Assembly (NCBI GenBank): GCA_021773365.1
Contig: JAJFKF010000042.1
Span: 1-64,000, forward strand
DNA length: 64,000 nucleotides
Source of the DNA: Gammaproteobacteria bacterium
GTDB lineage: Bacteria; Pseudomonadota; Gammaproteobacteria; Steroidobacterales; Steroidobacteraceae
Direction of reading: 5' to 3'
The notes below the pieces were generated by a model. That model had not been told where the DNA came from, ran no database searches, and saw only the letters and a program-made list of their open reading frames with translations. Of the stretch, positions 1 through 64,000 are shown piece by piece. Positions within the stretch are counted from its first letter, which is position 1. Every line of letters begins with the position of its first letter. A program made the translations under genes and the position numbers.

Positions 1-67
1 TCCCAAATTTGGGTGGCAACCCCCCCCAAAAATGTTGTTTAACCCCCCGCCTGCCCACCGACGTCCG

Positions 68-1162
68 TCAGTTTCCCGGAGCGACTCCTTCCTCACTCCA
101 GCCGAGGACTATGCGGTTTTCCTCCCGGCGCTCCTGCCTTACCACCGGATACAAAGCAATCAGCGCCGTGGTGAAGTTGTCCACCGATCCGGCCTTGAAG
201 CTGCCGCTGACGTGCAGATCGGCCAGCGAGGGATCTTCCACATACACCTTGCGCATCGAATAGCGATTGATCTCGCCTACCACATTGACCAGCGGCTCAT
301 CCTCGAAATCCAGTCGTCCGTGGCGCCAGCTGGTCACCCGCTCCACATCGGTGGTACGCACCGAGGCGCCGTCCCGCGGTGAACTGACAAACTGCTCGCC
401 GGGCCGCAGCTCCACCGCCGGGGCAGTGGCGGCCTGCGTGGCATCCGGCACAGGCTCCTCCATCTCTTCCACCTTCACGCGCCCCTGTATCAGCGTCACC
501 TTCACGGCCTGTTTGTCCACCCGCACCTCGAACTGGGTGCCCAGCGCGGTGATGCGCTTGTTGGCGGCCACCACCACGAAGGGGCGTTTCGCATCCTGCG
601 CCACTTCGAACACCACCTGGCCGCGCGAGAGGAACACCCAGCGGCCATCCGCGGTGAACTTCGTCTGCAGATGCGTATCGGTGTTCAGTTCCACCACCGA
701 GCCATCGGCCAGCGCCGCGGTGGATCGCTCGCCCACCGCGGTTTCCAGTACGCGCGATCCAGCCGCGCCGGACACTCCGGCGGTAACGATGTCGCCACCG
801 AACTGCATCAGCCGCTCCCACGCGCCGGTACTCACAATAACCGTCGCCAGCACCGCAGCCAGCGAGGCCGCCCCGGCCATGGCGGCAAACCAGCCGATGC
901 CGCCGCCGAACGCGCGCGGCCCGGCGCGCAATGCGGCACGTCGCACGGCCAGGACCTCACGATCCATAGCGGTCGCGCCCAGCGCCTCCCAGGCCAGAAG
1001 CTGGCGTTCGTACGCCGCCTCATGCGCCGGCGATTCGGCACGCCAAAGGTCAAATGCGCGCTCATCAGCGGCGCTGACGCGTTCGGAGCGCAGCACGGCA
1101 AACCAGTAGGCCGCCTGCTCCTCGACCGGACCCCGCGGTAATGATGTCAACGAGGCAGCCAT
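68..1162 (-). CDS. FecR-family anti-sigma/sigma regulator
   Basis: 364-residue inner-membrane regulator that would hold or activate the ECF sigma factor encoded just upstream. An N-terminal cytoplasmic DUF4880-like segment (about residues 10-60, with the WRAESPAHEAAYER stretch) precedes one hydrophobic span at about 91-113. A periplasmic FecR domain follows (about 140-240, including the ERSTAALADGSVVELNTDT region), then a C-terminal STN-like tail with FEDEPLVNVVGEINRYS. Its start overlaps the sigma gene by 16 bases, so translation is probably coupled. It is the last gene of a TBDR-peptidase-sigma-FecR series on this strand. In the Fec paradigm such proteins read a signal from the TBDR STN domain; that role here is inferred from family and order. 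Confidence 0.93.
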   Translation of the reverse strand: MAASLTSLPRGPVEEQAAYWFAVLRSERVSAADERAFDLWRAESPAHEAAYERQLLAWEALGATAMDREVLAVRRAALRAGPRAFGGGIGWFAAMAGAASLAAVLATVIVSTGAWERLMQFGGDIVTAGVSGAAGSRVLETAVGERSTAALADGSVVELNTDTHLQTKFTADGRWVFLSRGQVVFEVAQDAKRPFVVVAANKRITALGTQFEVRVDKQAVKVTLIQGRVKVEEMEEPVPDATQAATAPAVELRPGEQFVSSPRDGASVRTTDVERVTSWRHGRLDFEDEPLVNVVGEINRYSMRKVYVEDPSLADLHVSGSFKAGSVDNFTTALIALYPVVRQERREENRIVLGWSEEGVAPGN

Positions 1163-1695
1163 GGCACCTCCAGACGTCGGGTAATGTGTTTCATCGCTTT
1201 CATCATGTGCTTCTCCACTGCACTGAGCGAAACCCCCAGGCGGTTGGCGATCTCGCTGTATCGCAGTCCTTCGAACCGGTGCAGCACGAACACCTCCTGC
1301 GTGCGCAGCGGCAGTTTCAGCAATGCCGCCTTCAGCTGGCCCATGCTCTGCCGGGCCATCACCACCCTTTCGGGCGAAATCGTCTGACTGCCATGCACCG
1401 CGTCCTCGAAGGACTCATGCACATCGGCGCTGTGCGTCCGCCGCCGCCGTCCCTGGTCACGCAGGATGTTGGCCGCCACCTGGAAGACATAGGCCTGCGG
1501 ATTGTCGATGGCCTCGATGCTGTCCTGCCGCGCTAGGCGCAGGAACACCTCCTGCACCAGATCATCCACCTCGGCGCGCACCGACACGCGACGGCGGAAG
1601 AAGCGCTCCAGGGGCGCGGTGTAATCGCTCACCACCGTGGACAGCTGCAACTGTCCGCGCGCGCGATCTTCGCCGTCCCGGGAGAGCTTTGTCAT
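1147..1695 (-). CDS. ECF sigma factor, FecI type
   Basis: 182 residues, the normal size for an ECF sigma factor. Region 2 is at about residues 25-90 (DDLVQEVFLRLARQ, then the AYVFQVAANILRDQ stretch). Region 4 is at about 125-178, with a helix-turn-helix in YSEIANRLGVSLSAVEKHMMKAMKHI. The ATG lies 9 bases after the metallopeptidase stop codon and the gene overlaps the following FecR gene, so the two form a sigma/regulator pair. The pair sits downstream of the TBDR and peptidase rather than in the common position upstream. It is likely co-transcribed with them and may drive its own operon; the target promoter is not proven. Confidence 0.95.
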   Translation of the reverse strand: MTKLSRDGEDRARGQLQLSTVVSDYTAPLERFFRRRVSVRAEVDDLVQEVFLRLARQDSIEAIDNPQAYVFQVAANILRDQGRRRRTHSADVHESFEDAVHGSQTISPERVVMARQSMGQLKAALLKLPLRTQEVFVLHRFEGLRYSEIANRLGVSLSAVEKHMMKAMKHITRRLEVPWLPR

Positions 1696-1704
1696 GGCGG
1701 CAGC

Positions 1705-4272
1705 CTAATCCTCCAGTCCGTCCTCGATCAAATGACTGATATACCGCCGATGGACACGGGTGGGTGCGCCAACCCGGCGGCCGGACTCGTCCATGAACCC
1801 GTCGATCTGCTCCAGCGCGGCAAACAGCGCGCCCTCGGCGGTGCCATCCAGCGTGCCACTTTTGAATACCTTCAGCAGTTGCTTGACGTAGGCCACTTGC
1901 AGGTTCTGCCGGAAAGTATTGGCGTCGCGGCCGTTGTCCGCGCCGAAAATTTCCCGGTTGAGGTCGGCCATCATCTCGTGCACCGAGTATTCATTGCCAT
2001 ACAGCGCGCTATCGCTCTGGCGACGCAGTACGCGCGAATCGAGCAGGTGATTGAGCACGCTCTCCTGGATGGAGCGCACCCAGGCATGCACCAGCGGATC
2101 CTGGCGCGGGAAACCATAGAAATCAAAGCCGCGCCGCTGCTCCTGCAGATAGCCGATGAGGTCGTCCGGGAAGGCAAAGGCATCCGGCGCAAACAGGTAC
2201 TGCCCGAGCGCGTGCATCGCGCGCTTCTTGTCGGCGTACGACACCGGCGTAAACGGCGCCGGCGCATCGGTGTGCTGCCCGACAAAGGCGCGATCGACAT
2301 ACACACCGGCGATGTAGCGTGAGATGGTCTTGCCCGCGGCGCGGCGCACGTTCAGCAGCGTCTCGAAGGCGCGACGCACCTCATCCCAGGACTCGCCCGG
2401 CTCGGCGATGCGCGAGGTCAGTTCCGCCATGACGCGATCGGAAATCTCCACCTGGCTGACCGCAAAGCCGATCGGGTCGCTGGACAGATCGAAAGTATTC
2501 GCCCGCGGGTCAATGCCCTGGTCGGGCTGCGCCATGGCGTCGGCATCGTTACCGAATCGCAGCTGCGCCGAAGTCGACTGCGCCAGCAGCGCGGTGCGCA
2601 CCACCGGATCGTCCATGCGCTCGTCATAGCCGTAGGTAATTGCCCAGTAGTCGTAAGGTCCCTGCGCAGTCGGAAAATACAGACCCTGCGTTTTCGGATC
2701 GGGCGCAATGTTCACGGCGGGATAATCCATGACCGAGTTGGTCAGCCGCTGCTCCTGGCGCGCACCGGGGCCGTTCAGCGCCTCCGGCGGACGGTAGTAG
2801 CTGCCCATCATGTTGTGCGTGAGACCGAGCGTGTGCCCGACTTCATGCATGACCACGTAGTACAGACCCTCACGGATGATCTCCTCAATCTGCGCCTCGG
2901 TGCGTGATCCAGCCGCCTGCGCCGCGAGCTGCGCCAGCCGCGCGAAGGCAATACCCTGTTGCACACCCTGTCCGGCCAGGCAGATGTCCGCCGGATAGCG
3001 CGCGTCGGCATGCCCGTCATCGCCCGCAGCCGCGCCCTCCGTACCGCGCTCGCCCTCACCAAACAATGTGCCATACATGACCGAGCGGCGAATGCTGGAG
3101 TGCTCCAGTACTACGTCGGCGCCGAGAATTTCACCGGTGCGCGGATTGGTGAAGCGTGGCCCGTAGCCGAGATAGCGCGGCACGGGCGTGGCCACCCAGC
3201 GCAGGACGTTGTAGCGCACATCACCGGCGTCCCAGCCGGCGTCGTCCGGCTGCACCTCGACGCGGATCGCATTTGAAAAGCCGGCGCGCTCGAACACCCG
3301 ATTCCAGGACAGCGCCGCCTCGCGGATGATGTCGCGATACTCCGGCGGGGTGGTGTTCTCGATCCAGTAGACGATGGGCTGCACCGGGTCGGACACTTCG
3401 ACGCCGGGATTTGCCTTGACCAACCGCCAGCGCTGAATCAGGTCGTCGTAGGGGAGGCCCTCGACGCTGGACAGGTCGGTGCGCTTCTCGATGAAGTAAC
3501 CCACCCGCGGATCTTCGTGCCGCGGCTCGAAACCCTGCGGCGGCATACGAATGAGATTGTGCTGCACCAGCACGGTGGACGAGCTCGCCGTGGCGGCGCT
3601 CGGTTTGGGGAAATCGAAGATGTACTCGGCCACGATCTCGCTGTTGTCGGCGTAGCTGCGCACCGACTGGATGGAGGACTTCTCCTTGCTCAGCTGCCCC
3701 TGTTTGTCCCCACCAATGGCCACGAGCTTGTTGCGGGTGAACAGCTCGTCTGCGCCGATAATGAAAACGGTGCCTTCCGGGTTCTGCGCAAGGATGCGCG
3801 TGGTGGCCAGCAACGGCGAGACGATGTTGGCGTCATCGTTGCGGCTGAGTGTGCTGTCCTCAGGAAAGGTGTAGTCGAGGTTCTGCGCCAGGAAATCGAT
3901 GCGCTCGAAGCGCCGCCTGAGGGTGATGACGGTGTTCTCGGCTATCTCCCCGAAGCCGGAAAGATGGCGCAACAGCGAGCCGTTGCGGGTGTAGCGGAAG
4001 TAGATGTACTCCTGTCCGAGCTGTTCGGCATTCACCTGCATGTACAGCTCGCCGCTGTCAGGCTTGCGGTAGAAGTCGAACAGGCCGGGGATGTGGTCCT
4101 TGTCCTTGATGAACTCGGACAGGTCCTTGATTTTCGGTTTGGGCTTGGTCTCCTCGGCTTTCTGCTCGTCCGCGGTCTGGGCACGGACGGGCAAAGGAGC
4201 GATCGCGCCGGTCAGCGCGATCGCCACAAGCACAGTCAGCCAGCGGCCGGTGGTTACCTGCTTCAACTGCAT
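1705..4272 (-). CDS. Secreted zinc metallopeptidase (DUF5117/DUF5118 type)
   Basis: 855 residues with an N-terminal signal peptide (hydrophobic run ending in VRAQ near residue 32). The extended zinc site HEVGHTLGLTH begins at about residue 476, giving the HExxHxxGxxH metzincin-like arrangement, followed by NMMGSYY and, after a gap, SVMDYPA (a Met-turn-like element). The N-terminal half resembles the DUF5118/DUF5117 region found in this group of proteins. Its start lies only two bases after the TBDR stop codon, so receptor and peptidase are almost certainly co-expressed. A plausible role is periplasmic or outer-membrane cleavage of a peptide taken up by the receptor. The substrate cannot be read from the sequence. 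Confidence 0.92.
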   Translation of the reverse strand: MQLKQVTTGRWLTVLVAIALTGAIAPLPVRAQTADEQKAEETKPKPKIKDLSEFIKDKDHIPGLFDFYRKPDSGELYMQVNAEQLGQEYIYFRYTRNGSLLRHLSGFGEIAENTVITLRRRFERIDFLAQNLDYTFPEDSTLSRNDDANIVSPLLATTRILAQNPEGTVFIIGADELFTRNKLVAIGGDKQGQLSKEKSSIQSVRSYADNSEIVAEYIFDFPKPSAATASSSTVLVQHNLIRMPPQGFEPRHEDPRVGYFIEKRTDLSSVEGLPYDDLIQRWRLVKANPGVEVSDPVQPIVYWIENTTPPEYRDIIREAALSWNRVFERAGFSNAIRVEVQPDDAGWDAGDVRYNVLRWVATPVPRYLGYGPRFTNPRTGEILGADVVLEHSSIRRSVMYGTLFGEGERGTEGAAAGDDGHADARYPADICLAGQGVQQGIAFARLAQLAAQAAGSRTEAQIEEIIREGLYYVVMHEVGHTLGLTHNMMGSYYRPPEALNGPGARQEQRLTNSVMDYPAVNIAPDPKTQGLYFPTAQGPYDYWAITYGYDERMDDPVVRTALLAQSTSAQLRFGNDADAMAQPDQGIDPRANTFDLSSDPIGFAVSQVEISDRVMAELTSRIAEPGESWDEVRRAFETLLNVRRAAGKTISRYIAGVYVDRAFVGQHTDAPAPFTPVSYADKKRAMHALGQYLFAPDAFAFPDDLIGYLQEQRRGFDFYGFPRQDPLVHAWVRSIQESVLNHLLDSRVLRRQSDSALYGNEYSVHEMMADLNREIFGADNGRDANTFRQNLQVAYVKQLLKVFKSGTLDGTAEGALFAALEQIDGFMDESGRRVGAPTRVHRRYISHLIEDGLED

Positions 4273-4273
4273 C

Positions 4274-7200
4274 TCAGAACGTCGCTTTCATGCCAAGGGT
4301 AATGGTGCGGCCACCGCTGAACTGCACCGTATTTGGAAAGAAAAAGTCTGGAGATCCCTCGCCGAAAGTTGACGCAGTGGCTGAACGAATATCGCCATCA
4401 CTGGACCCGTGCAACAGATTATCTCCTTCCAGAAAGAGCGCATAGCGCCCTCCTGCCCTCTCGAAGGTATAGGACGTACGCAGGTCGAGCGTGGAGTACG
4501 ACGGCACAACCGTATTGAGATTGTACTCGTCGAAGGCACTGACAGACTCGGACTGATAGGTATAGATCAACCGACTGGAGAATCCACCACGCTCGTATCC
4601 CAGCGATCCGGTGCCGGACCACTTGGACTGATCCTCCAGCGCCCGATCAAGACTGAGCGTAATCAGCTGACCAGCGTCGTCGCGAGCCGAGACCTGGGTC
4701 GGCACATCACCATCGGTGAATGTCAGGTTCCCCAGCACACTGAAGTCACTCCAGAAGCCGGGCAGAAAATCCAGCTGGCGAATGACCTCAACCTCTGCTC
4801 CCCATATCTTCCCGCCTTCGGTATTCACCGGCCGATTGAGCATGAAGTTCAGATCGTCGGGAATTACGATAGTCGGATCCTGGGCCTGCAGCGGCGCAAA
4901 CATATCGAGAATGCGCTGGCGCACACTGTTGTCCGCCCCGTCAGCCAGCAGAATGCTGGTGAAATTACTGCTGACATCCTTGAGGAACGCTGCGACCCGT
5001 ATCAATCCTGGATTACGGGTGAAGTAGTAGGCCACATCCAGGTCGAGGTTGTCCGTCTTGGTCGGTTTCAGATCCGGATTGGATTCTCGAATGATTCCAT
5101 AGTACTGCGCCGGCCGCAGATCGATAATTACCTGCGGCGAACGGGTCAACAACTGGAAGGCGGGATGAACCGTGGAGCGGAAATAGCCCAACCGGTAGAC
5201 CATGTTCTCCGCCTGCCGGTAGGTTGCCAGCAGGCTGGGCGTCACCGTTTCCTGATCGCCGCTGAGGGCAGTAAAATTCAGCAGGCCGGCCTGAACAAAG
5301 ACCTCCCGCGGCACGGTCACACTGGTCGCATCCCGATAGGTCGGTGTGGAAACGGCGACTGTTTCGCGCTTTGTACGTTCATAGCGCACCCCGCCGACAA
5401 TGCCGAGGTTGCCGAAATTGACCATGGACTCCACGTATCCGGCAGAACGATCCTCCGTCGTGTGGTTCGGCAGGTAGGCGCCACTGTCCAGTATGGGATC
5501 CAGGTTCCTGCGGTCCGTATAGTTGAATCGCTGCTCGTTGTAGGCCGTTGCCGGATCGTCCACAAGCAGACTGTCGAGCTGGTCGAATACGGCCCCCGCC
5601 TCTCCGGGACGCAGAAACGGCACGCTATGACCACTGCCACCGATGAGCGCGAGGTCGACCATCTGGAACGGATCCGTCCTCACATCTGAGAGGAAGGTAT
5701 CGCGGCCGGAAATCCGCAAGTAGCTTTCGTTTGACTGTACGGCCGCCAGGCTGGCGGCAAAATTGTCATCGAGATTCTCGCGCTCCTTGGCGTCGTACTT
5801 CATCCCTGCCTCGATGTAGCTGAATATCTCTGAAGCGAAGTTGAAGCGGGCGCTGAACTCGCCGATATGGGCTTCGGAAGGACTGTCCGTAGCCGAACGG
5901 CTTGCGCTGATAATGGCGTATGTGGAGGGGCTTTGCACGTGATCCATGCCTGCCTGCGACAACGAAAGCACGGCAATATTGCTGCCTACCAGGCGTGCGC
6001 CACCGTCAACCACCCGCAGCGTGCCGGCCGCATCGTCATCCGCATTCACCACCAGTGTCGACGGATCAAGAATGCTCATCAGGTTGGCATTTTCGCTTCC
6101 CGTCAAACTGAGCGAGCTGTTCCTGGATTCCTCGTGTGCCCGCGACATGCCGACCTTGTATCCGAACTCCCATCGCCCGACGGCCGTTTCGCCGCGCAAA
6201 CCCACCGTGGACAGCTCCGTTTCCAGTTCACTGGTTGTCATGCCCAGGGTCGGCCGCAGACCTCGCAATGTGGTGCGCCGTCGCACTTCTCCACCGAGTT
6301 CGGGAACAGGCATGTCTACCGAGGTGGTCAGGAACGACAGCGTCGAGCGAGCCGTGGATAGGTCGCGCTTGCGCCTTATCTGCTGCAGATCCAGCCGCAG
6401 CAGGGTGTGCTCGGCGATGTCCCACGCGAAATTGAGGGATGCAGTCAGGTTGCTCTCATCACGTTGTCGCTGCAGGAAGTTGCCCCCAGTCAGCAGCGGT
6501 TCATCGAACTCCGGATCAAAGGGGAAGTTGAAACTTGCAGGCAGCAGGAATGAACTGGTATAGCCGGCGGGGAGGACCGGCGGAATGACATCAATCACCA
6601 CCACGTCGAAGTTGCGCCGATCGGTTTCCCGATACTGCACCGACCCCACCACACCAAAGTTCGGTGCAAGCTTCCAGGCCGCGGTGACGTTGCCCTGAGG
6701 TTCATCGCCGAACTCGGCGTCGGAGCTCCACTCCTGTTCCAGCCCGAAGCTGAAATAGCGCTGCCCGTAGTCCAGTCCCGATCGCGTCTCGATTTCCACC
6801 AGTCCACCTGAGCCAGTGGCCTCGTGACTGGGTAGCAGGGTTTTCTGGATGGTGATCTGGGAGATGTTCTCGGTCAGAAAGCCGCTCAGGTCCACCGAGC
6901 GGGAGAAACCGCTGCCCTGAAGATCCAGTCCGTTCAGCTTGATGTTGATGGCCTCGGAGCTGAATCCGCGCACCGTAATGCCGGACCCCTCGCCGGTATC
7001 GTCATCCCGCGTAAACGCTACTCCGGGAACGCGGCGCAGCGCTTCGGAAGCGGTCTCTGCCGGAAAGCTCCCCAGCAGGTCGGCTGCCACCACCGTAGTG
7101 CTGTTCGGAGCAGCCCGTTGCTGGCTCAGCGCCTGTGCGGTTGCCGAACGATCACCACGCACCACCAGGGTGTCGACGGCGTTACTCAGCAGAAAATCCT

Positions 7201-7882
7201 GCACCACGCTCTGGCCGGACGGTACCCGCACGCGTACGGCGTCGGCCTGTGAGCCGAGGTAGTCGATGCTCAGTTCGTACGTGCCAGGCGGTACAGCTGA
7301 TATGCGGTATTCCCCACGGGCGTCACTGACCGCCGAGAGGCTGGTACCAGTGAGCCGCACTATCGCGCCGATCAACGCCGAGCCCGTCGTCTCATCAGTA
7401 ACCCGCCCGGTGATGATGCCGGGTGCACCACCTTGACTGGAAGGACCCAGAGCCTCCTGCGCATCCGCATCCGCCTGCACCCGCGCGACACGCTGCTGCG
7501 CCACCTGCACCATGCGCAGCCCTCCCTCCCCGGTCTGCGCACCACTGTGCTGCGCCTTGCGCCTGACGACGTAGACACTGGGCGCGGTTTCATCAAACAC
7601 CAGATCGCTTTCCGCCAGCAGCTGCGCCAGCGCATCCTCCGGCGTGAACTTTCCCGACACCGACGGCGCCTTGCGGTTCCTCACCAGGTCCGGCGCAAAC
7701 AGAATCTCCTTGTTTGTGCTGGCCGCGAACTGCTGCAGGGCCGAGGCCAGGCTCTGCGCCGGAATGTCGAAGGACTGTGTCGCGCTGGATTGTGTTTGGG
7801 CGGCAGTCGCTGCCGCAATCAGGACAAGACTGGCCGCAAAGGAAGCCAGCAACGTGCGTAAAAATTTCAGATCGCGCCTCAT
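4274..7882 (-). CDS. TonB-dependent receptor with STN and carboxypeptidase-regulatory-like domains
   Basis: Outer-membrane receptor of 1202 residues counted from the ATG at 7882. That start is preferred over the one nine codons upstream because a purine-rich ribosome site (GGAGGGGGAA) sits just before it and a signal peptide follows. Order: STN domain (about 40-115, FDIPAQSLASALQQFAAS), linker, carboxypeptidase D regulatory-like beta domain (about 160-240, ITGRVTDETTGSALIGAIV), plug, then a long barrel ending in an aromatic residue (LGMKATF). The STN domain marks it as a transducer able to signal to a FecR protein, and FecI/FecR genes follow the metallopeptidase downstream. The ligand is unknown; the paired peptidase suggests a peptide or protein-derived substrate. 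Confidence 0.95.
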   Translation of the reverse strand: MRRDLKFLRTLLASFAASLVLIAAATAAQTQSSATQSFDIPAQSLASALQQFAASTNKEILFAPDLVRNRKAPSVSGKFTPEDALAQLLAESDLVFDETAPSVYVVRRKAQHSGAQTGEGGLRMVQVAQQRVARVQADADAQEALGPSSQGGAPGIITGRVTDETTGSALIGAIVRLTGTSLSAVSDARGEYRISAVPPGTYELSIDYLGSQADAVRVRVPSGQSVVQDFLLSNAVDTLVVRGDRSATAQALSQQRAAPNSTTVVAADLLGSFPAETASEALRRVPGVAFTRDDDTGEGSGITVRGFSSEAINIKLNGLDLQGSGFSRSVDLSGFLTENISQITIQKTLLPSHEATGSGGLVEIETRSGLDYGQRYFSFGLEQEWSSDAEFGDEPQGNVTAAWKLAPNFGVVGSVQYRETDRRNFDVVVIDVIPPVLPAGYTSSFLLPASFNFPFDPEFDEPLLTGGNFLQRQRDESNLTASLNFAWDIAEHTLLRLDLQQIRRKRDLSTARSTLSFLTTSVDMPVPELGGEVRRRTTLRGLRPTLGMTTSELETELSTVGLRGETAVGRWEFGYKVGMSRAHEESRNSSLSLTGSENANLMSILDPSTLVVNADDDAAGTLRVVDGGARLVGSNIAVLSLSQAGMDHVQSPSTYAIISASRSATDSPSEAHIGEFSARFNFASEIFSYIEAGMKYDAKERENLDDNFAASLAAVQSNESYLRISGRDTFLSDVRTDPFQMVDLALIGGSGHSVPFLRPGEAGAVFDQLDSLLVDDPATAYNEQRFNYTDRRNLDPILDSGAYLPNHTTEDRSAGYVESMVNFGNLGIVGGVRYERTKRETVAVSTPTYRDATSVTVPREVFVQAGLLNFTALSGDQETVTPSLLATYRQAENMVYRLGYFRSTVHPAFQLLTRSPQVIIDLRPAQYYGIIRESNPDLKPTKTDNLDLDVAYYFTRNPGLIRVAAFLKDVSSNFTSILLADGADNSVRQRILDMFAPLQAQDPTIVIPDDLNFMLNRPVNTEGGKIWGAEVEVIRQLDFLPGFWSDFSVLGNLTFTDGDVPTQVSARDDAGQLITLSLDRALEDQSKWSGTGSLGYERGGFSSRLIYTYQSESVSAFDEYNLNTVVPSYSTLDLRTSYTFERAGGRYALFLEGDNLLHGSSDGDIRSATASTFGEGSPDFFFPNTVQFSGGRTITLGMKATF

Positions 7883-7939
7883 CGTTCCCCCTCCACCATG
7901 ACAGGGCAAATGCCTCTATAGAGGACTAGGACGCGGGTA

Positions 7940-7970
7940 GTTGAGTTTCACTCACCTGAATCTTGCGGTA
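7940..7970 (-). promoter_or_regulatory. Possible weak ECF-type promoter upstream of the first TBDR
   Basis: Read on the minus strand, a CGTCCTAG element lies about 50-60 bases before the TBDR start. It resembles the CGTCTAG element found upstream of other receptor and sigma genes in this window, with one inserted base. A GTGAGTG run lies 15 bases further upstream. The match is imperfect and no second copy supports it. Confidence 0.25.
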
Positions 7971-8201
7971 GCGTTGTCTGGCCGAGGCTCTTCAGCGGAA
8001 ATCTCGCAATCACGCCCATCTTCAGACAGGTCTGCCCCGAGAGCCTGCCGACTGTCGCAGTCACGTCGTCAGGCTGGCGTTCGCAGACCTTACCGGGATT
8101 GGAGACCGTGGCCGGTCTGCCTGGCAACGCAACCGATCGGGCACGTTGATTCAGTAGCTCCGAAGTTCTTAGTCTATTAAAATCAGTATCTTACATATTA
8201 T

Positions 8202-8252
8202 TTTGCATTAAAGTGGCATACTTAAATGCAAATTTCGCATGAAAGTGGCATA
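8202..8252. repeat. Inverted plus direct repeats in the ATPase leader
   Basis: TTTGCATTAAAGT (8202-8214) pairs with ACTTAAATGCAAA (8220-8232) as a 13-base inverted repeat with one mismatch and a 5-base spacer. In addition, GCATTAAAGTGGCATA (8205-8220) recurs as GCATGAAAGTGGCATA (8237-8252), 32 bases apart, about three helical turns. The repeats cover the ATG at 8226 and lie before the ATG at 8280. They look like an operator or leader hairpin, and they argue that translation starts at 8280. Confidence 0.6.
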
Positions 8253-8279
8253 TTTCCGAGCGTTCCCAGAGAGTCGCCC

Positions 8280-9686
8280 ATGTTCCAAAGACATGCCATC
8301 GAAGAAATCGCGGCTTGGTATCGCCAGTCACAACGCAAGCCGCTGGTGTTGCGCGGCGCGCGCCAGGTCGGCAAGAGTACGGCCGCGAAGATGGCGGCCG
8401 GGCAGCTGAAAGTCCCCTTCCATGAAATCAATCTCGAACGGCACCCCAGCCTCGAAGCGCAGTTCGCGCGCTACGACATCAAGGGCCTCCTGTTCAGTTT
8501 TTCGGCTATCTGCGGTACGCCGCTGAGCGAAAAATCTCCGGGAATCCTTTTCCTTGACGAGGCGCAAGCCACGCCGTCCGCGTACGCCTGTCTGCGTTAC
8601 TTCCATGAAGATGCGCCCGGACTGGCCGTCGTCCTCACCGGATCGTTACTGGACCAGATACTCGAAAACTACAAAAGCTCCGTACCAGTGGGTCGCGTGG
8701 AGCATCAGTTCATGGGACCGGTCGGCTTCGAGGAGTTCCTCATCGCCACGGGGCAGAAACGGTTTGTCGATCTGCTGTCCTCAGTCACCCTCGATTCGCT
8801 GCGCGCCATTCCCGATGAGGTGCACCATGAGCTGATGGAACAGGTCAGGCGGTATACCCTTGTTGGTGGCATGCCTCACGCGGTGCAACTGGCAATCGAC
8901 ACGGACTTCGATCATGCGGCAATCAACAAATATCATGTCGATTTGCTGCAAACCTACCGGGCCGACTTCAACAAGTATCGCGGTTCCCTCGACGGGCTGA
9001 AGCTCAACACTTTCTTCGACGGCATTCTGGCCCAGGTTGGCGCCCAGTTCTCGCACAAGGTCGCTCACCAGATCGTGGGTGTATCCAGCGGGGACAATCG
9101 ACTGCTCAACAGCGCCATCGAGCAGTTCATCGAAGCGCGCCTGTTCTATCGTGTTCTGCACTCCGGCGCGGATCGCATACCGCTCGGCGCCCAGGTCAAG
9201 CCGCGGATCAGCAAGTTCCTGTTCGTGGATGCCGGCCTGCTGCTGGCAGCGCAGAATATTCCGGTCCAGAGCGTGATCGGCAAGCCTCTTGAGCTGGCGA
9301 ACCAGGGCATTCTGGCTGAGCAGTTCGTCGGCCAGCACCTGCTGAATGCGGGGCCGTCGTACAAAAAACCCGAACTGTATTTCTGGCATCCGCCGAAGAA
9401 TGAACTGCAGGCGGAGATTGATTTCCTGTTGCAGATGGAAGGCCTCATCCTGCCGGTCGAAGTGAAGTCCGCCGCCAGCGGCCGGCTGAAGTCCCTACAC
9501 TCGTATGCCATCACGAAAAATGTTCCGCTCGCAATCCGCATCCACTCAGGCAAGGGTGGCGTGGAGACCCTCGAAGCAAAAATGCAGAAGCGCTCAGGGA
9601 CTTTGCGGCTGCTGAACCTGCCTTTCTACCTGATCGGACAGGTTCAGCGACTGACACGCGAGCTTGCCGCCAGCTCCACCCCGTAG
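8280..9686 (+). CDS. AAA_14/DUF4143 family ATPase
   Basis: 468 residues from the ATG at 8280, chosen because the family usually begins a few residues before its conserved RH motif and because the upstream ATG at 8226 lies inside a repeat. The Walker A motif GARQVGKS is at residues 26-33; Walker B is ILFLDEAQ. The C-terminal half carries the DUF4143 domain, with the PVEVKSAASGRLKSL stretch typical of its nuclease-like fold. The cellular role of this widespread family is unsettled, and some members behave like toxin- or mobile-element-linked proteins. It stands alone, and its end overlaps the end of the convergent caspase-like gene by 43 bases. The AT-rich leader differs from its neighbours and may signal acquisition. 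Confidence 0.9.
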   Translation: MFQRHAIEEIAAWYRQSQRKPLVLRGARQVGKSTAAKMAAGQLKVPFHEINLERHPSLEAQFARYDIKGLLFSFSAICGTPLSEKSPGILFLDEAQATPSAYACLRYFHEDAPGLAVVLTGSLLDQILENYKSSVPVGRVEHQFMGPVGFEEFLIATGQKRFVDLLSSVTLDSLRAIPDEVHHELMEQVRRYTLVGGMPHAVQLAIDTDFDHAAINKYHVDLLQTYRADFNKYRGSLDGLKLNTFFDGILAQVGAQFSHKVAHQIVGVSSGDNRLLNSAIEQFIEARLFYRVLHSGADRIPLGAQVKPRISKFLFVDAGLLLAAQNIPVQSVIGKPLELANQGILAEQFVGQHLLNAGPSYKKPELYFWHPPKNELQAEIDFLLQMEGLILPVEVKSAASGRLKSLHSYAITKNVPLAIRIHSGKGGVETLEAKMQKRSGTLRLLNLPFYLIGQVQRLTRELAASSTP

Positions 9687-11578
9687 TGCTCCAGCCCGCT
9701 CGCCTCGATCCTGCGCAGCGCCGCGCGGGAAACCTGGTGATCCAGCTGCGCCGTGCGCGATCGCGCCGGCAGCGGCATGCGTTCCAGCTCGATGATCTGT
9801 TCCAGCCGCTGCAGCGCGGGCTGCTCGTCCAGCGCCAGAAGAAAGGCCCAGGCACCCAGCACACGGCGATATAACAGAGTGCGCTCCGCCGCGATCCTGC
9901 GACTGAGGCTACGCGGCGGCATGGCGCGATCCGGCAGTCGCCGCGGGCCGTTTTCGGCCAGTCTGGCACCTGCATTGCGCAGCGCGCTGTCCTTTGAACC
10001 GCTCGCCCAGCCCTGAACAAAGAAGCGCCGCTCCGCACCCCAGCGGGCATAGGCCGCCGCACGATCGGCATCCACGCTGCCGGGATTGTCGTAGCCGGAC
10101 GCCCAGAACACCTCCGATGCCATGGCGTTGCGATCGCGCCCGAGCAGCAGATCGCGCCCCTTGTCCTCCTGGGCCAGCAGAAGTTTCTCGAATGCCAGAG
10201 CGTGCGGATTCAAGCCCGCTTCGCCGGACATCACGACGGCCTTCCATGCAGGCCGCACCTGCTCCTTCCATAGTTTTGTCAGCTCACTATTGCCGCCGCC
10301 ATGATTGTGGCGGCGGGCGCCTCTGCCCCGCCCCACCCCGGCAGCCGACTCCAGTTCGCTGCGCTTGCCGGACAGCAGCAGGGATTTTGCACCTGAATTC
10401 TGTTCGCCCATGCGGCGGATGAAACGCGAGAACAATGCCTGACGCTCACGCCAGGCGGCATCCCAGATGGTTGTCGCACCAGCACCGTCAATACTCCCAT
10501 CGACGAAGGCGTGATAGGCGGCGACCTGACGTCGCACCGGTGCAGTGAGATCCTGCGATTCGGTCAGTTCCTGTTCGATGAGTTTGGCCCAGCGCTCCAG
10601 ATACTGCTCCGAAGTGGCCAGTGGTTTGTCGATGGTCTGATCCACGAGCGTGGCAGCCGCATGCGCGGCGGCGAAGGACGGCAGACCGGCGCCGGTGCTT
10701 TCCAGCGAAAATAAATCCATGCCCAGCAGGTTCTCCGGCACGTAGCGCTCGTATCCGGCCCAGGTCTCGGGATCCGGACTGGGGTCGCAGCCTGCCGCCA
10801 GTGACTGCTCGTCCGTGGCCGTGAACCCGGCGGCATAGGGCAGCATCGCCGCGTCGGCGCCTGCCAGGCTGGGCGCGGCCGTGTACCACGCCGAGTTGGG
10901 CGTCATCTGCCGCGGCACGGATAAATAATGAAAGCCGCCGGAGTGACACTGGGTCATCACGAACACCATCCGCCCCTCGCCGAGCCCCGCACTCAGTATG
11001 TCGCGCAGATCCGTCACACCCAGCTGCTCGCCGCGATTGCTGCGCCAGCCATGCCGGCTGCCGGCATGCGGCTCCAGTGTCCACAGGCTGATCTGGCTCT
11101 CGGGATTATCGCCGCGGGAAAGATGACCATGGTCACCGACAAACAGATACAGGGTGCCGCCACCGCTGACGCTGGGCAGCACTTCATCGCGCAGCGCCTG
11201 AAGAATGACGTCGCGCTTGGCCGGCCGGTTGTCCGGCAGCATGCCCGGCACCCAGGCATCGATCACCAGCCCGTTCTGCTTGCTCTGGCGGCGCACGTCA
11301 CTGAAGACCGGCGCACGCCCTTCCGTATTGCCCGCGCCAAAGAACACCCAGGTGGAGTCGGGCGGGTAGTTCGCGGCGAAGTGGGCCGCAACCGCCCGCG
11401 CCTGCAGATACTGCGAGTAGTTGTTGGACAGCTGGGTACCGCCGCCGGAAATCAGCACGAAGGCATCGCGCGCCCCACCTCCGGGGGCATCGATTACCGC
11501 ATCCTGGGGCGACGCAATGGCGGTCGCGCAGAGCAGCAATGCGGCAACAGTCGCGAATCTGGCAAGCGGTTTGAGCAT
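9644..11578 (-). CDS. Secreted caspase-like (clan CD) cysteine peptidase
   Basis: 644 residues with a signal peptide (hydrophobic run ending near ATAIAS). The first 240 residues look like the caspase-haemoglobinase fold: strand FVLISGGG near the start, then the histidine motif GDHGH (H150) and the cysteine motif TQCHSGG (C211). This His-Cys pair and order fit legumain (C13) or caspase-like enzymes. The C-terminal 400 residues are helical and not recognised. It is the last gene of a coupled chain with a subtilase, anti-sigma and ECF sigma factor, so it may be an effector of that envelope regulon. Assignment to C13 rather than C14 is uncertain. Confidence 0.75.
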   Translation of the reverse strand: MLKPLARFATVAALLLCATAIASPQDAVIDAPGGGARDAFVLISGGGTQLSNNYSQYLQARAVAAHFAANYPPDSTWVFFGAGNTEGRAPVFSDVRRQSKQNGLVIDAWVPGMLPDNRPAKRDVILQALRDEVLPSVSGGGTLYLFVGDHGHLSRGDNPESQISLWTLEPHAGSRHGWRSNRGEQLGVTDLRDILSAGLGEGRMVFVMTQCHSGGFHYLSVPRQMTPNSAWYTAAPSLAGADAAMLPYAAGFTATDEQSLAAGCDPSPDPETWAGYERYVPENLLGMDLFSLESTGAGLPSFAAAHAAATLVDQTIDKPLATSEQYLERWAKLIEQELTESQDLTAPVRRQVAAYHAFVDGSIDGAGATTIWDAAWRERQALFSRFIRRMGEQNSGAKSLLLSGKRSELESAAGVGRGRGARRHNHGGGNSELTKLWKEQVRPAWKAVVMSGEAGLNPHALAFEKLLLAQEDKGRDLLLGRDRNAMASEVFWASGYDNPGSVDADRAAAYARWGAERRFFVQGWASGSKDSALRNAGARLAENGPRRLPDRAMPPRSLSRRIAAERTLLYRRVLGAWAFLLALDEQPALQRLEQIIELERMPLPARSRTAQLDHQVSRAALRRIEASGLEHYGVELAASSRVSR

Positions 11579-11663
11579 GGAGGAACCCCTGAAGTGACCG
11601 CTGTTCGGACTGGCGGCAGGGGGGAAGGTTCCGGTCGGAGCCGCGGACCGGAGGAATGAAGAG

Positions 11664-13037
11664 TTAGTGTTCTCTACCGCGCACGGCCTGACGCAGGTTC
11701 GCCTCGCAACTCAGACCCGGGGACAGCGCCGCAATGGCCAGACAGGCATTGATGACCTGGCGGGTGCCCCTGGCCGTAGTCACCGTCCGTTGTGAATCGG
11801 CCAGCAGCGCCCTGGCCTCACCCGGAGTCAGATTTCCGTCGTAAGTTCGCAGCAGTGCGATCATTCCGGTGACCTCGGCCGCAGCCATCGAACTGCCGGA
11901 AACCGCGCTGTAACCGCCGGCTGGCGCCAGCGTGAAGATGTCCTCGCCCGGAGCGGCGATCAGGCTGTCATCAATCCTGCCCGATTCGATAGCCGCCACG
12001 CCGATGACACCGTCAACCTCCAGCGGAAAGCCCGCCAGCGAGCCTGTTGTCGCCGGCGGTGCGGCGCCAACAAAAATCATTCCCGCCTGCTGACCGCGCT
12101 TCACCAGGCGCGCCAGCAGCGCATCGCTGGGCCCGGCAAGACTGAGATTGACCACATCGACGCGCGCATCGATGGCCGCAGCCAGGGCCTGCGCCAGCGT
12201 GAAGGTGTTGCACACCGCCGCGTCGCTGGCGCCATTCTCCCAGCAGGCCCGCAACGCCGTCAGCCTTACCTCGGGCGCGATCCCGACAATACCGATGTTG
12301 TTGTTGGCTACCGCGGCGATCACACCAGCCACCGCGGTGCCATGGCGATCGCGGCGGAATTGCGCGGCATCGGTCGCGACGAAATCGCTCCAGCCGGCGA
12401 TGCGGCCGTGAAGATCCGGATGATCCACGTCCACGCCGGAATCGATCACCGCCACCCGCACGCCCCGCCCACGCGACCAGCGCTGCGCCTGCGGAACGGC
12501 CAGCTCATCGAGATTATGCTGCAATCCGGCATAGGTGTCGTTATAACCATCGCCCCGAGTCTTGAAGATTTCCAGCGCCTGCGCGGATTCCACGCGTGAA
12601 TCGCGGTGCAGCTCGCCAAGCAGCCGGTCGCGATCAGCCGCTTCGGGAATGCGATAAACCAAGCAGTGCACACCCAGCACCGCGATCGGCCAGGCCGCTA
12701 CCGGCTGCAGCCGGTAGCGGCCTGCCAGCGCCTGCGCATGGCCGCGCGCCTGGCGGCCCGCCGGATAGGGCGCGATGTTGTTGTAGCCGCGCGGCGTGGA
12801 CGCTACGCCCAGCGCGGTGGCAGCGACGTTGTTCCGGATGGTGACCACCACGTAGCGTTGCGGAGAAGACAGGGCTTCGGGCGGAAGCTGCATGCCGGCG
12901 CCGGAGCCAAGGGTGGCGCAGCTGCTGGACAGGAACGCGGCGGCGATCGACAGGAGCAGACAAGCCCCTCCCACTCTGGCGCGCTCCCCTCGGGCAGGGA
13001 AGAGGCTACAAAAACGCCGCGAGGACAAAGCGTTCAT
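11664..13037 (-). CDS. S8 subtilase, probable lipoprotein
   Basis: 457 residues. The N-terminus has a hydrophobic segment ending in LSSSC, a lipobox-like signal, so membrane anchoring is likely though the box is not canonical. A short N-terminal region is followed by the peptidase domain with the full triad: D199 in VIDSGVD, H232 in RHGTAVAG and S383 in SGSSMAAAE. The length is typical of bacterial subtilases with a small prodomain. Its ATG overlaps the anti-sigma stop codon (ATGA), so the two are translationally coupled. Being made with its own sigma/anti-sigma pair suggests a role in an envelope response, perhaps cleaving the regulator or a partner such as the downstream caspase-like enzyme; this is inference. 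Confidence 0.93.
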   Translation of the reverse strand: MNALSSRRFCSLFPARGERARVGGACLLLSIAAAFLSSSCATLGSGAGMQLPPEALSSPQRYVVVTIRNNVAATALGVASTPRGYNNIAPYPAGRQARGHAQALAGRYRLQPVAAWPIAVLGVHCLVYRIPEAADRDRLLGELHRDSRVESAQALEIFKTRGDGYNDTYAGLQHNLDELAVPQAQRWSRGRGVRVAVIDSGVDVDHPDLHGRIAGWSDFVATDAAQFRRDRHGTAVAGVIAAVANNNIGIVGIAPEVRLTALRACWENGASDAAVCNTFTLAQALAAAIDARVDVVNLSLAGPSDALLARLVKRGQQAGMIFVGAAPPATTGSLAGFPLEVDGVIGVAAIESGRIDDSLIAAPGEDIFTLAPAGGYSAVSGSSMAAAEVTGMIALLRTYDGNLTPGEARALLADSQRTVTTARGTRQVINACLAIAALSPGLSCEANLRQAVRGREH

Positions 13038-13720
13038 GGCGTGGAGCGCGAGTCCGGCAGCGATTCGGCGAACAGCACCTGGCTGCTGGCACGCAGCTGC
13101 CTCAGCGCCGCCGCGGCTGTTTCATTCCCGCCAGCCACGGCCAGCGTATAGACCCCCGCGGACGAAGGCCCCGCGGCAACAGTTGCCCGCAGGGAATCCA
13201 GCAGCGCCTGCAGTTCCTTGATGCTCATTGTCGGAGCAAACACTACGCGGACATGCGCTCCCGGAGCCAGCTCCGGCGCCGGTGCGCTGAGCGTGGTAAA
13301 GCGCTGCCCCTGCATGCTCGAGCCGTCGCGCTCCCATAACAGGATGCCGAGCACGCCAAGCCCCACGGCCTGCACCACCACAGCCGCCACGAGCCAGCGC
13401 AGGTAAGCCGGACGCTGGAAGCCGCCGGCGTGCTCAGCGGAAGATTCCACGGCGCCGGTCGTCAGTTCGCTATGATCAATACGCGCCAGCAACTGCTGCA
13501 GCCCCGGCTGCGGCGCGTGCTCGACTGTGTCATCACCGGAAATCAGCGTCTGCAGCCGCCGTTCATGCCGCTCCTCAGTGGCGCACGCCACGCACAACTC
13601 CAGGTGTGCCCGCACCATGGCGTTCTGTTCGGCAGACAGCCGACCGGTCAGGTGCCAGGGCAGCAGCTGAGCGGCCTCATGATTGCATTGCTTATCCATT
13701 GTCATCGACAACATCCTCAT
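13034..13720 (-). CDS. Membrane anti-sigma factor (zinc-finger type)
   Basis: 228 residues from the ATG at 13720, chosen because that codon overlaps the sigma stop as ATGA. The N-terminus shows the zf-HC2 pattern: an early His in CNHEAAQLLPWHLTGRLS, then CVAC. One membrane span lies in the middle (VVVQAVGLGVLGILLWE), followed by a periplasmic domain of about 100 residues (HVRVVFAPTMSIKELQALLDSLRATVAAGP). The predicted role is to sequester the sigma factor encoded immediately upstream. The periplasmic domain is the likely sensor or cleavage target, and the next gene encodes a subtilase that could act on it. Confidence 0.88.
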   Translation of the reverse strand: MRMLSMTMDKQCNHEAAQLLPWHLTGRLSAEQNAMVRAHLELCVACATEERHERRLQTLISGDDTVEHAPQPGLQQLLARIDHSELTTGAVESSAEHAGGFQRPAYLRWLVAAVVVQAVGLGVLGILLWERDGSSMQGQRFTTLSAPAPELAPGAHVRVVFAPTMSIKELQALLDSLRATVAAGPSSAGVYTLAVAGGNETAAAALRQLRASSQVLFAESLPDSRSTP

Positions 13721-14298
13721 GCCATCGGCCATCCGGCCAGCTCCGGCAACAAATTCTTCATTTTGCGGCGCGCATGAAACATGCGCGTCTTCACCGTATT
13801 CACGGGGCAATCCACAATGGCAGCGATCTCCTCGCAGCTGTATCCCATGTAGTACGTCAGCTCCAGCACCATCCGCTGCTCCGGCGGCAGGCTGCCCAGC
13901 GCACGGGTCACCAGTTCACGCTGCTCGGCTTCCTCGATGGCATCGCTTGCGGTTTGCTCGGCTGACACTGACATCCCGTGCAGGGCAGGACGCGACGCGG
14001 AATGTCGCAGTGCCTTCATGGCTCGCCGGTAGGCAATGCCCATGATCCACGTCGACACCCGCGAACCGCCGCGGAACTGCCCGGCCTGCTGCCACACAAT
14101 GAACAGCGTGTCGTTGACGATCTCCTGCACCACCTCGTGCTGGCGCAGGAATCGGCCGAGAAAACGCGCCAGCCGGCGATGATAAATAGCGTACAGCTGC
14201 GCCAGCGCCTCCCGGTCCTGCAACGCGATCTGCTGCACCAGCTTTGTCTCCTGCTCGTTGGATACCGGTGAGTACCGACCGGCAGTACCGCGGTTCAC
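13717..14298 (-). CDS. ECF sigma factor
   Basis: 193 residues from the GTG at 14298, chosen because it overlaps the TorF-like gene stop as GTGA; the open frame runs further upstream but that part looks non-coding. Region 2 contains YAIYHRRLARFLGRFL and IVNDTLFIVWQQAGQF; region 4 contains SLPPEQRMVLELTYYMGYSCEEIAAIVDCPVNTVKTRM. This resembles RpoE-like sigma factors with zinc-finger anti-sigmas more than the FecI type elsewhere in the window. It is coupled on both sides, to the outer-membrane protein gene before it and the anti-sigma gene after it. Confidence 0.92.
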   Translation of the reverse strand: MNRGTAGRYSPVSNEQETKLVQQIALQDREALAQLYAIYHRRLARFLGRFLRQHEVVQEIVNDTLFIVWQQAGQFRGGSRVSTWIMGIAYRRAMKALRHSASRPALHGMSVSAEQTASDAIEEAEQRELVTRALGSLPPEQRMVLELTYYMGYSCEEIAAIVDCPVNTVKTRMFHARRKMKNLLPELAGWPMA

Positions 14299-15020
14299 TG
14301 GAACCACCAGGCTGCGGTCAGTGCCCAGCGCCCGTGCGCCACCTGTGTACCAAACATCTGCCGGGCGGCGCTGTCGGCGCCGAAATGAGAAAGTGTGAAC
14401 TGGATCCGCTTCACATCGATCCGCAGGCCCCCGCTCCAGCCCCAGTAGGTCGCACCGATCACATCGCTGAGATCGTAGTGGCCCACGCCAGCGGTCAAAC
14501 TGATGTTGCGCCACAGCGGCTGGGTCAGCGAGGCCTCGAAGGACCACTGCCGGCCCTGGCCTGGATCCCCATATAAAGAGTAGCGGTCGATCCGCGGCGC
14601 CAACGCTACTGACACAACGGCGCGATCCTGGAAACTGAGCGCAGCCTGCACCTCGTCATGGTCATACTCTATATAACGCGGATCTGAGGGATAAAGGTAC
14701 CGGGCGTAATGCACCCCAGCCGACCAGTCCTGCCCCAGGCTCCAGAGCCATCCGAGGTAAAGGTTCAGTTCATTGGGGGCTACCAACGCCGGTGGATCAT
14801 CAACCACCGACCCCCATACGCCGCCGAACCCACCGCGGGCGGTTTTCAGATGCAGATCAACCTGCACGGCAGGCCGATGCCCACTGCGGCTGATTCCGCG
14901 GTATACGTAATCGGTGGTCAGAGCGACGGCGCCACCGGGAGAAGCGCTTGCGGCGGCGCCACACACCAGCAGGCACGAAACCAGGACACTCAGCCGGCAG
15001 ATCCAGGTCCCGGTCCACAT
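14295..15020 (-). CDS. TorF-like (Gcw_chp family) outer-membrane protein
   Basis: About 241 residues from the ATG at 15020; a GTG at 15047 is also possible. A signal peptide (VLVSCLLVCGAAASA) is followed by a barrel-like sequence. It opens with LTTDYVYRGISRSGHRPAVQ, matching the characteristic start of the TIGR02001/Gcw_chp putative porin family, and ends in a terminal aromatic segment (LTAAWWFQ) suited to outer-membrane assembly. It is the first gene of the chain leading to the ECF sigma gene, with a GTGA overlap. Its function is not known beyond being a small beta-barrel. It may be either a target or a sensor of the sigma system. Confidence 0.8.
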   Translation of the reverse strand: MWTGTWICRLSVLVSCLLVCGAAASASPGGAVALTTDYVYRGISRSGHRPAVQVDLHLKTARGGFGGVWGSVVDDPPALVAPNELNLYLGWLWSLGQDWSAGVHYARYLYPSDPRYIEYDHDEVQAALSFQDRAVVSVALAPRIDRYSLYGDPGQGRQWSFEASLTQPLWRNISLTAGVGHYDLSDVIGATYWGWSGGLRIDVKRIQFTLSHFGADSAARQMFGTQVAHGRWALTAAWWFQ

Positions 15021-15132
15021 CACCCCGATTGCGCTGTTGTTGACCACGAATGGCCGTTTTACACAGGAGCAACCGGGATGTCGATTCCTGCCTCAGATGG
15101 CAGCCAACCAAAAGGCACACGCAGTCACTGCG

Positions 15133-16218
15133 TCAGAAGAATCCGTGCAGCTCCACGAATGTCAGCCGCCGGTTCTGCAGATCGTTCTGCGGAATGCCCT
15201 CGTACCGGCGATGCCCCACCCTGATCTGCATGAACGGCAGCGGCGTCACCTCGTACACCACGCTCCAGCGGTTCTGTTCATTCTCGTCCACGTCGCGATC
15301 GGCGTCGAAGAACTCGGCGGTGAGTTTCAGGTTGTGTCCACCCCGCACCATCCAGTTCAGTTCGCCGATGGCCACCGCGAACTCCCGCGTCTGCGGCAGG
15401 AAACCCTCGTCGCGTATGAAGTCGACCTCCCCCAGCCAGCTCACCGGTCCGGTGTGCAGGCCGGCGAACACGCCAGCCATCCGCCGGTCTCCCAGTTCCG
15501 ACTCGGTAAACGAGGCAGCGGCGCCCAGCCGCCACAGCGGCTGCACCCACACGGCCTGGCCCACCACCTGGTGGCCTGAATCGGCCTGCGCATTGCCGCT
15601 GCCCTGCGTCAGCGCGATCTGTGTCGACCAGCTGCCGCTCTCGTAACCCAGCTCCACGCCGGTGTCCGGCGTTGCCATGTTGATGCCGGTGGTCTGGCGG
15701 ACAAACGCCGTATCGTCCTCCAGGCGCCAGCCGAAGGGCAGGTAGAACTTCCCACCCTTCAGATACCAGCCCGTCGAATCGCCGTAGCGGACATAGGCCT
15801 CCTGCGTCTGCGCCGAGCCGGGCGCCACGCGCTGATCGACATACACGGCGAGCTGCTGAGGAATCAGGGTGAAGTCGGCGTACAGGCGCACCTCATCCAG
15901 GTCGAACCGCCGCCGGCTGTTCTGATCGGGCACTTCCATGCTCGACCAACCCGTCCTCAGATTGCCGCCGAGGCGCAGCAGATCGCCCACCTTGCCGCTC
16001 CAGCCACCGGCGCCACCCGGTTTGGCGGGCAGTACATGCTGGGAGAAGGCCGTGCCGAAATCATTGCGCATGCCGCCACCCGTGGGATTGACGTGACAGC
16101 CGTTGCATTTCAGATCCTGCCGGACCGCCAGGTAGGGCTCCGCCCGCACCGGCTGCGCGGTCGCCCATGACAACAGCACCACCAGGGCGGCGCCCAGCCA
16201 GCCAATTCGAGCGCTCAT
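15133..16218 (-). CDS. Porin-like outer-membrane protein with an N-terminal haem-binding motif
   Basis: 361 residues with a signal peptide ending near AQPVRAE. A single CxxCH motif (KCNGCHVNPTGGG) follows immediately, then a phosphate-selective-porin-like barrel rich in alternating aromatic strands (LAVYVDQRVAPGSAQTQEAYVRYG, WYLKGGKFYLPFGW) ending in a C-terminal FF. The start overlaps the stop of the upstream cytochrome-like gene (ATGA), so the two are one unit. A haem bound at the periplasmic mouth of a barrel would suggest electron passage across the outer membrane; this is inference from architecture. The motif could instead be structural, and only one haem site is present. Confidence 0.75.
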   Translation of the reverse strand: MSARIGWLGAALVVLLSWATAQPVRAEPYLAVRQDLKCNGCHVNPTGGGMRNDFGTAFSQHVLPAKPGGAGGWSGKVGDLLRLGGNLRTGWSSMEVPDQNSRRRFDLDEVRLYADFTLIPQQLAVYVDQRVAPGSAQTQEAYVRYGDSTGWYLKGGKFYLPFGWRLEDDTAFVRQTTGINMATPDTGVELGYESGSWSTQIALTQGSGNAQADSGHQVVGQAVWVQPLWRLGAAASFTESELGDRRMAGVFAGLHTGPVSWLGEVDFIRDEGFLPQTREFAVAIGELNWMVRGGHNLKLTAEFFDADRDVDENEQNRWSVVYEVTPLPFMQIRVGHRRYEGIPQNDLQNRRLTFVELHGFF

Positions 16219-17078
16219 CGGGTGCTCCCTACGGTAAAGCGTATGACCACGTCGTTTGTACCTCCCGCATGACCGGCCAGCGGCCGGCCATCCAGATCAG
16301 CCAGTCCGACGCCGTAGGGGTCGGCGATGACCACCCGGTAATGGCCCTCGACCAGCGGCTCACCGGGTATGACAAGCAGCGCACGGGGATTGGAAGCCGG
16401 TACGGCCACGGTGGCGGATATCGCGGCGCCGAGCGCCTGTGGATCGTCCAGGTCGATGCGCTGCAGACGGATATCCGCGGTGGCGATGCGGTTGGTATCC
16501 AGATCGCGGGTGAAGCCGAGCATGACCTGCGCCGGACCCGCCTCGAGTACATCGCCATCCTGTGGTGCGGTGGTGCTCAACGCGAAACTCGCGGCGCTGA
16601 CACTTGCCGGCGAGCGCAACGCCCCTTCGGTGATCCACTGCCTGACCACCGCGATGGTACTGGCCGGCAGATACGGTCCGCCAAAGGGCATGCGCTCACC
16701 AAAAGCTGCGGTGCCTTCCAGCTTCTGAATGATGTAGCTGCTGTCGGGATTACCCGGCCTCACTCGCAAGGTGGACGGTTGCTGGGTGCTCGCAACGCCC
16801 ACCAGCAGGTTGTAGCTGTTGGCTGCATCGAGGCGCAGACCCTCCGGGGCATTGCCGCCGGCATGACACACCGAGCAGATGGGCGTGAAGATATGCGCCT
16901 GAATGGAATCGAACTCGGCCGACAGCGGCAGCTGCGCAGCTTCGCCGAGCGGCCGGCCGCTGTTGTCCAGCCCCTCGCCGCTGCCGGTGCAACCGGACAG
17001 GATGGCGGCCCAGAAAATACCAGACAAAACCCGACAAACAAACAATGGTGATGACACCACGGCACTGAACCTGCGCAT
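16215..17078 (-). CDS. Cytochrome c-like lipoprotein with C-terminal Ig-like domain
   Basis: 287 residues. The N-terminus is a lipoprotein signal with lipobox LSGC. A cytochrome-like domain carries CSVCH at about residues 68-72, with a possible Met ligand in ERMPFGG about 55 residues later; this resembles the planctomycete-type cytochrome c domains attached to Ig-like repeats. The C-terminal 130 residues (PQDGDVLEAGPAQVMLGFTRDL) look like a bacterial Ig-like domain of the SbsA or CopC kind. It is the first gene of a two-gene unit with the haem-motif porin. The pair probably works at the outer membrane; the electron donor or acceptor is not indicated. Confidence 0.75.
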   Translation of the reverse strand: MRRFSAVVSSPLFVCRVLSGIFWAAILSGCTGSGEGLDNSGRPLGEAAQLPLSAEFDSIQAHIFTPICSVCHAGGNAPEGLRLDAANSYNLLVGVASTQQPSTLRVRPGNPDSSYIIQKLEGTAAFGERMPFGGPYLPASTIAVVRQWITEGALRSPASVSAASFALSTTAPQDGDVLEAGPAQVMLGFTRDLDTNRIATADIRLQRIDLDDPQALGAAISATVAVPASNPRALLVIPGEPLVEGHYRVVIADPYGVGLADLDGRPLAGHAGGTNDVVIRFTVGSTR

Positions 17079-17114
17079 GATCGACTGCTTCCCGAAAAAC
17101 GCGTCGGGTCGATC

Positions 17115-17121
17115 CTAGACG
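17115..17121 (-). promoter_or_regulatory. CGTCTAG element upstream of the cytochrome/porin unit
   Basis: Minus-strand CGTCTAG 37 bases before the lipoprotein ATG, identical to the -10-like element seen upstream of FecI/TBDR genes at 39128, 40719, 50478 and 50533. None of the -35-like elements seen at those sites lies 15 bases upstream, so this is only a candidate ECF promoter. Confidence 0.3.
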
Positions 17122-17240
17122 TCGTTTTTTGTCTGCGCAATGGCGCGGAAACTATTTTTCACGTCATTGAACCGCAGCGGTTTCGCGCGGTACACACAGC
17201 GGATTCGCTATTGCCGGCGATCGATCCCGGGCAGGTTTGC

Positions 17241-18716
17241 ATGTTGTCAATTCTGGTGGGCCATTCGTACTTTCTATGCTTCGATCGCAAGCAATTCGAG
17301 CGCGCGCGACCCTATCCGCCCCTGGCCACGCTACACACCGCCGCTCTGCTGCGCGCAGCCGGCCACCAGGTCGCCCTGTTCGACGCCATGCTGGCCGATG
17401 GCGCCGCTGACTTCGCGACGCAGCTGGGACAACAGCGCCCGCAGGTGGTGGTGCTCTACGAAGACAACTTCAACTACCTGAGCAAGATGTGTCTGGCGCG
17501 GATGCGCCAGGCCGCCTGCGAGATGATTGCCATGGCGCGCTCGCGGGACGCGGCGGTCATCGTCGCGGGGTCCGACGCCACGGACGCCCCGCAACCCTAC
17601 CTCGATGCGGGCGCCGATGCGGTGGTGGCGGGCGAAGGGCTTGCGGCCCTGCTCGCGCTGATCGGACGGCTGGACAGCGCGCCGCAGCTGCGCGCAGCAC
17701 AACTCGCCGCCGGCATTGCCGGCATGGCGGGTCACGCCGGTCAGGCCGGACGCGATGACCCGGGAGCGGCAGACCACCCGACCACCGCACCGCCGCCGCT
17801 GCTGAGCCAATCCACGCTGCCGGCGTGGGATCTGATAGACGCGGCGGGCTACCGGAACATATGGCGCCGCGCGCACGGCTACTTCAGCCTCAACATGGCG
17901 GCCTCACGTGGTTGCCCGTTTCATTGCAACTGGTGCGCGAAGCCGATCTGGGGCAACCAGTACCTGCAGCGTCCGGCCGAAGAGGTGGCTGCGGAAATGC
18001 GGCACCTGAAAGAACACTTCGCGCCCGACCACATCTGGTTTGCCGACGACATCTTCGGCTTCCGCCCCGCCTGGGTGGAGACCTTCGCCGCTGCCGCCCG
18101 CGTCGGCGGCATGGTGCCCTTCACCATCCAGAGCCGTGCCGACCTGATGAGTGAGCGCATGGCTGCGGCGCTCGGGCAGGCGGGCTGCGTGGAAGTATGG
18201 ATCGGCGCGGAGAGCGGCAGTCAGCGCATCCTCGACGCCATGGACAAGGGTACCCGTGTCGATCAGATTCTCACGGCGCGGTCGCGACTGCGCATGCATG
18301 GCATCCGCGTAGGTTTCTTCATCCAGATCGGCTACCTGGGTGAAGAGCTGCACGACATCCTGGCCACCCGCGAGCTGATCGACAGGGCGCAGCCGGATGA
18401 CATCGGCGTCAGCGTCTCCTATCCATTGCCCGGTACGCCGTTCCACGACACAGTGAAGGCGCAGCTGCGCGGCAAGACCCACTGGAGCGAAAGCAACGAC
18501 CTCGCCATGATGTTCAAGGGCACCTACCGTTCGGAGTTCTATCGCGCCGTGCGTAACCTGCTACACCGGCAAGTCGAAGTGCAGAAGTTGAACGGTCCAT
18601 GTGAGGACGGCGTCCACACCGACGCCCGCATGGAACTGCAGGCGCGCTGGTCAACACTGCTGCAAAGCGAATCCCGCTACCGGACGGAACCCGCCGATGC
18701 CTGCACCACGGCCTGA
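17241..18716 (+). CDS. B12-binding radical SAM protein
   Basis: 491 residues from the ATG at 17241, preceded by a GGCAGG ribosome site. The first 150 residues look like a cobalamin-binding Rossmann domain (YPPLATLHTAALLRAAGHQVALFDAML, then AGADAVVAGEG). The radical SAM domain follows, with the cluster motif CPFHCNWC and an FADDIFGF strand. This is the class B (HpnJ/BchE-like) architecture, used for methyl transfers to carbon and for ring rearrangements. It opens the tailoring-enzyme locus and points towards the HprK-like gene, ending 10 bases before that gene's end. The substrate is unknown. Confidence 0.9.
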   Translation: MLSILVGHSYFLCFDRKQFERARPYPPLATLHTAALLRAAGHQVALFDAMLADGAADFATQLGQQRPQVVVLYEDNFNYLSKMCLARMRQAACEMIAMARSRDAAVIVAGSDATDAPQPYLDAGADAVVAGEGLAALLALIGRLDSAPQLRAAQLAAGIAGMAGHAGQAGRDDPGAADHPTTAPPPLLSQSTLPAWDLIDAAGYRNIWRRAHGYFSLNMAASRGCPFHCNWCAKPIWGNQYLQRPAEEVAAEMRHLKEHFAPDHIWFADDIFGFRPAWVETFAAAARVGGMVPFTIQSRADLMSERMAAALGQAGCVEVWIGAESGSQRILDAMDKGTRVDQILTARSRLRMHGIRVGFFIQIGYLGEELHDILATRELIDRAQPDDIGVSVSYPLPGTPFHDTVKAQLRGKTHWSESNDLAMMFKGTYRSEFYRAVRNLLHRQVEVQKLNGPCEDGVHTDARMELQARWSTLLQSESRYRTEPADACTTA

Positions 18717-18726
18717 GCCGGCTCAT

Positions 18727-19749
18727 TCAGCTGCTGCGAATGCCACGGCGCGCCTGCCGCCGCTCAAGCAGGCCGCACAGCGCAGCCACCGACTCCCTCG
18801 GATGCGAGGCCCGTTTCAACTCGAAAGCGCCGATACCGGACAACCGGGCATCAAAGGCCTTCCAGCCGGGCAGGCCGGCCGCGTAAGGCTGGCTGGCCGC
18901 GAGCCGCTCACGGCAGAGCCGGGGCGCAAGCGGCGCCAGCAATGCACCCTTGCCGGCAGAGCGGCCGGAGACAAACACGATGCCTGCAATCCGCAACGGG
19001 GCCGGCGCAATCCGCCAGCCCCTGCCTCTCAGGTCCACCTCATATTTTTCCACGCCGCTGCGCCGGCAGATGACAGGGGAGCGGCGAATCCGCGCGGCGA
19101 GCGCCGGGCTATCGACAAACCTCAAGGCTTCATCACGCAGATGCAGGAAATTCGCAACGCCGGTTGCCCGCAGGGAAGCCGGCTCGATGAACACCGCATC
19201 CTCGGCCAGGACATCCAGGTCCTGCAGCATGCCGTGCAGGGCCAGCGTGGATTTTCCCGCTCCGCTGGCGCCGATCAGCAGCAGACCGCTGCCATCGCGC
19301 CCGATGCAGCCGGCGTGCAGCGGCACCAGACCCTGCGCGCGACTGGCCAGCGTGAAAACCGCAAACTCCAGCAGTTCGTAACGGGCGTGATAGGGAAAGC
19401 GCAGCAACTGACGCGAAATCGAGACCAGTCCGGCGCGCAGCTGTGGACACACGATGGCGAAATTCGCGGTATCCATCACCCCACACAGAAAACGCCCGTC
19501 GCCCTGAGTACGCAACGGCGGCGGCTCGCGCACGGCGCCCAGGCTGCTGCCGGATGTCAGCTGCAGCCTGATGTTGAAACGCGGGGAGTCCGCCGACAAC
19601 CGTTGAGGTCGCAGGCCGCGCCAGCTCTCATCGACCAGGCGCAGCAGCCGCGCATCATCGGCGGCAAAATGAAATGCTCCACCCAGCACCGTCAGCCGCC
19701 TGCGGAATCGGGCAGGCGGCTGTTCGCCGAAAGGATCCTTCTCACTCAT
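18727..19749 (-). CDS. HprK-related kinase
   Basis: 340 residues from the ATG at 19749, chosen because upstream codons run into the divergent gene. A P-loop (GASGAGKS, residues 160-167) follows the HAGCIGRDGSG motif typical of HPr kinase-like proteins, with an acidic LAEDAVFIEP strand after it. The region before the P-loop has no separate DNA-binding fold. Homologues phosphorylate a serine of the lasso peptide paeninodin and occur in other natural-product and exosortase-linked loci, so the substrate need not be HPr. Its start codon overlaps that of the divergent nucleotidyltransferase, which suggests shared regulation. Confidence 0.8.
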   Translation of the reverse strand: MSEKDPFGEQPPARFRRRLTVLGGAFHFAADDARLLRLVDESWRGLRPQRLSADSPRFNIRLQLTSGSSLGAVREPPPLRTQGDGRFLCGVMDTANFAIVCPQLRAGLVSISRQLLRFPYHARYELLEFAVFTLASRAQGLVPLHAGCIGRDGSGLLLIGASGAGKSTLALHGMLQDLDVLAEDAVFIEPASLRATGVANFLHLRDEALRFVDSPALAARIRRSPVICRRSGVEKYEVDLRGRGWRIAPAPLRIAGIVFVSGRSAGKGALLAPLAPRLCRERLAASQPYAAGLPGWKAFDARLSGIGAFELKRASHPRESVAALCGLLERRQARRGIRSS

Positions 19750-21043
19750 GACAGCCATCATACCCATGAAGCGGGCTGACATGACCCTGCCCTCACTGCC
19801 GCCGTTGCGGACGCTGGAAGCGGCGCTGCACATGACCACCGGGCATCTGGTGCGTGAGATCACCCGGCCCACCGCACAGGCGCCGCAGTGGACCGCTCTG
19901 GAGTGGCGCATCGCGGAGGCCGCCGCCGTCATTCACGGTATTGGCGCACTGCTGGCCTGCAAACTGCAGTGGCGGGGCCCGGCGCGCTGGGAGCAGTTCC
20001 TCGCTGGCCAGAAACATCACACACGGCTGCGACGCCAATACATCGCCAAAACACTGGCCCGTCTCGACGACGCCATGCACCAGGCCGGCATCGCCGCCGT
20101 GGCGCTCAAGGGGTCAGCCCTGTATGACATCGGCCTGTATGCCGGACAGGAGCGGCCGATGGGCGATATCGATCTACTCGTCAGGGAAGAGGACAGCGAT
20201 GCGGCGGCACGCCTGCTGATCGCACTGGGATATCAGGAAAAGGCCAGCACCGAGCGCCACCGCGTCTTCGAGCCCGCCGGACAGGACGCAGGCAAGGCCG
20301 GTTTCGGTGAGCACATCGACAATCCGCTGAAGATCGAGCTGCACACGCGCATTGCCGAACGCCTGCCGGTCTACATTACCGATATCACTGCGCTGGAGTT
20401 TCCGCGCCAGCCACGCCCCGGGCTGAACCCCTATTCGTCCATCGCCGCGCTGATGCGTCATCTGCTGTTGCACACCTCATGCAATATCCGCGCGCGCGCG
20501 CTCCGCGCCATCCAGCTCCACGACATTGCATTGCTGGCGAGCCGCATGAACGACGGGGACTGGCATGAACTGACACGGGAGCGTGACGGCGTGCGCGGCC
20601 TGTGGTGGGCGCTACCCCCCATGGCGCTGACCGAACGCTACTACCCCGGAAGCGTGTCACCGGCAGCCCTGCAAGCCGCCACGATCGGATGCCCGCGGCT
20701 GCTGCGCCGCGCCGTGCGCCGCCATACTCTCGCCGATGTGTCCTGGTCGAACCTGCGCGTGCGCGCCTTTCCGGGTATCGAATGGTCGCATTCCCTGCCG
20801 GAAGCACTGCAGTTCATGACAAGCCGTATCTTCCCCGCCCGCCGGGATCTGGCGCTGCTGCGCCAGATACCCGCCCGGCGACCGTACGGGGAGGCGACGC
20901 AATGGTACGGACTGTCGCATATCAACCGCATCGCGCGCTGGGTCTTCTCCCATCCGCCGCGCGTACAGACGATTTATCCGATCAAGGTGGCGCTGGGGAT
21001 CGAGCCGGGGGCAGGATCTGAACAGGAGCTCCTGCGGCCATAA
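19748..21043 (+). CDS. Uncharacterised nucleotidyltransferase (NTP_transf_5 type)
   Basis: 431 residues from the ATG at 19748; an ATG at 19781 is equally possible and would avoid overlap with the divergent kinase start. The nucleotidyltransferase core is VALKGSALYDIGLYAG followed by RPMGDIDLLV, with acidic pair D140 and D142. The C-terminal two thirds are helical. Proteins of this family commonly neighbour HprK-like kinases in natural-product loci, but the nucleotide acceptor is not established. It begins a plus-strand series with a methyltransferase (26-base gap) and a GT-B-like gene. Confidence 0.75.
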   Translation: MTAIIPMKRADMTLPSLPPLRTLEAALHMTTGHLVREITRPTAQAPQWTALEWRIAEAAAVIHGIGALLACKLQWRGPARWEQFLAGQKHHTRLRRQYIAKTLARLDDAMHQAGIAAVALKGSALYDIGLYAGQERPMGDIDLLVREEDSDAAARLLIALGYQEKASTERHRVFEPAGQDAGKAGFGEHIDNPLKIELHTRIAERLPVYITDITALEFPRQPRPGLNPYSSIAALMRHLLLHTSCNIRARALRAIQLHDIALLASRMNDGDWHELTRERDGVRGLWWALPPMALTERYYPGSVSPAALQAATIGCPRLLRRAVRRHTLADVSWSNLRVRAFPGIEWSHSLPEALQFMTSRIFPARRDLALLRQIPARRPYGEATQWYGLSHINRIARWVFSHPPRVQTIYPIKVALGIEPGAGSEQELLRP

Positions 21044-21069
21044 GCATGGTGGGGATCCTTTGAACGAAC

Positions 21070-21957
21070 ATGTCACATAGCCTCAACCGGGATCCACAGA
21101 CGGACATTCTCCCTCCCCCGGAAGAGATCTCGCTGCGGCTGCAGCAGACGCAGGAAGCGTTTGACAGCGTCGCATCCGACTATGACGGACCTCGCGGCAA
21201 CAACCTGCTGATCCAGGAGATGCGCGCCGAGATGTGGCGGTGGCTGGACGCAACATTCTCCGCACCGGCTCATCTGCTCGATCTGGGGTGCGGCACGGGC
21301 CTGGACGCGGTACGCATGGCGCAGACCGGGCACCGCATTACCGCTACCGACTGGTCCGGACGTATGGTGGAGCGCACGTGGGAACGCGCCGTCAGCGAGG
21401 GCGTGGCGGATCGGGTGCGCACCCTGGCCGTGGGCTCACACGAACTGCATCGCATTGCAGGCGATGCGGCATTCGACGGCGCCTACTCCAACCTCGGGCC
21501 GCTCAACTGCATACCCGACCTCACCGCGGTCTCCAGCGAATGCGCGCGGTTGATCAAACCCGGCGGCACGCTGGTCTTCTCCGTCATTGGACGTATCTGC
21601 CCCTGGGAAATCGCCTACTACATGTACAAACGCCAATGGGCGCGGGCCAGGGTGCGTTTTGCCCGCGGCACGATTGCTGTGGGCATGAACCGCCGGACAG
21701 TCTGGACCCGCTACTACAGACCACGTGAGTTCTACCGCGCCTTTGAACGCGATTTCACGCTTGCCGGCTTTCGCGGTCTGTGCCTGTTTGCCCCGCCTCC
21801 CTATCTGACATGGATGCGCCAGCGTCATCCACTTGTTTATCAACGGCTGTGGCGCGTCGACCGACTGTGTTCCGGGTGGCCGCTGCTGCGGAACATGGGC
21901 GATCATTTCCTGGTCGTAATGCGCAGACGATCGCCGGAATCACGCAAGCCAGAATGA
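21070..21957 (+). CDS. Class I SAM-dependent methyltransferase
   Basis: 295 residues. The SAM-binding motif LLDLGCGTGLDAVRMA lies at about residues 73-88, then TDWSGRMVE and the acidic loop region around AAFDGAYSNLG. The C-terminal half is longer than in minimal methyltransferases and rich in aromatic residues, perhaps shaping a large acceptor. Its stop overlaps the start of the next gene (ATGA), so it is coupled to the GT-B-like protein. The acceptor is unknown. Confidence 0.9.
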   Translation: MSHSLNRDPQTDILPPPEEISLRLQQTQEAFDSVASDYDGPRGNNLLIQEMRAEMWRWLDATFSAPAHLLDLGCGTGLDAVRMAQTGHRITATDWSGRMVERTWERAVSEGVADRVRTLAVGSHELHRIAGDAAFDGAYSNLGPLNCIPDLTAVSSECARLIKPGGTLVFSVIGRICPWEIAYYMYKRQWARARVRFARGTIAVGMNRRTVWTRYYRPREFYRAFERDFTLAGFRGLCLFAPPPYLTWMRQRHPLVYQRLWRVDRLCSGWPLLRNMGDHFLVVMRRRSPESRKPE

Positions 21958-23528
21958 CCGCCGCCGAGTATGCCGCCATCGCCGCCGCCTGTGATCGCCT
22001 GCTGCAGTCGTCACGGACGACGCTCGCGCGTATCGCCATCCCGATACTGCATGTGATCAATGAACACCCGGGGTACATGGGTCAGTACAGGCCTCTTTTC
22101 CCGTCTTTCCCGACCGGACCTGCCAACTCGCGGCCCCGGCCCGCCTCGGACACCATCGCGGTGCGCGCCGCCCGGCAGCTGGTGCGTTCGCTGCAATTCC
22201 AGGCATCGCAGGCAGGCAAACGGCCCGCCGGGCGCATCGATGTACTGATCGTTTCCCGCGTCGCGAATTACGCACAACTGCGGCAGGGAGATGACTTCTA
22301 TTTCGGCGGTTTGCAGCGCCTTCTGAATAACCGCGGAGCCACCTCGGCAACACTCCTGATCAACCACATCCCGCAAATGGAAGCGCCGCCAGGGAACGAA
22401 GAAAATTGTGATCAGACGCGCTCGCTGCTACCCCGCTCGGTATCGCCCGGCACCGAGGCCCGGATCTGGCGCCAATGCCTGAGCACATCGCTGGAATTGC
22501 GACGCCAGGCTCGCAACACAGACCACCCGCTCGATAAGGCAGCTGCAACCCTGGCGGGCCGCCATGCACTGATCGGCGGCACCGCAACAAACCTGCGCCT
22601 GCACGCCGTCATCTCCAAAGTATGTGATGCCCTGAATCCGGGCATGGTCATCACAACTTATGAAGGCGCGGCCGCCGAGCGCATGATCTGGCACGCGGCA
22701 CGGGGTCACGGGCGCCGGCCGCTGTGCGTCGGCTACCAGCACGCCGTACTGCTGCCGCATGCCCACGCAATCCGGCGTCCAGTCGGTGCGCCAGGCATTG
22801 ACTGCGATCCGGACCTCATCCTCACCCTTGGGGAAACCACCAAAGACATCCTGGCTGCCAGCCCGGCACTGTCTTGCGTTCCGATGATTGTTTACGGCTC
22901 GCACCGGCGCGTGCCGCCGCGGCAGTCTCTCCCATTCGATGAACGACCCCACCTGTGCCTGGTACTGCCGGATGGCGATCAGCGCGAATGCGCCATCCTG
23001 TTCGATTTCGCATCGTCCTGCGCCCGCCGCTTTCCGCAGGTCACATTCCTGTTTCGGCCCCATCCGGGTATGTCTGTCTCCCCGCATGCTGGCTACGATA
23101 CCTTGCGCGACCTGCCGCCAAACCTGCAGCTGTCAGCTGGCGGTTCGCTCGAGCAGGACTGCGCGCTGGCGCGCTACTGCCTGTACCGGGGTTCCTCAGC
23201 TGCGATGTCCGCCGTACTGGCCGGCGTGAAGCCATTCTATCTGGCGAGGAAGGGGGAACTGCCTTTCGACCCTTTGTCCGGACTGACCGACTGGCACGAG
23301 ACTGTATTGACGCCGGAGGAATTCATGGTACGTGCGCAAGCCACGGATGCGGCATCAGACCACACCACGGCGGAGCTCGGACAGGCGTTTTGCGACCGTT
23401 ATATACGGCCCGTACAGCCGGCAGCCATCGACGAATTGCTGGACAAATACCGGGCTGCCGCAGCCGGGCGACATCCGGATCAGGACATCGTGCGCAAACG
23501 CCCGGCCGACACCGGCTCCACGGCTTGA
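21954..23528 (+). CDS. GT-B-like surface-polysaccharide-type glycosyltransferase
   Basis: 524 residues from the ATG at 21954, which overlaps the methyltransferase stop. The C-terminal half shows features of GT-B-fold capsule or polysaccharide enzymes: CVGYQHAVLLPHAHAIRRP, DPDLILTLGETTKDIL, FLFRPHPGM and YCLYRGSSAAMSAVLAGVKPFYL, the last resembling the donor-binding loop of epimerase-like glycosyltransferases. No membrane span or signal peptide is seen, so it is cytoplasmic. Its 3' end overlaps the convergent dehydrogenase gene by 49 bases. The glycosyltransferase call is by fold resemblance; donor and acceptor are unknown. Confidence 0.6.
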   Translation: MTAAEYAAIAAACDRLLQSSRTTLARIAIPILHVINEHPGYMGQYRPLFPSFPTGPANSRPRPASDTIAVRAARQLVRSLQFQASQAGKRPAGRIDVLIVSRVANYAQLRQGDDFYFGGLQRLLNNRGATSATLLINHIPQMEAPPGNEENCDQTRSLLPRSVSPGTEARIWRQCLSTSLELRRQARNTDHPLDKAAATLAGRHALIGGTATNLRLHAVISKVCDALNPGMVITTYEGAAAERMIWHAARGHGRRPLCVGYQHAVLLPHAHAIRRPVGAPGIDCDPDLILTLGETTKDILAASPALSCVPMIVYGSHRRVPPRQSLPFDERPHLCLVLPDGDQRECAILFDFASSCARRFPQVTFLFRPHPGMSVSPHAGYDTLRDLPPNLQLSAGGSLEQDCALARYCLYRGSSAAMSAVLAGVKPFYLARKGELPFDPLSGLTDWHETVLTPEEFMVRAQATDAASDHTTAELGQAFCDRYIRPVQPAAIDELLDKYRAAAAGRHPDQDIVRKRPADTGSTA

Positions 23529-25582
23529 CCGGCCAGACAGGCGGCGACTTTCTGCACCACCTCTTCTGCCGCGGCAGCATGCATGTCCGCGGATCCACCC
23601 GCGATATGAGAAGTCAGGAACACGTTGGGAAGTCTGCGCAGTGGATGCAAGGCCCTCATGGGTTCCTCTTCATAGGTATCCAGGCAGGCAAAGATATCGC
23701 CGCGTCTCAACCTGGTGAGCAGGGCCACGGGATCGATCAGCGCACCGCGCGCGATATTGATCAGTATCGTCCCCGGTCGCAGTTTGTCGAGTTCAGCGAC
23801 GCCAAGGAAATGCCGCGTACTTCTGTTCAGCCCGCGATGCAAGGATACGATGTCGGCCGATAACGCCTCACCCAGGGATGCGGGAGCCGCCCCCGCCCGC
23901 CGGATCTCAGCCGACGACGCATGTTCCGAATACACCAGAACCCTGGCCCGCAGTCCAGCCAGAAGCCCGGCAAAGGCACGTGCATTCGCACCCCAGCCGA
24001 TCAGGGCCACGGTGGCGCCCTGAAGCTGGCTGGCTTCCGCCAGCTGCGCCCCGGAACCCTCGACCAGCGGACCGCCCTTGCGCCAGATGCCGACAAAGAA
24101 ACGCTCCAGCCCTGCAGCTCTGGCGAAGGGGCGTGTTTGCTGCGCCAACCACCGCAGCCGGCCGCGCCATCCCGACCGGCGCAGATCAATTCCCCAGCCA
24201 CCGCGACGCATGATTTCATGAGACAGGAAAGCCCGACGACGACCCAGAATGGCCAACCCCAGCGCAAACTCTGCGACACTCCGAGCGTAAGCAGCACTGG
24301 CATTGACCAGGGCGATATCGCGCGCCAGCAGCGATTCCGGGGCGTACCTCGCAAATGAAAGCCCGGCGATTCCGACGACGGTCAGGCCGGGGAGTCTGGC
24401 CAGAACATCCTCCGGCAAACAGGAAGCCCCCCGACCCAGAATTGCCGCCACAATGTCAGGCCGCGATTGCGCAGTCTTCCGCACCTCATCAAGAGAAACC
24501 AGCCGGTACCGCGACAGCAGGGTCGTCAACGCCGGCTGCAATGCAGCCGGTTCCACCACCAGGATGGAATTCACCGCGGATTCCGTCACTGCTGTAGCTG
24601 GGGGTTCGGTCTCCGGCAGCCGTACACGTCCGTTGTGCCCGCTTTCGATCAGCTCGGCGAGAAACAGCGACGGCGCTATTGCATCGATGCCATTGAGAGG
24701 CGCAACGCCTGCCTGAATCGCCTGCACAAAAGCCTCATGCTCAGCCGCGACGCCGTCGCCCAGCGCAGGAAATGGCGTTCTGAGAACGGAGCCGCTCTTC
24801 GAAAATATGAGTTCGGCGTCCGTGACCGTACAGGTCTCGCCATAGCCATGAAAGACATACTCCTCGCGCCGCGCGCCCGCGTTGTTGTTGCAGAGAAATA
24901 CACCCTGACTGCCATTGGCCCAACGCATCACGGCGCAGAACATGGCGGGGTCGGCCGCCCCCGCCTCCCCTACGACGGCGGTCAGCTGCTCCGGCAAGCC
25001 TCCCATCATCATGAGCAGTGCGTCCAACGCATGGATGCCGTTCGCACCCAGCCATGTCCGTGCACCGAAGGGCGGCGGCCTGCCGGATTCGGACTTGTGG
25101 AAGACTGCCTCGGCGAAACGCCACCCAGCGCGCCCGGCATGCACGCGCGCGGCGGCCAACGCCCGGTAGAACCTGCGGTTGTGGCCACCCGCGGCGATCA
25201 GTCCGTTGGTGGACGCAAGCCTGGCCAGCTCGCTCGCTTGTGCATACGAGGGCGCAACCGGCTTTTCGACAAACAGATGCTTGCCGTTGCGCAGCGCCAG
25301 CATCCCATATTCATAGTGCAGCTGAGCGCTTCCCAGAATATACGCGGCGTCTATGTCAGAGCGCCGCAACGCGGCGGCGCCATCCGTGCTCGCCTCCATG
25401 AATCCAAAATTCTTCCGGGCTGCCGCCGCCCGCTCGCTAACCACATCACAAACGACGGCGAGCGTGAGTACGCCACGATCACGCAGCCGGGCGAGAACCG
25501 GCAGGTGCATTGCGACCGCAGCCGGCCCCGCACCGACGACCAGAACACGAAGCGGTGAGGCAGTTCTTTGTTTGCTTGTCAT
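23480..25582 (-). CDS. Fused Gfo/Idh/MocA oxidoreductase and D-2-hydroxyacid dehydrogenase
   Basis: 700 residues carrying two dehydrogenases. Residues about 10-330 match Gfo/Idh/MocA: an NAD-binding start VLVVGAGPAAVAMHLPVL, the EKP motif in LFVEKPVAPS, and an AAGGHNRRF region. Residues about 345-700 match the D-isomer 2-hydroxyacid dehydrogenases: GWGANARAFAGLLAGL, INIARGALID with the substrate Arg, YEEEP and TSHIAGGS with the catalytic His. Both halves keep key residues, so both may be active. Such a fusion is unusual and suggests two consecutive redox steps on one sugar- or hydroxyacid-like intermediate. It lies between the plus-strand series and the SPASM protein, divergent from the latter. 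Confidence 0.88.
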   Translation of the reverse strand: MTSKQRTASPLRVLVVGAGPAAVAMHLPVLARLRDRGVLTLAVVCDVVSERAAAARKNFGFMEASTDGAAALRRSDIDAAYILGSAQLHYEYGMLALRNGKHLFVEKPVAPSYAQASELARLASTNGLIAAGGHNRRFYRALAAARVHAGRAGWRFAEAVFHKSESGRPPPFGARTWLGANGIHALDALLMMMGGLPEQLTAVVGEAGAADPAMFCAVMRWANGSQGVFLCNNNAGARREEYVFHGYGETCTVTDAELIFSKSGSVLRTPFPALGDGVAAEHEAFVQAIQAGVAPLNGIDAIAPSLFLAELIESGHNGRVRLPETEPPATAVTESAVNSILVVEPAALQPALTTLLSRYRLVSLDEVRKTAQSRPDIVAAILGRGASCLPEDVLARLPGLTVVGIAGLSFARYAPESLLARDIALVNASAAYARSVAEFALGLAILGRRRAFLSHEIMRRGGWGIDLRRSGWRGRLRWLAQQTRPFARAAGLERFFVGIWRKGGPLVEGSGAQLAEASQLQGATVALIGWGANARAFAGLLAGLRARVLVYSEHASSAEIRRAGAAPASLGEALSADIVSLHRGLNRSTRHFLGVAELDKLRPGTILINIARGALIDPVALLTRLRRGDIFACLDTYEEEPMRALHPLRRLPNVFLTSHIAGGSADMHAAAAEEVVQKVAACLAGQAVEPVSAGRLRTMS

Positions 25583-25695
25583 GTCAGAATTCAGCCATCA
25601 AACATCCTTACCGTGCTTGCAATTCCACATCTGCCTGCCGACAATGCCAGCGCGCCCGCAATGAAGCGGCGATCCCGACTGAGAAAGGCGTCTTC

Positions 25696-26790
25696 ATGCT
25701 TCATATCCTTCGCAGAGCGAACGAACATATGCTGCCGTCGCATCTGTTTTTCGGTCCGACGCATGTGGTGCTCGGCGTCAACAATTTCTGCAATCTGCGC
25801 TGCCTGATGTGCGATGTCGGCACCGGGAACGATGAATCGAATTTCGGCGCCAACCTGGTGGGCGCAAAAACCCGATCGATGCCCTTCTCCCTGTTCCAGA
25901 GAATTGCAGATCAAATGGCTGCTTTCTGTCCGAACGCCCACCTCGCCTTCAGCTTCACTGAGCCGCTGGCTTGGCCGCATCTGGGAGAGGCCCTGAGCTA
26001 TGCGCACGATCTCGGCTTGTATGCCTCCGTGACAACCAATGGGCTGCTGCTGCCCCGCTGTGCGGAAAAGTTGGCAGCCGGCCGCTGCCGGAATCTGTCG
26101 GTTTCGCTGGACGGACCTGAAACAGTTCATGACCGCATCCGCCGGCGCAACGGCAGCTTTGCGCGCGCGGTCGCCGGCATCAAGGCGGTGGCTGCAATGC
26201 AAGGCGCACCGGATATTGCAGTGTTCTGCACCATCACGGAGTGGAACGTCGGAACGCTCAGGGAGTTTCTGCGAGTCATGAGCGATCTGCCGCTCAAGCG
26301 GGTCGCTCTGATGCACAACAACTTCGTCACGGTCGAACAGGCAGGCCGGCACAACCTCACGTTCGACGGAGACTTCCATGCCACAGCGTCCAATGTATTC
26401 GAATCGAACCCGGAACGGATCGACCTGAGCGGGCTGTCGCAGGAGCTGATGCAGATCGAACGGACCTGCTACCCTTTCGCTGTCGTGATCCAGCCTCATC
26501 GGACCAGTCCGGGCGACCTGGAGACTTACTACCGGCGGCCGGAGGCGTTCATTGGCCGCCGCTGCCACGATGCCAACCGCATCATGATGATCGACTCCGA
26601 CGGCGAGGCGATCCCAGTCCACGGCCGCTGTTTCCGTTTTCCCATAGGCAACATCCAGGCGCTGACGCTCAAACAGATCTGGAATCACGAGAAGAATTCA
26701 TTGTTGAGGCACACACTGAAGAAGGCGGGGGGTCTGCTTCCTGCCTGCAGCCGTTGCTGCGGGGGATTTGGTTCGGCTGGTCGCGCCTGA
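25696..26790 (+). CDS. Radical SAM protein with SPASM-like C-terminus
   Basis: 364 residues from the ATG at 25696, which has an AAAGG ribosome site. The cluster motif is CNLRCLMC near residue 32, followed by the SFTEPL and TTNGLLL strands of the radical SAM barrel. The C-terminal region has spaced cysteines (RRCHDANRIMMIDSDG, GRCFRFPIGNIQALTLKQIW, CSRCCGGF) that fit a SPASM/twitch auxiliary cluster domain. Such enzymes often modify peptides or carry out dehydrogenations. It overlaps the end of the convergent ABC exporter gene by 122 bases. The substrate is unknown. Confidence 0.88.
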   Translation: MLHILRRANEHMLPSHLFFGPTHVVLGVNNFCNLRCLMCDVGTGNDESNFGANLVGAKTRSMPFSLFQRIADQMAAFCPNAHLAFSFTEPLAWPHLGEALSYAHDLGLYASVTTNGLLLPRCAEKLAAGRCRNLSVSLDGPETVHDRIRRRNGSFARAVAGIKAVAAMQGAPDIAVFCTITEWNVGTLREFLRVMSDLPLKRVALMHNNFVTVEQAGRHNLTFDGDFHATASNVFESNPERIDLSGLSQELMQIERTCYPFAVVIQPHRTSPGDLETYYRRPEAFIGRRCHDANRIMMIDSDGEAIPVHGRCFRFPIGNIQALTLKQIWNHEKNSLLRHTLKKAGGLLPACSRCCGGFGSAGRA

Positions 26791-28504
26791 CAATGCGACC
26801 GCCTGCAAGCTCCATGATCACGTCGCACGCCCGCGCAAGTCGCGCCTGATGGGAAATCAGGATTATCGTGTAGCGCCCGCGCAGACGCTTCAGCGTCTGG
26901 ATCAGCTCATCCTCCGTCATGCTGTCGAGCGCGTTCGTCGCCTCATCCAGTATGAGCACGGCAGCGTTTTTGTAGAGCGCACGCGCAATGCCGATCCGCT
27001 GGCGCTGTCCACCACTGAGTTTTGCGCCCCGTTCACCGATCCTGTAGTTCAGGCCACCAGGCAGGGTGCTTATCAGGGCGCCGAGCTGCGCCAGCTCGAT
27101 GGCCATTTCCAGTCGGTTCCGGTCGATCTGCGCATCCGGCACGCCAAGCGCGATGTTGCCTGCGAGCGTCGTATCCAGCAAAACGATGTTCTGCGGCACA
27201 TAGGCTATGCGTGACTGCCATGCCTCGCGATTGCACTCATCCAGCCGCACGCCATCCACCTCGACCTCTCCCGCAGAGGGCGCCAGCAATCCCGCAATGA
27301 CATCCGCGAGAGTCGTCTTCCCGGAGCCGTTTGCACCGGTGAAAGCCGTCGCTGTCCCGGCCTCAATGCACAGCGACACGCCGTCAAGCGCCTGGCCTTG
27401 CCGGCTGTCATAACAAAATGAAACCTCACGCAGGAGGATTTCCCGCTGCGGGCAACCCTGCCAGGTGAGCTCCGTCGCAACTGCATGCGGTCTGGTTCTC
27501 GCGAGACGCAGATCCGGAGCTATGGACTCGAAGCTCGCGCGCGCGGCGCTGATTTTCACCATGGCTGCGAATATCTGCTGCAGCATCGGCAGGAGTCGGT
27601 AGGCCGCGAAGGCAAGGAACGTCAACTGCCCGAGCCACAAGCCGGTCTTCTGCTCATGCCAGCCCAGCACCAGGGCTGCGGCCACGAGACCACCGACCGC
27701 CACGCACTCCATGAGGTACTTTGGAATTTTCTCGACGAAGCGGGTGCGGGCGGAAGTCATCAACGTACCACTGCTCGCACGCCTGAAGCGGCTGCCGAAA
27801 AACAGCTGGGCGCGAAAAATCATGATTTCCTTGATTGCGGAGAAGGTTTCTCCGAGGATCTGCAGCCCTTCCCGGGAGTGGCGGGCACGCAGCCGCCCCC
27901 AGTGCAGCAACCGCCTGCGCAGGATGGCGAAGATCAGCACATAGCCGCCGGCCAGAACGGCCAGCATCACCAGCGCCAGCGCCGGATTGAGCACGACCAC
28001 GGCCAGCACAATCAGCGCGGCGGTAACCAGATTCGTGACCAGCGTCAGACCTTTCTGCAGAATATCGGTGGTGACGTAGGTGGTCTCGTGGATGATGCTG
28101 TTGACGAGTTTCGCGCTGTTGGTACGGGCGTGGAAGATATAGGGTCGGGCGAGGTACTCTGCGAACAAGGTGACGCGCATGTCATTGCCGATCCGCCACG
28201 CCAGGCGATTGAGAACAAAGCTGCCGGCAAGGTTGACCACATTGGCGAGCAGTACCAGCGCAACGAATGCCACACCGAGCCAGACGGTAAAGTCATGTCG
28301 GCTGTCGGGATTTACCCAGGCATGCAGCCACTGCAGCAGCCCGGAGTGATCGACCGCCTGCGGATCGCTCAGAACCGCAAAGAAAGGACCGATGGAGGCG
28401 ATGCCCGCCAGAGTGGAGAAAGCCATGACCAGAGAAAGCACCTGAGCGGCCAGCACCCAGCGGCGTTGCTGAGGGGTCAATATGAGCCATACCTCGCGTA
28501 GCAT
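26669..28504 (-). CDS. ABC exporter, fused permease and ATPase
   Basis: 611 residues. Residues 1-330 form the six-span exporter membrane domain; about 345-590 form the ATPase with Walker A (GANGSGKTT), signature (LSGGQRQR) and Walker B (VLILDEATN). The layout is that of MsbA/PglK-type flippases or peptide exporters, with no N-terminal peptidase domain. A 30-residue hydrophilic tail beyond the usual end overlaps the SPASM gene. It is the last gene of the minus-strand tailoring operon and likely exports or flips the product. Confidence 0.92.
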   Translation of the reverse strand: MLREVWLILTPQQRRWVLAAQVLSLVMAFSTLAGIASIGPFFAVLSDPQAVDHSGLLQWLHAWVNPDSRHDFTVWLGVAFVALVLLANVVNLAGSFVLNRLAWRIGNDMRVTLFAEYLARPYIFHARTNSAKLVNSIIHETTYVTTDILQKGLTLVTNLVTAALIVLAVVVLNPALALVMLAVLAGGYVLIFAILRRRLLHWGRLRARHSREGLQILGETFSAIKEIMIFRAQLFFGSRFRRASSGTLMTSARTRFVEKIPKYLMECVAVGGLVAAALVLGWHEQKTGLWLGQLTFLAFAAYRLLPMLQQIFAAMVKISAARASFESIAPDLRLARTRPHAVATELTWQGCPQREILLREVSFCYDSRQGQALDGVSLCIEAGTATAFTGANGSGKTTLADVIAGLLAPSAGEVEVDGVRLDECNREAWQSRIAYVPQNIVLLDTTLAGNIALGVPDAQIDRNRLEMAIELAQLGALISTLPGGLNYRIGERGAKLSGGQRQRIGIARALYKNAAVLILDEATNALDSMTEDELIQTLKRLRGRYTIILISHQARLARACDVIMELAGGRIVRRDQPNQIPRSNGCRQEADPPPSSVCASTMNSSRDSRSV

Positions 28505-28513
28505 GTCCGCTCC

Positions 28514-28726
28514 TCAGGTCGCCTTGCCGCGGATGTCGCGCAGCAGCGGCGGCCACCAACAGCACGACAAACAATGCCGGCAGGATGCGCCGGGCGCAAA
28601 GAACACATCGACGCCAACGCAACCTCCGCCAAAACCGGGAACGTCGGCGTGGTAAAACACCACGGCAATAACGGCGATCGCCCTTAACCCGTCGATGTCA
28701 GGCCGGTAGGTGGGCGCAGTCCGCAT
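28514..28726 (-). pseudogene. Remnant of an acyltransferase-3 (OafA/YrhL-like) gene
   Basis: The 70-codon frame starts with [20 protein letters not shown], the hallmark N-terminus of acyltransferase-3 membrane enzymes, and runs to GVDVFF. Immediately after, the sequence continues in another frame as [19 protein letters not shown], which in intact enzymes lies some 30 residues further on. About 30 codons have therefore been deleted with a frameshift, and the rest of the gene (normally 350-650 residues) is missing before the ABC exporter start. Its ATG sits just after the stop of the B12 radical SAM gene. O-acylation of the product was probably once part of this pathway. Confidence 0.8.
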
Positions 28727-28727
28727 C

Positions 28728-30242
28728 TCAGAGTCCCGAAATCCGCGGATCCCACAACCGGATAAACCGCCTGGAGAAATCAAGCTCCCACGGACGGCCG
28801 TAGCGCCCGTAGCTGTAACGCCAGGAGGCCAGTCCCCGCAACGCCGCCTTGCCCCAGGCCGGCGAGCGCACGTCGGTGATCGTCGGGAAACGACATCCCA
28901 GCACTGTGCTGAAATCGCGGATCCGCTCACGCAGGCGCGGCGTAAGCCAGGGTGTGTCCGTGTGGCACCAGTAGGCCGACCACTGTGGTTCGGCCCACTC
29001 CTGCGCGGTAGCTGGAAACACCAGCGGCGCACCGTCGCTGCCGCGCAGGGCGGCGATGGTGCGCTCCACATGCGGACTGGCTTCGCCCGGCGCCGGCGGC
29101 AGTGGCGCGTAGACGTACAGCATGATCTCGGTGCGCGGATGCACCCGTTTGATGTGGCGGATGAACTCGAAGGTCCGCTCCGTCTCGCCTTCCGGATCCT
29201 GCGGCGGAGCAAGCATGAAGGACAGCTCGGGAATCACGCCGTTACGGCGACAGATCTCGACCGCTGCCAGCGTCTGGTCGGTGGACGTGCCCTTGCGCAT
29301 GTCATGCAGCAGCCAGTCACTGGGCGACTCGGCGCCGATGTAGGCCATGCGCAGGCGGCTCTTGCGCACCAGCGCCCAGGATTGCGGTGAGAGATTCAAC
29401 AGCGCATCGGAGCGGGCGAAGCACCACCACGGCAGCTGCAGCCTCGCCAGCACTTCCAGCAGCGGGGCGGTATCTTCCTCGCGATCGAAGAAGTTGTGAT
29501 CAAAGAACTGAATGGAATCCGCGCCATAACGCTCGACCAGAAACTGCAGTTCCGCCTCGAGTCGCTGCGCCGTCGGCAGCGCGGTCTTGCCGCGGAACAT
29601 CGCCGCCACACCACAGAAGGTGCAGCGGAAGCGGCAGCCCAGCGCCGCCTGCAGCCCGCTGGTGCGCTGTCCGAGAAAGGTTCTGCCCAGGTACTGTTGC
29701 GGATCGCCCAGGCGCTCGTACGGCAGCCGGCGCAGCATGCCGGCCGCGGAGAACGGACGGCGGGGGTTATGCACGATCCCTTCCGCGCCCCGCCATGACA
29801 GTCCGGCGATCGCGGCGGGTGGGCGGGCAATGCCACCGAGTATGCTGTCAAGCAGTTCAACAAACGTGTCCTCGCCCTGCCCCCTGACGGCATAGTCGAC
29901 ATAGGGCGCCGCCAGGCTGGCCTCCGCGCAGATGGTCGGGAAGTGCCCGCCCCAGATGATGGGCACGGCCGGGAAACGCTCGCGGATGGCCCGCGACAAT
30001 AGGATGGCGGTGCGCAGCTGCGGACCACCCATGACGCTGACACCGACGGCGTCGATACCGCCCACTTCGATCCTGCGCAGCGCGGTGGCGATGAAGTGCC
30101 GATCAACGTTGCCATCAACTATGGAGGAGGCGTAATGCCCCTCCAGCGCCGCGGAGAGATTGAGCACCGCAAATGGAAAACGCGCATTGCGTCGTTTGGT
30201 GATGGCCGGGTTGACCAGCAGGATGTGCCCGCGCGCGCTCAT
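28728..30242 (-). CDS. B12-binding radical SAM protein
   Basis: 504 residues. The N-terminal cobalamin-type domain (residues about 5-150) includes [27 protein letters not shown] and IIWGGHFPT. The radical SAM domain has cluster motif CRFRCTFC and the strand IQFFDHNFF. This is the second class B-like enzyme of the locus and differs clearly from the one at 17241. Its start overlaps the amidohydrolase stop (ATGA), and the stop precedes the acyltransferase remnant by one base, so it belongs to a coupled minus-strand operon. C-methylation or a radical rearrangement is possible; the substrate is unknown. Confidence 0.92.
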
Positions 30243-31414
30243 GCGGCCCGCCAGTGCGCAGCCACCAGCTCCAGCCCCGTTTCAGCCGCACCCGCCCGCG
30301 ACAGCAGCGCGGCAATCCTCGCATCAAGCACCATCGCCCTGCCGTCCACCCGCGCCCTGGTCCAGTCGATGGCGGGCGATACCGGTTCCGCGTAATGCTT
30401 CTCGCCGTATCGGGCGACGCCATCGATCACCACCAGCCGCACTGACTCCCGGTCCACTGCCCACAGCGGCGTTCCGGCAGCCAGGACGAGAAGATCGGCC
30501 ACCGCGCCCGTTTCGAGTCTGCCCCGCTCCGGCATGCGCAGCAGGCACGCCGCGCGGTGCGTCACCAGTGGCAGCAGCGCCGCCTCGGTCATACCACTGC
30601 TGCGGTGCGCGATGCGCAGCTCCGCCAGCAGATCGAATGCTCCGCTCAGGCGCGAATCCGTGCCCAGCGTCACGCGGCCGCGCGCCACCAGGTCATCGAC
30701 CTGCGCCGTGCGGCCGAACAGCGCGGTGTTTGAAGACGGACACCACACCAGTCCCCCACCCGCATCGGCAAGCCGTTGCCGCTGCGCATCCGTCAACGCG
30801 ACGCCATGCACGAGCAGGGTGTCGGGCCCCAGGCAATCGAGCGCATCCAGGCGTTCGAATTCCTCCGCGGCCGCGGCGTCGATGCCCTCTGCCGCGTGAA
30901 TGATCCATGGTTGGCCCGCCGGCGTAGCGCGACATGCAGTGCGGACCTTCTCCTCCCCATCGAGGTACAGGGAATGCGACCAGCCATAGCGGGCGAGGAC
31001 ACGCACCGGGAAATCCGCGCCGGCGAGCGGCGGGTAGAACGGATCGTGATGGGCCACGGTGGTCACGCCGGCCAGCAGGTTCTTCATGCCGCCCGTGAGC
31101 AGCCGCGCATCGCGGCACACCGCCACGCCGGCCGCGAACGCCGGGTCCGCGCGGCGATGCGCGTCCACGTCTTCTATCCATTCGCGCACATGCCGGTAGC
31201 GCCTGCCGAAGTCCGCCGGTGGCAAGCCGTTGAGCTGCAGATGATCGTGCGCGTTGATCAGCCCGGGCAGCAGCCGGTCACCACACAGATCGATCACCCG
31301 ATCCTGCGGATGCGGCCGCCCGCCGATCGCCGCGATGCGCGGACCGACGACCCGCAGGCTCGCGGCCGGCTGCGCCTCGCCCATGTCGGCATTGATGAAG
31401 GTGATGGCGTTCAT
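30239..31414 (-). CDS. Metal-dependent amidohydrolase (TRZ/ATZ-like)
   Basis: 391 residues from the ATG at 31414, chosen for its ATGA overlap with the methyltransferase stop; the longer open frame upstream is antisense-free shadow of that gene. Metal ligands are visible: H56 and H58 in NAHDH, His in IHAAEG, His in LVHGVAL and the catalytic Asp in LGTDSRLSG. The flanking beta-sandwich segments (INADMG at the start, GAVADLLVLA near the end) are also present. The family deaminates or hydrolyses C-N bonds on heterocycles and related compounds. Within this operon it probably acts on a pathway intermediate. Confidence 0.88.
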   Translation of the reverse strand: MNAITFINADMGEAQPAASLRVVGPRIAAIGGRPHPQDRVIDLCGDRLLPGLINAHDHLQLNGLPPADFGRRYRHVREWIEDVDAHRRADPAFAAGVAVCRDARLLTGGMKNLLAGVTTVAHHDPFYPPLAGADFPVRVLARYGWSHSLYLDGEEKVRTACRATPAGQPWIIHAAEGIDAAAAEEFERLDALDCLGPDTLLVHGVALTDAQRQRLADAGGGLVWCPSSNTALFGRTAQVDDLVARGRVTLGTDSRLSGAFDLLAELRIAHRSSGMTEAALLPLVTHRAACLLRMPERGRLETGAVADLLVLAAGTPLWAVDRESVRLVVIDGVARYGEKHYAEPVSPAIDWTRARVDGRAMVLDARIAALLSRAGAAETGLELVAAHWRAA

Positions 31415-32082
31415 TTGCGCGCGCGGACCACCAGTACAATGGGCACGCCGTGCCAGCGACGATAGAAGTCCTCGCAGCCCGGAAAGGTTTCGCGCATCTG
31501 CACGCCGACACGGATCTCCTGAACCGTCTCCACGTTCAACCCGGCCGCCGTCATGACCCGCCCCTGCAGCGCCGTATCGTAACGGCGGTGCGGCACCTTG
31601 CAGGTGCGCTGGTCGCGATCTTTGAAGGCGCGGACGATGCCCGCCTTCGTAGCCTCGGGATGGAAATCGGAGTAAAGAAAAGTGCCGCCGCGATCGAGTA
31701 CGCGAACCACCTCCGCCACCCAGCGGCGGAACGAACTCGCATGCCCCGCAGCCAGTCCGCTGACCACCAGGTCGAAGGACGCGTCCGCGAACGGCAGGCG
31801 CATCATGTCTGCGCGCACTTTCGTGCCGGAAATCATCCTGGCCAGCATGGCCGCACTGAAATCCAGAGACACGATCCGCGCGACTCCGCTCGCCTGCAGC
31901 AGCCGCGAATAGCGGCCCGTGCCGCAGGCGAGGTCCAGCGCACTGCCCGCAGTGGCCCGCGGCCAGCATTCCAGCATGGCGCGCTGCTCGGCGCGCATCA
32001 GCGGATTGTGCGGTTCGGGTTCGTAAAGCGGCGCCCAGCGTTCGTAGGCCGCGAGCGTCGTCGCCGACACGGTGCTTCTCAT
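31411..32082 (-). CDS. Class I SAM-dependent methyltransferase
   Basis: 223 residues from the ATG at 32082, which overlaps the stop of the radical SAM gene as ATGA. The SAM motif ALDLACGTGRYSRLL is at about residues 48-62, then SLDFSAAMLARM and MMRLPFADASFDLVVSGLA. It resembles UbiE-like methyltransferases. Both ends overlap neighbours, so it is firmly in the minus-strand tailoring operon. The acceptor is unknown. Confidence 0.9.
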   Translation of the reverse strand: MRSTVSATTLAAYERWAPLYEPEPHNPLMRAEQRAMLECWPRATAGSALDLACGTGRYSRLLQASGVARIVSLDFSAAMLARMISGTKVRADMMRLPFADASFDLVVSGLAAGHASSFRRWVAEVVRVLDRGGTFLYSDFHPEATKAGIVRAFKDRDQRTCKVPHRRYDTALQGRVMTAAGLNVETVQEIRVGVQMRETFPGCEDFYRRWHGVPIVLVVRARK

Positions 32083-33173
32083 GCATTCACTGCCGGCAGC
32101 AGCGATGCCGCATCGGCGCCGGGTTCGCGCCACAGCGAGCACACACATCTGGCGCACTCGGGGCGGCGGCCACCCCTGATGTCCCGCCGCAATGCCACCA
32201 TGGCGTCATCTTCCAGCACCGCGGCAAGGCCGTCGCCCGCCACGGCCGGACCGGGAATAAAGAAGCACGGATGGACCCGCGAACCGGCATCGATCACCGC
32301 GGAAAACTCCGGCGCATTGCAGCGCACCGGCGGATACGCCGCGCGTCCCTGGATGGCGGCGAAGTACTGGTGGATGCGGCGAAGCTTATCCGGATGTTCC
32401 ACGATGAAGCCCGTGGCGAAGTCCCCGGCGCATTCCCGCTCCAGGTGGCTGATGAGTCCATCGAACAGGGGGAGGTCCTGCGGTCCCAGCGCCAGGTCGG
32501 CGGCAAAGCCTTGTTCGCGGCCGAAGGCGTGGGGGTTGGCGATATCGACGGCAAGAAACGAAACATCGCGCGCGCGCAGACGCCGCGCCAGGCCGACAAA
32601 CACCGCCAGCTCGCGATAGTTCGCCCGCTGCAGCGTCACCCGGATACCGGCCGGCAGGCCGGCGTCGGCGACGGCGCGGATGCCTGCACACACCTTGCCG
32701 AAGGCATCCAGCCCGCGGATGGCGGCGTAGGTGGCGCGGCAGGTACCGTCCAGCGAAACGGTGACGGCATCAAACAACTCACTCACGCGCCGGGCATGCT
32801 TGGCCAGCGACAACCCCGAACTCAGCAACCACAGCTTCATGCCCCTGTCGCGCAGCAGGCGCGCGATCCGCTCCCACTCGGGATTGAGCAGCGGCTCCCC
32901 GCCGGAAACCAGCACCACGCGGGTATCGAGCGCTGTGAGGTCGGGTATCAGACGGCTGACCGCCTCCAGATCGAGATCCTTCCGGCCGTGACGCCAGTAA
33001 TCGCAGGTCACGCAGCGGGAATTGCACCGTTCGGTCAGGTACAGCACCGCCAGCGGCAGGGAGCGCTTTGACAGATTGTTTTGAAGGGGTTGACGCAACA
33101 CGTTGCCGGTGAGTACCGGAATGGCGAGCGCGGGTTCAATGCGCCCGACCGGGCACACTGAACCCGCGTTCAC
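32079..33173 (-). CDS. Radical SAM protein with SPASM-like C-terminus
   Basis: 364 residues starting at a GTG; other starts within the first 30 codons are possible. The cluster motif is CNSRCVTC near residue 50, followed by LVSGGEPLLNPEW and VSLDGTCRATY, all typical of peptide-modifying and PqqE/MoaA-like radical SAM enzymes. The C-terminus has cysteines in VRCNAPEFS, VHPCFFIPG and CARCVCSLW, consistent with an auxiliary cluster. It is the first gene of the minus-strand operon and is divergent from the methyltransferase at 33238. Confidence 0.9.
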   Translation of the reverse strand: MNAGSVCPVGRIEPALAIPVLTGNVLRQPLQNNLSKRSLPLAVLYLTERCNSRCVTCDYWRHGRKDLDLEAVSRLIPDLTALDTRVVLVSGGEPLLNPEWERIARLLRDRGMKLWLLSSGLSLAKHARRVSELFDAVTVSLDGTCRATYAAIRGLDAFGKVCAGIRAVADAGLPAGIRVTLQRANYRELAVFVGLARRLRARDVSFLAVDIANPHAFGREQGFAADLALGPQDLPLFDGLISHLERECAGDFATGFIVEHPDKLRRIHQYFAAIQGRAAYPPVRCNAPEFSAVIDAGSRVHPCFFIPGPAVAGDGLAAVLEDDAMVALRRDIRGGRRPECARCVCSLWREPGADAASLLPAVNA

Positions 33174-33237
33174 CTGGCCACGACAGGGCGCATGGATGCT
33201 ATCGTGCGCAGCGCCGTAGCGTAGTCAGTATTCAGGG

Positions 33238-34137
33238 GTGCAGGCAACTGTCGTGAATGACCAGCGATCCGCAGTACCGCCCGGTCTGCTCGGAGACACC
33301 ACCGCGCGGGACTACGCGCGCAAGCTGCAGTTGTTCAATGCCTTTGCCGAACCGGAACTGCGCCGGGCCATCGCCGGTCTCGAACTTCGGCCGGGTATGG
33401 ACATCCTGGACGCCGGCTGTGGCAGCGCAGAGGCGCTGCGGTGGCTGGGTGCGGCAGCCCATCCGGCCGGCCGACTGGTCGGCATGGACCTGGCGGTGGC
33501 CCATGTCAGGACGGCACTGCCGCATGCTCCGCCTTCCAGCCTGATCGTACAGGGTGATCTGCGCCAGCTGCCGTTCCCCCCGGGCAGCTTCGATCTGATC
33601 TGGTGCGTCAACACCATCAATCACCTCCCCAACCCGCTGCAGGCGGTGACGGAACTGACGGCGCTGCTGCGTCCCGGCGGACGAATCGCGCTGGGGCAAA
33701 GCGCCCTGCTGCCCGGCATGTACTTCGCATGGGACGCACGCCTGGAGCGGCGGGTCGAGGAGGCGGTGCGCCGCTACTACCGGGAACGCTACGCCGTCGA
33801 TGAGCGCAGGCTGACGGGGATACGCGCATTGGTGGGCCTGCTGCACGGAGCGGGCCTGCGGTCAATCGACGCAAAAACCCACGTCATCGAACGAATGCAA
33901 CCGCTGCGGCCCGAGGACGAAAACTACCTGCTCGAGGCGATCTTCCGCGGCACCTGGGGCGAACGGCTGCGCCCCTACCTCGCGGCCGACGATCAGGCTG
34001 AGCTCGACCTTCTATGCGATCCGCGGCAGGAAGGCTTCGCGCTGCGCCGGCCGGATTTCCATTTTCTTCAAACCTTCACCCTCGTGACCGGTGTCAGGCC
34101 GTTGAATCACGGACATCCGATGCGCATGACGGGGTGA
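33238..34137 (+). CDS. Class I SAM-dependent methyltransferase
   Basis: 299 residues from a GTG; a second GTG five codons later could equally be used. The SAM motif is ILDAGCGSAEALRWLG, then GMDLAVAHV and QGDLRQLPFPPGSFDLIWCVNTINHL. This is the third methyltransferase of the locus and reads away from the minus-strand operon over a 64-base intergenic gap. It ends 25 bases before the S9 peptidase stop. The acceptor is unknown. Confidence 0.88.
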   Translation: MQATVVNDQRSAVPPGLLGDTTARDYARKLQLFNAFAEPELRRAIAGLELRPGMDILDAGCGSAEALRWLGAAAHPAGRLVGMDLAVAHVRTALPHAPPSSLIVQGDLRQLPFPPGSFDLIWCVNTINHLPNPLQAVTELTALLRPGGRIALGQSALLPGMYFAWDARLERRVEEAVRRYYRERYAVDERRLTGIRALVGLLHGAGLRSIDAKTHVIERMQPLRPEDENYLLEAIFRGTWGERLRPYLAADDQAELDLLCDPRQEGFALRRPDFHFLQTFTLVTGVRPLNHGHPMRMTG

Positions 34138-34162
34138 CAATGAGGCTCGCGGACCAGCTCCG

Positions 34163-36313
34163 CTACTGCCCGAATGAGTATTCCCGCGCCCGTCCCTTAT
34201 GCGGATAGGCAATGCCACGCACCCACCGATCCAGCCACTCTGCAGTTCTAACCAGACTATCCACAATCGCGGCTGGCCGCCTCAGAACGTGGCCTTCGTC
34301 ATACACGAACGCCGCGCTGGGCACTTCATGACGGCGCAGTGCGGCCAGAAACCGCTCCGCCTCCGGCGCCAGGTTGTTCGCACCGTACAGGAGCAGAGTG
34401 GGCGTATGAATACGGTCGGCATTGAGGGCAGGCGAATCGGCGAGCATGCGCGCTCGCACATCAGGATCAAGATGATCGGTAATACCGATGAGATCGCGTT
34501 GCGCAAGTATACGATAGCTGTCCGCTGGCGGCGGATAGAAAAACCTCAGCTGATCAACTGCGCCTTCATTGATGACCGCTGCCTTGAAACGATCCGTCTG
34601 CGTTATGGTGTAGGCGGTAAGTACACCACCGTAGCTGAAGCCCAATACACCGAGCTGTTCCGAATCGGCAATGCCGCGGCTGATCAGCTCATCTATTCCT
34701 GCCATGGCATCGCCATAAGGACCACGAACATTGCTCTTGTCGGTGCGAATACCCGACAGCAGCTCATCCTCATAGCCGCCACGCCCGCGCGTATTGGGTA
34801 TCAGGACCGAGTATCCACGCAGCACCAGGTACAGCGGCACACCGCCCCAGGCTTCAGTTGCGAATCCCTGACGCACCATGGTCGGGCCGCCGTGCAGATA
34901 GAGCAGCACCGGCCCGGGTTTCCCGGCGGGCACATCACCTGCAGCCAATGCCGGCGTGGCCAGCAATCCATGGATGGAATAGCGATGATCGGCGCTGCGC
35001 CAGACCAGCTTCTCAACACCAACCCCCTGCCCCAGCATGAAATCCGGGGCCAGTGCTTCCAGAACCTGCGCCTGCCCTGAGGGCTCTCCCTGCGCATCGA
35101 GATTGGCATAGAGCAGCTGCGGCGGCGTTGTGAACGTACTGCGCACAAACACCATACGATGTGCGTCCCGACTGAAGGCATAGGAGCCATCATCCGCAGG
35201 TGTTGAGCCGGAACCGGTGGCAACGCGCGGCAATGGAGCACTCACCGACCCGTCGCGGACATTTGCGCGCATGAGGCGCGTCGTCATGTCCAGGGACACG
35301 GAAAACAGGAATCGATCTTCCTCACCCAGCCAGACCTGGGGCGATCCGCGCGGCGCCCCACTGAAACGCATCACATCGCCGCCGGATGCGGCAATCACTG
35401 CCGGCCAGCCGCCATGGTAGTCCGGCTTTCCATGATGAGTCTCAAAGGCGATCCATTGTCCATCACCAGACCATACGGGCGCTCCGTCCATCCCGGGACG
35501 CACCACCAGCTGCTTCAACGTGCGCGTCTCGACATCGACCACAAACAGATCCGTGTCGGTATTCTGGCTGTCGTACTGATGGTCGAGGACAACTGCCAGC
35601 CGCTTCTCATCCGGCGACCACGCAAAGCCGCGGCGCCGGGCAACATGAACGGACTCTGGCGTCAGCTGCCGGACTTTGCCGGACTCCACATCAAGCACAA
35701 ACAGCGCCCGGGTTGGACCTGCCTGCGGCTTCCATTGCTCCAGCAATACCCCGCGTCGCGGATCCAGTCCCGCGGGGTCTGCTGTCGGTGGCAGCGAAGC
35801 CGTAAATGCCACGTACGTTCCGCGGGGCGACCACTGGTAATCGTCGCCAACAGCCCGGGCTACGCTTGCTGCGAAATCCGCAGGCAGCTGCGTGGTCTTC
35901 GATGTGGCCACATCGTAGGAGCTAAAGACTCGCTGACCATCGGCAGAGCTGGCAAGAAATCCAAGACTCTGTGCCGACGGATGCCAGCGCACCGCCTGCA
36001 TCCCGACCGGCAGAACTACCGGCGCATCGGGCTCACCACCCGCTGGCTGCAAACGCTGCAGCCGCCGTTGTTCGACTATGGTGTTGTTTGCTACGGAATG
36101 GCGCGCTACCGAGTAGACAACCCACTCGCCGTCAGGCGAAAGCTGCGCCCTGCCCGCCTCGCCGAACTGAGGTATCTCAGCGAATACCCGTGCCAGCGCC
36201 TCGGCAGACATGCCCGGCGGCTGATCTGCCGCCAGGCTGCCTGATCCCCACAATACCGCGCATTGCACCCAGACCAGCTGTCTCCATGGCCTTCTTCCGG
36301 CTGGGTGCACCAC
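34163..36313 (-). CDS. S9 family (prolyl oligopeptidase-like) peptidase, isopeptidase-type neighbourhood
   Basis: 716 residues starting at a GTG, with a signal peptide (QLVWVQCAVLWGSGSLAA). A beta-propeller-like region (about 40-440, with LSPDGEWVVYS and WSPDEKRLAVV repeats) precedes the alpha/beta-hydrolase domain. The nucleophile is S560 in GFSYGG and the histidine is H675 in DEGH. The residue at the usual position of the catalytic acid, 28 residues before the His, is Asn (N647, in GANNLAP) rather than Asp. S9 enzymes beside a TBDR and FecI/FecR include the lasso-peptide isopeptidases (AtxE group), but no lasso genes are present. It starts 11 bases after the TBDR stop. Confidence 0.88.
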   Translation of the reverse strand: MVHPAGRRPWRQLVWVQCAVLWGSGSLAADQPPGMSAEALARVFAEIPQFGEAGRAQLSPDGEWVVYSVARHSVANNTIVEQRRLQRLQPAGGEPDAPVVLPVGMQAVRWHPSAQSLGFLASSADGQRVFSSYDVATSKTTQLPADFAASVARAVGDDYQWSPRGTYVAFTASLPPTADPAGLDPRRGVLLEQWKPQAGPTRALFVLDVESGKVRQLTPESVHVARRRGFAWSPDEKRLAVVLDHQYDSQNTDTDLFVVDVETRTLKQLVVRPGMDGAPVWSGDGQWIAFETHHGKPDYHGGWPAVIAASGGDVMRFSGAPRGSPQVWLGEEDRFLFSVSLDMTTRLMRANVRDGSVSAPLPRVATGSGSTPADDGSYAFSRDAHRMVFVRSTFTTPPQLLYANLDAQGEPSGQAQVLEALAPDFMLGQGVGVEKLVWRSADHRYSIHGLLATPALAAGDVPAGKPGPVLLYLHGGPTMVRQGFATEAWGGVPLYLVLRGYSVLIPNTRGRGGYEDELLSGIRTDKSNVRGPYGDAMAGIDELISRGIADSEQLGVLGFSYGGVLTAYTITQTDRFKAAVINEGAVDQLRFFYPPPADSYRILAQRDLIGITDHLDPDVRARMLADSPALNADRIHTPTLLLYGANNLAPEAERFLAALRRHEVPSAAFVYDEGHVLRRPAAIVDSLVRTAEWLDRWVRGIAYPHKGRAREYSFGQ

Positions 36314-36324
36314 GCATGCCTCGC

Positions 36325-39075
36325 CTACCAGTTCTTGGAGAACTGCAGCGACATGTACCGACCAAGGGGATTCGCATTCGAGGCGTCGTAGCGCAGACCC
36401 GAACCGCTGTAGAGGAACTCAGGCGGATCCTGATCCAGCGCATTGTTGATGCTGAGCGTGGCAGCGAAGCCCTGCAGCCAGCGCCCGCCCTGCATTTTCG
36501 AGCCATCCAGGCGCAGCACCACGTCCGCGGTTGTCCAGCCCTCTATCTCGCCAGCAGGAGTCGGGAATGGATTCGAATAGGAATCCACATAGTTCACGAA
36601 GACGGTGGCGCCCAGGGCCCGACGCGACCAGCCCAGTTTTGCACGTAGCCGCAGGTCGACTGCCTTGCCAACTTCGTTGTACAGATCGAAAGGCGGGCTG
36701 TTTTCAGTCAGGCGACGGTCATGCCCGAGCGTAAAGCTGCCATTGAAGCCGGCATTGATGCGGTTTTCACCGGACAAGAATTCATTGTCCACGATCAGGT
36801 CAATGCCATCGACTTTCTCCACCGACAGATTGTTGGTGCGATTGTCGAACAACACGAGATTCGGAAACACGTCCAGGATGTTCTGCGTGGCTGGGTCGAA
36901 TGGCGTTCCCGTTCCATTGGAGATGATGCCGTTGGTGTCGGTGGCCAGCACGGCAGCAAGCAGATCGGCTGAGGGATCGCGATGCACCACATCAGTGAAG
37001 CGATCCTCCCTCACCAGAACCAGCGCCTGATCCGTCCCGCCGAAGGCAGGTGTCTCAATGCGGTCCTTGTACTCGACGTTGAAATACGACAGCGACACGC
37101 GGCCTTGCGGCATGAATGCCGGCCGGAAATCCACGCCGAAACTCCAGGTACGTGCCTTCTCCGGCCCCAATCCGGGATTGGTTCCATCCCACGTCAGTAC
37201 CGCTGTGCTACCGCCACTGAGCGGATCGGTGCGGTTCGCCAGTGACGCCTCGTTGCGCGGAGGCGCGACTTCAGTCAACGGCGGCACGCGAAATGCCGTC
37301 GAGTAGGCGGCACGAACCGTCACTTCATCGGCCACCGCCCAGACAACACCCACTTGCGGGTTGACGGTGCTGCCGAAATCGCTGTAATCGTCATAGCGCC
37401 CCGCCAGAGAGATCTCCAGACCCCGCAGGCCCGGCTGCGTGCCATTTTCCACCAGCGGCAGCAGCACTTCTGCCGATACGGAGTCGATGTGCCGGTCGGA
37501 ATGCGCCACCACCAGACCATTCGGAGCGCCGTTGCGGAAGGCGACGATATTCCTCATGCCTTCCTTGCGCCGTTCCACACCCACCGCCGCCTGAGGAACG
37601 ATGCCGCCGATGGCGAACAACGGACCACTGGCCAGCATTGATGCGGTGCCCAGCGTCGCTGCACGGTCATAGATGGACTCCGAAGCAATGAAGAAATCAC
37701 CGAAGTCCAGGGCATAGGCCGAGAAGGTTTCGGTATAGATCAGGCTGACAGCCGCTGAGGTATCGAGCGCCCAGGAGCCGATGCCGAATACCGCACCGGC
37801 AGAAGCATTGTACTGCTCGGTCGGAATGACATACCGCGTCCAGCTCTCGTTGTCGGCTCCGCTGTACAGCGTCTTCTCCAGAGACTCGGAGCGCTTCGAC
37901 GTGTACATGGCATCGGCATACAGCTCCACATTGTCGCTCCACGAGAAGCGGCCCGACAGCAAAGCGGAGTGCTGATCGGCTGGCGGCAGCAGATCCATAT
38001 ACGTCTTGATGTTCCCCGAGGGAAGCGGCGAGATCACCAGCCCGGTATCCAGAAGATCCAGACCGTAGTCGTGCCGATAGTCGTAGGCCAGCATGAATCC
38101 CCAACGCTGCGACTTCATGCCCGCCGTCTGATTCAGCTGCAGGCGTTCGCCACCGGCCGATGCCAGACCATACTGAGCTCGCGTTTCGAACCCCTCGAAG
38201 TCACGGCGCGTAACCAGGTTGACCACACCCGCGACGGCATCGGACCCGTATACCGCCGAACGTCCGCCCGTCACGATCTCGACGCGCTCAATCGCCGACA
38301 GGGGAATCGTGGAAATGTCGGTCACGCGCCCGAGATTGCTGCCGGCGCGGCGCTTGCCATTGACCAAAGTCAGTGTCGACTGCGAACCGAGACCACGCAG
38401 ATCGATACCAGAGGCGCGATCCTCGTTGAGGCGCGCCAATCGCGAGCCACCCTCGGCGAACCGGGCCTCGGGACGAATTTCGGTGAAGTTCTGCGGCAGC
38501 TTCTCCATCAGGTCCTCGACGGTGGCATAGCCATCGCGTTCGATTTCCTCGCGCGTAATCGTAATGGACGGAGCCGCAATCGTCTTGGCACCGCGGATGT
38601 TTGTACCCGTCACGGTAATTTCCTGAGCCTCGGGCTCCGGCCGTTCCGCCGCCGCCGAAGCGTCGGAGTACTGGCCAGTTGCGGGTGTATCACGACGCAC
38701 CAGCCGCAACTCCCGATTGTCTACCTGGCTGGAGGCCTTCTGCACACGAGCGGGTGAAGTACTCTCGATGACGAACGATCCGCCATCCGTTACCCGCACG
38801 CTCAGCCCGGATCCGTTAAGAAGTCGCGCCAACGCCTCCTGCACCGAATAGCTGCCCTGCAATCCGGGCGCGCGCTTTCCACGCACCGCAGAGGGCTCGA
38901 AGACAACATTGACGCTGGCCTTGCTGCCAATGGCACGCAGGGCGTCCGGCAACGCCTGAGCAGGTAAGTGAAAATCATAGTTGGTTTGCGCAAAAGCCGT
39001 CGCTGGCAAGGCAGCGACAGCGGCAACCAGGAATGCAACTGCGCACAACGCGCGTAAACCGGCTACTACTGGCAT
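36325..39075 (-). CDS. TonB-dependent receptor with STN domain
   Basis: 916 residues from the ATG at 39075, where a signal peptide begins (ending ATAFAQ); the frame extends 16 codons further upstream, through the promoter region. STN domain at about 35-105 (FHLPAQALPDALRAIGSKA), a TonB-box-like EITVTG at about 170, plug with DLRGLGSQSTLTLVNGKR and VYGSDAVAGVVNLVTR, and a 22-strand-type barrel ending in FSKNW. It is followed at once by the S9 peptidase. FecR and FecI genes lie upstream on the same strand, the standard order for a surface-signalling unit. A promoter-like site with the same pattern as that of the sigma gene precedes it. The ligand is probably a peptide; this is inference from the peptidase. 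Confidence 0.95.
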   Translation of the reverse strand: MPVVAGLRALCAVAFLVAAVAALPATAFAQTNYDFHLPAQALPDALRAIGSKASVNVVFEPSAVRGKRAPGLQGSYSVQEALARLLNGSGLSVRVTDGGSFVIESTSPARVQKASSQVDNRELRLVRRDTPATGQYSDASAAAERPEPEAQEITVTGTNIRGAKTIAAPSITITREEIERDGYATVEDLMEKLPQNFTEIRPEARFAEGGSRLARLNEDRASGIDLRGLGSQSTLTLVNGKRRAGSNLGRVTDISTIPLSAIERVEIVTGGRSAVYGSDAVAGVVNLVTRRDFEGFETRAQYGLASAGGERLQLNQTAGMKSQRWGFMLAYDYRHDYGLDLLDTGLVISPLPSGNIKTYMDLLPPADQHSALLSGRFSWSDNVELYADAMYTSKRSESLEKTLYSGADNESWTRYVIPTEQYNASAGAVFGIGSWALDTSAAVSLIYTETFSAYALDFGDFFIASESIYDRAATLGTASMLASGPLFAIGGIVPQAAVGVERRKEGMRNIVAFRNGAPNGLVVAHSDRHIDSVSAEVLLPLVENGTQPGLRGLEISLAGRYDDYSDFGSTVNPQVGVVWAVADEVTVRAAYSTAFRVPPLTEVAPPRNEASLANRTDPLSGGSTAVLTWDGTNPGLGPEKARTWSFGVDFRPAFMPQGRVSLSYFNVEYKDRIETPAFGGTDQALVLVREDRFTDVVHRDPSADLLAAVLATDTNGIISNGTGTPFDPATQNILDVFPNLVLFDNRTNNLSVEKVDGIDLIVDNEFLSGENRINAGFNGSFTLGHDRRLTENSPPFDLYNEVGKAVDLRLRAKLGWSRRALGATVFVNYVDSYSNPFPTPAGEIEGWTTADVVLRLDGSKMQGGRWLQGFAATLSINNALDQDPPEFLYSGSGLRYDASNANPLGRYMSLQFSKNW

Positions 39076-39127
39076 GAATGAACCCTTCCGAGTCTGATCT
39101 GACAAAATTACTGACACGTCCATTGCA

Positions 39128-39156
39128 CTAGACGACTCAGAACGACAATCCCGACA
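39128..39156 (-). promoter_or_regulatory. ECF-type promoter of the TBDR/S9 unit
   Basis: Minus strand: TGTCGGG (39156-39150), 15-base spacer, CGTCTAG (39134-39128), about 53 bases upstream of the TBDR ATG. The same two elements at the same spacing precede the adjacent sigma gene. CGTC-type -10 elements are common for ECF sigma factors. Confidence 0.65.
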
Positions 39157-39220
39157 TTCCCTTGTGAGCCTGCTCGGGCCATGAAAGCCACAGCAGACAC
39201 GGCGCTACGCAAACCGGCTT

Positions 39221-40216
39221 CTAGTGCGCCTGCGGCGCATGGAGCACGATCCGCCCATCCGCGTCTCGGACCTGCAGGCGATGAAGCCGCGCCATGGCCT
39301 GCGCAAACTCACGGGGATCCCGGGTCTCGAATACGCCGGAGACCCGCAGGTGAGCCACTGATGAATCCACGATGATCCTCTGCGAACTGCCGTAGCGGTT
39401 GATCTCTGCGGCAACATCCTGCAATGACGCGTCGTCGAACATGACCTCACCACGCCGCCAGGCGATCAGGGCTTCCACTTTGGGACGGTCATGCACCACA
39501 GGCTCATCGTCGCGAGCGATCACCCGCTCTCCCGGCTCCAGCAGCACCTTGCGACCAGCGCTGGCTGCCGCGCCCCCGCTATTCGATGGGCGAATCATCT
39601 CGATCTTGCCGTCAAGCAACGTGACCGCGACACTCATCGCATCCTTGCGCACGACGAACTTGGTGCCCAGCGCCCTGACCTGCTCTCGTCCCGCCTCCAC
39701 AATAAGCGGCCGCAGCGGATCCCGGGCAACCTCAAACAGACCCTCACCCCGATCCAGGCGCAAGCGCCGCTCATCTTCCGTATAAAGAACCGTAAGTTTG
39801 CTATCGGTGTTCAATGACACCCGCGTACCATCATCGAGAGTAACTGTTTGCTGCTGCCCCACGCCAGTGAGATACGTCGGCGAGCGCTGCGCATACAGCA
39901 CTGCTCCGACAATGGCGATAGCCAATGTTGCGGCCACTGCCAGCCACCTTGCCTGCAGATCGTCCCTTTGTTTGTCAGAACCCCGGCCTGCAGATCCAAC
40001 GAGGCGTGCTGCGCCAGGGATGACCTCCCAGGTGTCGGTGGCACGTGAAAACGCATGCGCATGCGCGGAATCGGCAGCCAGCCACTCCTTGAACGCGGCT
40101 TCCGCGGCTGCAGTGCGCGCGCTGCCTTGCAGCCGCGCAATCCACGCCGCTGCTTCGGCAAGTACCACGTCATTGTCCTGTTGTGTTTCCACCGGCTTTA
40201 CCACCCATCCATCCAT
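39221..40216 (-). CDS. FecR-family regulator
   Basis: 331 residues. N-terminal cytoplasmic part (about 20-65, EAAFKEWLAADSAHAHAFSRA), one membrane span at about 92-110 (VAATLAIAIVGAVLY), then the periplasmic FecR domain (VTLDDGTRVSLNTDSKLTV) and a C-terminal segment with FDDASLQDVAAEINRYG resembling an STN fold. The start overlaps the sigma gene by 19 bases in another frame. It should transmit the TBDR signal to that sigma factor. A 145-base gap with its own promoter-like site separates it from the TBDR start. Confidence 0.93.
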   Translation of the reverse strand: MDGWVVKPVETQQDNDVVLAEAAAWIARLQGSARTAAAEAAFKEWLAADSAHAHAFSRATDTWEVIPGAARLVGSAGRGSDKQRDDLQARWLAVAATLAIAIVGAVLYAQRSPTYLTGVGQQQTVTLDDGTRVSLNTDSKLTVLYTEDERRLRLDRGEGLFEVARDPLRPLIVEAGREQVRALGTKFVVRKDAMSVAVTLLDGKIEMIRPSNSGGAAASAGRKVLLEPGERVIARDDEPVVHDRPKVEALIAWRRGEVMFDDASLQDVAAEINRYGSSQRIIVDSSVAHLRVSGVFETRDPREFAQAMARLHRLQVRDADGRIVLHAPQAH

Positions 40217-40677
40217 TTAGTCAGAAACATAACCGCCCGGGCGAGCTGCTTCTCAACGGCAGCGACAGACATGCCCTCCTGCCGTGCAATCTGCGGAAAG
40301 CTCAGTCCCTCGACACGCTGGGCCATCAGGATACGCAGCGCCAGCGGGCTGAGTCTTTCCATGCCTGCCGCTGCCCGGCGCAAACGCTCCTGCGCACGGA
40401 CCACCTCGTCCTGCCGAGGCTCAGAGTCGGCTACCAGATCAAAGTCGACTTCTGCAGGATCGAATGGTGATTTTCTTTTCCGTCGCACCTGATCGCGGCT
40501 GATATTCACCGCCGCTTTGACCAGGAAGGCCTCCTGTGAACGCAACTCGTGTGCCCGGGTGTAGGCAGTCAGTCGGGCAAAGGCCTCCTGCACGATGTCA
40601 TCAGCGTCCTCGGGCGTCACTCCGCGCCGCAGGACGACCGACCGTGCTTTCTTGAACATTTGAGCAATGGCGCTCAT
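40198..40677 (-). CDS. ECF sigma factor, FecI type
   Basis: 159 residues. Region 2: DADDIVQEAFARLTAYT and AFLVKAAVNISRDQVRR; region 4: MERLSPLALRILMAQRVEGLSFPQIARQEGMSVAAVEKQLARAVMF. The gene has its own promoter-like site that matches the one in front of the TBDR, so it probably activates both itself and the receptor. It is coupled to the FecR gene by overlap. Confidence 0.95.
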   Translation of the reverse strand: MSAIAQMFKKARSVVLRRGVTPEDADDIVQEAFARLTAYTRAHELRSQEAFLVKAAVNISRDQVRRKRKSPFDPAEVDFDLVADSEPRQDEVVRAQERLRRAAAGMERLSPLALRILMAQRVEGLSFPQIARQEGMSVAAVEKQLARAVMFLTKWMDGW

Positions 40678-40718
40678 GGACTCCGCATCTGCTGCCTGAC
40701 TACCGCCCTATCATAAGG

Positions 40719-40747
40719 CTAGACGATCCAGACCGCGGTTCCAGACA
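40719..40747 (-). promoter_or_regulatory. ECF-type promoter of the fecI-like gene
   Basis: Minus strand: TGTCTGG (40747-40741), 15-base spacer, CGTCTAG (40725-40719), 42 bases before the sigma ATG. It differs from the TBDR promoter at 39128-39156 in one base of the conserved 14. This suggests autoregulation. Confidence 0.65.
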
Positions 40748-40821
40748 TCCGGCTTCAGTCGCCTGGATTCGTCGATGGGCAGAGGCGTGCTTTGCACAGT
40801 ATATTCACTTCGCTCTGACCG

Positions 40822-42426
40822 CTATTCGTCCACAAGCCCGACTCCTTTCATCGGCACGGCTATTTCCGGCAGATCCTCCGCGCTCTTCAGGTACTCCGGT
40901 TCCGGCCTGAGATTCGTCTTCTGCTCATAGGCGTAACCACAGGAAAACACTTTCGCATCGGCATTCCTGGCGCCGACAAAGGAAATCCCGATCGGAATGC
41001 CATGGACCGCACCCATCGGTACGGTCAGGTGAGGATAACCGGCGATTGCCGCCATCGAACCGATGCCCACCCACTGCGGCCAGACATCACCGTTGACGGG
41101 ATCGACACGCGGTGCAACAGGGCCCGACGGGGCTACGAGGATATCGACATGGTGTTCAGCAAGCAGTCTGTCGATGCCGTTTTCGCGCGCGGCCTGTGCG
41201 GCGTCATTGCGCGCTTCAATGTATTCGTTTTCATCAAGGCCGCCAAGCTTGTCCGCTTCTTCAAAAATACTTTGGTCGAACAACGCCAGCTCCAGACCTG
41301 CATTGGCCTGATTGAATGCAATCAACGCGGAAAGATCACGCGTCTCAACAGAGGGCGCGGCATCGGCAAGATAATTATTGATTGTCGCCTTGAATTCATA
41401 ACGCAACATCTTGCCCTGGGCGCCGGGGATCTTGCCGGCGGATTGAAATTTTTCAATCTCCACCAGCACGGCACCGGCGGCTTCGAGCGCCTTTAACGCG
41501 GCGTCAAAGTGCTCTTTGATGTCGGCATTGGACCCTTGCGCATAACGAGCCACACCGATGCGGGCGCCCGCCAGTGAATTGGCATCAAGTGCCGCGACAT
41601 AATCCGTCTTGTCATCACTGGTCGCCATCGCGTTCAGCATCATGGCCGCACCTTTCACCGTTTTTGTCATGGGGCCGGCCGTGTCCTGCGATGAGGATAT
41701 GGGCACAATAAACTGCTGCGAAACCAGGCCGACACTGGGCTTGAAACCAACAACTCCGTTCACATTGGACGGACAGATGATCGAACCATTGGTCTCGGTG
41801 CCGACTGCGCCTGCCGCCAGCGATGCGGCAACCGCCACGGCCGAACCGGAACTGGACCCGCAAGGGCTGCGATCGAGCATGTGGGGATTGCGCACCTGGC
41901 CACCCAGCGCCGACCAGCCGCTGATCGAATTGCCGGAGCGGAAGTTGGCCCACTCACTCAGGTTGGTCTTTCCCAGAATAATCACGCCGGCGTCACGAAG
42001 GCCGGCCACCAGCGGTGCATCGCGCCCGGTGACATTGTCCTGCAGTGCCAGCGCGCCGGCGGTGGTGGGTAGCGGGTCGCGGGATTCGATGTTGTCCTTC
42101 AGCAGGACCGGTATGCCGTCCAGCGGACCGAGCGCCTGTTTCTTTGCCCGCCGTGCATCGGCTGCACGGGCCTGATCGAGAGCGTCGGGGTTGAGCGAGA
42201 GTACGGCCTGCAATGTCGGGCCCGCCCTGTCCACGGCATTGATACGGGCAATATAGGCGTTGACGAGTTGTTCCGATGTGACTTCACCGGCGGCCAGGGC
42301 GCTGGCAATGTCCGGCAGGGGCCTGGCGATAATGCCGGCTGGCGCCGAAGCCTCCATCTGCGCCGTATCGGGCGCACAGGCCACCAATGCAAGGGCCGGC
42401 AAAGCCATCAATATCAGTGGCTTCAT
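40822..42426 (-). CDS. Amidase signature enzyme, lipoprotein
   Basis: 534 residues from the ATG at 42426, which begins a lipoprotein signal with lipobox LVAC. The amidase signature is complete: the Lys in LLKDNIE, the serine-rich PCGSSSGSAVAVAASL and the conserved TNGSIICPSNVNGVVGFKPS with the nucleophilic Ser. The family hydrolyses amides of many kinds; a secreted lipid-anchored form suggests an external amide or peptide amide. It stands alone between the signalling module and the large divergent kinase-like/subtilase gene. Confidence 0.93.
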   Translation of the reverse strand: MKPLILMALPALALVACAPDTAQMEASAPAGIIARPLPDIASALAAGEVTSEQLVNAYIARINAVDRAGPTLQAVLSLNPDALDQARAADARRAKKQALGPLDGIPVLLKDNIESRDPLPTTAGALALQDNVTGRDAPLVAGLRDAGVIILGKTNLSEWANFRSGNSISGWSALGGQVRNPHMLDRSPCGSSSGSAVAVAASLAAGAVGTETNGSIICPSNVNGVVGFKPSVGLVSQQFIVPISSSQDTAGPMTKTVKGAAMMLNAMATSDDKTDYVAALDANSLAGARIGVARYAQGSNADIKEHFDAALKALEAAGAVLVEIEKFQSAGKIPGAQGKMLRYEFKATINNYLADAAPSVETRDLSALIAFNQANAGLELALFDQSIFEEADKLGGLDENEYIEARNDAAQAARENGIDRLLAEHHVDILVAPSGPVAPRVDPVNGDVWPQWVGIGSMAAIAGYPHLTVPMGAVHGIPIGISFVGARNADAKVFSCGYAYEQKTNLRPEPEYLKSAEDLPEIAVPMKGVGLVDE

Positions 42427-42580
42427 GACAAACCTCTCCTGTGACAACTATGCGTATTGGGCATGAGCACCGATGATGCCCCGGCTGGCCGATAATACAT
42501 TGATATGCAAGGTCACCGTCCGCGCGCTTGGCCCCATCACCACCTGGGCGTATTGTGACCCCTTCAAGGGGGGCCTGATC

Positions 42581-45500
42581 ATGCGTGCAATCGCTATTCT
42601 CGCGCTGCTGTGCTGTGCCGGGTACGCACATGCCATTCCAGAGGAAATTGCCAACGATCCGCAGGCGCTGCACAAGTATTTCAAGGAGCTGGAGGCCAGG
42701 ATGGATGCCGGCGAGATCTCCTTCTACGACTACATGGACGAATGGAACGACATGTCGACGCAGATCGCGCGTGCCGTCAGGCGGCTGGAAGAGGCGGAGC
42801 TGGAGCAACTCAATCAAGCACGCCTGGACACGCTGACCATTGATGCCACCGGCACGGACGCCGGGCAGGTCTGGGCACAGAAGGTCGGAGATTTTCTCGT
42901 CTCCACCTACTACGCAACCGACCCGGACGCCGAGGCGACCGACGCCAGTACCACCACACGCGCGGCCAGCGGCGAATCACTGCTTGATTCCCGCGAGCAC
43001 TACGCTGAAGAAATCGGCGAGCTGCAACAGAGCCTGGAGGTCTACCAGAACGATCTGAACCGGGCGATAACCAACCGTAACAATCTGCAGACGAACCTCG
43101 ACAGCTACATCGACAGTCGGTCGATCTGGGAGTCGCTGGATTTCGCCAGTGACGACTCGCGCAAGGATTATCTCGTCGCGCAGATTGCCAAGGCCGACGA
43201 GCAGATCCTGTTCCTGCGCGGCATGACCGCCGCGACCTACCAGGCGCTGAACAACACCATCACCGCGGCCGGGAGCCACGAGCGCACCCTCACCCTCACC
43301 GCCGTAAAGTCAGACGCGGGGTTGCTGAAGAAAGAAGAAGAGTTCCGCTTCCAGGAAGCGGTGGCGCTGACCCGCGAGCTGAACACCACGCACCTGCAGT
43401 TCGTTGAGGGCCAGGCGGGATTTGACGCCCAGTTGCAAACCCTGGACCAGATGATCGCCCGGCAAAGCGAACTGGGGTATACCGACGCGGCGGAAAAGTT
43501 CGAGAAGGACAAGGAATACGTCATCGCTACCCACGAACTGTGGATCGCCGGCATTCAAACTGAAATATCCGCCCAGGGCTCGAACCTGCAGCGCGCGTTC
43601 AACCGCAACGCCGCCGAAGGCGTCGGCCCGCAGAATCAGACACAGCTCATCAGCCAGATTGCCGGCTGCGGCGACAGCCCCATGCTGGTGCTGGAAGGGC
43701 GTGATCCGCAAACGCGCGAGATCGTCGATGAGGACATCCGCTGGAGCGTGGACGCGGCGACGCAAAGCGCCACCGGCATCGCCAGCGGGGCGGCGGCCAA
43801 TGCGCCGGAAGAGTACACCTGGCGGGATTTCGCCTACGACTACTCGGATGAGTTCTACGTCAGTTTCAAAAATCCCCGCATCTTCTTCGGCCGCTATGGT
43901 TCGTACTGGGAGGGCGTGGGCAACGCCACCTACGACGCCGCTCACGGTCTGTACGTAATCGGTGCCGAGGCAGTCGATACGGTTGGGGAAGCCGGAGAAG
44001 GCGCCTTCGGCTACTACACCGGCGTGGATACGGATGTTTTCGGCCGGGAGAATCTCGATACGTTGTATGCCATTCCCGATTCGGTCTCGGGGATCAGCGG
44101 CGAGGGCATTTACGACGGTACCCAGTCGGTGCTCAGCTGGATGGATCGGCGCATCGAGATACAGGCCGGTTCCGGCGAACAGGGTCTGCGCGATGCCCTG
44201 GAGGACTTCGGCTACGTCACCGGTACCGTCGGCACCTTTGTCGCCGCACCGGAAGTGATGATTCTCAAGGCCACCAGCAAGGGCGCGCAGGCGGGCAAGG
44301 CCATGGTCGTGGCGCGGGTCATGAGAACCGGGGACCGCGCCGCGGAAGCGACGGGCGCGGCGCGCGTAGTCAGCGCCACCGCCGAAGCCGGCGCCGTGGA
44401 ACGGGTGGCGGGTGCGGCAGGCGATGCAATCAATCCCCTGCCCGAGGCCGCGGCCAGCCTTCCGCCGGGACAGATTCCCGCCCATGTGGCCGAAGCAGCC
44501 ACGCCACTGCCGGGTGCGCGGCCGCCGGGCGGCGGCAGGCCGGTGGGCGACTTGCCCGCCCACGTTGCTGAAGCTGCAACGCCGGTGCCGGGCGCAAGGC
44601 CGCCGGGCGGTGGCGGTGCGCCGCTGCCGTCCAGTCCATCCGGGCATGGGATGACCGTCGATGTCGCGCCCTTCGGCGATCTGCCCGGTGGTCCGTTGGT
44701 GGTGACACGCACCGACGGCGGCTCCCTGGTGCTCGCCGGCAAGCCGAGCTCCGGCGGTTTCGCCGATTTCTATTCGCTTCCGGGGCGCGAGGACATCGGC
44801 ATCAAGGTCATTCAGGCCGGCGGCACCGACCTGGATGCACTCGGTCATGCGGCGCTGGAAGCACTCGATCCCGGCATCGCTGCCGCACCCAGGGTAATCG
44901 CCGAGTATCCGATTACCACGGTCGGTCGCCTGGAAGGCGGCGTGGTGCAGGTCGTACAAAAAGCGCCGCCGAGTTTTGCCAGCGACGCGGCGCGGGCGAT
45001 CAAGACCGCCGCCGGTGACATGACCCCCGGCCAGGTCGGTGCGCTGAATCGCGCCACTGATGCGCTGGCCGACACCGGCTGGGTGATGGCGGACATCAAG
45101 GCGGACAATTTCACCTTCCTGCGCGGCGCGGGCCCGGATGAGTGGATTCCGGTGTTCTTTGACTTCGGCGGCTTTGTAAAGATGAAAACACCGGAAGCGG
45201 CGCACGCTCTCAAAACGGCGCTGCAGAACCCGCCGACGGAATTTCTCACCGGACCATGGGCCGAAGCGCGCATCGGTTTCCAGAACCGCCTGGCTGAGCG
45301 GTTCAATCCGCTGGTCGACTGGGCGGAAATGGAACGGCTCACCGGGCAGCCGTACCGCACGCTTTCCGGGGGCCTGGACGGCTTTCCCTACAACCCGCGC
45401 ATCGGCGAGCAGTTCCCGGCGATACGGCTGGCGGAGGGCGCCGCGCCCGTACTCCCACCGCTGACAACGCAGGCCGCCGGCGGCGCCAGCACGGCGGCCG

Positions 45501-47287
45501 GACAGGCCGCGGCCGCCGGCAGCGGTTTTCCGGTCGTGGGCCACATCCCTCCGCTGCGCCGCGGATCGGCGGTGGACGCCGCGCCCCAGTCACTGGGAGT
45601 CCCGGCCGAAAGGCCACCGCTGTGGGGCGTACCGCCGCGATGGCTGCAGGAGATGGGTGTGGATCGCATGCCCGGATTTCTCGGCCGGCCACCGGGAAAG
45701 TGCGAGATCGGTCCGGCAGCCGGCGCCGCCGAAGAGGCGTCCTCCGGCGGATGGATGCTGCATCTGCCAAACAAAGTGCCCGTGCCACCGAATCTGACGC
45801 CGTTCATCGACTTTACATTCGGCGCCGACGACTACGGCGTGGCCGTGCTAGATATGAACGAGGAAGATGCGCGGGGCGCGCAGTTGGCATTTAGCGGCCT
45901 GTTCTTCGAGCCCGACCCCTACTCACGCCTGAAGCAGACCGGACCCGACGATCCGTACTTCAACTCGCGTGGCAGCTGGGGGCAGAACTACGACGATCAA
46001 TGGGCACTGAAGCGCATTGGCTTCACCGCTGGCGAAGACTCGGCATGGCCGTCAACACCCGACGCCGGAGAACCGATCATCGTCGCGGTGGTGGACACCG
46101 GCGTAGCCTGGAACCACCGCGACCTGGGCGTGGAACATCTGTGGATCAACCGCGGCGAGCTGCCCGACAACGGCCGCGACGATGACGGCAACGGCTACGT
46201 GGACGACGTGGTGGGCTGGAACTTTGTCGAGCGCAACAACCTGCCCTGGGACCTCGACGGACATGGCACATTGGTCGCAGGCATCATCGCAGCAAACCGC
46301 GGCAACGGCCTGGGCATCGCCGGCATCAATCCGCAGGCGCGGATAATGGTACTGAGGGCTCTGGACGCGAACGGGCGCGCGCGGCCCTCCGCACTGGCGG
46401 AGGCGATCATCTACGCCACCGACAACGGCGCGCGTGTCGTCAATATCAGCGTCGGCGGCCCGCAACTCACCCGCGCCGAACAGGTGGCCGTGGACTACGC
46501 GCATTCAAAGAATGTGCTGGTGGTGGCTGCCGCCGGCAACGGCAGTATTGACGTGGACGGCTATGGGCCGGGCGGCGCCGAACATGTGCTGACAGTGGCG
46601 GCCACGGACACCGATGACCGACGCTTCGCAGGCTCGAACTGGGGCGCGCGGGTGAACGTGGCCGCGCCTGGCGTCGACATACTGGGACTACGCGCCATCG
46701 GCACCGACACGATGGCCAACATGGCGCTGGACGACTACCGGCGCGGCGGCAATTTCGTGGGCGCGGACAAAGGTTACTTCCGCGCCACCGGCACCTCCTT
46801 CGCCGCACCGATTGTGGCTGGCCTGGCCTCGCTGATCATCAGCGCGCACCCGCAACTCAGCGTCGCGCAGGTGCAACGCATCGTCGAGCAGTCCGCCCGG
46901 GACGTGGAAGCGCCGGGCTGGGATCCACTCACCGGCTACGGGCGGGTGGATGCGCGCGCGGCGATGAGCGCCGACCCGGAATGGTTCGTCGAGGCACGCC
47001 TCGATGGCGCGCGCGTGCAGAAGCAGGGCAACGCGGTGGTGCTTGAGCTCCTTGGAACAGCCGACGCGAACCGCTTCACACGCGCGCGACTTGAACGCGG
47101 TGCGGGCGAGAACCCCGAACAGTGGCAACAAACCGGCGAAGCGCTGACCAGGACGGTGCGCGACGGCGTACTGTTCCGCCTGCAGCCAACCGAGCTGAGC
47201 GGCAGCAAGGTGTGGATTCTGCGGATGGTGGTCGAGCATGAGGACGGCAGCGCGCGCGAGGCGCGCTACCGGTTGAATCTCAACTAG
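42581..47287 (+). CDS. Large exported protein: coiled-coil, protein-kinase-like domain and S8 subtilase
   Basis: 1568 residues from the ATG at 42581, preceded by a strong AAGGGGGG ribosome site lying inside a CCCCTTCAAGGGG palindrome. Signal peptide ends at AHA (residue 18). Residues about 150-350 are glutamine- and acid-rich helix, probably coiled-coil. Two 26-residue Pro/Gly repeats span 633-684. A kinase-like region follows: glycine-rich GKPSSGGFADFY, K742 in IGIKVI, D838-I-K840-A-D-N843 like the catalytic loop, and D861-F-G. The subtilase triad is D1172, H1228 (DGHGT) and S1406 (GTSFAAP). A small beta-rich C-terminus ends the chain. Substrate and secretion route beyond Sec are unknown; no neighbour is clearly co-transcribed. 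Confidence 0.85.
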   Translation: MRAIAILALLCCAGYAHAIPEEIANDPQALHKYFKELEARMDAGEISFYDYMDEWNDMSTQIARAVRRLEEAELEQLNQARLDTLTIDATGTDAGQVWAQKVGDFLVSTYYATDPDAEATDASTTTRAASGESLLDSREHYAEEIGELQQSLEVYQNDLNRAITNRNNLQTNLDSYIDSRSIWESLDFASDDSRKDYLVAQIAKADEQILFLRGMTAATYQALNNTITAAGSHERTLTLTAVKSDAGLLKKEEEFRFQEAVALTRELNTTHLQFVEGQAGFDAQLQTLDQMIARQSELGYTDAAEKFEKDKEYVIATHELWIAGIQTEISAQGSNLQRAFNRNAAEGVGPQNQTQLISQIAGCGDSPMLVLEGRDPQTREIVDEDIRWSVDAATQSATGIASGAAANAPEEYTWRDFAYDYSDEFYVSFKNPRIFFGRYGSYWEGVGNATYDAAHGLYVIGAEAVDTVGEAGEGAFGYYTGVDTDVFGRENLDTLYAIPDSVSGISGEGIYDGTQSVLSWMDRRIEIQAGSGEQGLRDALEDFGYVTGTVGTFVAAPEVMILKATSKGAQAGKAMVVARVMRTGDRAAEATGAARVVSATAEAGAVERVAGAAGDAINPLPEAAASLPPGQIPAHVAEAATPLPGARPPGGGRPVGDLPAHVAEAATPVPGARPPGGGGAPLPSSPSGHGMTVDVAPFGDLPGGPLVVTRTDGGSLVLAGKPSSGGFADFYSLPGREDIGIKVIQAGGTDLDALGHAALEALDPGIAAAPRVIAEYPITTVGRLEGGVVQVVQKAPPSFASDAARAIKTAAGDMTPGQVGALNRATDALADTGWVMADIKADNFTFLRGAGPDEWIPVFFDFGGFVKMKTPEAAHALKTALQNPPTEFLTGPWAEARIGFQNRLAERFNPLVDWAEMERLTGQPYRTLSGGLDGFPYNPRIGEQFPAIRLAEGAAPVLPPLTTQAAGGASTAAGQAAAAGSGFPVVGHIPPLRRGSAVDAAPQSLGVPAERPPLWGVPPRWLQEMGVDRMPGFLGRPPGKCEIGPAAGAAEEASSGGWMLHLPNKVPVPPNLTPFIDFTFGADDYGVAVLDMNEEDARGAQLAFSGLFFEPDPYSRLKQTGPDDPYFNSRGSWGQNYDDQWALKRIGFTAGEDSAWPSTPDAGEPIIVAVVDTGVAWNHRDLGVEHLWINRGELPDNGRDDDGNGYVDDVVGWNFVERNNLPWDLDGHGTLVAGIIAANRGNGLGIAGINPQARIMVLRALDANGRARPSALAEAIIYATDNGARVVNISVGGPQLTRAEQVAVDYAHSKNVLVVAAAGNGSIDVDGYGPGGAEHVLTVAATDTDDRRFAGSNWGARVNVAAPGVDILGLRAIGTDTMANMALDDYRRGGNFVGADKGYFRATGTSFAAPIVAGLASLIISAHPQLSVAQVQRIVEQSARDVEAPGWDPLTGYGRVDARAAMSADPEWFVEARLDGARVQKQGNAVVLELLGTADANRFTRARLERGAGENPEQWQQTGEALTRTVRDGVLFRLQPTELSGSKVWILRMVVEHEDGSAREARYRLNLN
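44477..44632 (+). repeat. Tandem 78-base repeat encoding a Pro/Gly linker
   Basis: Two in-frame units of 26 codons, each starting PAHVAEAATP and containing PGARPPGGG. The bases differ at many third positions while the residues are kept, so the repeat is under protein-level constraint. It separates the helical N-terminal half from the kinase-like domain. Confidence 0.85.
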
Positions 47288-47549
47288 CGCTGGACGACTG
47301 TCTTCTTCTCGATGTTGCCGTTGACGATCTTTCTGATTGTCGATTGCGGCGCCCTCAGCCCACAGGCCGTCATGAAACTACGCCATGTTTAAGCTGGCTG
47401 CTTCACACGCATGGCACCGATAGTAGTACCGGCGCAAACGTTGTTGCACCAGTTGCTCCAGCGAATCCCCCCCCGGACGCCCAGGTGACCGCAAATGTGT
47501 CTGCAACCACCACGCACCTCAGCCTGACTGCCGGGCTCCGCCTATGCGT

Positions 47550-50437
47550 CTACCATTGAAAACTCTTCGCCACATTCAGGTACAGAACACGCCGCAGGAA
47601 ATCGACCTGCGAGTAGCTGAAACCCACGCGGTTATCCGCAAAGGGGAAATCGGCATCGGTCAGATTCCGGATCCCAGCGGTGAAACGCCAACCTGCCTTT
47701 GGGACCTCATACTTCGCCTGCACATCGATTGTCGTATAGCTGCCTACCCTGTCCCGCAACACGGCTGCATCATCGACAAGACGATACCCGCCCTGGTAAC
47801 GGACCGTGAATCCTCCACCCCAGTTACCCCGCACCCAATCCATGTAAGCGTTGCCCTTCCATTCGGGTGGAGCCAATTCTGTCCCATGGTTTTCTGCCGC
47901 CGGCAGTCCCGCCGCAAGAATCGTATTAAAGACAGGTGTAGCTGTCGCATTCACGCCGACAACGGTATCGCCTCCCGCCATCCGGAAGCCGAAGCTCGCT
48001 GCCAGATCCACGGCCTCGACAACCCTGCGTGCAAGATTGGCATCCACCCAGCTATAGAAGTCCGTGAGAATTCCCTGGGAATCACGGACGACAAGACCGG
48101 GAAAGTAGTTGGCATTGCGCAGGATAAAATCCTGATCCACTCCTGAACTGATAATACTGGAAATAATATTCTTGAAATCGGTCTTCACCCAGGAAGCCGA
48201 CAATCTCAGCCTGGACTCCATGGCGCGGTAGTCGAATCCAGCGGTCATCGTTTTCGCGGTCTGCGGCACCAGATCCGGATTGCCGCCACTCCAGACCATC
48301 GGAGTAACAGGTACGTCCGGGCCGCCGTTGGCGGCCGGATTGAGCGGATCGAGCAAAAACGATTCAAAACTTGATTGGGGGCTGAATAATGAGCTCAGCC
48401 GCGGCGCCTGAAAGGCCTCGCTCCAGCTGGCGCGAATTTTGAAACCCTCGCTGGGACGCCAGGCCAGCCCGACCTTCGGCACACCAGCGCTATAGGAACG
48501 GGAAGACTTCGGTGCTCCGGCGCCCTCGAATGGGCCGCGAATATCATAATCTTCAGAACGCCAGGCCAGCTGCAGATCGAGGCTATGCAGCCCCCGGGTC
48601 GCATTGCCCCGCCCGATGACGGGAATGGCGAACTCCACATGCCAGGCCAGATTGTCAGATTCCGGCAGGATGGACGTACCGTCCGAGAGCGTAATGTCGA
48701 ACCTGGAGCCGGTGAAATCAAGCCCATCGGTCCGGCCTTCAATGCCAACGGCCATCTGGACTTCGCCGCCCGGCAGATCGAACAGGCCGCCCGAGAAGCT
48801 GAGGCTTACCACCTTCTGCCTGGCCAGAGAAGACCCGGTATCATCGTCATACAGAAGATCATTCAAATTCTGCCGTTGCACGGTGCCGTCTCCGAACAAG
48901 TTCAAGGCGAGCTCCGGATCGCTGCTGCTGATAGCCTCTGCCACAATTGGATCAGTAACGGGAAGAAAACTGTTCTTTCTCACCTGATCCACCCGATCCT
49001 GCCCCATCGTTAGCGACGCTGCGGCTTTCCAGCCGCCCACCGGCATATCCCAGTTGACGCCGGCAGACAGGTTCCAGCGTCTTGAATCTAACTGGTACTG
49101 TCTTGGCCGCATCAATCCGTCGCTAATTTCCCGCCGGAAGGTATATCCGGCCTGCACCGGTCCTCCAAAATTGTTGTAGTAGTTTGCAACCGGAATGACC
49201 GGACGGATGAGGCCAATCGCCGAGCTTGAGGTCGAATCCCCCTGCGCAAACATTCCGGTTACATCCACACTCCACTCCTCGGACAACTCCTGATGCAAGG
49301 CTATGTAGCCGTTGGCGTCCATCGTCTCGGGCAATACCGTTTTCGTGGTCGCGGTACCCGACGGCAACAGGGAGTAGTTGCCGGATTGCGCGAGATACTC
49401 TGCGATTGTCACGTAAATGATGTCGCCCGGATCGATGCTGGCGCCATCTCCTGGCGGCAGAACAGCGGCAAAAAGACTTTCCGCCGGCGCAGATGGCGGA
49501 TATACAGCCCGTATCAAACCGGGTTGGGAGTTGAGAGCTTCAGGAAACCATCGGCCTCCTCTGTCGCGGAAATTCTTCTCCAGTCTGATCCCCGCCTTGT
49601 TGGCATCCACCGCATCCTGCCTGGTATAGCCGGCCGAAGCGGTAAGGTTGCCACTGCTCCAGGTGACGCCGAGGTTCTGCTCCACAGTGGTGCTGTTTCC
49701 GCCCGAACTGCTGCTGTCGTAACGCAGCCTTGTCTCACTGCCGCGGTAGTTCTTCTTCATGATGAAATTGATCACGCCGCCCACGGCATCGGAGCCATAG
49801 ATCGCGCTGCCGCCGTCGGCCATCACCTCGACACGCTCGATGGCGGAGAATGGAATTGTGGAAATATCGGTAAAGCTGTCGAATTGCGTCGGCGAAGCGG
49901 AGATTCGCTTGCCATTGACCAGCACCAGTGTTGAACCCTCACCGAGACCACGCAGATTCGCGGTGACCACCCCCTGACCGGCGATCCATTGTTGTCCTCA
50001 TCCCGCCCTGCACGCTGCGCCGCAGCTGCTTCGTCTTGGGACAAAGGGGCCACTTCCTGCATCGCGCCCCCCTCGTCCGAAGACCGCGCCAACCGGAGAG
50101 CGGCAGCCTGCGAAACAAGCTCCGTGCTTCTTTCCCCCTTTGCGTTGGCCTGAATCGCCACCGTCTGTTCATCGATGAACCGAAACGTCAGTCCCGTATT
50201 CCTGAGCAGTAGCGCCAGAGCGTCCTCTGTCAGGTACTTCCCCTTCACTCCTGCTGTCTTGATGCCATCCAGGGATTTTCCCGGCGCAGTAAACTGCATC
50301 CTGGCCTGCTCGGAGAAGCGGGCCAGCGCGGCCGAGAGCGGTTGCGGTGCAATATCGAATTGCACCTGCGGAACGACATCTGCTGCGACGCCAGCAGACA
50401 TACAGAACAGGGCCATCAAAATCAGTGCACGTTGCAT
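47550..50437 (-). pseudogene. TonB-dependent receptor broken by a deletion and frameshift in the plug
   Basis: The 5' part (from the ATG at 50437) gives a signal peptide and a complete STN domain (FDIAPQPLSAALARFSEQA) and reads as far as GRDEDNN. The sequence then continues only in another frame, as GVVTANLRGLGEGSTLVLVNGKR, followed by the rest of the plug and an intact 800-residue barrel ending in KSFQW. Compared with the TBDR at 57257, about 65 codons (TonB box and first half of the plug) are missing at about 49975-50005, with loss of frame. The divergent sigma gene is also damaged. The barrel frame is undisturbed, so inactivation is probably recent. Confidence 0.85.
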
Positions 50438-50477
50438 AACCGGTTCCCCTGAAGCATTGTGAATCAAATTCGGCGCT

Positions 50478-50506
50478 CTAGACGGTTGACGGATAAAAAT
50501 TTGTAC
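50478..50506 (-). promoter_or_regulatory. ECF-type promoter of the broken TBDR gene
   Basis: Minus strand: GTACAAA (50506-50500), 15-base spacer, CGTCTAG (50484-50478), 41 bases before the TBDR ATG. It is the mirror partner of the plus-strand site at 50511-50539; the two upstream elements form TTTGTAC-tgcg-GTACAAA. Confidence 0.7.
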
Positions 50507-50510
50507 TGCG

Positions 50511-50539
50511 GTACAAAAAGGACCACCTCATCCGTCTAG
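50511..50539 (+). promoter_or_regulatory. ECF-type promoter of the broken sigma gene
   Basis: Plus strand: GTACAAA (50511-50517), 15-base spacer, CGTCTAG (50533-50539), 20 bases before the sigma ATG. Elements and spacing are identical to the divergent site on the other strand, so one sigma factor probably served both genes. Confidence 0.7.
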
Positions 50540-50558
50540 AGGTGCAGGGTTATTGTGT

Positions 50559-51131
50559 ATGAACGAGATGCCAGCGCCTCAGGAACCTTCCGAATCGCCA
50601 CGGGCGACAGCAGTCGCGCGCCTGTTCCGCGAACACAATGAGGCCCTGGTGCGCTTTCTGGCACTGAAACTGCGCTCGCAGCAGGCGGCACAGGAGGTCG
50701 CGCAGGAAGCCTATGTACGAGTGCTGAGCCTGGACAAGCCCGGCGCGGTAAGCTTTCTGCGCGCCTTTCTCTTCAAGACTGCAGCCAATCTGGCGGTGGA
50801 CCGGATCCGCCACGAGTAGATAGCGCGGGAGCCCCAGCGCCGCGAGCGAGTGCTGGAGGGTATCCTGGGCGCACCCTCACCCGAACAAGCCGCAGCCGGG
50901 GCGCAGGAACTGCGTCTTGCCGAGCAGCTCATCAACGAACTGCCGCCCAAATGCCAGCGGGCCTTCTTCCTGCACAAGGTCTGCGGTCTGGACTTTGCCG
51001 AGGTAGCGGCCCAGATGGGCCTGAAGGAGCGCATGGTGCGCCGCTACGTGGTACGCGCCATCGTATATGCGCAGGCCGGGCTGGACGTCGCACGCAGCGG
51101 CAAGCAACCCTCTAGAGGTCACAATGGATAA
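50559..51131 (+). pseudogene. FecI-type ECF sigma gene interrupted by an in-frame amber codon
   Basis: Reading from the ATG at 50559, region 2 is intact (QEVAQEAYVRVLSLD, FLFKTAANLAVDRIRHE), then a TAG occurs at 50817-50819. The same frame continues without a gap into AREPQRRERVLEG and a normal region 4 (ELPPKCQRAFFLHKVCGLDFAEVAAQMGLKERMVRRYV). One base change would restore a sigma factor of about 190 residues. Unless the stop is read through, region 2 and region 4 are separate. A GTG at 50850 could restart the second half, but region 4 alone would not act as a sigma factor. The partner FecR gene is intact. Confidence 0.85.
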
Positions 51132-52131
51132 GCAACTGCAAGCTCGCCTGGAGAGCAACCCATTGCTCCAGACGGCTACCGAATGGTTCGTCGAACTGCG
51201 CTCGGACTCAGTGTCCGGCGAACGCGTAGCGGAGTGGCAGGACTGGATGGGCGCCGAGGCTCATCGTCGGGCCTTCGAACGAGTAGAGGCGTTCTGGGAG
51301 CTGGAACCCCGCACCGAGGCGGTGCGATGGCCATCGGACGCCACGGTAGCAGCGGATGACTATTCGGGCGATGAAACCGTATCCGCCTGGCGGACACGTC
51401 AGTCGGCGGTCCCGGCGTGCCCGCGGCGCCTGCGCCGACTGGCCCCCTTTGGGTTGGCTGCCGGTGTTTGCGCGGTGGCCGTGCTCGCCTGGATGCGCGA
51501 TGGCGGCGTCGTCGTGGAGACCGCCGTGGGCGAGACGCGATCGCTGGCGCTGTCCGATGGCTCCAAGGTCACTGCCGGCGGGCGCACCGAGTTCGTAGCC
51601 AGACTTGATGAGCATTCCAGGCAGATCACGATCACTGAGGGAGAAGCCTTCTTCGAAGTGGCACAGGATAAACAGCGCCCCTTTACCGTCCGCACCGGCG
51701 CCACTTCCATCACTGCACTCGGCACGGCCTTCAACATCCGCTGCGGCAAGGCGCGTACCGTGATCACCGTAGCCGAAGGCAGTGTGCGCGTCGACGGCCC
51801 CACCGCGGCACGGCTGGAGGCCGGGGAGCAACTGAGCATCGACGCGACCGCGACGGCCGATACCCGCATGCAAGTAGATGCGGGTTCGGTGGCGGGCTGG
51901 CGAGAGGGCCGTCTGCAATACTTCAACGAACCATTGTCCGCAGTGGTCGCTGATCTTGCTCGCTACTCGTCGCGGAAGATCAGTGTGGAGGACAGGGCGG
52001 TCGGGAAGTTACAAGTCACCGGTGTGGTGCTGGAGCAAAATATCGACGGCTGGCTGTCGAGCCTGGAAACAACATTCGAGATTGAGGCAATCCGGACACC
52101 TGACGGGTCGGTGCGACTGCGGGCGAGATAG
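51124..52131 (+). CDS. FecR-family regulator
   Basis: 335 residues from the ATG at 51124, overlapping the end of the sigma frame. N-terminal part includes WQDWMGAEAHRRAFERVEAFWELE; the membrane span is at about 106-125 (LAPFGLAAGVCAVAVLAWM). The periplasmic FecR domain includes LALSDGSKVTAGGRTEF and GEAFFEVAQDKQRPF, and the C-terminal FNEPLSAVVADLARYSSRK segment is present. The gene looks intact although its sigma and receptor partners are both damaged, so it may now have no function. Confidence 0.92.
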   Translation: MDKQLQARLESNPLLQTATEWFVELRSDSVSGERVAEWQDWMGAEAHRRAFERVEAFWELEPRTEAVRWPSDATVAADDYSGDETVSAWRTRQSAVPACPRRLRRLAPFGLAAGVCAVAVLAWMRDGGVVVETAVGETRSLALSDGSKVTAGGRTEFVARLDEHSRQITITEGEAFFEVAQDKQRPFTVRTGATSITALGTAFNIRCGKARTVITVAEGSVRVDGPTAARLEAGEQLSIDATATADTRMQVDAGSVAGWREGRLQYFNEPLSAVVADLARYSSRKISVEDRAVGKLQVTGVVLEQNIDGWLSSLETTFEIEAIRTPDGSVRLRAR

Positions 52132-52249
52132 CTACTTGCCCGATCACTCGGGCAATCGCTGATGCCCCCAACAAATGCCCCTGCCAGCAAACGGCTGTGC
52201 TTGAACGTCCTTGAATCTCTCCGTCGTAGACACCCTGCTCCATGCTCTA

Positions 52250-52530
52250 CCGGACGCTCTCACTCTCTGAGAAGCGGATTATCGGTCGCGATGAACTGAC
52301 TACCGGATGCTGTTTGTCAGCCTCTTCCGCGTATATATCCAACACATCTTCCATCCGCACCACGTACTCCCTATCCACTTTCCCTATGCATCACATCTTG
52401 CCGTTGCCAGGGCTTCAATTCGTTATCGTGCAGCCGGCGGCGGATCGTCTTGCGCAACATGGGGCATGCTCGCTCAGCTCCACCATCTGTCCGGCCAACA
52501 GCTTCAGCGTCCACTTGCTCGTCAGCCTAG
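52250..52530 (-). mobile_element. Remnant of an IS630-family transposase
   Basis: Read on the minus strand, broken frames give SKWTLKLLAGQMVEL, then NELKPWQRQDVMHRESG, then REYVVRMEDVLDIYAEEADKQHPVV. These follow the order of the IS630 transposase helix-turn-helix and the start of its DDE domain. Frameshifts and stop codons separate the pieces, and the remainder of the element and its ends are missing. It directly abuts a truncated phospholipase gene, so the insertion probably caused that truncation. No terminal inverted repeat was recognised. Confidence 0.7.
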
Positions 52531-52542
52531 AATCCTTGCCCG

Positions 52543-52776
52543 TCCTCTCTTCCGTTCAACCGGTCAAATGAGCGTGCCGGCCACGTCTACTCCCTGCTCG
52601 GGCGCTACAGCGCCGCCGATGGCAAGGGTGGACTGCCGTTTGAGTGGGCGTTTCCCGTCACCGGGGCGCTGAAGGGTTACATTCAGGCAACCAGCGGTTC
52701 TGGTGAGAGCCTGATCGACCACAACCATTCCCAGACTACGCTTGGCGCAGACATCCTGTTGCTGCCCTGGCGGTAA
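52543..52776 (+). pseudogene. 3' fragment of an outer-membrane phospholipase A gene
   Basis: About 75 codons ending at TAA (52774-52776). They read GHVYSLLGRYSAADGKG, then GYIQATSGSGESLIDHNHSQ and a terminal barrel strand ending LLLPWR. GESLIDYNH near the C-terminus is characteristic of PldA. The N-terminal three quarters, including the catalytic His-Ser region, are absent, and an IS630 remnant lies immediately upstream. It ends 9 bases before the ABC ATPase start, so transcription across it may once have reached the efflux genes. Confidence 0.75.
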
Positions 52777-52785
52777 GATACCCGT

Positions 52786-53505
52786 ATGAATCAATCCACC
52801 GCAGCCCCGGTCCTCAGCGCCCGGGCCTTGAGCAAAACCTACCGGATGGGCGAAGTCACGGTGCGGGCGCTGCGCGATGTCGACCTGGAACTGCGCGCCG
52901 GGGAATTGCTGGTTCTGCTGGGTGCCTCGGGCAGCGGCAAATCGACCTTGCTCAACATCCTGGGTGGCCTGGATGTCGCCACCAGCGGCACGGTGCAGTA
53001 CCGCGAGCATCGTCTCGACCAGTTCGACGGTGACGGGCTCACCGAGTACCGGCGTGAGCACGTCGGCTTCGTGTTCCAGTTCTACAATCTCATCCCAAGT
53101 CTGACTGCACGCGAAAACGTCGCGCTGGTGACCGATATCGCCTCGGACGCCATGTCGCCTGACGAGGCCCTGGCCCTCGTCGGCCTGGAAAGCCGGCTCG
53201 ACCATTTCCCTTCGCAGCTGTCCGGCGGCGAACAGCAGCGTGTGGCGATCGCGCGCGCCGTCGCCAAACGTCCCGACCTGCTGTTCTGCGACGAACCGAC
53301 GGGCGCGCTGGATGCGCAGACCGGCAAGCTGGTACTGAACGTTCTGGACAAGGTCAACCGCGACACCGGCACGACCATCGCCATCATTACTCACAACGCG
53401 GCCATCGGCGGTCTTGGCGATACGGTCCTGCGAATGAGCAGCGGCGAGATCGTCGAGCGCAACACCAACAAGCAACGCGCCAGCGTCGACGACATTCAAT
53501 GGTAG
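52786..53505 (+). CDS. ABC transporter ATPase (MacB/LolD type)
   Basis: 239 residues with Walker A (GASGSGKST), the signature LSGGEQQR and Walker B ([12 protein letters not shown]), the last in the form typical of MacB, LolD and FtsE-type ATPases. The next two genes encode an FtsX-type permease and a membrane-fusion adaptor, giving a complete inner-membrane export system. Eleven bases separate it from the permease start. An outer-membrane channel is not encoded nearby. Confidence 0.95.
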
Positions 53506-53515
53506 GGCCGTCCAG

Positions 53516-55879
53516 GTGACTGCGCTCAGCCGAAAACTTGCGCGTGAGTTATGGAAGCTGAAAGGCCAGATAATCTCGATCGCATTGGTCGTGGCCACGG
53601 GCATCATGACGGTTGTCACCATGCGTGGCAGCTACGATTCGCTGGTCGATGCGCAGCAGTCCTACTACCGCCAGACCCGCTTCGCCGATGTCTGGGCGCC
53701 GCTCAAGCGCGCGCCCGACACGCTGCGCGACCGGATTCAGACGCTCCCCGGCGTTGCGGCCGTCGATACGCGTGTCACTTTGTTTGCCACCCTGGACCTG
53801 CCGGGCCTGGACGCACCCGCGCAGGCGCGGCTGGTGTCCTTGCCGGAACACGGCCGCCCGGCGCTCAACGACATTCGCATCCGCAGCGGCCGCTACCTGG
53901 CGCCGGGGGCCGCGAGCGAAGTACTGATCAGCGAGAATTTTGCCGCGGCCAGAAGCTTGCGGCCCGGCGATAGTTTGCGGGCGGTCATCAATGGTCGCGC
54001 CCGCGACCTGGACATCGTCGGCATCGCGATCTCGCCGGAACATACCTACGCGGTTCCGCCGGGGGCACTTTATCCCGACGACAAACGCTACGGCATACTG
54101 TGGATGAGTCGGAAAGTACTCGGCCCGGCCTACAACATGGACGGCGCCTTCAATGAAGCACTGGTGGCGCTGAGTCCGGATGCCAATCCGCAGGCGGTGC
54201 TGTCGCGCATCAACTCTTTGCTGGATACCTACGGTGGACTGGGCGCATACCTGCGCAAAGATCAGCCCTCGCATCAGATCCTGCAGAGCGAACTGGATAG
54301 CAACAAAGTCATGGGCACTGCAATTCCGGCGGTGTTTCTGGGAGTCGCGGCGTTCCTGCTCAACCTGGTGCTGTCGCGCCTGATCGCCACCCAGCGCACC
54401 GAGATTGCCGTGCTCAAAGCCTTCGGCTATCGCAACCGCGAAGTGGGGCTCCACTACCTGCTGTTTGCCATGGCGGCGGTGGTGGTCGGCGCCGTAGTTG
54501 GCGCCGGCGCGGGAATCATGCTCGGGCGCGCCTATGTGAACTTCTATGGCGAGTACTTCGACTTCCCCAGCCTGGGTTATCACCTCAGTCCGTTGTTACT
54601 GGCCATCGCCATACTCGTCAGCGTGATTGCCGCCGGTGGCGGCGCGCTGATGGCGGTGCGCCGGGCCGTGGCGCTGGCGCCCGCCGAGGCGATGCGCCCC
54701 GAGCCGCCCGCCCGCTTCAAGCCCGGATGGCTGGAACGCTCCGGACTGGTGCGCTGGCTGCCCTCTTCCGGCCGCATGGTTCTGCGCAACATGCAGCGCA
54801 AGCCGGTACAAAGTCTGTTGTCATCCCTTGGGGTCGCCTTCTCGGTGGCCATACTGGTCATCGGGCTTTTCATGTTCGATGGGGTGCAGTTCATGATGGA
54901 TCTGCAGTTTCGGGTGATTCAGCGTGAGGATCTGTCGGCGTCGTTCGACGAACCCCGGACGGCGTCAGCCCGCCACGACTTTCAGAATCTGGCCGGTGTC
55001 ACCCGGGTCGAGCCTTATCGCAGCGCGCCCGCTCGCCTGATTTCCGGACCCCTGGCGCAGGAAACCGCGATTCAGGGACTGGAACCGGAAGGCCGTTTGC
55101 GCCGGATCGTCAGCGATACCGGCGGCGTGCATCCGGTACCGGTGGAAGGTGTGGTGCTGAGCGCGATCCTGGCGGACAAACTACGCGTCAGGGTCGGCGA
55201 CCGGCTCGATGTCCAGATCCTGGAGGGCCGACGCCGCACAGCCCGGATTCCCGTGGCCGGCGTGGTGCATGATTTTCTCGGAGTATCGGCGTACATGAGC
55301 CGGGAAGCCCTGCAGCGGCTGGTGGGCGGCCCGGAACTGATTTCCGGCGCCTACCTGTCAGTGACGAACGACGAACTCGGCGCGGTCAAGCGGACCATGA
55401 AGAAACTTCCAGCCGTTGCCGGCGTGGCCTCGCCCGGGACGATGCTGGCCTCGTTCCAGTCACAGCTGGCGGACAGCCTGTTCATTGCGGTCGCCTTCCT
55501 GCTCGGCTTTGCCTGCGTGATCGCGGTGGCGGTGATCTACAACGGCGCACGCATTTCACTGTCGGAGCGCGGACGTGAGCTGGCCAGCCTGCGGGTCATG
55601 GGGTTTCGCCGGCGCGAGGTCTCGGTGCTGTTGCTCGGGGAGCAGGCGCTGATCACCCTGCTGGCCATCCCGCTCGGCTGGACGCTGGGATACGGACTGT
55701 CCTTCCTGGTCACCTCAGCAATGCAGAGCGATACCTACCGGATTCCGTTCATCGTCAGCGCCCGGACCTATGCCATATCAGCGGCCATTATAATCGCGGC
55801 GGCTGCGGCCAGCGCGGCTCTGGTCCATCGCCGCATCAACAACCTCGACCTGATCTCCGTACTCAAGACCCGCGAGTAA
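53516..55879 (+). CDS. ABC transporter permease, FtsX/MacB-like, double module
   Basis: 787 residues from a GTG. One N-terminal span is followed by a large periplasmic domain (about 40-270), then three spans (about 275-390), a second N-terminal-like span near 440, a second periplasmic domain and three final spans. The [16 protein letters not shown]-like [10 protein letters not shown] motif and [19 protein letters not shown] mark the two FtsX modules. The double arrangement matches permeases of the lipoprotein or small-molecule efflux kind. It works with the ATPase before it and the adaptor after it. Confidence 0.93.
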
Positions 55880-55885
55880 CCCGCA

Positions 55886-57106
55886 ATGAATCACGAAACC
55901 GAGCAGCCCGGGAAATCCGGCACATTCAACTGGAAGAAATGGCTGATCGCCGGCGCCATCGCGCTGGTAGCGGTGGCGCTGCTTGCGGCGCTGATGTGGC
56001 CTTCGAGTGTCGATTTGGACCTTGCAACCGCGCAACGCGGTCCTTTGTCGGTCACCGTCGAGGAACAGGGCCGCACGCGCGCAATGCTGCGCTACACCGT
56101 CGCAGCACCGATCAGCGGCCGGCTGTTGCGAACCCACATCGATGAAGGCGACCGCGTCGAAGAAGGCGACGTGCTGGTCAGAATAGCACCGCCACCCACC
56201 GATGCCCGTACCGCGGCCACCGCTCGCGCTGACCTTGCGGCGGCCCAGGCCCGTGAGCGTGAGGCCGGCGCCGCGGTCATCGAAGCACAGGGCAACTTCC
56301 AACTGGCAAAAGGCGAGGCCCGGCGTCGCGCCGATCTGTATCTCAAGCAGGCAATCAGTGCGGAAACGCGCGACGCCTTCGAGCAGGCCGCGCAGGCAGC
56401 CGAGGCCCGGTTGGGCAGCGCCCAGGCTTCGCTGGCCGCCGCCGCCGCCGCGGTGCGCAGTGCACGCTCGCACCTGCTGGGAGCCGATCCCGGTTCCGAC
56501 AAGCAGGGAGCCATCGCCATTCGCGCGCCCGTCAGCGGCCGGGTACTGCGCGTTCACGAGGAGAGCGAGCGTGTGGTGCAGGCGGGCGCACCCTTGTTTG
56601 ATTTAAGTGAGGGCGATGCGCTGGAACTGGTCGTGGATGTGCTGACCGAGGACGCCGTGCAGGTGCACGGCGGCGACCCGATCCTGATCACCGGCTGGGG
56701 CGGTTCGGCGACGCTGAAAGGCAATGTGCGCTATGTCGAGCCCGGTGCGTTCACCAAAATTTCCGCGTTGGGCGTGGAGGAACAGCGCGTCAATGTGATC
56801 GGCGATCTGCCCGACGCTCCAGCAACGCTGGGCGCCGGGTACCGGATCGAGGCGGCGATCGTGACCTGGTCCGGCACGGACGTGTTGCAGATCCCCACCG
56901 GAGCGATGTTCCGTCGCGACGGCGCCTGGCAGACCTTTGTCGTTGAAGATGGACGCGCGCGTCTGCGCAAACTTCAGATCGGCCATCGCAATACAGAGTT
57001 CGCCGAGGTTGAAACCGGCATCGAGTCAGGCGAACAGGTGATCGTGTTTCCGTCGGATCTGATTGAGGATGGCGTGCGGGTGACGGGACATCTGACAAAC
57101 GGCTAA
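55886..57106 (+). CDS. HlyD/RND-type periplasmic adaptor
   Basis: 406 residues, N-terminal membrane anchor at about 17-37 (LIAGAIALVAVALLAALMW). Two halves of a biotinyl-lipoyl-like domain (APISGRLLRTHIDEGDRVEEGDVLVRI and AIRAPVSGRVLRVHEESERVV) flank an alanine-rich alpha hairpin. Beta-barrel and membrane-proximal domains follow (VLQIPTGAMFRRDGAWQTFVV). It begins six bases after the permease stop, completing the ATPase-permease-adaptor operon. The exported compound is unknown; proximity to the signalling modules is the only hint. Confidence 0.93.
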   Translation: MNHETEQPGKSGTFNWKKWLIAGAIALVAVALLAALMWPSSVDLDLATAQRGPLSVTVEEQGRTRAMLRYTVAAPISGRLLRTHIDEGDRVEEGDVLVRIAPPPTDARTAATARADLAAAQAREREAGAAVIEAQGNFQLAKGEARRRADLYLKQAISAETRDAFEQAAQAAEARLGSAQASLAAAAAAVRSARSHLLGADPGSDKQGAIAIRAPVSGRVLRVHEESERVVQAGAPLFDLSEGDALELVVDVLTEDAVQVHGGDPILITGWGGSATLKGNVRYVEPGAFTKISALGVEEQRVNVIGDLPDAPATLGAGYRIEAAIVTWSGTDVLQIPTGAMFRRDGAWQTFVVEDGRARLRKLQIGHRNTEFAEVETGIESGEQVIVFPSDLIEDGVRVTGHLTNG

Positions 57107-57191
57107 AGATGCGTATCGAACCAGCGAATCACCGCGTTCCAGTAATCGATCAGATTCTCCCGCCCCTCGGCACATGGCCTTCGCCAATGTA
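57103..57191 (-). pseudogene. 3' tail of an S9 peptidase gene
   Basis: On the minus strand the sequence reads YIGEGHV in one frame and then RENLIDYWNAVIRWFDTHL followed by a stop in another frame. This is the usual C-terminus of S9 prolyl oligopeptidase-like enzymes, where EGH contains the catalytic His and is followed by a helix such as AEWLDRW in the intact S9 gene at 34163. Only about 30 codons survive, with a frameshift. It lies just downstream of the TBDR at 57257, the position the S9 gene holds in the module at 34-40 kb. Confidence 0.65.
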
Positions 57192-57256
57192 TTTTCGGTA
57201 CCGACGTCTCTCCTTGAGATCAAACATTACGGAAAAGATGGCCGGCAAGAGTGCCC

Positions 57257-60200
57257 TCAAAGAAAATCAAAGGATTTCGTTGCCTCCAGATAGATAATGC
57301 GGCCACGCACATTGACGCGAGTAGGATCCCATGGCGCACGTCCACCATTAAAGAATGGGAACTTCCGATCAAACAAATTACGAATCCCGCCATTGAACTT
57401 CCAGCCAGAACCGTACAGCGCATACGATCCAGTCAGGTCACTGGTCACATAGTGCCCAATACGCCGATCAGGCAGGCCGGTTTCCAGCTGATCGTAACTG
57501 CTGGAGTAGTTCACCAGCAGATTGGCGCTCATATTGTCACGAGACCAGCCTACCAGACCTCGTGCTCTGAGCCGGTCAGGACCAGCCGAGGTTTCGACCA
57601 GCGTGATCGGCTCGGCAGATGAGACCAGTACATCCTGCAATTCGCTGATATAGGTGCCTCCCAGCCCCAGCTGGAACGACCCGAAATCCGTATCGAAGTC
57701 GTAGGTCGCATCTAAATCGATCGCTTCACTCCTGCGCTGATCCACATTGGTCATAAGAGCGTTGACCCGATCGAGCGTGCCGGCAACCGGATCCCGCACA
57801 ATGGCGCCTGGAATACTAAACAGCACATCCGGCGCCGTAAAAGCAATAACAAGCAGATTGGTGATGCGATCAGTGATGTCAATCTTTGACCAGGTAGTGC
57901 TGAGCGACAGTCCTGTCAGAGCACCACCGGGCGTCCAGTCAAACCCGACACTGCGGTTGTCGGACAGTTCAGGCGCCAGATCGGGATTGCCGCCAATGAA
58001 TAGAGCCGGAAACTGCACACCTGCTCCTGGATTTTCGGGGTCTACCAGGGGGACAACCCCGATAGGACCAAATCCCACGCCAAACATGTCACTAAAACCA
58101 GGCGCTCTGAAAGACTCACCCCAGGAGGCCCTGAGTTTCAGCTCCTTGACCGGATACCAGGCCAGATCTATCTTTGGAACGGTTTTGCTCAACGAGCGGC
58201 TGCTTGTTACGTTCGGCTGATCGAACGGCCCCTTGAAGTCGTATTGGTCATTGCGCAGCGCTACTTTCAAATCCAGTCTGTACGCGCCTGAAAAGCCGTT
58301 CCTCGCACCCACCAGCGGTACGCCCAACTCAGTAAAGTATGACGTGTTCTCACGCTCCGGATCAGCGACAACCGTTGGAGCAAACGACACTACAGTCTCG
58401 GTTCTATACTCTGCTCCAAGCAGTAACTTTACCTCACCAGCGGGCAGCTCAAAAATCTTGCCCTGCGCAGTCAAAAGGTAGTCATTCTGCTCGGAAGTAT
58501 TGGTGTGGCCGAATCCTGTTCCGTCAAATATGCCGCCCCCAACAAATAAACCGTCCAGTGCGGCCGGACTTTGAGCGCTGCCATTGCCGAACAGGTTCAG
58601 CACCTGATTCATCGGTATAGGGTTGTTGTTTGCATCAAAACCCGAAAGACGTTCGGCCAAAAGACCCTGATCTACGGTCAATATACCTATGGTGTTCTCG
58701 TCCTCACTTCTGGTTGCGGAAAGTTCCGCTGTCCAGCCTGCAAACGGCAATTCCCCGTCAACCCCCAGAGTGTACGACAGGCTTTTCGAATCATTCATGA
58801 ACCTGGGCTGGGGTATCAAACCTGCATTCAGCTCTGCGCTGAAGTAATAGGCGACGTTTACCGGAACGCCCAGATCATTGTACGGATTGGATGCCGGAAC
58901 AGTGGCACGGGTTCTGGTCACGTCGCCAATGTAACGAACCTTGGATTTACTGTAGATAACCTCCCCGAACACCCCAAAGCCTTCAACCAGTTCCTGGTCG
59001 AAACGGATACTCCCGGCCAGGGTTTCCGGGACTGATGTTATCTCCAGCTGGTCGTTAGCCATAACAGGGTCAAAGGGGGTGAAATTTGTCAACGACAGGT
59101 TGGCGAGACCGCCAGTACCGTCGTCACCTTTGGGCAGAGTCCCCAGTAGCGCTCCCCCGGCGCTGCGTACAACGCCAGGCTGGCCCCACGTTGTACTTCC
59201 ATGGTTGGTGCCCCCCTGGCTGGTGAAATCCACATTTTTCAAGCCCGCATCACGAGCCTTTACCGGGTCGGCGGAAGTGAAGCTCACATTTATTAGGGCA
59301 TTACCTGAATCCCAGCCGGTACCGAGAGTTTGGCCTATCCGATACTGATCACCGCCATTACTTCCCTGCTCATACCGTGCGGTGGTCTCAGAGCCGCTAT
59401 ATGCCTTGCGCAAGATAAAGTTGATCGCTCCCCCCTGGGCATCCGCGCCGTACACTGCCGAGGCGCCATCCAGCAGCACTTCCACGCGCTCAATGGCACT
59501 GAACGGGATGCCATTCAGATTTACCGTACCATCACCACGGAAGGCGGGAGACTGCGCTCTGCGGCGGCCATTGACCAGAATCAGGGTAGCGCCGGTACCT
59601 AATCCACGCAGGTTGGCGGCGTTCACTCCGGAATTTTCGGATAATCCCGACAGGGCCTCAGGCTGTGAACTGACATTGCTGAAATTCTGCGGTAGATATC
59701 TCATGATATCTTCGACAGAGCCCAGCCCTTTTCGATTGATATCCTCGCGGGTAAGAATCTGAACATTTGATCCGCTGGAAACATTTCTCAGGCGGCTGCC
59801 GGTGACCGTCAGCTCCGTAGCATCACTCTTTTTATCTGCTTCACCTTCTTCAGCAGATGAGGCCTGTTCCTGCTCGCCGTAGGTCGGCGCCGCCGATCCT
59901 GCTGCAACAGGTCCGCCCTTCTGTTCGTTCAAGGCCAGCCGCAGACCATCAATGGCGCCAGCGCGATCCACGGCGCCGGAATGGGCCGGAGAATCATCCC
60001 GCAGCACGGCGTCTTCGGCGCGAATGGCCACGGTGCGCTCGTTGACAAATTCATAACGCAGATTGGAATCGCGCAGCAGCAGCACCAGCGCCGCCTCGGG
60101 CGTAAAGCTTCCGGTCAGCGCCCGGGCTCTGTGGCTCTTGACCGCATCATCGTAGAACGCGATGGACAGCCCGGCCTGGCGTCCGAAGTCGTTGAGCGCA

Positions 60201-60322
60201 TCGCGCAGCTGCTGAGCCGGTATGTCGAAAGCCATCTGGGTCGATGGGGCGGACTCCGCTGCCAATGCCTGGCTGCCCAGCGCCAGGAACGCGATCAAGC
60301 CGAATACTCGTAATTTGCTCAT
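57257..60322 (-). CDS. TonB-dependent receptor with STN domain
   Basis: 1021 residues. Signal peptide ends near QALAAE, then an STN domain (about 28-100, FDIPAQQLRDALNDFGRQA), linker, TonB-box-like ELTVTG at about 170, plug (AANLRGLGTGATLILVNGRRR, VYGADAQGGAINFILRK) and a long barrel ending TKSFDFL. All parts appear intact, unlike the paralogue at 47550. The sigma and FecR genes are divergent, across a 134-base region with mirrored promoter-like sites. A peptidase remnant follows, so this receptor has lost its processing enzyme. The ligand is unknown. Confidence 0.95.
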   Translation of the reverse strand: MSKLRVFGLIAFLALGSQALAAESAPSTQMAFDIPAQQLRDALNDFGRQAGLSIAFYDDAVKSHRARALTGSFTPEAALVLLLRDSNLRYEFVNERTVAIRAEDAVLRDDSPAHSGAVDRAGAIDGLRLALNEQKGGPVAAGSAAPTYGEQEQASSAEEGEADKKSDATELTVTGSRLRNVSSGSNVQILTREDINRKGLGSVEDIMRYLPQNFSNVSSQPEALSGLSENSGVNAANLRGLGTGATLILVNGRRRAQSPAFRGDGTVNLNGIPFSAIERVEVLLDGASAVYGADAQGGAINFILRKAYSGSETTARYEQGSNGGDQYRIGQTLGTGWDSGNALINVSFTSADPVKARDAGLKNVDFTSQGGTNHGSTTWGQPGVVRSAGGALLGTLPKGDDGTGGLANLSLTNFTPFDPVMANDQLEITSVPETLAGSIRFDQELVEGFGVFGEVIYSKSKVRYIGDVTRTRATVPASNPYNDLGVPVNVAYYFSAELNAGLIPQPRFMNDSKSLSYTLGVDGELPFAGWTAELSATRSEDENTIGILTVDQGLLAERLSGFDANNNPIPMNQVLNLFGNGSAQSPAALDGLFVGGGIFDGTGFGHTNTSEQNDYLLTAQGKIFELPAGEVKLLLGAEYRTETVVSFAPTVVADPERENTSYFTELGVPLVGARNGFSGAYRLDLKVALRNDQYDFKGPFDQPNVTSSRSLSKTVPKIDLAWYPVKELKLRASWGESFRAPGFSDMFGVGFGPIGVVPLVDPENPGAGVQFPALFIGGNPDLAPELSDNRSVGFDWTPGGALTGLSLSTTWSKIDITDRITNLLVIAFTAPDVLFSIPGAIVRDPVAGTLDRVNALMTNVDQRRSEAIDLDATYDFDTDFGSFQLGLGGTYISELQDVLVSSAEPITLVETSAGPDRLRARGLVGWSRDNMSANLLVNYSSSYDQLETGLPDRRIGHYVTSDLTGSYALYGSGWKFNGGIRNLFDRKFPFFNGGRAPWDPTRVNVRGRIIYLEATKSFDFL

Positions 60323-60353
60323 CTAGCTGCTCCGCATGCTTCTCATGGTGGTA

Positions 60354-60384
60354 ATGACTGGGCAAAGCCCGAAAACTTCCATAC
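60354..60384 (-). promoter_or_regulatory. ECF-type promoter candidate for the TBDR gene
   Basis: Minus strand: GTATGGAAGTT (60384-60374), 16-base spacer, TCAT (60357-60354), 31 bases before the TBDR ATG. A matching site with the same spacing faces the sigma gene. The GGAA-type upstream element is typical of ECF -35 regions. Confidence 0.6.
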
Positions 60385-60405
60385 AAAAAATCAGTATGGA
60401 AGTTT
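60373..60405. repeat. 12-base perfect inverted repeat between divergent TBDR and sigma genes
   Basis: AAACTTCCATAC (60373-60384) and GTATGGAAGTTT (60394-60405) are exact reverse complements separated by AAAAAATCA. The arms coincide with the -35-like elements of two diverging promoter candidates, so the symmetry may come from back-to-back promoters. A dimeric regulator site is an alternative. Confidence 0.85.
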
Positions 60406-60424
60406 CGCATCCCAGCATAGTCAT
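60394..60424 (+). promoter_or_regulatory. ECF-type promoter candidate for the sigma gene
   Basis: Plus strand: GTATGGAAGTT (60394-60404), 16-base spacer, TCAT (60421-60424), 32 bases before the sigma GTG. It mirrors the minus-strand site at 60354-60384. Confidence 0.6.
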
Positions 60425-60456
60425 ATAGAGTCAGGTAGGACTCCAACACAGACGCC

Positions 60457-61008
60457 GTGAGCGCAAACGACCCCACAAACAGCACCCGTGTGCCGTCAGA
60501 GACGGCCCTCTCCGCACTGCAGCAGTACGGCCCGGCGCTGCACCGGTATCTGCGCCCACGCCTGCGACGCCCCGAGGACATACACGATCTCGCGCAGGAA
60601 GTGTTCATGCGCTACTGGCAGATCTCGCAGCTTGAACCCATCCGTAATCCCCAGGCGTTTCTCTACCGGCTGGCGTCGAACTTCGTCTATGAGTTCCGCA
60701 TGCGCGAGAAGCGCGGCCTGGTGACCTGCGATTCGGAGCTGGCCGACTCGGCCGATGAAGGCAGCACGGATGTGTGGCGTAATGAGCTGGAAAGTCGTGT
60801 GATCACCGCCGAGCAGATCAATCGCACGCTGCAGGCGATGCCGAAACTCTGGCAGACTATTCTGCTCATGAGCAAGCGCGAGGGACTGTCGGCGGAAGAA
60901 ATCTCCCGCCGGCTGAACATAAGCAGAAAGACGGTTTACATCTATCTGGGCTATGCCATCGCCCAGTTCAGGAAAACCCGACCCCGGAATAGCAAGTACG
61001 CCCCATGA
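60457..61008 (+). CDS. ECF sigma factor, FecI type
   Basis: 183 residues from a GTG. Region 2: RPEDIHDLAQEVFMRYWQIS and AFLYRLASNFVYEFRMRE; region 4: QAMPKLWQTILLMSKREGLSAEEISRRLNISRKTVYIYLGYAIAQF. The stop overlaps the FecR start (ATGA). It is divergent from the TBDR at 57257 and probably controls it, using the mirrored sites between them. Confidence 0.95.
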   Translation: MSANDPTNSTRVPSETALSALQQYGPALHRYLRPRLRRPEDIHDLAQEVFMRYWQISQLEPIRNPQAFLYRLASNFVYEFRMREKRGLVTCDSELADSADEGSTDVWRNELESRVITAEQINRTLQAMPKLWQTILLMSKREGLSAEEISRRLNISRKTVYIYLGYAIAQFRKTRPRNSKYAP

Positions 61009-62135
61009 ACGGCACGACACAACAGACCATCGCACAGGAGGCCGGCAGCTGGGTATTCCGGCTGAAAGACGACAGCTCCACGGAATGCCGCGAGGAGTTT
61101 ACCGCCTGGCTGCTGCACTCACCGCAGCATGTGGTGGAGTTTCTGCTGGCCACGGCCACGGATACGGAGCTCGGCGCCCTGGAGGGACAACAGCACATCG
61201 ACATTGAGGCGCTGCTGACTGATGAGGGCGCGTGCACGGTCGTGCCTCTGGCGGGCCTTACGCGACACCCTGCAGCGACTGTAAATACAGACATTCCGCG
61301 AGACCGGTTTGTAGCTCAACCGGGGCCACAGCCGTCATCCCCATCGAAGTCCCGGCCGGGATTCCCTGCGCGATGGCGCTGGACTGCCGCCGCGGCCGCG
61401 CTAGCCACGGTATCGGTACTCACCGGAGCCCTGTGGTGGTCAGGCTTTTTCGCTGCACAGGAATTGCGCACCCGTGTCGGCGAGCAGCGCACCGTGAAGC
61501 TCACCGATGGATCGGTGGTGCAGCTCAATACACGTTCGCGGATGCAGGTGAGATTCTCCGATGAGGCCAGGATCATCCATCTGCTTGAAGGCGAAGCATT
61601 GTTTACCGTCGCGCAGGAATCCGCCCGCCCCTTCCTGGTGCGCAGTGGCTCAACCACCGTGCAGGCAATCGGCACGCAGTTCAATGTCTATCGCCACACG
61701 CAAGGCGCGACAGTTTCGGTGCTTGAGGGGCGGGTGAAGATCGAATCTGAAGTTCATACTCATGGGGCTTCCCCGGAACCAGAGCATGCTGTGCTGCTGA
61801 ATGCCGGCCAGCAGGCTGCCATCGAACCCGGCGGTCGTATCGACAGGGTCAACTCGCCGCAGATCGATCGGGCGATGGCCTGGCGCCAGCGCCACCTGGA
61901 GTTCCGCTCCGCCACCGTGTCCGAGGTAGCCGCCGAGTTCAATCGCTACAACCGCATGCAGCTCAAAATTGCCGACCAGGAGCTCGCCGCGCGCCGCATG
62001 AGCGGCCGGTTCAAGGCTGATGAGCCACAATCGCTGCTGGATTTCCTGACCAGAAGTGGCGTGCGACTGCAACGGCAGGGGGACGCTGTTACATTGATTA
62101 CTGCGACCTCTACAGCGCTGCCCGCAGGGAGGTAG
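61005..62135 (+). CDS. FecR-family regulator
   Basis: 376 residues. Cytoplasmic N-terminus (CREEFTAWLLHSPQHVVEFLLA), a longer than usual linker, one membrane span at about 125-147 (AAAAALATVSVLTGALWWSGFF), FecR domain (VKLTDGSVVQLNTRSRMQV, GEALFTVAQESARPF) and a C-terminal FRSATVSEVAAEFNRYNRM segment. It is translationally coupled to the sigma gene and completes an intact receptor-regulator-sigma set. Confidence 0.93.
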   Translation: MNGTTQQTIAQEAGSWVFRLKDDSSTECREEFTAWLLHSPQHVVEFLLATATDTELGALEGQQHIDIEALLTDEGACTVVPLAGLTRHPAATVNTDIPRDRFVAQPGPQPSSPSKSRPGFPARWRWTAAAAALATVSVLTGALWWSGFFAAQELRTRVGEQRTVKLTDGSVVQLNTRSRMQVRFSDEARIIHLLEGEALFTVAQESARPFLVRSGSTTVQAIGTQFNVYRHTQGATVSVLEGRVKIESEVHTHGASPEPEHAVLLNAGQQAAIEPGGRIDRVNSPQIDRAMAWRQRHLEFRSATVSEVAAEFNRYNRMQLKIADQELAARRMSGRFKADEPQSLLDFLTRSGVRLQRQGDAVTLITATSTALPAGR

Positions 62136-62223
62136 ACGTCACTTCTGTTGTGGGGATCAGATTCCGCAGCCGTTTGAACGCTCTGGTCATGCGGCATTTC
62201 CTCGCGAGGAGATCAAGATTTCA

Positions 62224-62250
62224 GGCTCTGACTCTCAACACACCAGAGCC
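62224..62250. repeat. Small inverted repeat between convergent genes
   Basis: GGCTCTG (62224-62230) and CAGAGCC (62244-62250) form a 7-base stem with a 13-base loop. It lies between the FecR stop and the end of the TBDR fragment. It could act as a weak transcription stop, but there is no T-run. Confidence 0.3.
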
Positions 62251-62278
62251 CAATTCCGCCCCGACTAGAGGATGGCTG

Positions 62279-63432
62279 TCAGGGTAGCGGAAAGAGGGGG
62301 TTGGGGGAGGCATCCAGTGCATTCTGCACCGCCATGGTCAATTCGGCGTTTTTCAGGATACCGAAGGCAAAACCAGCCGCGCCTTCGAAGCGGTAACGGG
62401 CGAAAAGGTCGTGGTAGGTCTGGGTGGGGATGAGCGCCGCGCCCTGGCTGAGCACCGCGTTGTCGCGACTGGTATCCGATGCAGTGACGGCGTAGACCCG
62501 GTAGGCATCGAAGTACTGCATGTTCCAGCCTGCGCTCCACGAGCCCAGCGTCCAGGTCAGGCCCGCGTTACCGCGCAGCTTCAGCGCGCCACCGCTATAG
62601 CCCGCGCGGTCCAGTTCGTCACTCGAGTCCAGCACCTGCTGGACCAGGTGGGGCTGGTAGCTGGCGATCGCGTTGGCCGTGAACGCGCCGAAGGCGGTGT
62701 TCCAGGTGTAGTCGGTCTGCACGTCATATGCCTCTAGGCCGCTGCGGGCGATATTGACGTAGCCGACGTACAGCTCGCTGATCCGCCCGCCGGTGTAGTT
62801 CAGTATCTCGTCTTCCGGCGTCAGCGGATCGCGCAGCACGCGACTGGAGTACGCCTCATCCTCCCGGTCGAGAAAGAGCTGGAAATCTGCGTTGACGATC
62901 TCATTTGTTTTCCTGATACGCGTGTAGTCCACCGACAGCCGGACCCCGGGGAGAAATTCAGGCGTCAATACCACGCCGGCAGACCAGCTCCTGGAGTGCT
63001 CTTCCTTGAGATCCAGGTTACCGAGAATGGTGAACTTGCCGACGCTTTCGATCAGGGTGTCACCCCGTTTCGGATCGGTGATCCTGAAGATCCTCACGCT
63101 GGTCGGCGTAAAGGGTGATGCGGCAAGCTGATCAAAAGAAGGCGGCAGTATGCCCTCGCCGTAGCTGGTGCGCAGCGCCAGCCCCTGCACGGGACGATAG
63201 CGAAAACCGACCGTGAACTGATTGGCCGATACCGTATTGGTTTGATACGGCACATCCGGAAACGGCCCGTCGAGCGAGGGGATGGTCGGGTTGTCGCCCA
63301 GCTCACGGGTGCGGGTTTCCGTATGGTCACGGCGATAGGACGCCTGCAGGTCAACCTCGCGGGTCAGCGGCGCGGTCACCTCCGCGTAAATGCTGCGAAC
63401 GGTGGAACCGACCGGCGGATAGTAAATGTATG
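62279..63432 (-). pseudogene. C-terminal fragment of a TonB-dependent receptor
   Basis: About 385 codons of outer-membrane barrel, starting inside YIYYPPVGSTVRSIYAEVTAPLTREV and containing FTVGFRYRPVQGLALRTSYGEGILPPSFDQLA, the usual motif in the distal half of the barrel. The N-terminal signal peptide, plug and more than half of the barrel are absent. The last residues (NALDASPNPLFPLP) may also be a shortened end. At its 5' side it joins directly to threonine synthase sequence in another frame, so it has neither a start codon of its own nor a promoter. Confidence 0.85.
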
Positions 63433-63972
63433 CTCGGCAAGCTCCAGCCCCATCGTTTTCTTGCCCTCGATGCGATAGGGCTCCTTCAAGGTGGAAACGT
63501 CGAACCAGCCGACCCTCTGCTTGCCTTCGCCAACGATGCGGCCGCAATCATTGATCAGGGCATAGGCGGCCATCGCCGATCCGGCATTGCCATTGGTCGG
63601 AATGGCCAGATGTTCGATGTCAAATTCCTTGGCCATCGACACGGCCAGGCAAAGCCCTCGCGCCTTGAACGACCCAGTCGGCAAGCGTCCCTCGTCCTTG
63701 ACAATTGCCTTGCCAGGTTCGGCGCCCAGCCCGGCGGCGGATCGCTCCAGCGCGATCAGCGGCGTCATCACCTCGCCAAGCGAAATCCGATTTTTTGCTT
63801 CGGTAACCGGAAGCATCGGCGCGTAGCGCCACAGCCCGGGTTCCGTGGATTTCGCCAGATCGTCCCTTTTGAAGCTGTGCGCCAGCCGCTCCAGGTCGTA
63901 GCGCACCAGCAGCGGTTTGCCGGCTTCGGACAGACCATGCACCTCGCCTGCCGCATAGCGCTTGCCGGTCAT
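63433..63972 (-). pseudogene. Threonine synthase-like gene fragment with internal deletion
   Basis: From the ATG at 63972 the frame matches the N-terminus of PLP-dependent threonine synthases, including KDEGRLPTGSFKARG with the PLP lysine. At about 63562 it passes from AMAAYA directly into LINDCGRIVGEGK, which normally lies roughly 40-50 residues later. It then continues through WFDVSTLKEPYRIEGKKTMG and stops matching after ELAE at 63433, where TBDR sequence begins. The gene thus lacks an internal stretch and its whole C-terminal half. Joined coding frames run on for about 20 codons before a stop. Confidence 0.8.
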
Positions 63973-64000
63973 CGAACATTCAAGATGCGAAACGAAAGTC

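Follow-up and report, generated by a model that had tools for sequence, protein, structure and literature searches.

A recurrent locus rich in radical SAM enzymes in a Steroidobacteraceae genome, probably dedicated to an exported, tailored saccharide or glycoconjugate

Two kinds of described gene clusters come closest to the locus studied here. Saccharide and exopolysaccharide clusters of the B12_rSAM_oligo type combine a B12 radical SAM enzyme with GT4/GT2 glycosyltransferases, an acyltransferase, a sulfotransferase, a deacetylase and a flippase-type exporter, a combination that is likewise found in the relatives of the locus; in comparison with these clusters, the present one adds a kinase, an NTP_transf_5 protein, an amidohydrolase and a dehydrogenase fusion, with no polymerase or initiating transferase seen. 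The second kind is represented by the lasso-peptide clusters of pseudomycoidin and paeninodin, in which a terminal Ser is the target of the kinase PsmK and the addition of one or two hexoses requires the nucleotidyltransferase-like PsmN (PMC8498205, PMC9266682). A pair of an HPr-kinase-like and a nucleotidyltransferase-like protein also exists in our locus, where protein C may be comparable to PsmN in type. Unlike the lasso clusters, the locus has no lasso cyclase, protease, PqqD protein or precursor, and the pair travels with the radical SAM enzyme A and with glycosyltransferases. No description of a radical SAM polysaccharide cluster was found in the literature searched, which covered subscription journals only in part.

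The window, that is, the whole stretch of 64,000 nucleotides analysed, comes from contig C94, which is 90.4 kb long and belongs to a draft genome of 3.97 Mb in 157 contigs. Gene calling combined with Pfam and NCBIfam scans revealed 13 intact genes (A to M) at positions 17241-34137, together with a gene relic and two outer neighbours:

15133..17027, minus strand: the outer neighbours, one porin-like and one cytochrome/CopC-like gene (their orthologues often stand next to A or L in relatives)
17241..18716, plus strand: A, B12-binding radical SAM enzyme (Pfam B12-binding and Radical_SAM, above cut-off)
18727..19782, minus strand: B, HprK-like kinase (NCBIfam HprK_rel_A; start uncertain, with a longer frame to 19932)
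19748..21043, plus strand: C, NTP_transf_5 protein (Pfam, 93.3 bits vs a cut-off of 31.2)
21070..21957, plus strand: D, SAM methyltransferase (Pfam Methyltransf_25/11; orthologues within relatives' clusters)
21954..23528, plus strand: E, possible glycosyltransferase, without family match in Pfam and NCBIfam scans
23480..25510, minus strand: F, fusion of a Gfo/Idh/MocA oxidoreductase and a D-2-hydroxyacid dehydrogenase (Pfam)
25729..26790, plus strand: G, radical SAM/SPASM protein (Pfam)
26669..28504, minus strand: H, ABC exporter/flippase (NCBIfam MsbA 272 bits, PglK 230 bits)
about 28540..28723, minus strand: AT3 acyltransferase relic (tblastn vs intact relatives; Pfam Acyl_transf_3, E 4.6e-4)
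28728..30242, minus strand: I, B12-binding radical SAM enzyme (Pfam)
30239..31414, minus strand: J, TRZ/ATZ/deaminase-type amidohydrolase (Pfam Amidohydro_1)
31411..32082, minus strand: K, SAM methyltransferase (Pfam)
32079..33173, minus strand: L, radical SAM protein with SPASM-like C-terminus (Pfam)
33253..34137, plus strand: M, SAM methyltransferase (Pfam)

These data agree with the parts list of a preliminary description of this DNA, since the radical SAM enzymes, the three methyltransferases (D, K and M), the HprK-like and nucleotidyltransferase proteins, the dehydrogenase fusion, the amidohydrolase and the ABC exporter were all found where it had placed them. The overlaps of starts and stops that it reported correspond to 4-bp overlaps at four same-strand joins (D/E, I/J, J/K and K/L), and domain scans of 17241-34137 confirmed the absence of PKS, NRPS and lasso core genes. 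The curated NCBIfam cut-off was reached by none of the 13 genes.

The claim of two B12-type and two SPASM-like radical SAM proteins also held in the Pfam analysis, with A and I in the first group and G and L in the second. The CxxxCxxC motif was kept in all four cores, and a B12-binding domain scored above the Pfam cut-off in both A and I, which thus carry the two features expected of cobalamin-dependent radical SAM enzymes. For A, the nearest models and structures were TIGR04295 (B12_rSAM_oligo; the nearest NCBIfam model, with 96.3 bits and a cut-off of 400 that was not reached), MgmA and AprD4. Orthologues of I in the family clusters showed 58-74% identity, and a structure model built from 13 of its orthologues (pLDDT 84.9) had the fold of TsrM, MgmA, OxsB, CysS, TokK and AprD4 (Foldseek E values from 1e-15 to 1e-20); these enzymes share the fold with I at 14-18% identity, a distance at which substrate and reaction are not predictable. 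AprD4, which acts on an aminoglycoside and has the cobalamin radical SAM fold yet does not methylate, was thus among the nearest structures for both A and I. The SPASM domain scored 25.8 bits in G (Pfam cut-off 21.5) and 14.4 bits, below the cut-off, in L, where the C-terminal cysteines were nevertheless conserved across 12 orthologues with at most one exception. No orthologue of G was found in the related loci fetched, and the window copy is the only one in which this gene was seen. A defence system was considered and set aside; the PADLOC matches of L and G to prokaryotic viperins (45 and 34 bits, respectively) were partial and limited to the radical core. In two relatives (G261 and G359), A carries an extra N-terminal domain in which a nucleotidyltransferase-like motif was noted by eye; as the domain had neither a Pfam hit nor profile similarity to C, it is not taken as evidence of a fusion connecting A with C.

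Catalytic motifs were also conserved in the accessory proteins. The HprK-like character of B, weakly matched by Pfam (18.6 vs 33.3 bits), was clearer with the NCBIfam model HprK_rel_A (37.9 bits vs a cut-off of 200), and the intact P-loop of B was conserved in 8 orthologues. The C motif K-G-x-A-L ... R-P-M-x-D-x-D-L-L-V was invariant in 6 orthologues, and NTP_transf_5 occurred once in the whole genome. The HxH, HxxE, H and D motifs of J were invariant in 5 orthologues, and K adjoined J in every J-bearing locus (G887, G883, G912, G623 and UCB3). Orthologues of M were located in the clusters of G332, G910, G912, G832, G887 and G809, and a homologue of F, at 58% identity, in G887 only, likewise inside the cluster. 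Exporter H was closest to polysaccharide or lipid-oligosaccharide transporters of the MsbA/PglK/HepA type; its residues 1-571 aligned nearly end to end with residues 1-560 of PglK (PDB), and neither NCBIfam cut-off was reached (PglK, 230 of 1000 bits; MsbA, 272 of 602). Export of the flippase/ABC type, as found in saccharide clusters, is thus represented in the locus.

The search for the same gene set in other genomes, proposed in the preliminary description, revealed co-occurrence in at least 12 others. Gene L was present in 12 of the 150 family genomes including its own (11 of 149 others), all of which also contained A, and B, C, D and I were found in most of the 11 others, the gaps lying partly on short contigs. 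In the order sample, A was detected in only seven genomes and in none of the twelve L-negative family genomes included there. Two stable sub-blocks were recognised: A-C-B, often with D, M and a GT4 gene, and L-methyltransferase-(J)-(second B12 enzyme)-I-(GT4)-(GT2)-H, in which L was followed either by K, always accompanied by J, or by an unrelated methyltransferase of the MTS type, in loci that lack J. Outside the family, G623, from another family of the class, contained D-J-K-I-GT4-GT4 plus A, C and B within 13 kb and no L, and a contig of isolate UCB3 carried K, J and A side by side, with J split over two frames; both contigs are very GC-rich, and these loci were read by tblastn. Orthologues of the outer neighbours were located beside A or L in G895, G910, G809 and G832, and of the porin only in G912. 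Distance correlations among A, B, C, D, H, I and L (r 0.28-0.82) fit a shared history but also a shared species phylogeny, and for this reason were not used as proof. Judged by gene content and order, the gene set is not a chance collection, and the proposal of a recurring, tailoring-rich locus matching no curated NCBIfam family was upheld.

The gene context of the related loci was informative on the product. The relatives' clusters contained two or three glycosyltransferases each (GT4/GT2), as well as AT3 and AT3-SGNH acyltransferases, a sulfotransferase, a polysaccharide deacetylase, a gene of the fatty-acid-hydroxylase family and a PglK/MsbA-like exporter. The preliminary statement that the locus fits no known class was therefore too strong, as the same genes stand among glycosyltransferases in saccharide-type clusters. 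In G261, the A pair is preceded by genes whose products resemble, on visual inspection, UDP-glucose dehydrogenase, uronate epimerase and glucose-6-phosphate isomerase, and further glycosyltransferases were seen.

On these grounds, we consider it probable that the locus directs the synthesis of a saccharide or glycoconjugate that is heavily tailored and exported. This reading is based on the co-occurrence of A and L, the conserved order of the sub-blocks, the gene set of G623 and the glycosyltransferases, AT3, sulfotransferase and deacetylase genes of the relatives, as well as on the MsbA/PglK/HepA-like exporter, the proximity of A to TIGR04295, MgmA and AprD4, the invariant catalytic residues, an AT3 relic described below and the precedent of a kinase and NTP_transf_5-type pair acting on a phosphate-linked hexose (PMC8498205, PMC9266682). 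Against it stand the lack of a recognisable glycosyltransferase in the window copy, in which E is the sole candidate, the fact that the surroundings of all copies showed no initiating phosphoglycosyltransferase, polymerase or ligase, and the occurrence of NTP_transf_5 and HprK-like genes in lasso clusters too. Of the products guessed previously (a modified sugar, a nucleotide or a very short peptide), the modified sugar is the best guess and the peptide fared poorly, with neither PqqD nor a conserved short ORF to accompany it.

A pathway of this kind would start with a short glycan built on some acceptor by glycosyltransferases (GT4/GT2 in the relatives and perhaps E here). Enzymes A, I, L and G might then act on unactivated carbons by C-methylation, dehydration or epimerisation, D, K and M would act as methyltransferases, F could serve as a redox enzyme for a sugar-nucleotide or hydroxyacid, and J may remove an amino or amide-like group. 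By analogy with PsmK and PsmN in pseudomycoidin, B would phosphorylate a hydroxyl and C would place a sugar or nucleotidyl group onto that phosphate, and H would transfer the product across the inner membrane. Substrate guesses are weak, because of the large distances to all named enzymes.

An alternative of lower probability, although the most serious one, is that the product is not a surface glycan and is instead a glycosylated small-molecule natural product (a pseudo-oligosaccharide, a nucleoside or an aminoglycoside-like compound), whose core would be tailored by the radical SAM enzymes and J before glycosylation and export. The structural proximity of AprD4 to both A and I, the deaminase type of J, the small number of glycosyltransferases per cluster and the missing polymerase or ligase are in line with this possibility; a lipid- or surface-linked glycan is favoured by the sulfotransferase, the polysaccharide deacetylase, the AT3 genes and the PglK/MsbA-like exporter, and no core-forming synthase, such as an inositol or nucleoside scaffold enzyme, was recognised.

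In comparison with its relatives, the window copy presents both losses and gains. The dead acyltransferase of the preliminary description proved real: the 223-bp gap between H and I is occupied by a relic 64-78% identical to the AT3 proteins of intact relatives over 37-42 residues (tblastn, E values down to 1e-12), in which the AT3 match breaks off and a further piece follows in another frame. In both G895 and G910 the exporter gene is followed by an intact AT3 gene. The fragment is therefore best interpreted as a remnant inherited from the ancestral cluster, and its homology shows that this ancestor carried an acyltransferase. A search of the genome at E 1e-15 revealed no orthologue of either GT4 gene of the relatives; the GT4 queries match among relatives at above 50% identity, and the empty search alone is weak evidence. 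The relatives' second B12 enzyme was not found at E 1e-30, and E, F and G are extra genes of the window copy. As far as the sequence goes, this copy is a remodelled variant, without the GT4 genes, with the acyltransferase lost and with E, F and G carried.

The nature of E is less clear, and its previous designation as GT-B-like could not be established. No family match was found in Pfam or NCBIfam, no homologue in 274 class genomes and no convincing sequence relative in the PDB; its structure prediction was unusable (pLDDT 38.5), and a single-sequence hhalign comparison with its positional counterpart in G887 gave a weak likeness (P 0.09). For these reasons, GT-B stays a guess. E is possibly a glycosyltransferase, and might replace those missing from the window copy.

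The reduction of the AT3 gene to a fragment, along with the failure to find the GT4 orthologues and the second B12 enzyme, might instead reflect a decaying remnant without product; we regard this as improbable, since all 13 remaining frames are open, the invariant catalytic residues are retained, the 4-bp operon overlaps are still in place and F is common to the G887 cluster. The copy may nevertheless be partly decayed.

The lasso flavour previously attributed to the locus was not sustained. The kinase/NTP_transf_5 pair travels with the B12 enzyme A, and the B2 protease and asparagine-synthase-like cyclase were not among the window genes, being found only on contigs C85 and C82, in the two lasso-type loci of the genome, which have neither an HprK-like kinase nor an NTP_transf_5 protein. 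Next to the cluster, a block of S9, TBDR, FecR and sigma genes resembles lasso uptake loci; it was rejected as part of the cluster, as it was absent from every related locus fetched, and its S9 protein (34163-36313) scored 101.5 bits with the Atxe2 lasso isopeptidase model NF033523, the cut-off of 400 not being reached. The recommended check for short ORFs beside the locus gave no conserved one among the 11 loci compared (the best hit, with E 0.002, linked two sister genomes), a search that a very divergent precursor could escape, and no PqqD was detected among the ORFs, nor in the genome at E 0.01, a threshold that divergent RRE domains may escape. A RiPP or very short peptide pathway, with the SPASM/B12 enzymes, the kinase and the NTP_transf_5 protein acting on a peptide, is thus highly improbable despite the best score of I, which was with the RiPP C-methyltransferase model TIGR03975 (79.5 of 281.85 bits), and the precedent of the kinase and nucleotidyltransferase pair in phosphorylated, glycosylated lasso peptides, as it has against it these negative searches, a transporter without peptide-cleaving domain, the separate lasso-type loci and the glycosyltransferase context of the relatives.

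Returning to the saccharide or glycoconjugate reading, we tentatively propose, as a view less likely to be right than wrong, that the locus could represent a new radical-SAM-rich glycoconjugate class, in which the HprK-like kinase and the NTP_transf_5 protein would attach a sugar or nucleotidyl group through a phosphate, the carbon skeleton would be reworked by two to five radical SAM enzymes and a dedicated exporter would follow, with a patchy distribution across one bacterial order and beyond. To our knowledge, few sugar-acting radical SAM enzymes have been characterised. One conserved glycan-type pathway would here join several radical SAM enzymes with an HPr-kinase-type fold and a nucleotidyltransferase-type fold, and could extend the kinase/NTP_transf_5 decoration of lasso peptides to another product class. 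The natural gene gains and losses among about a dozen comparable loci may help to assign the roles of the individual genes.

Beside the cluster, the S9 peptidase, TonB-dependent receptor, FecR and ECF sigma genes are consecutive (34163-40677), in a row similar to the arrangement of lasso uptake/isopeptidase loci. The best match to the lasso isopeptidase model was the S9 peptidase of this block, yet it remained well under the model cut-off. Two more FecR genes, accompanied by TonB-dependent receptors and one sigma-like ORF, were found at 47550-63379, indicating that signalling receptor systems of this type are abundant on the contig.

Away from the cluster, the source genome carries two lasso-peptide-type loci, both containing a B-like protease with Transglut_core3, an asparagine-synthase-like cyclase and a TonB-dependent receptor, with sigma/FecR additionally present in the C85 locus:

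G000:C85:26010-33703, lasso-peptide-type locus (L081)
G000:C82:127-2681, lasso-peptide-type locus (L082)
C85 31757-31900 (-), precursor-like ORF in the C85 locus

The amidohydrolase homologue of isolate UCB3 (L004:3220-4306) is broken across two frames, reflecting either decay or an assembly error.

A subtilase gene is possibly part of a wider conserved neighbourhood of the cluster:

11664-13037, subtilase gene; orthologues adjoin A (B12-binding radical SAM), B (HprK-like kinase) or C (NTP_transf_5) in genomes G895, G910 and G912

Read by eye, the 1604-aa protein encoded at 42473-47287 has a long N-terminal region followed by a C-terminal part that resembles subtilisin.

Further along the contig (C94 ~65420-71550, L038) lie genes that, judged on size and order, look like tig-clpP-clpX-lon. 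Their orthologues (41-86% identity) directly flank the cluster in genomes G336 and G348, whereas on C94 the distance to the cluster is ~31 kb. This arrangement suggests a common ancestral insertion neighbourhood.
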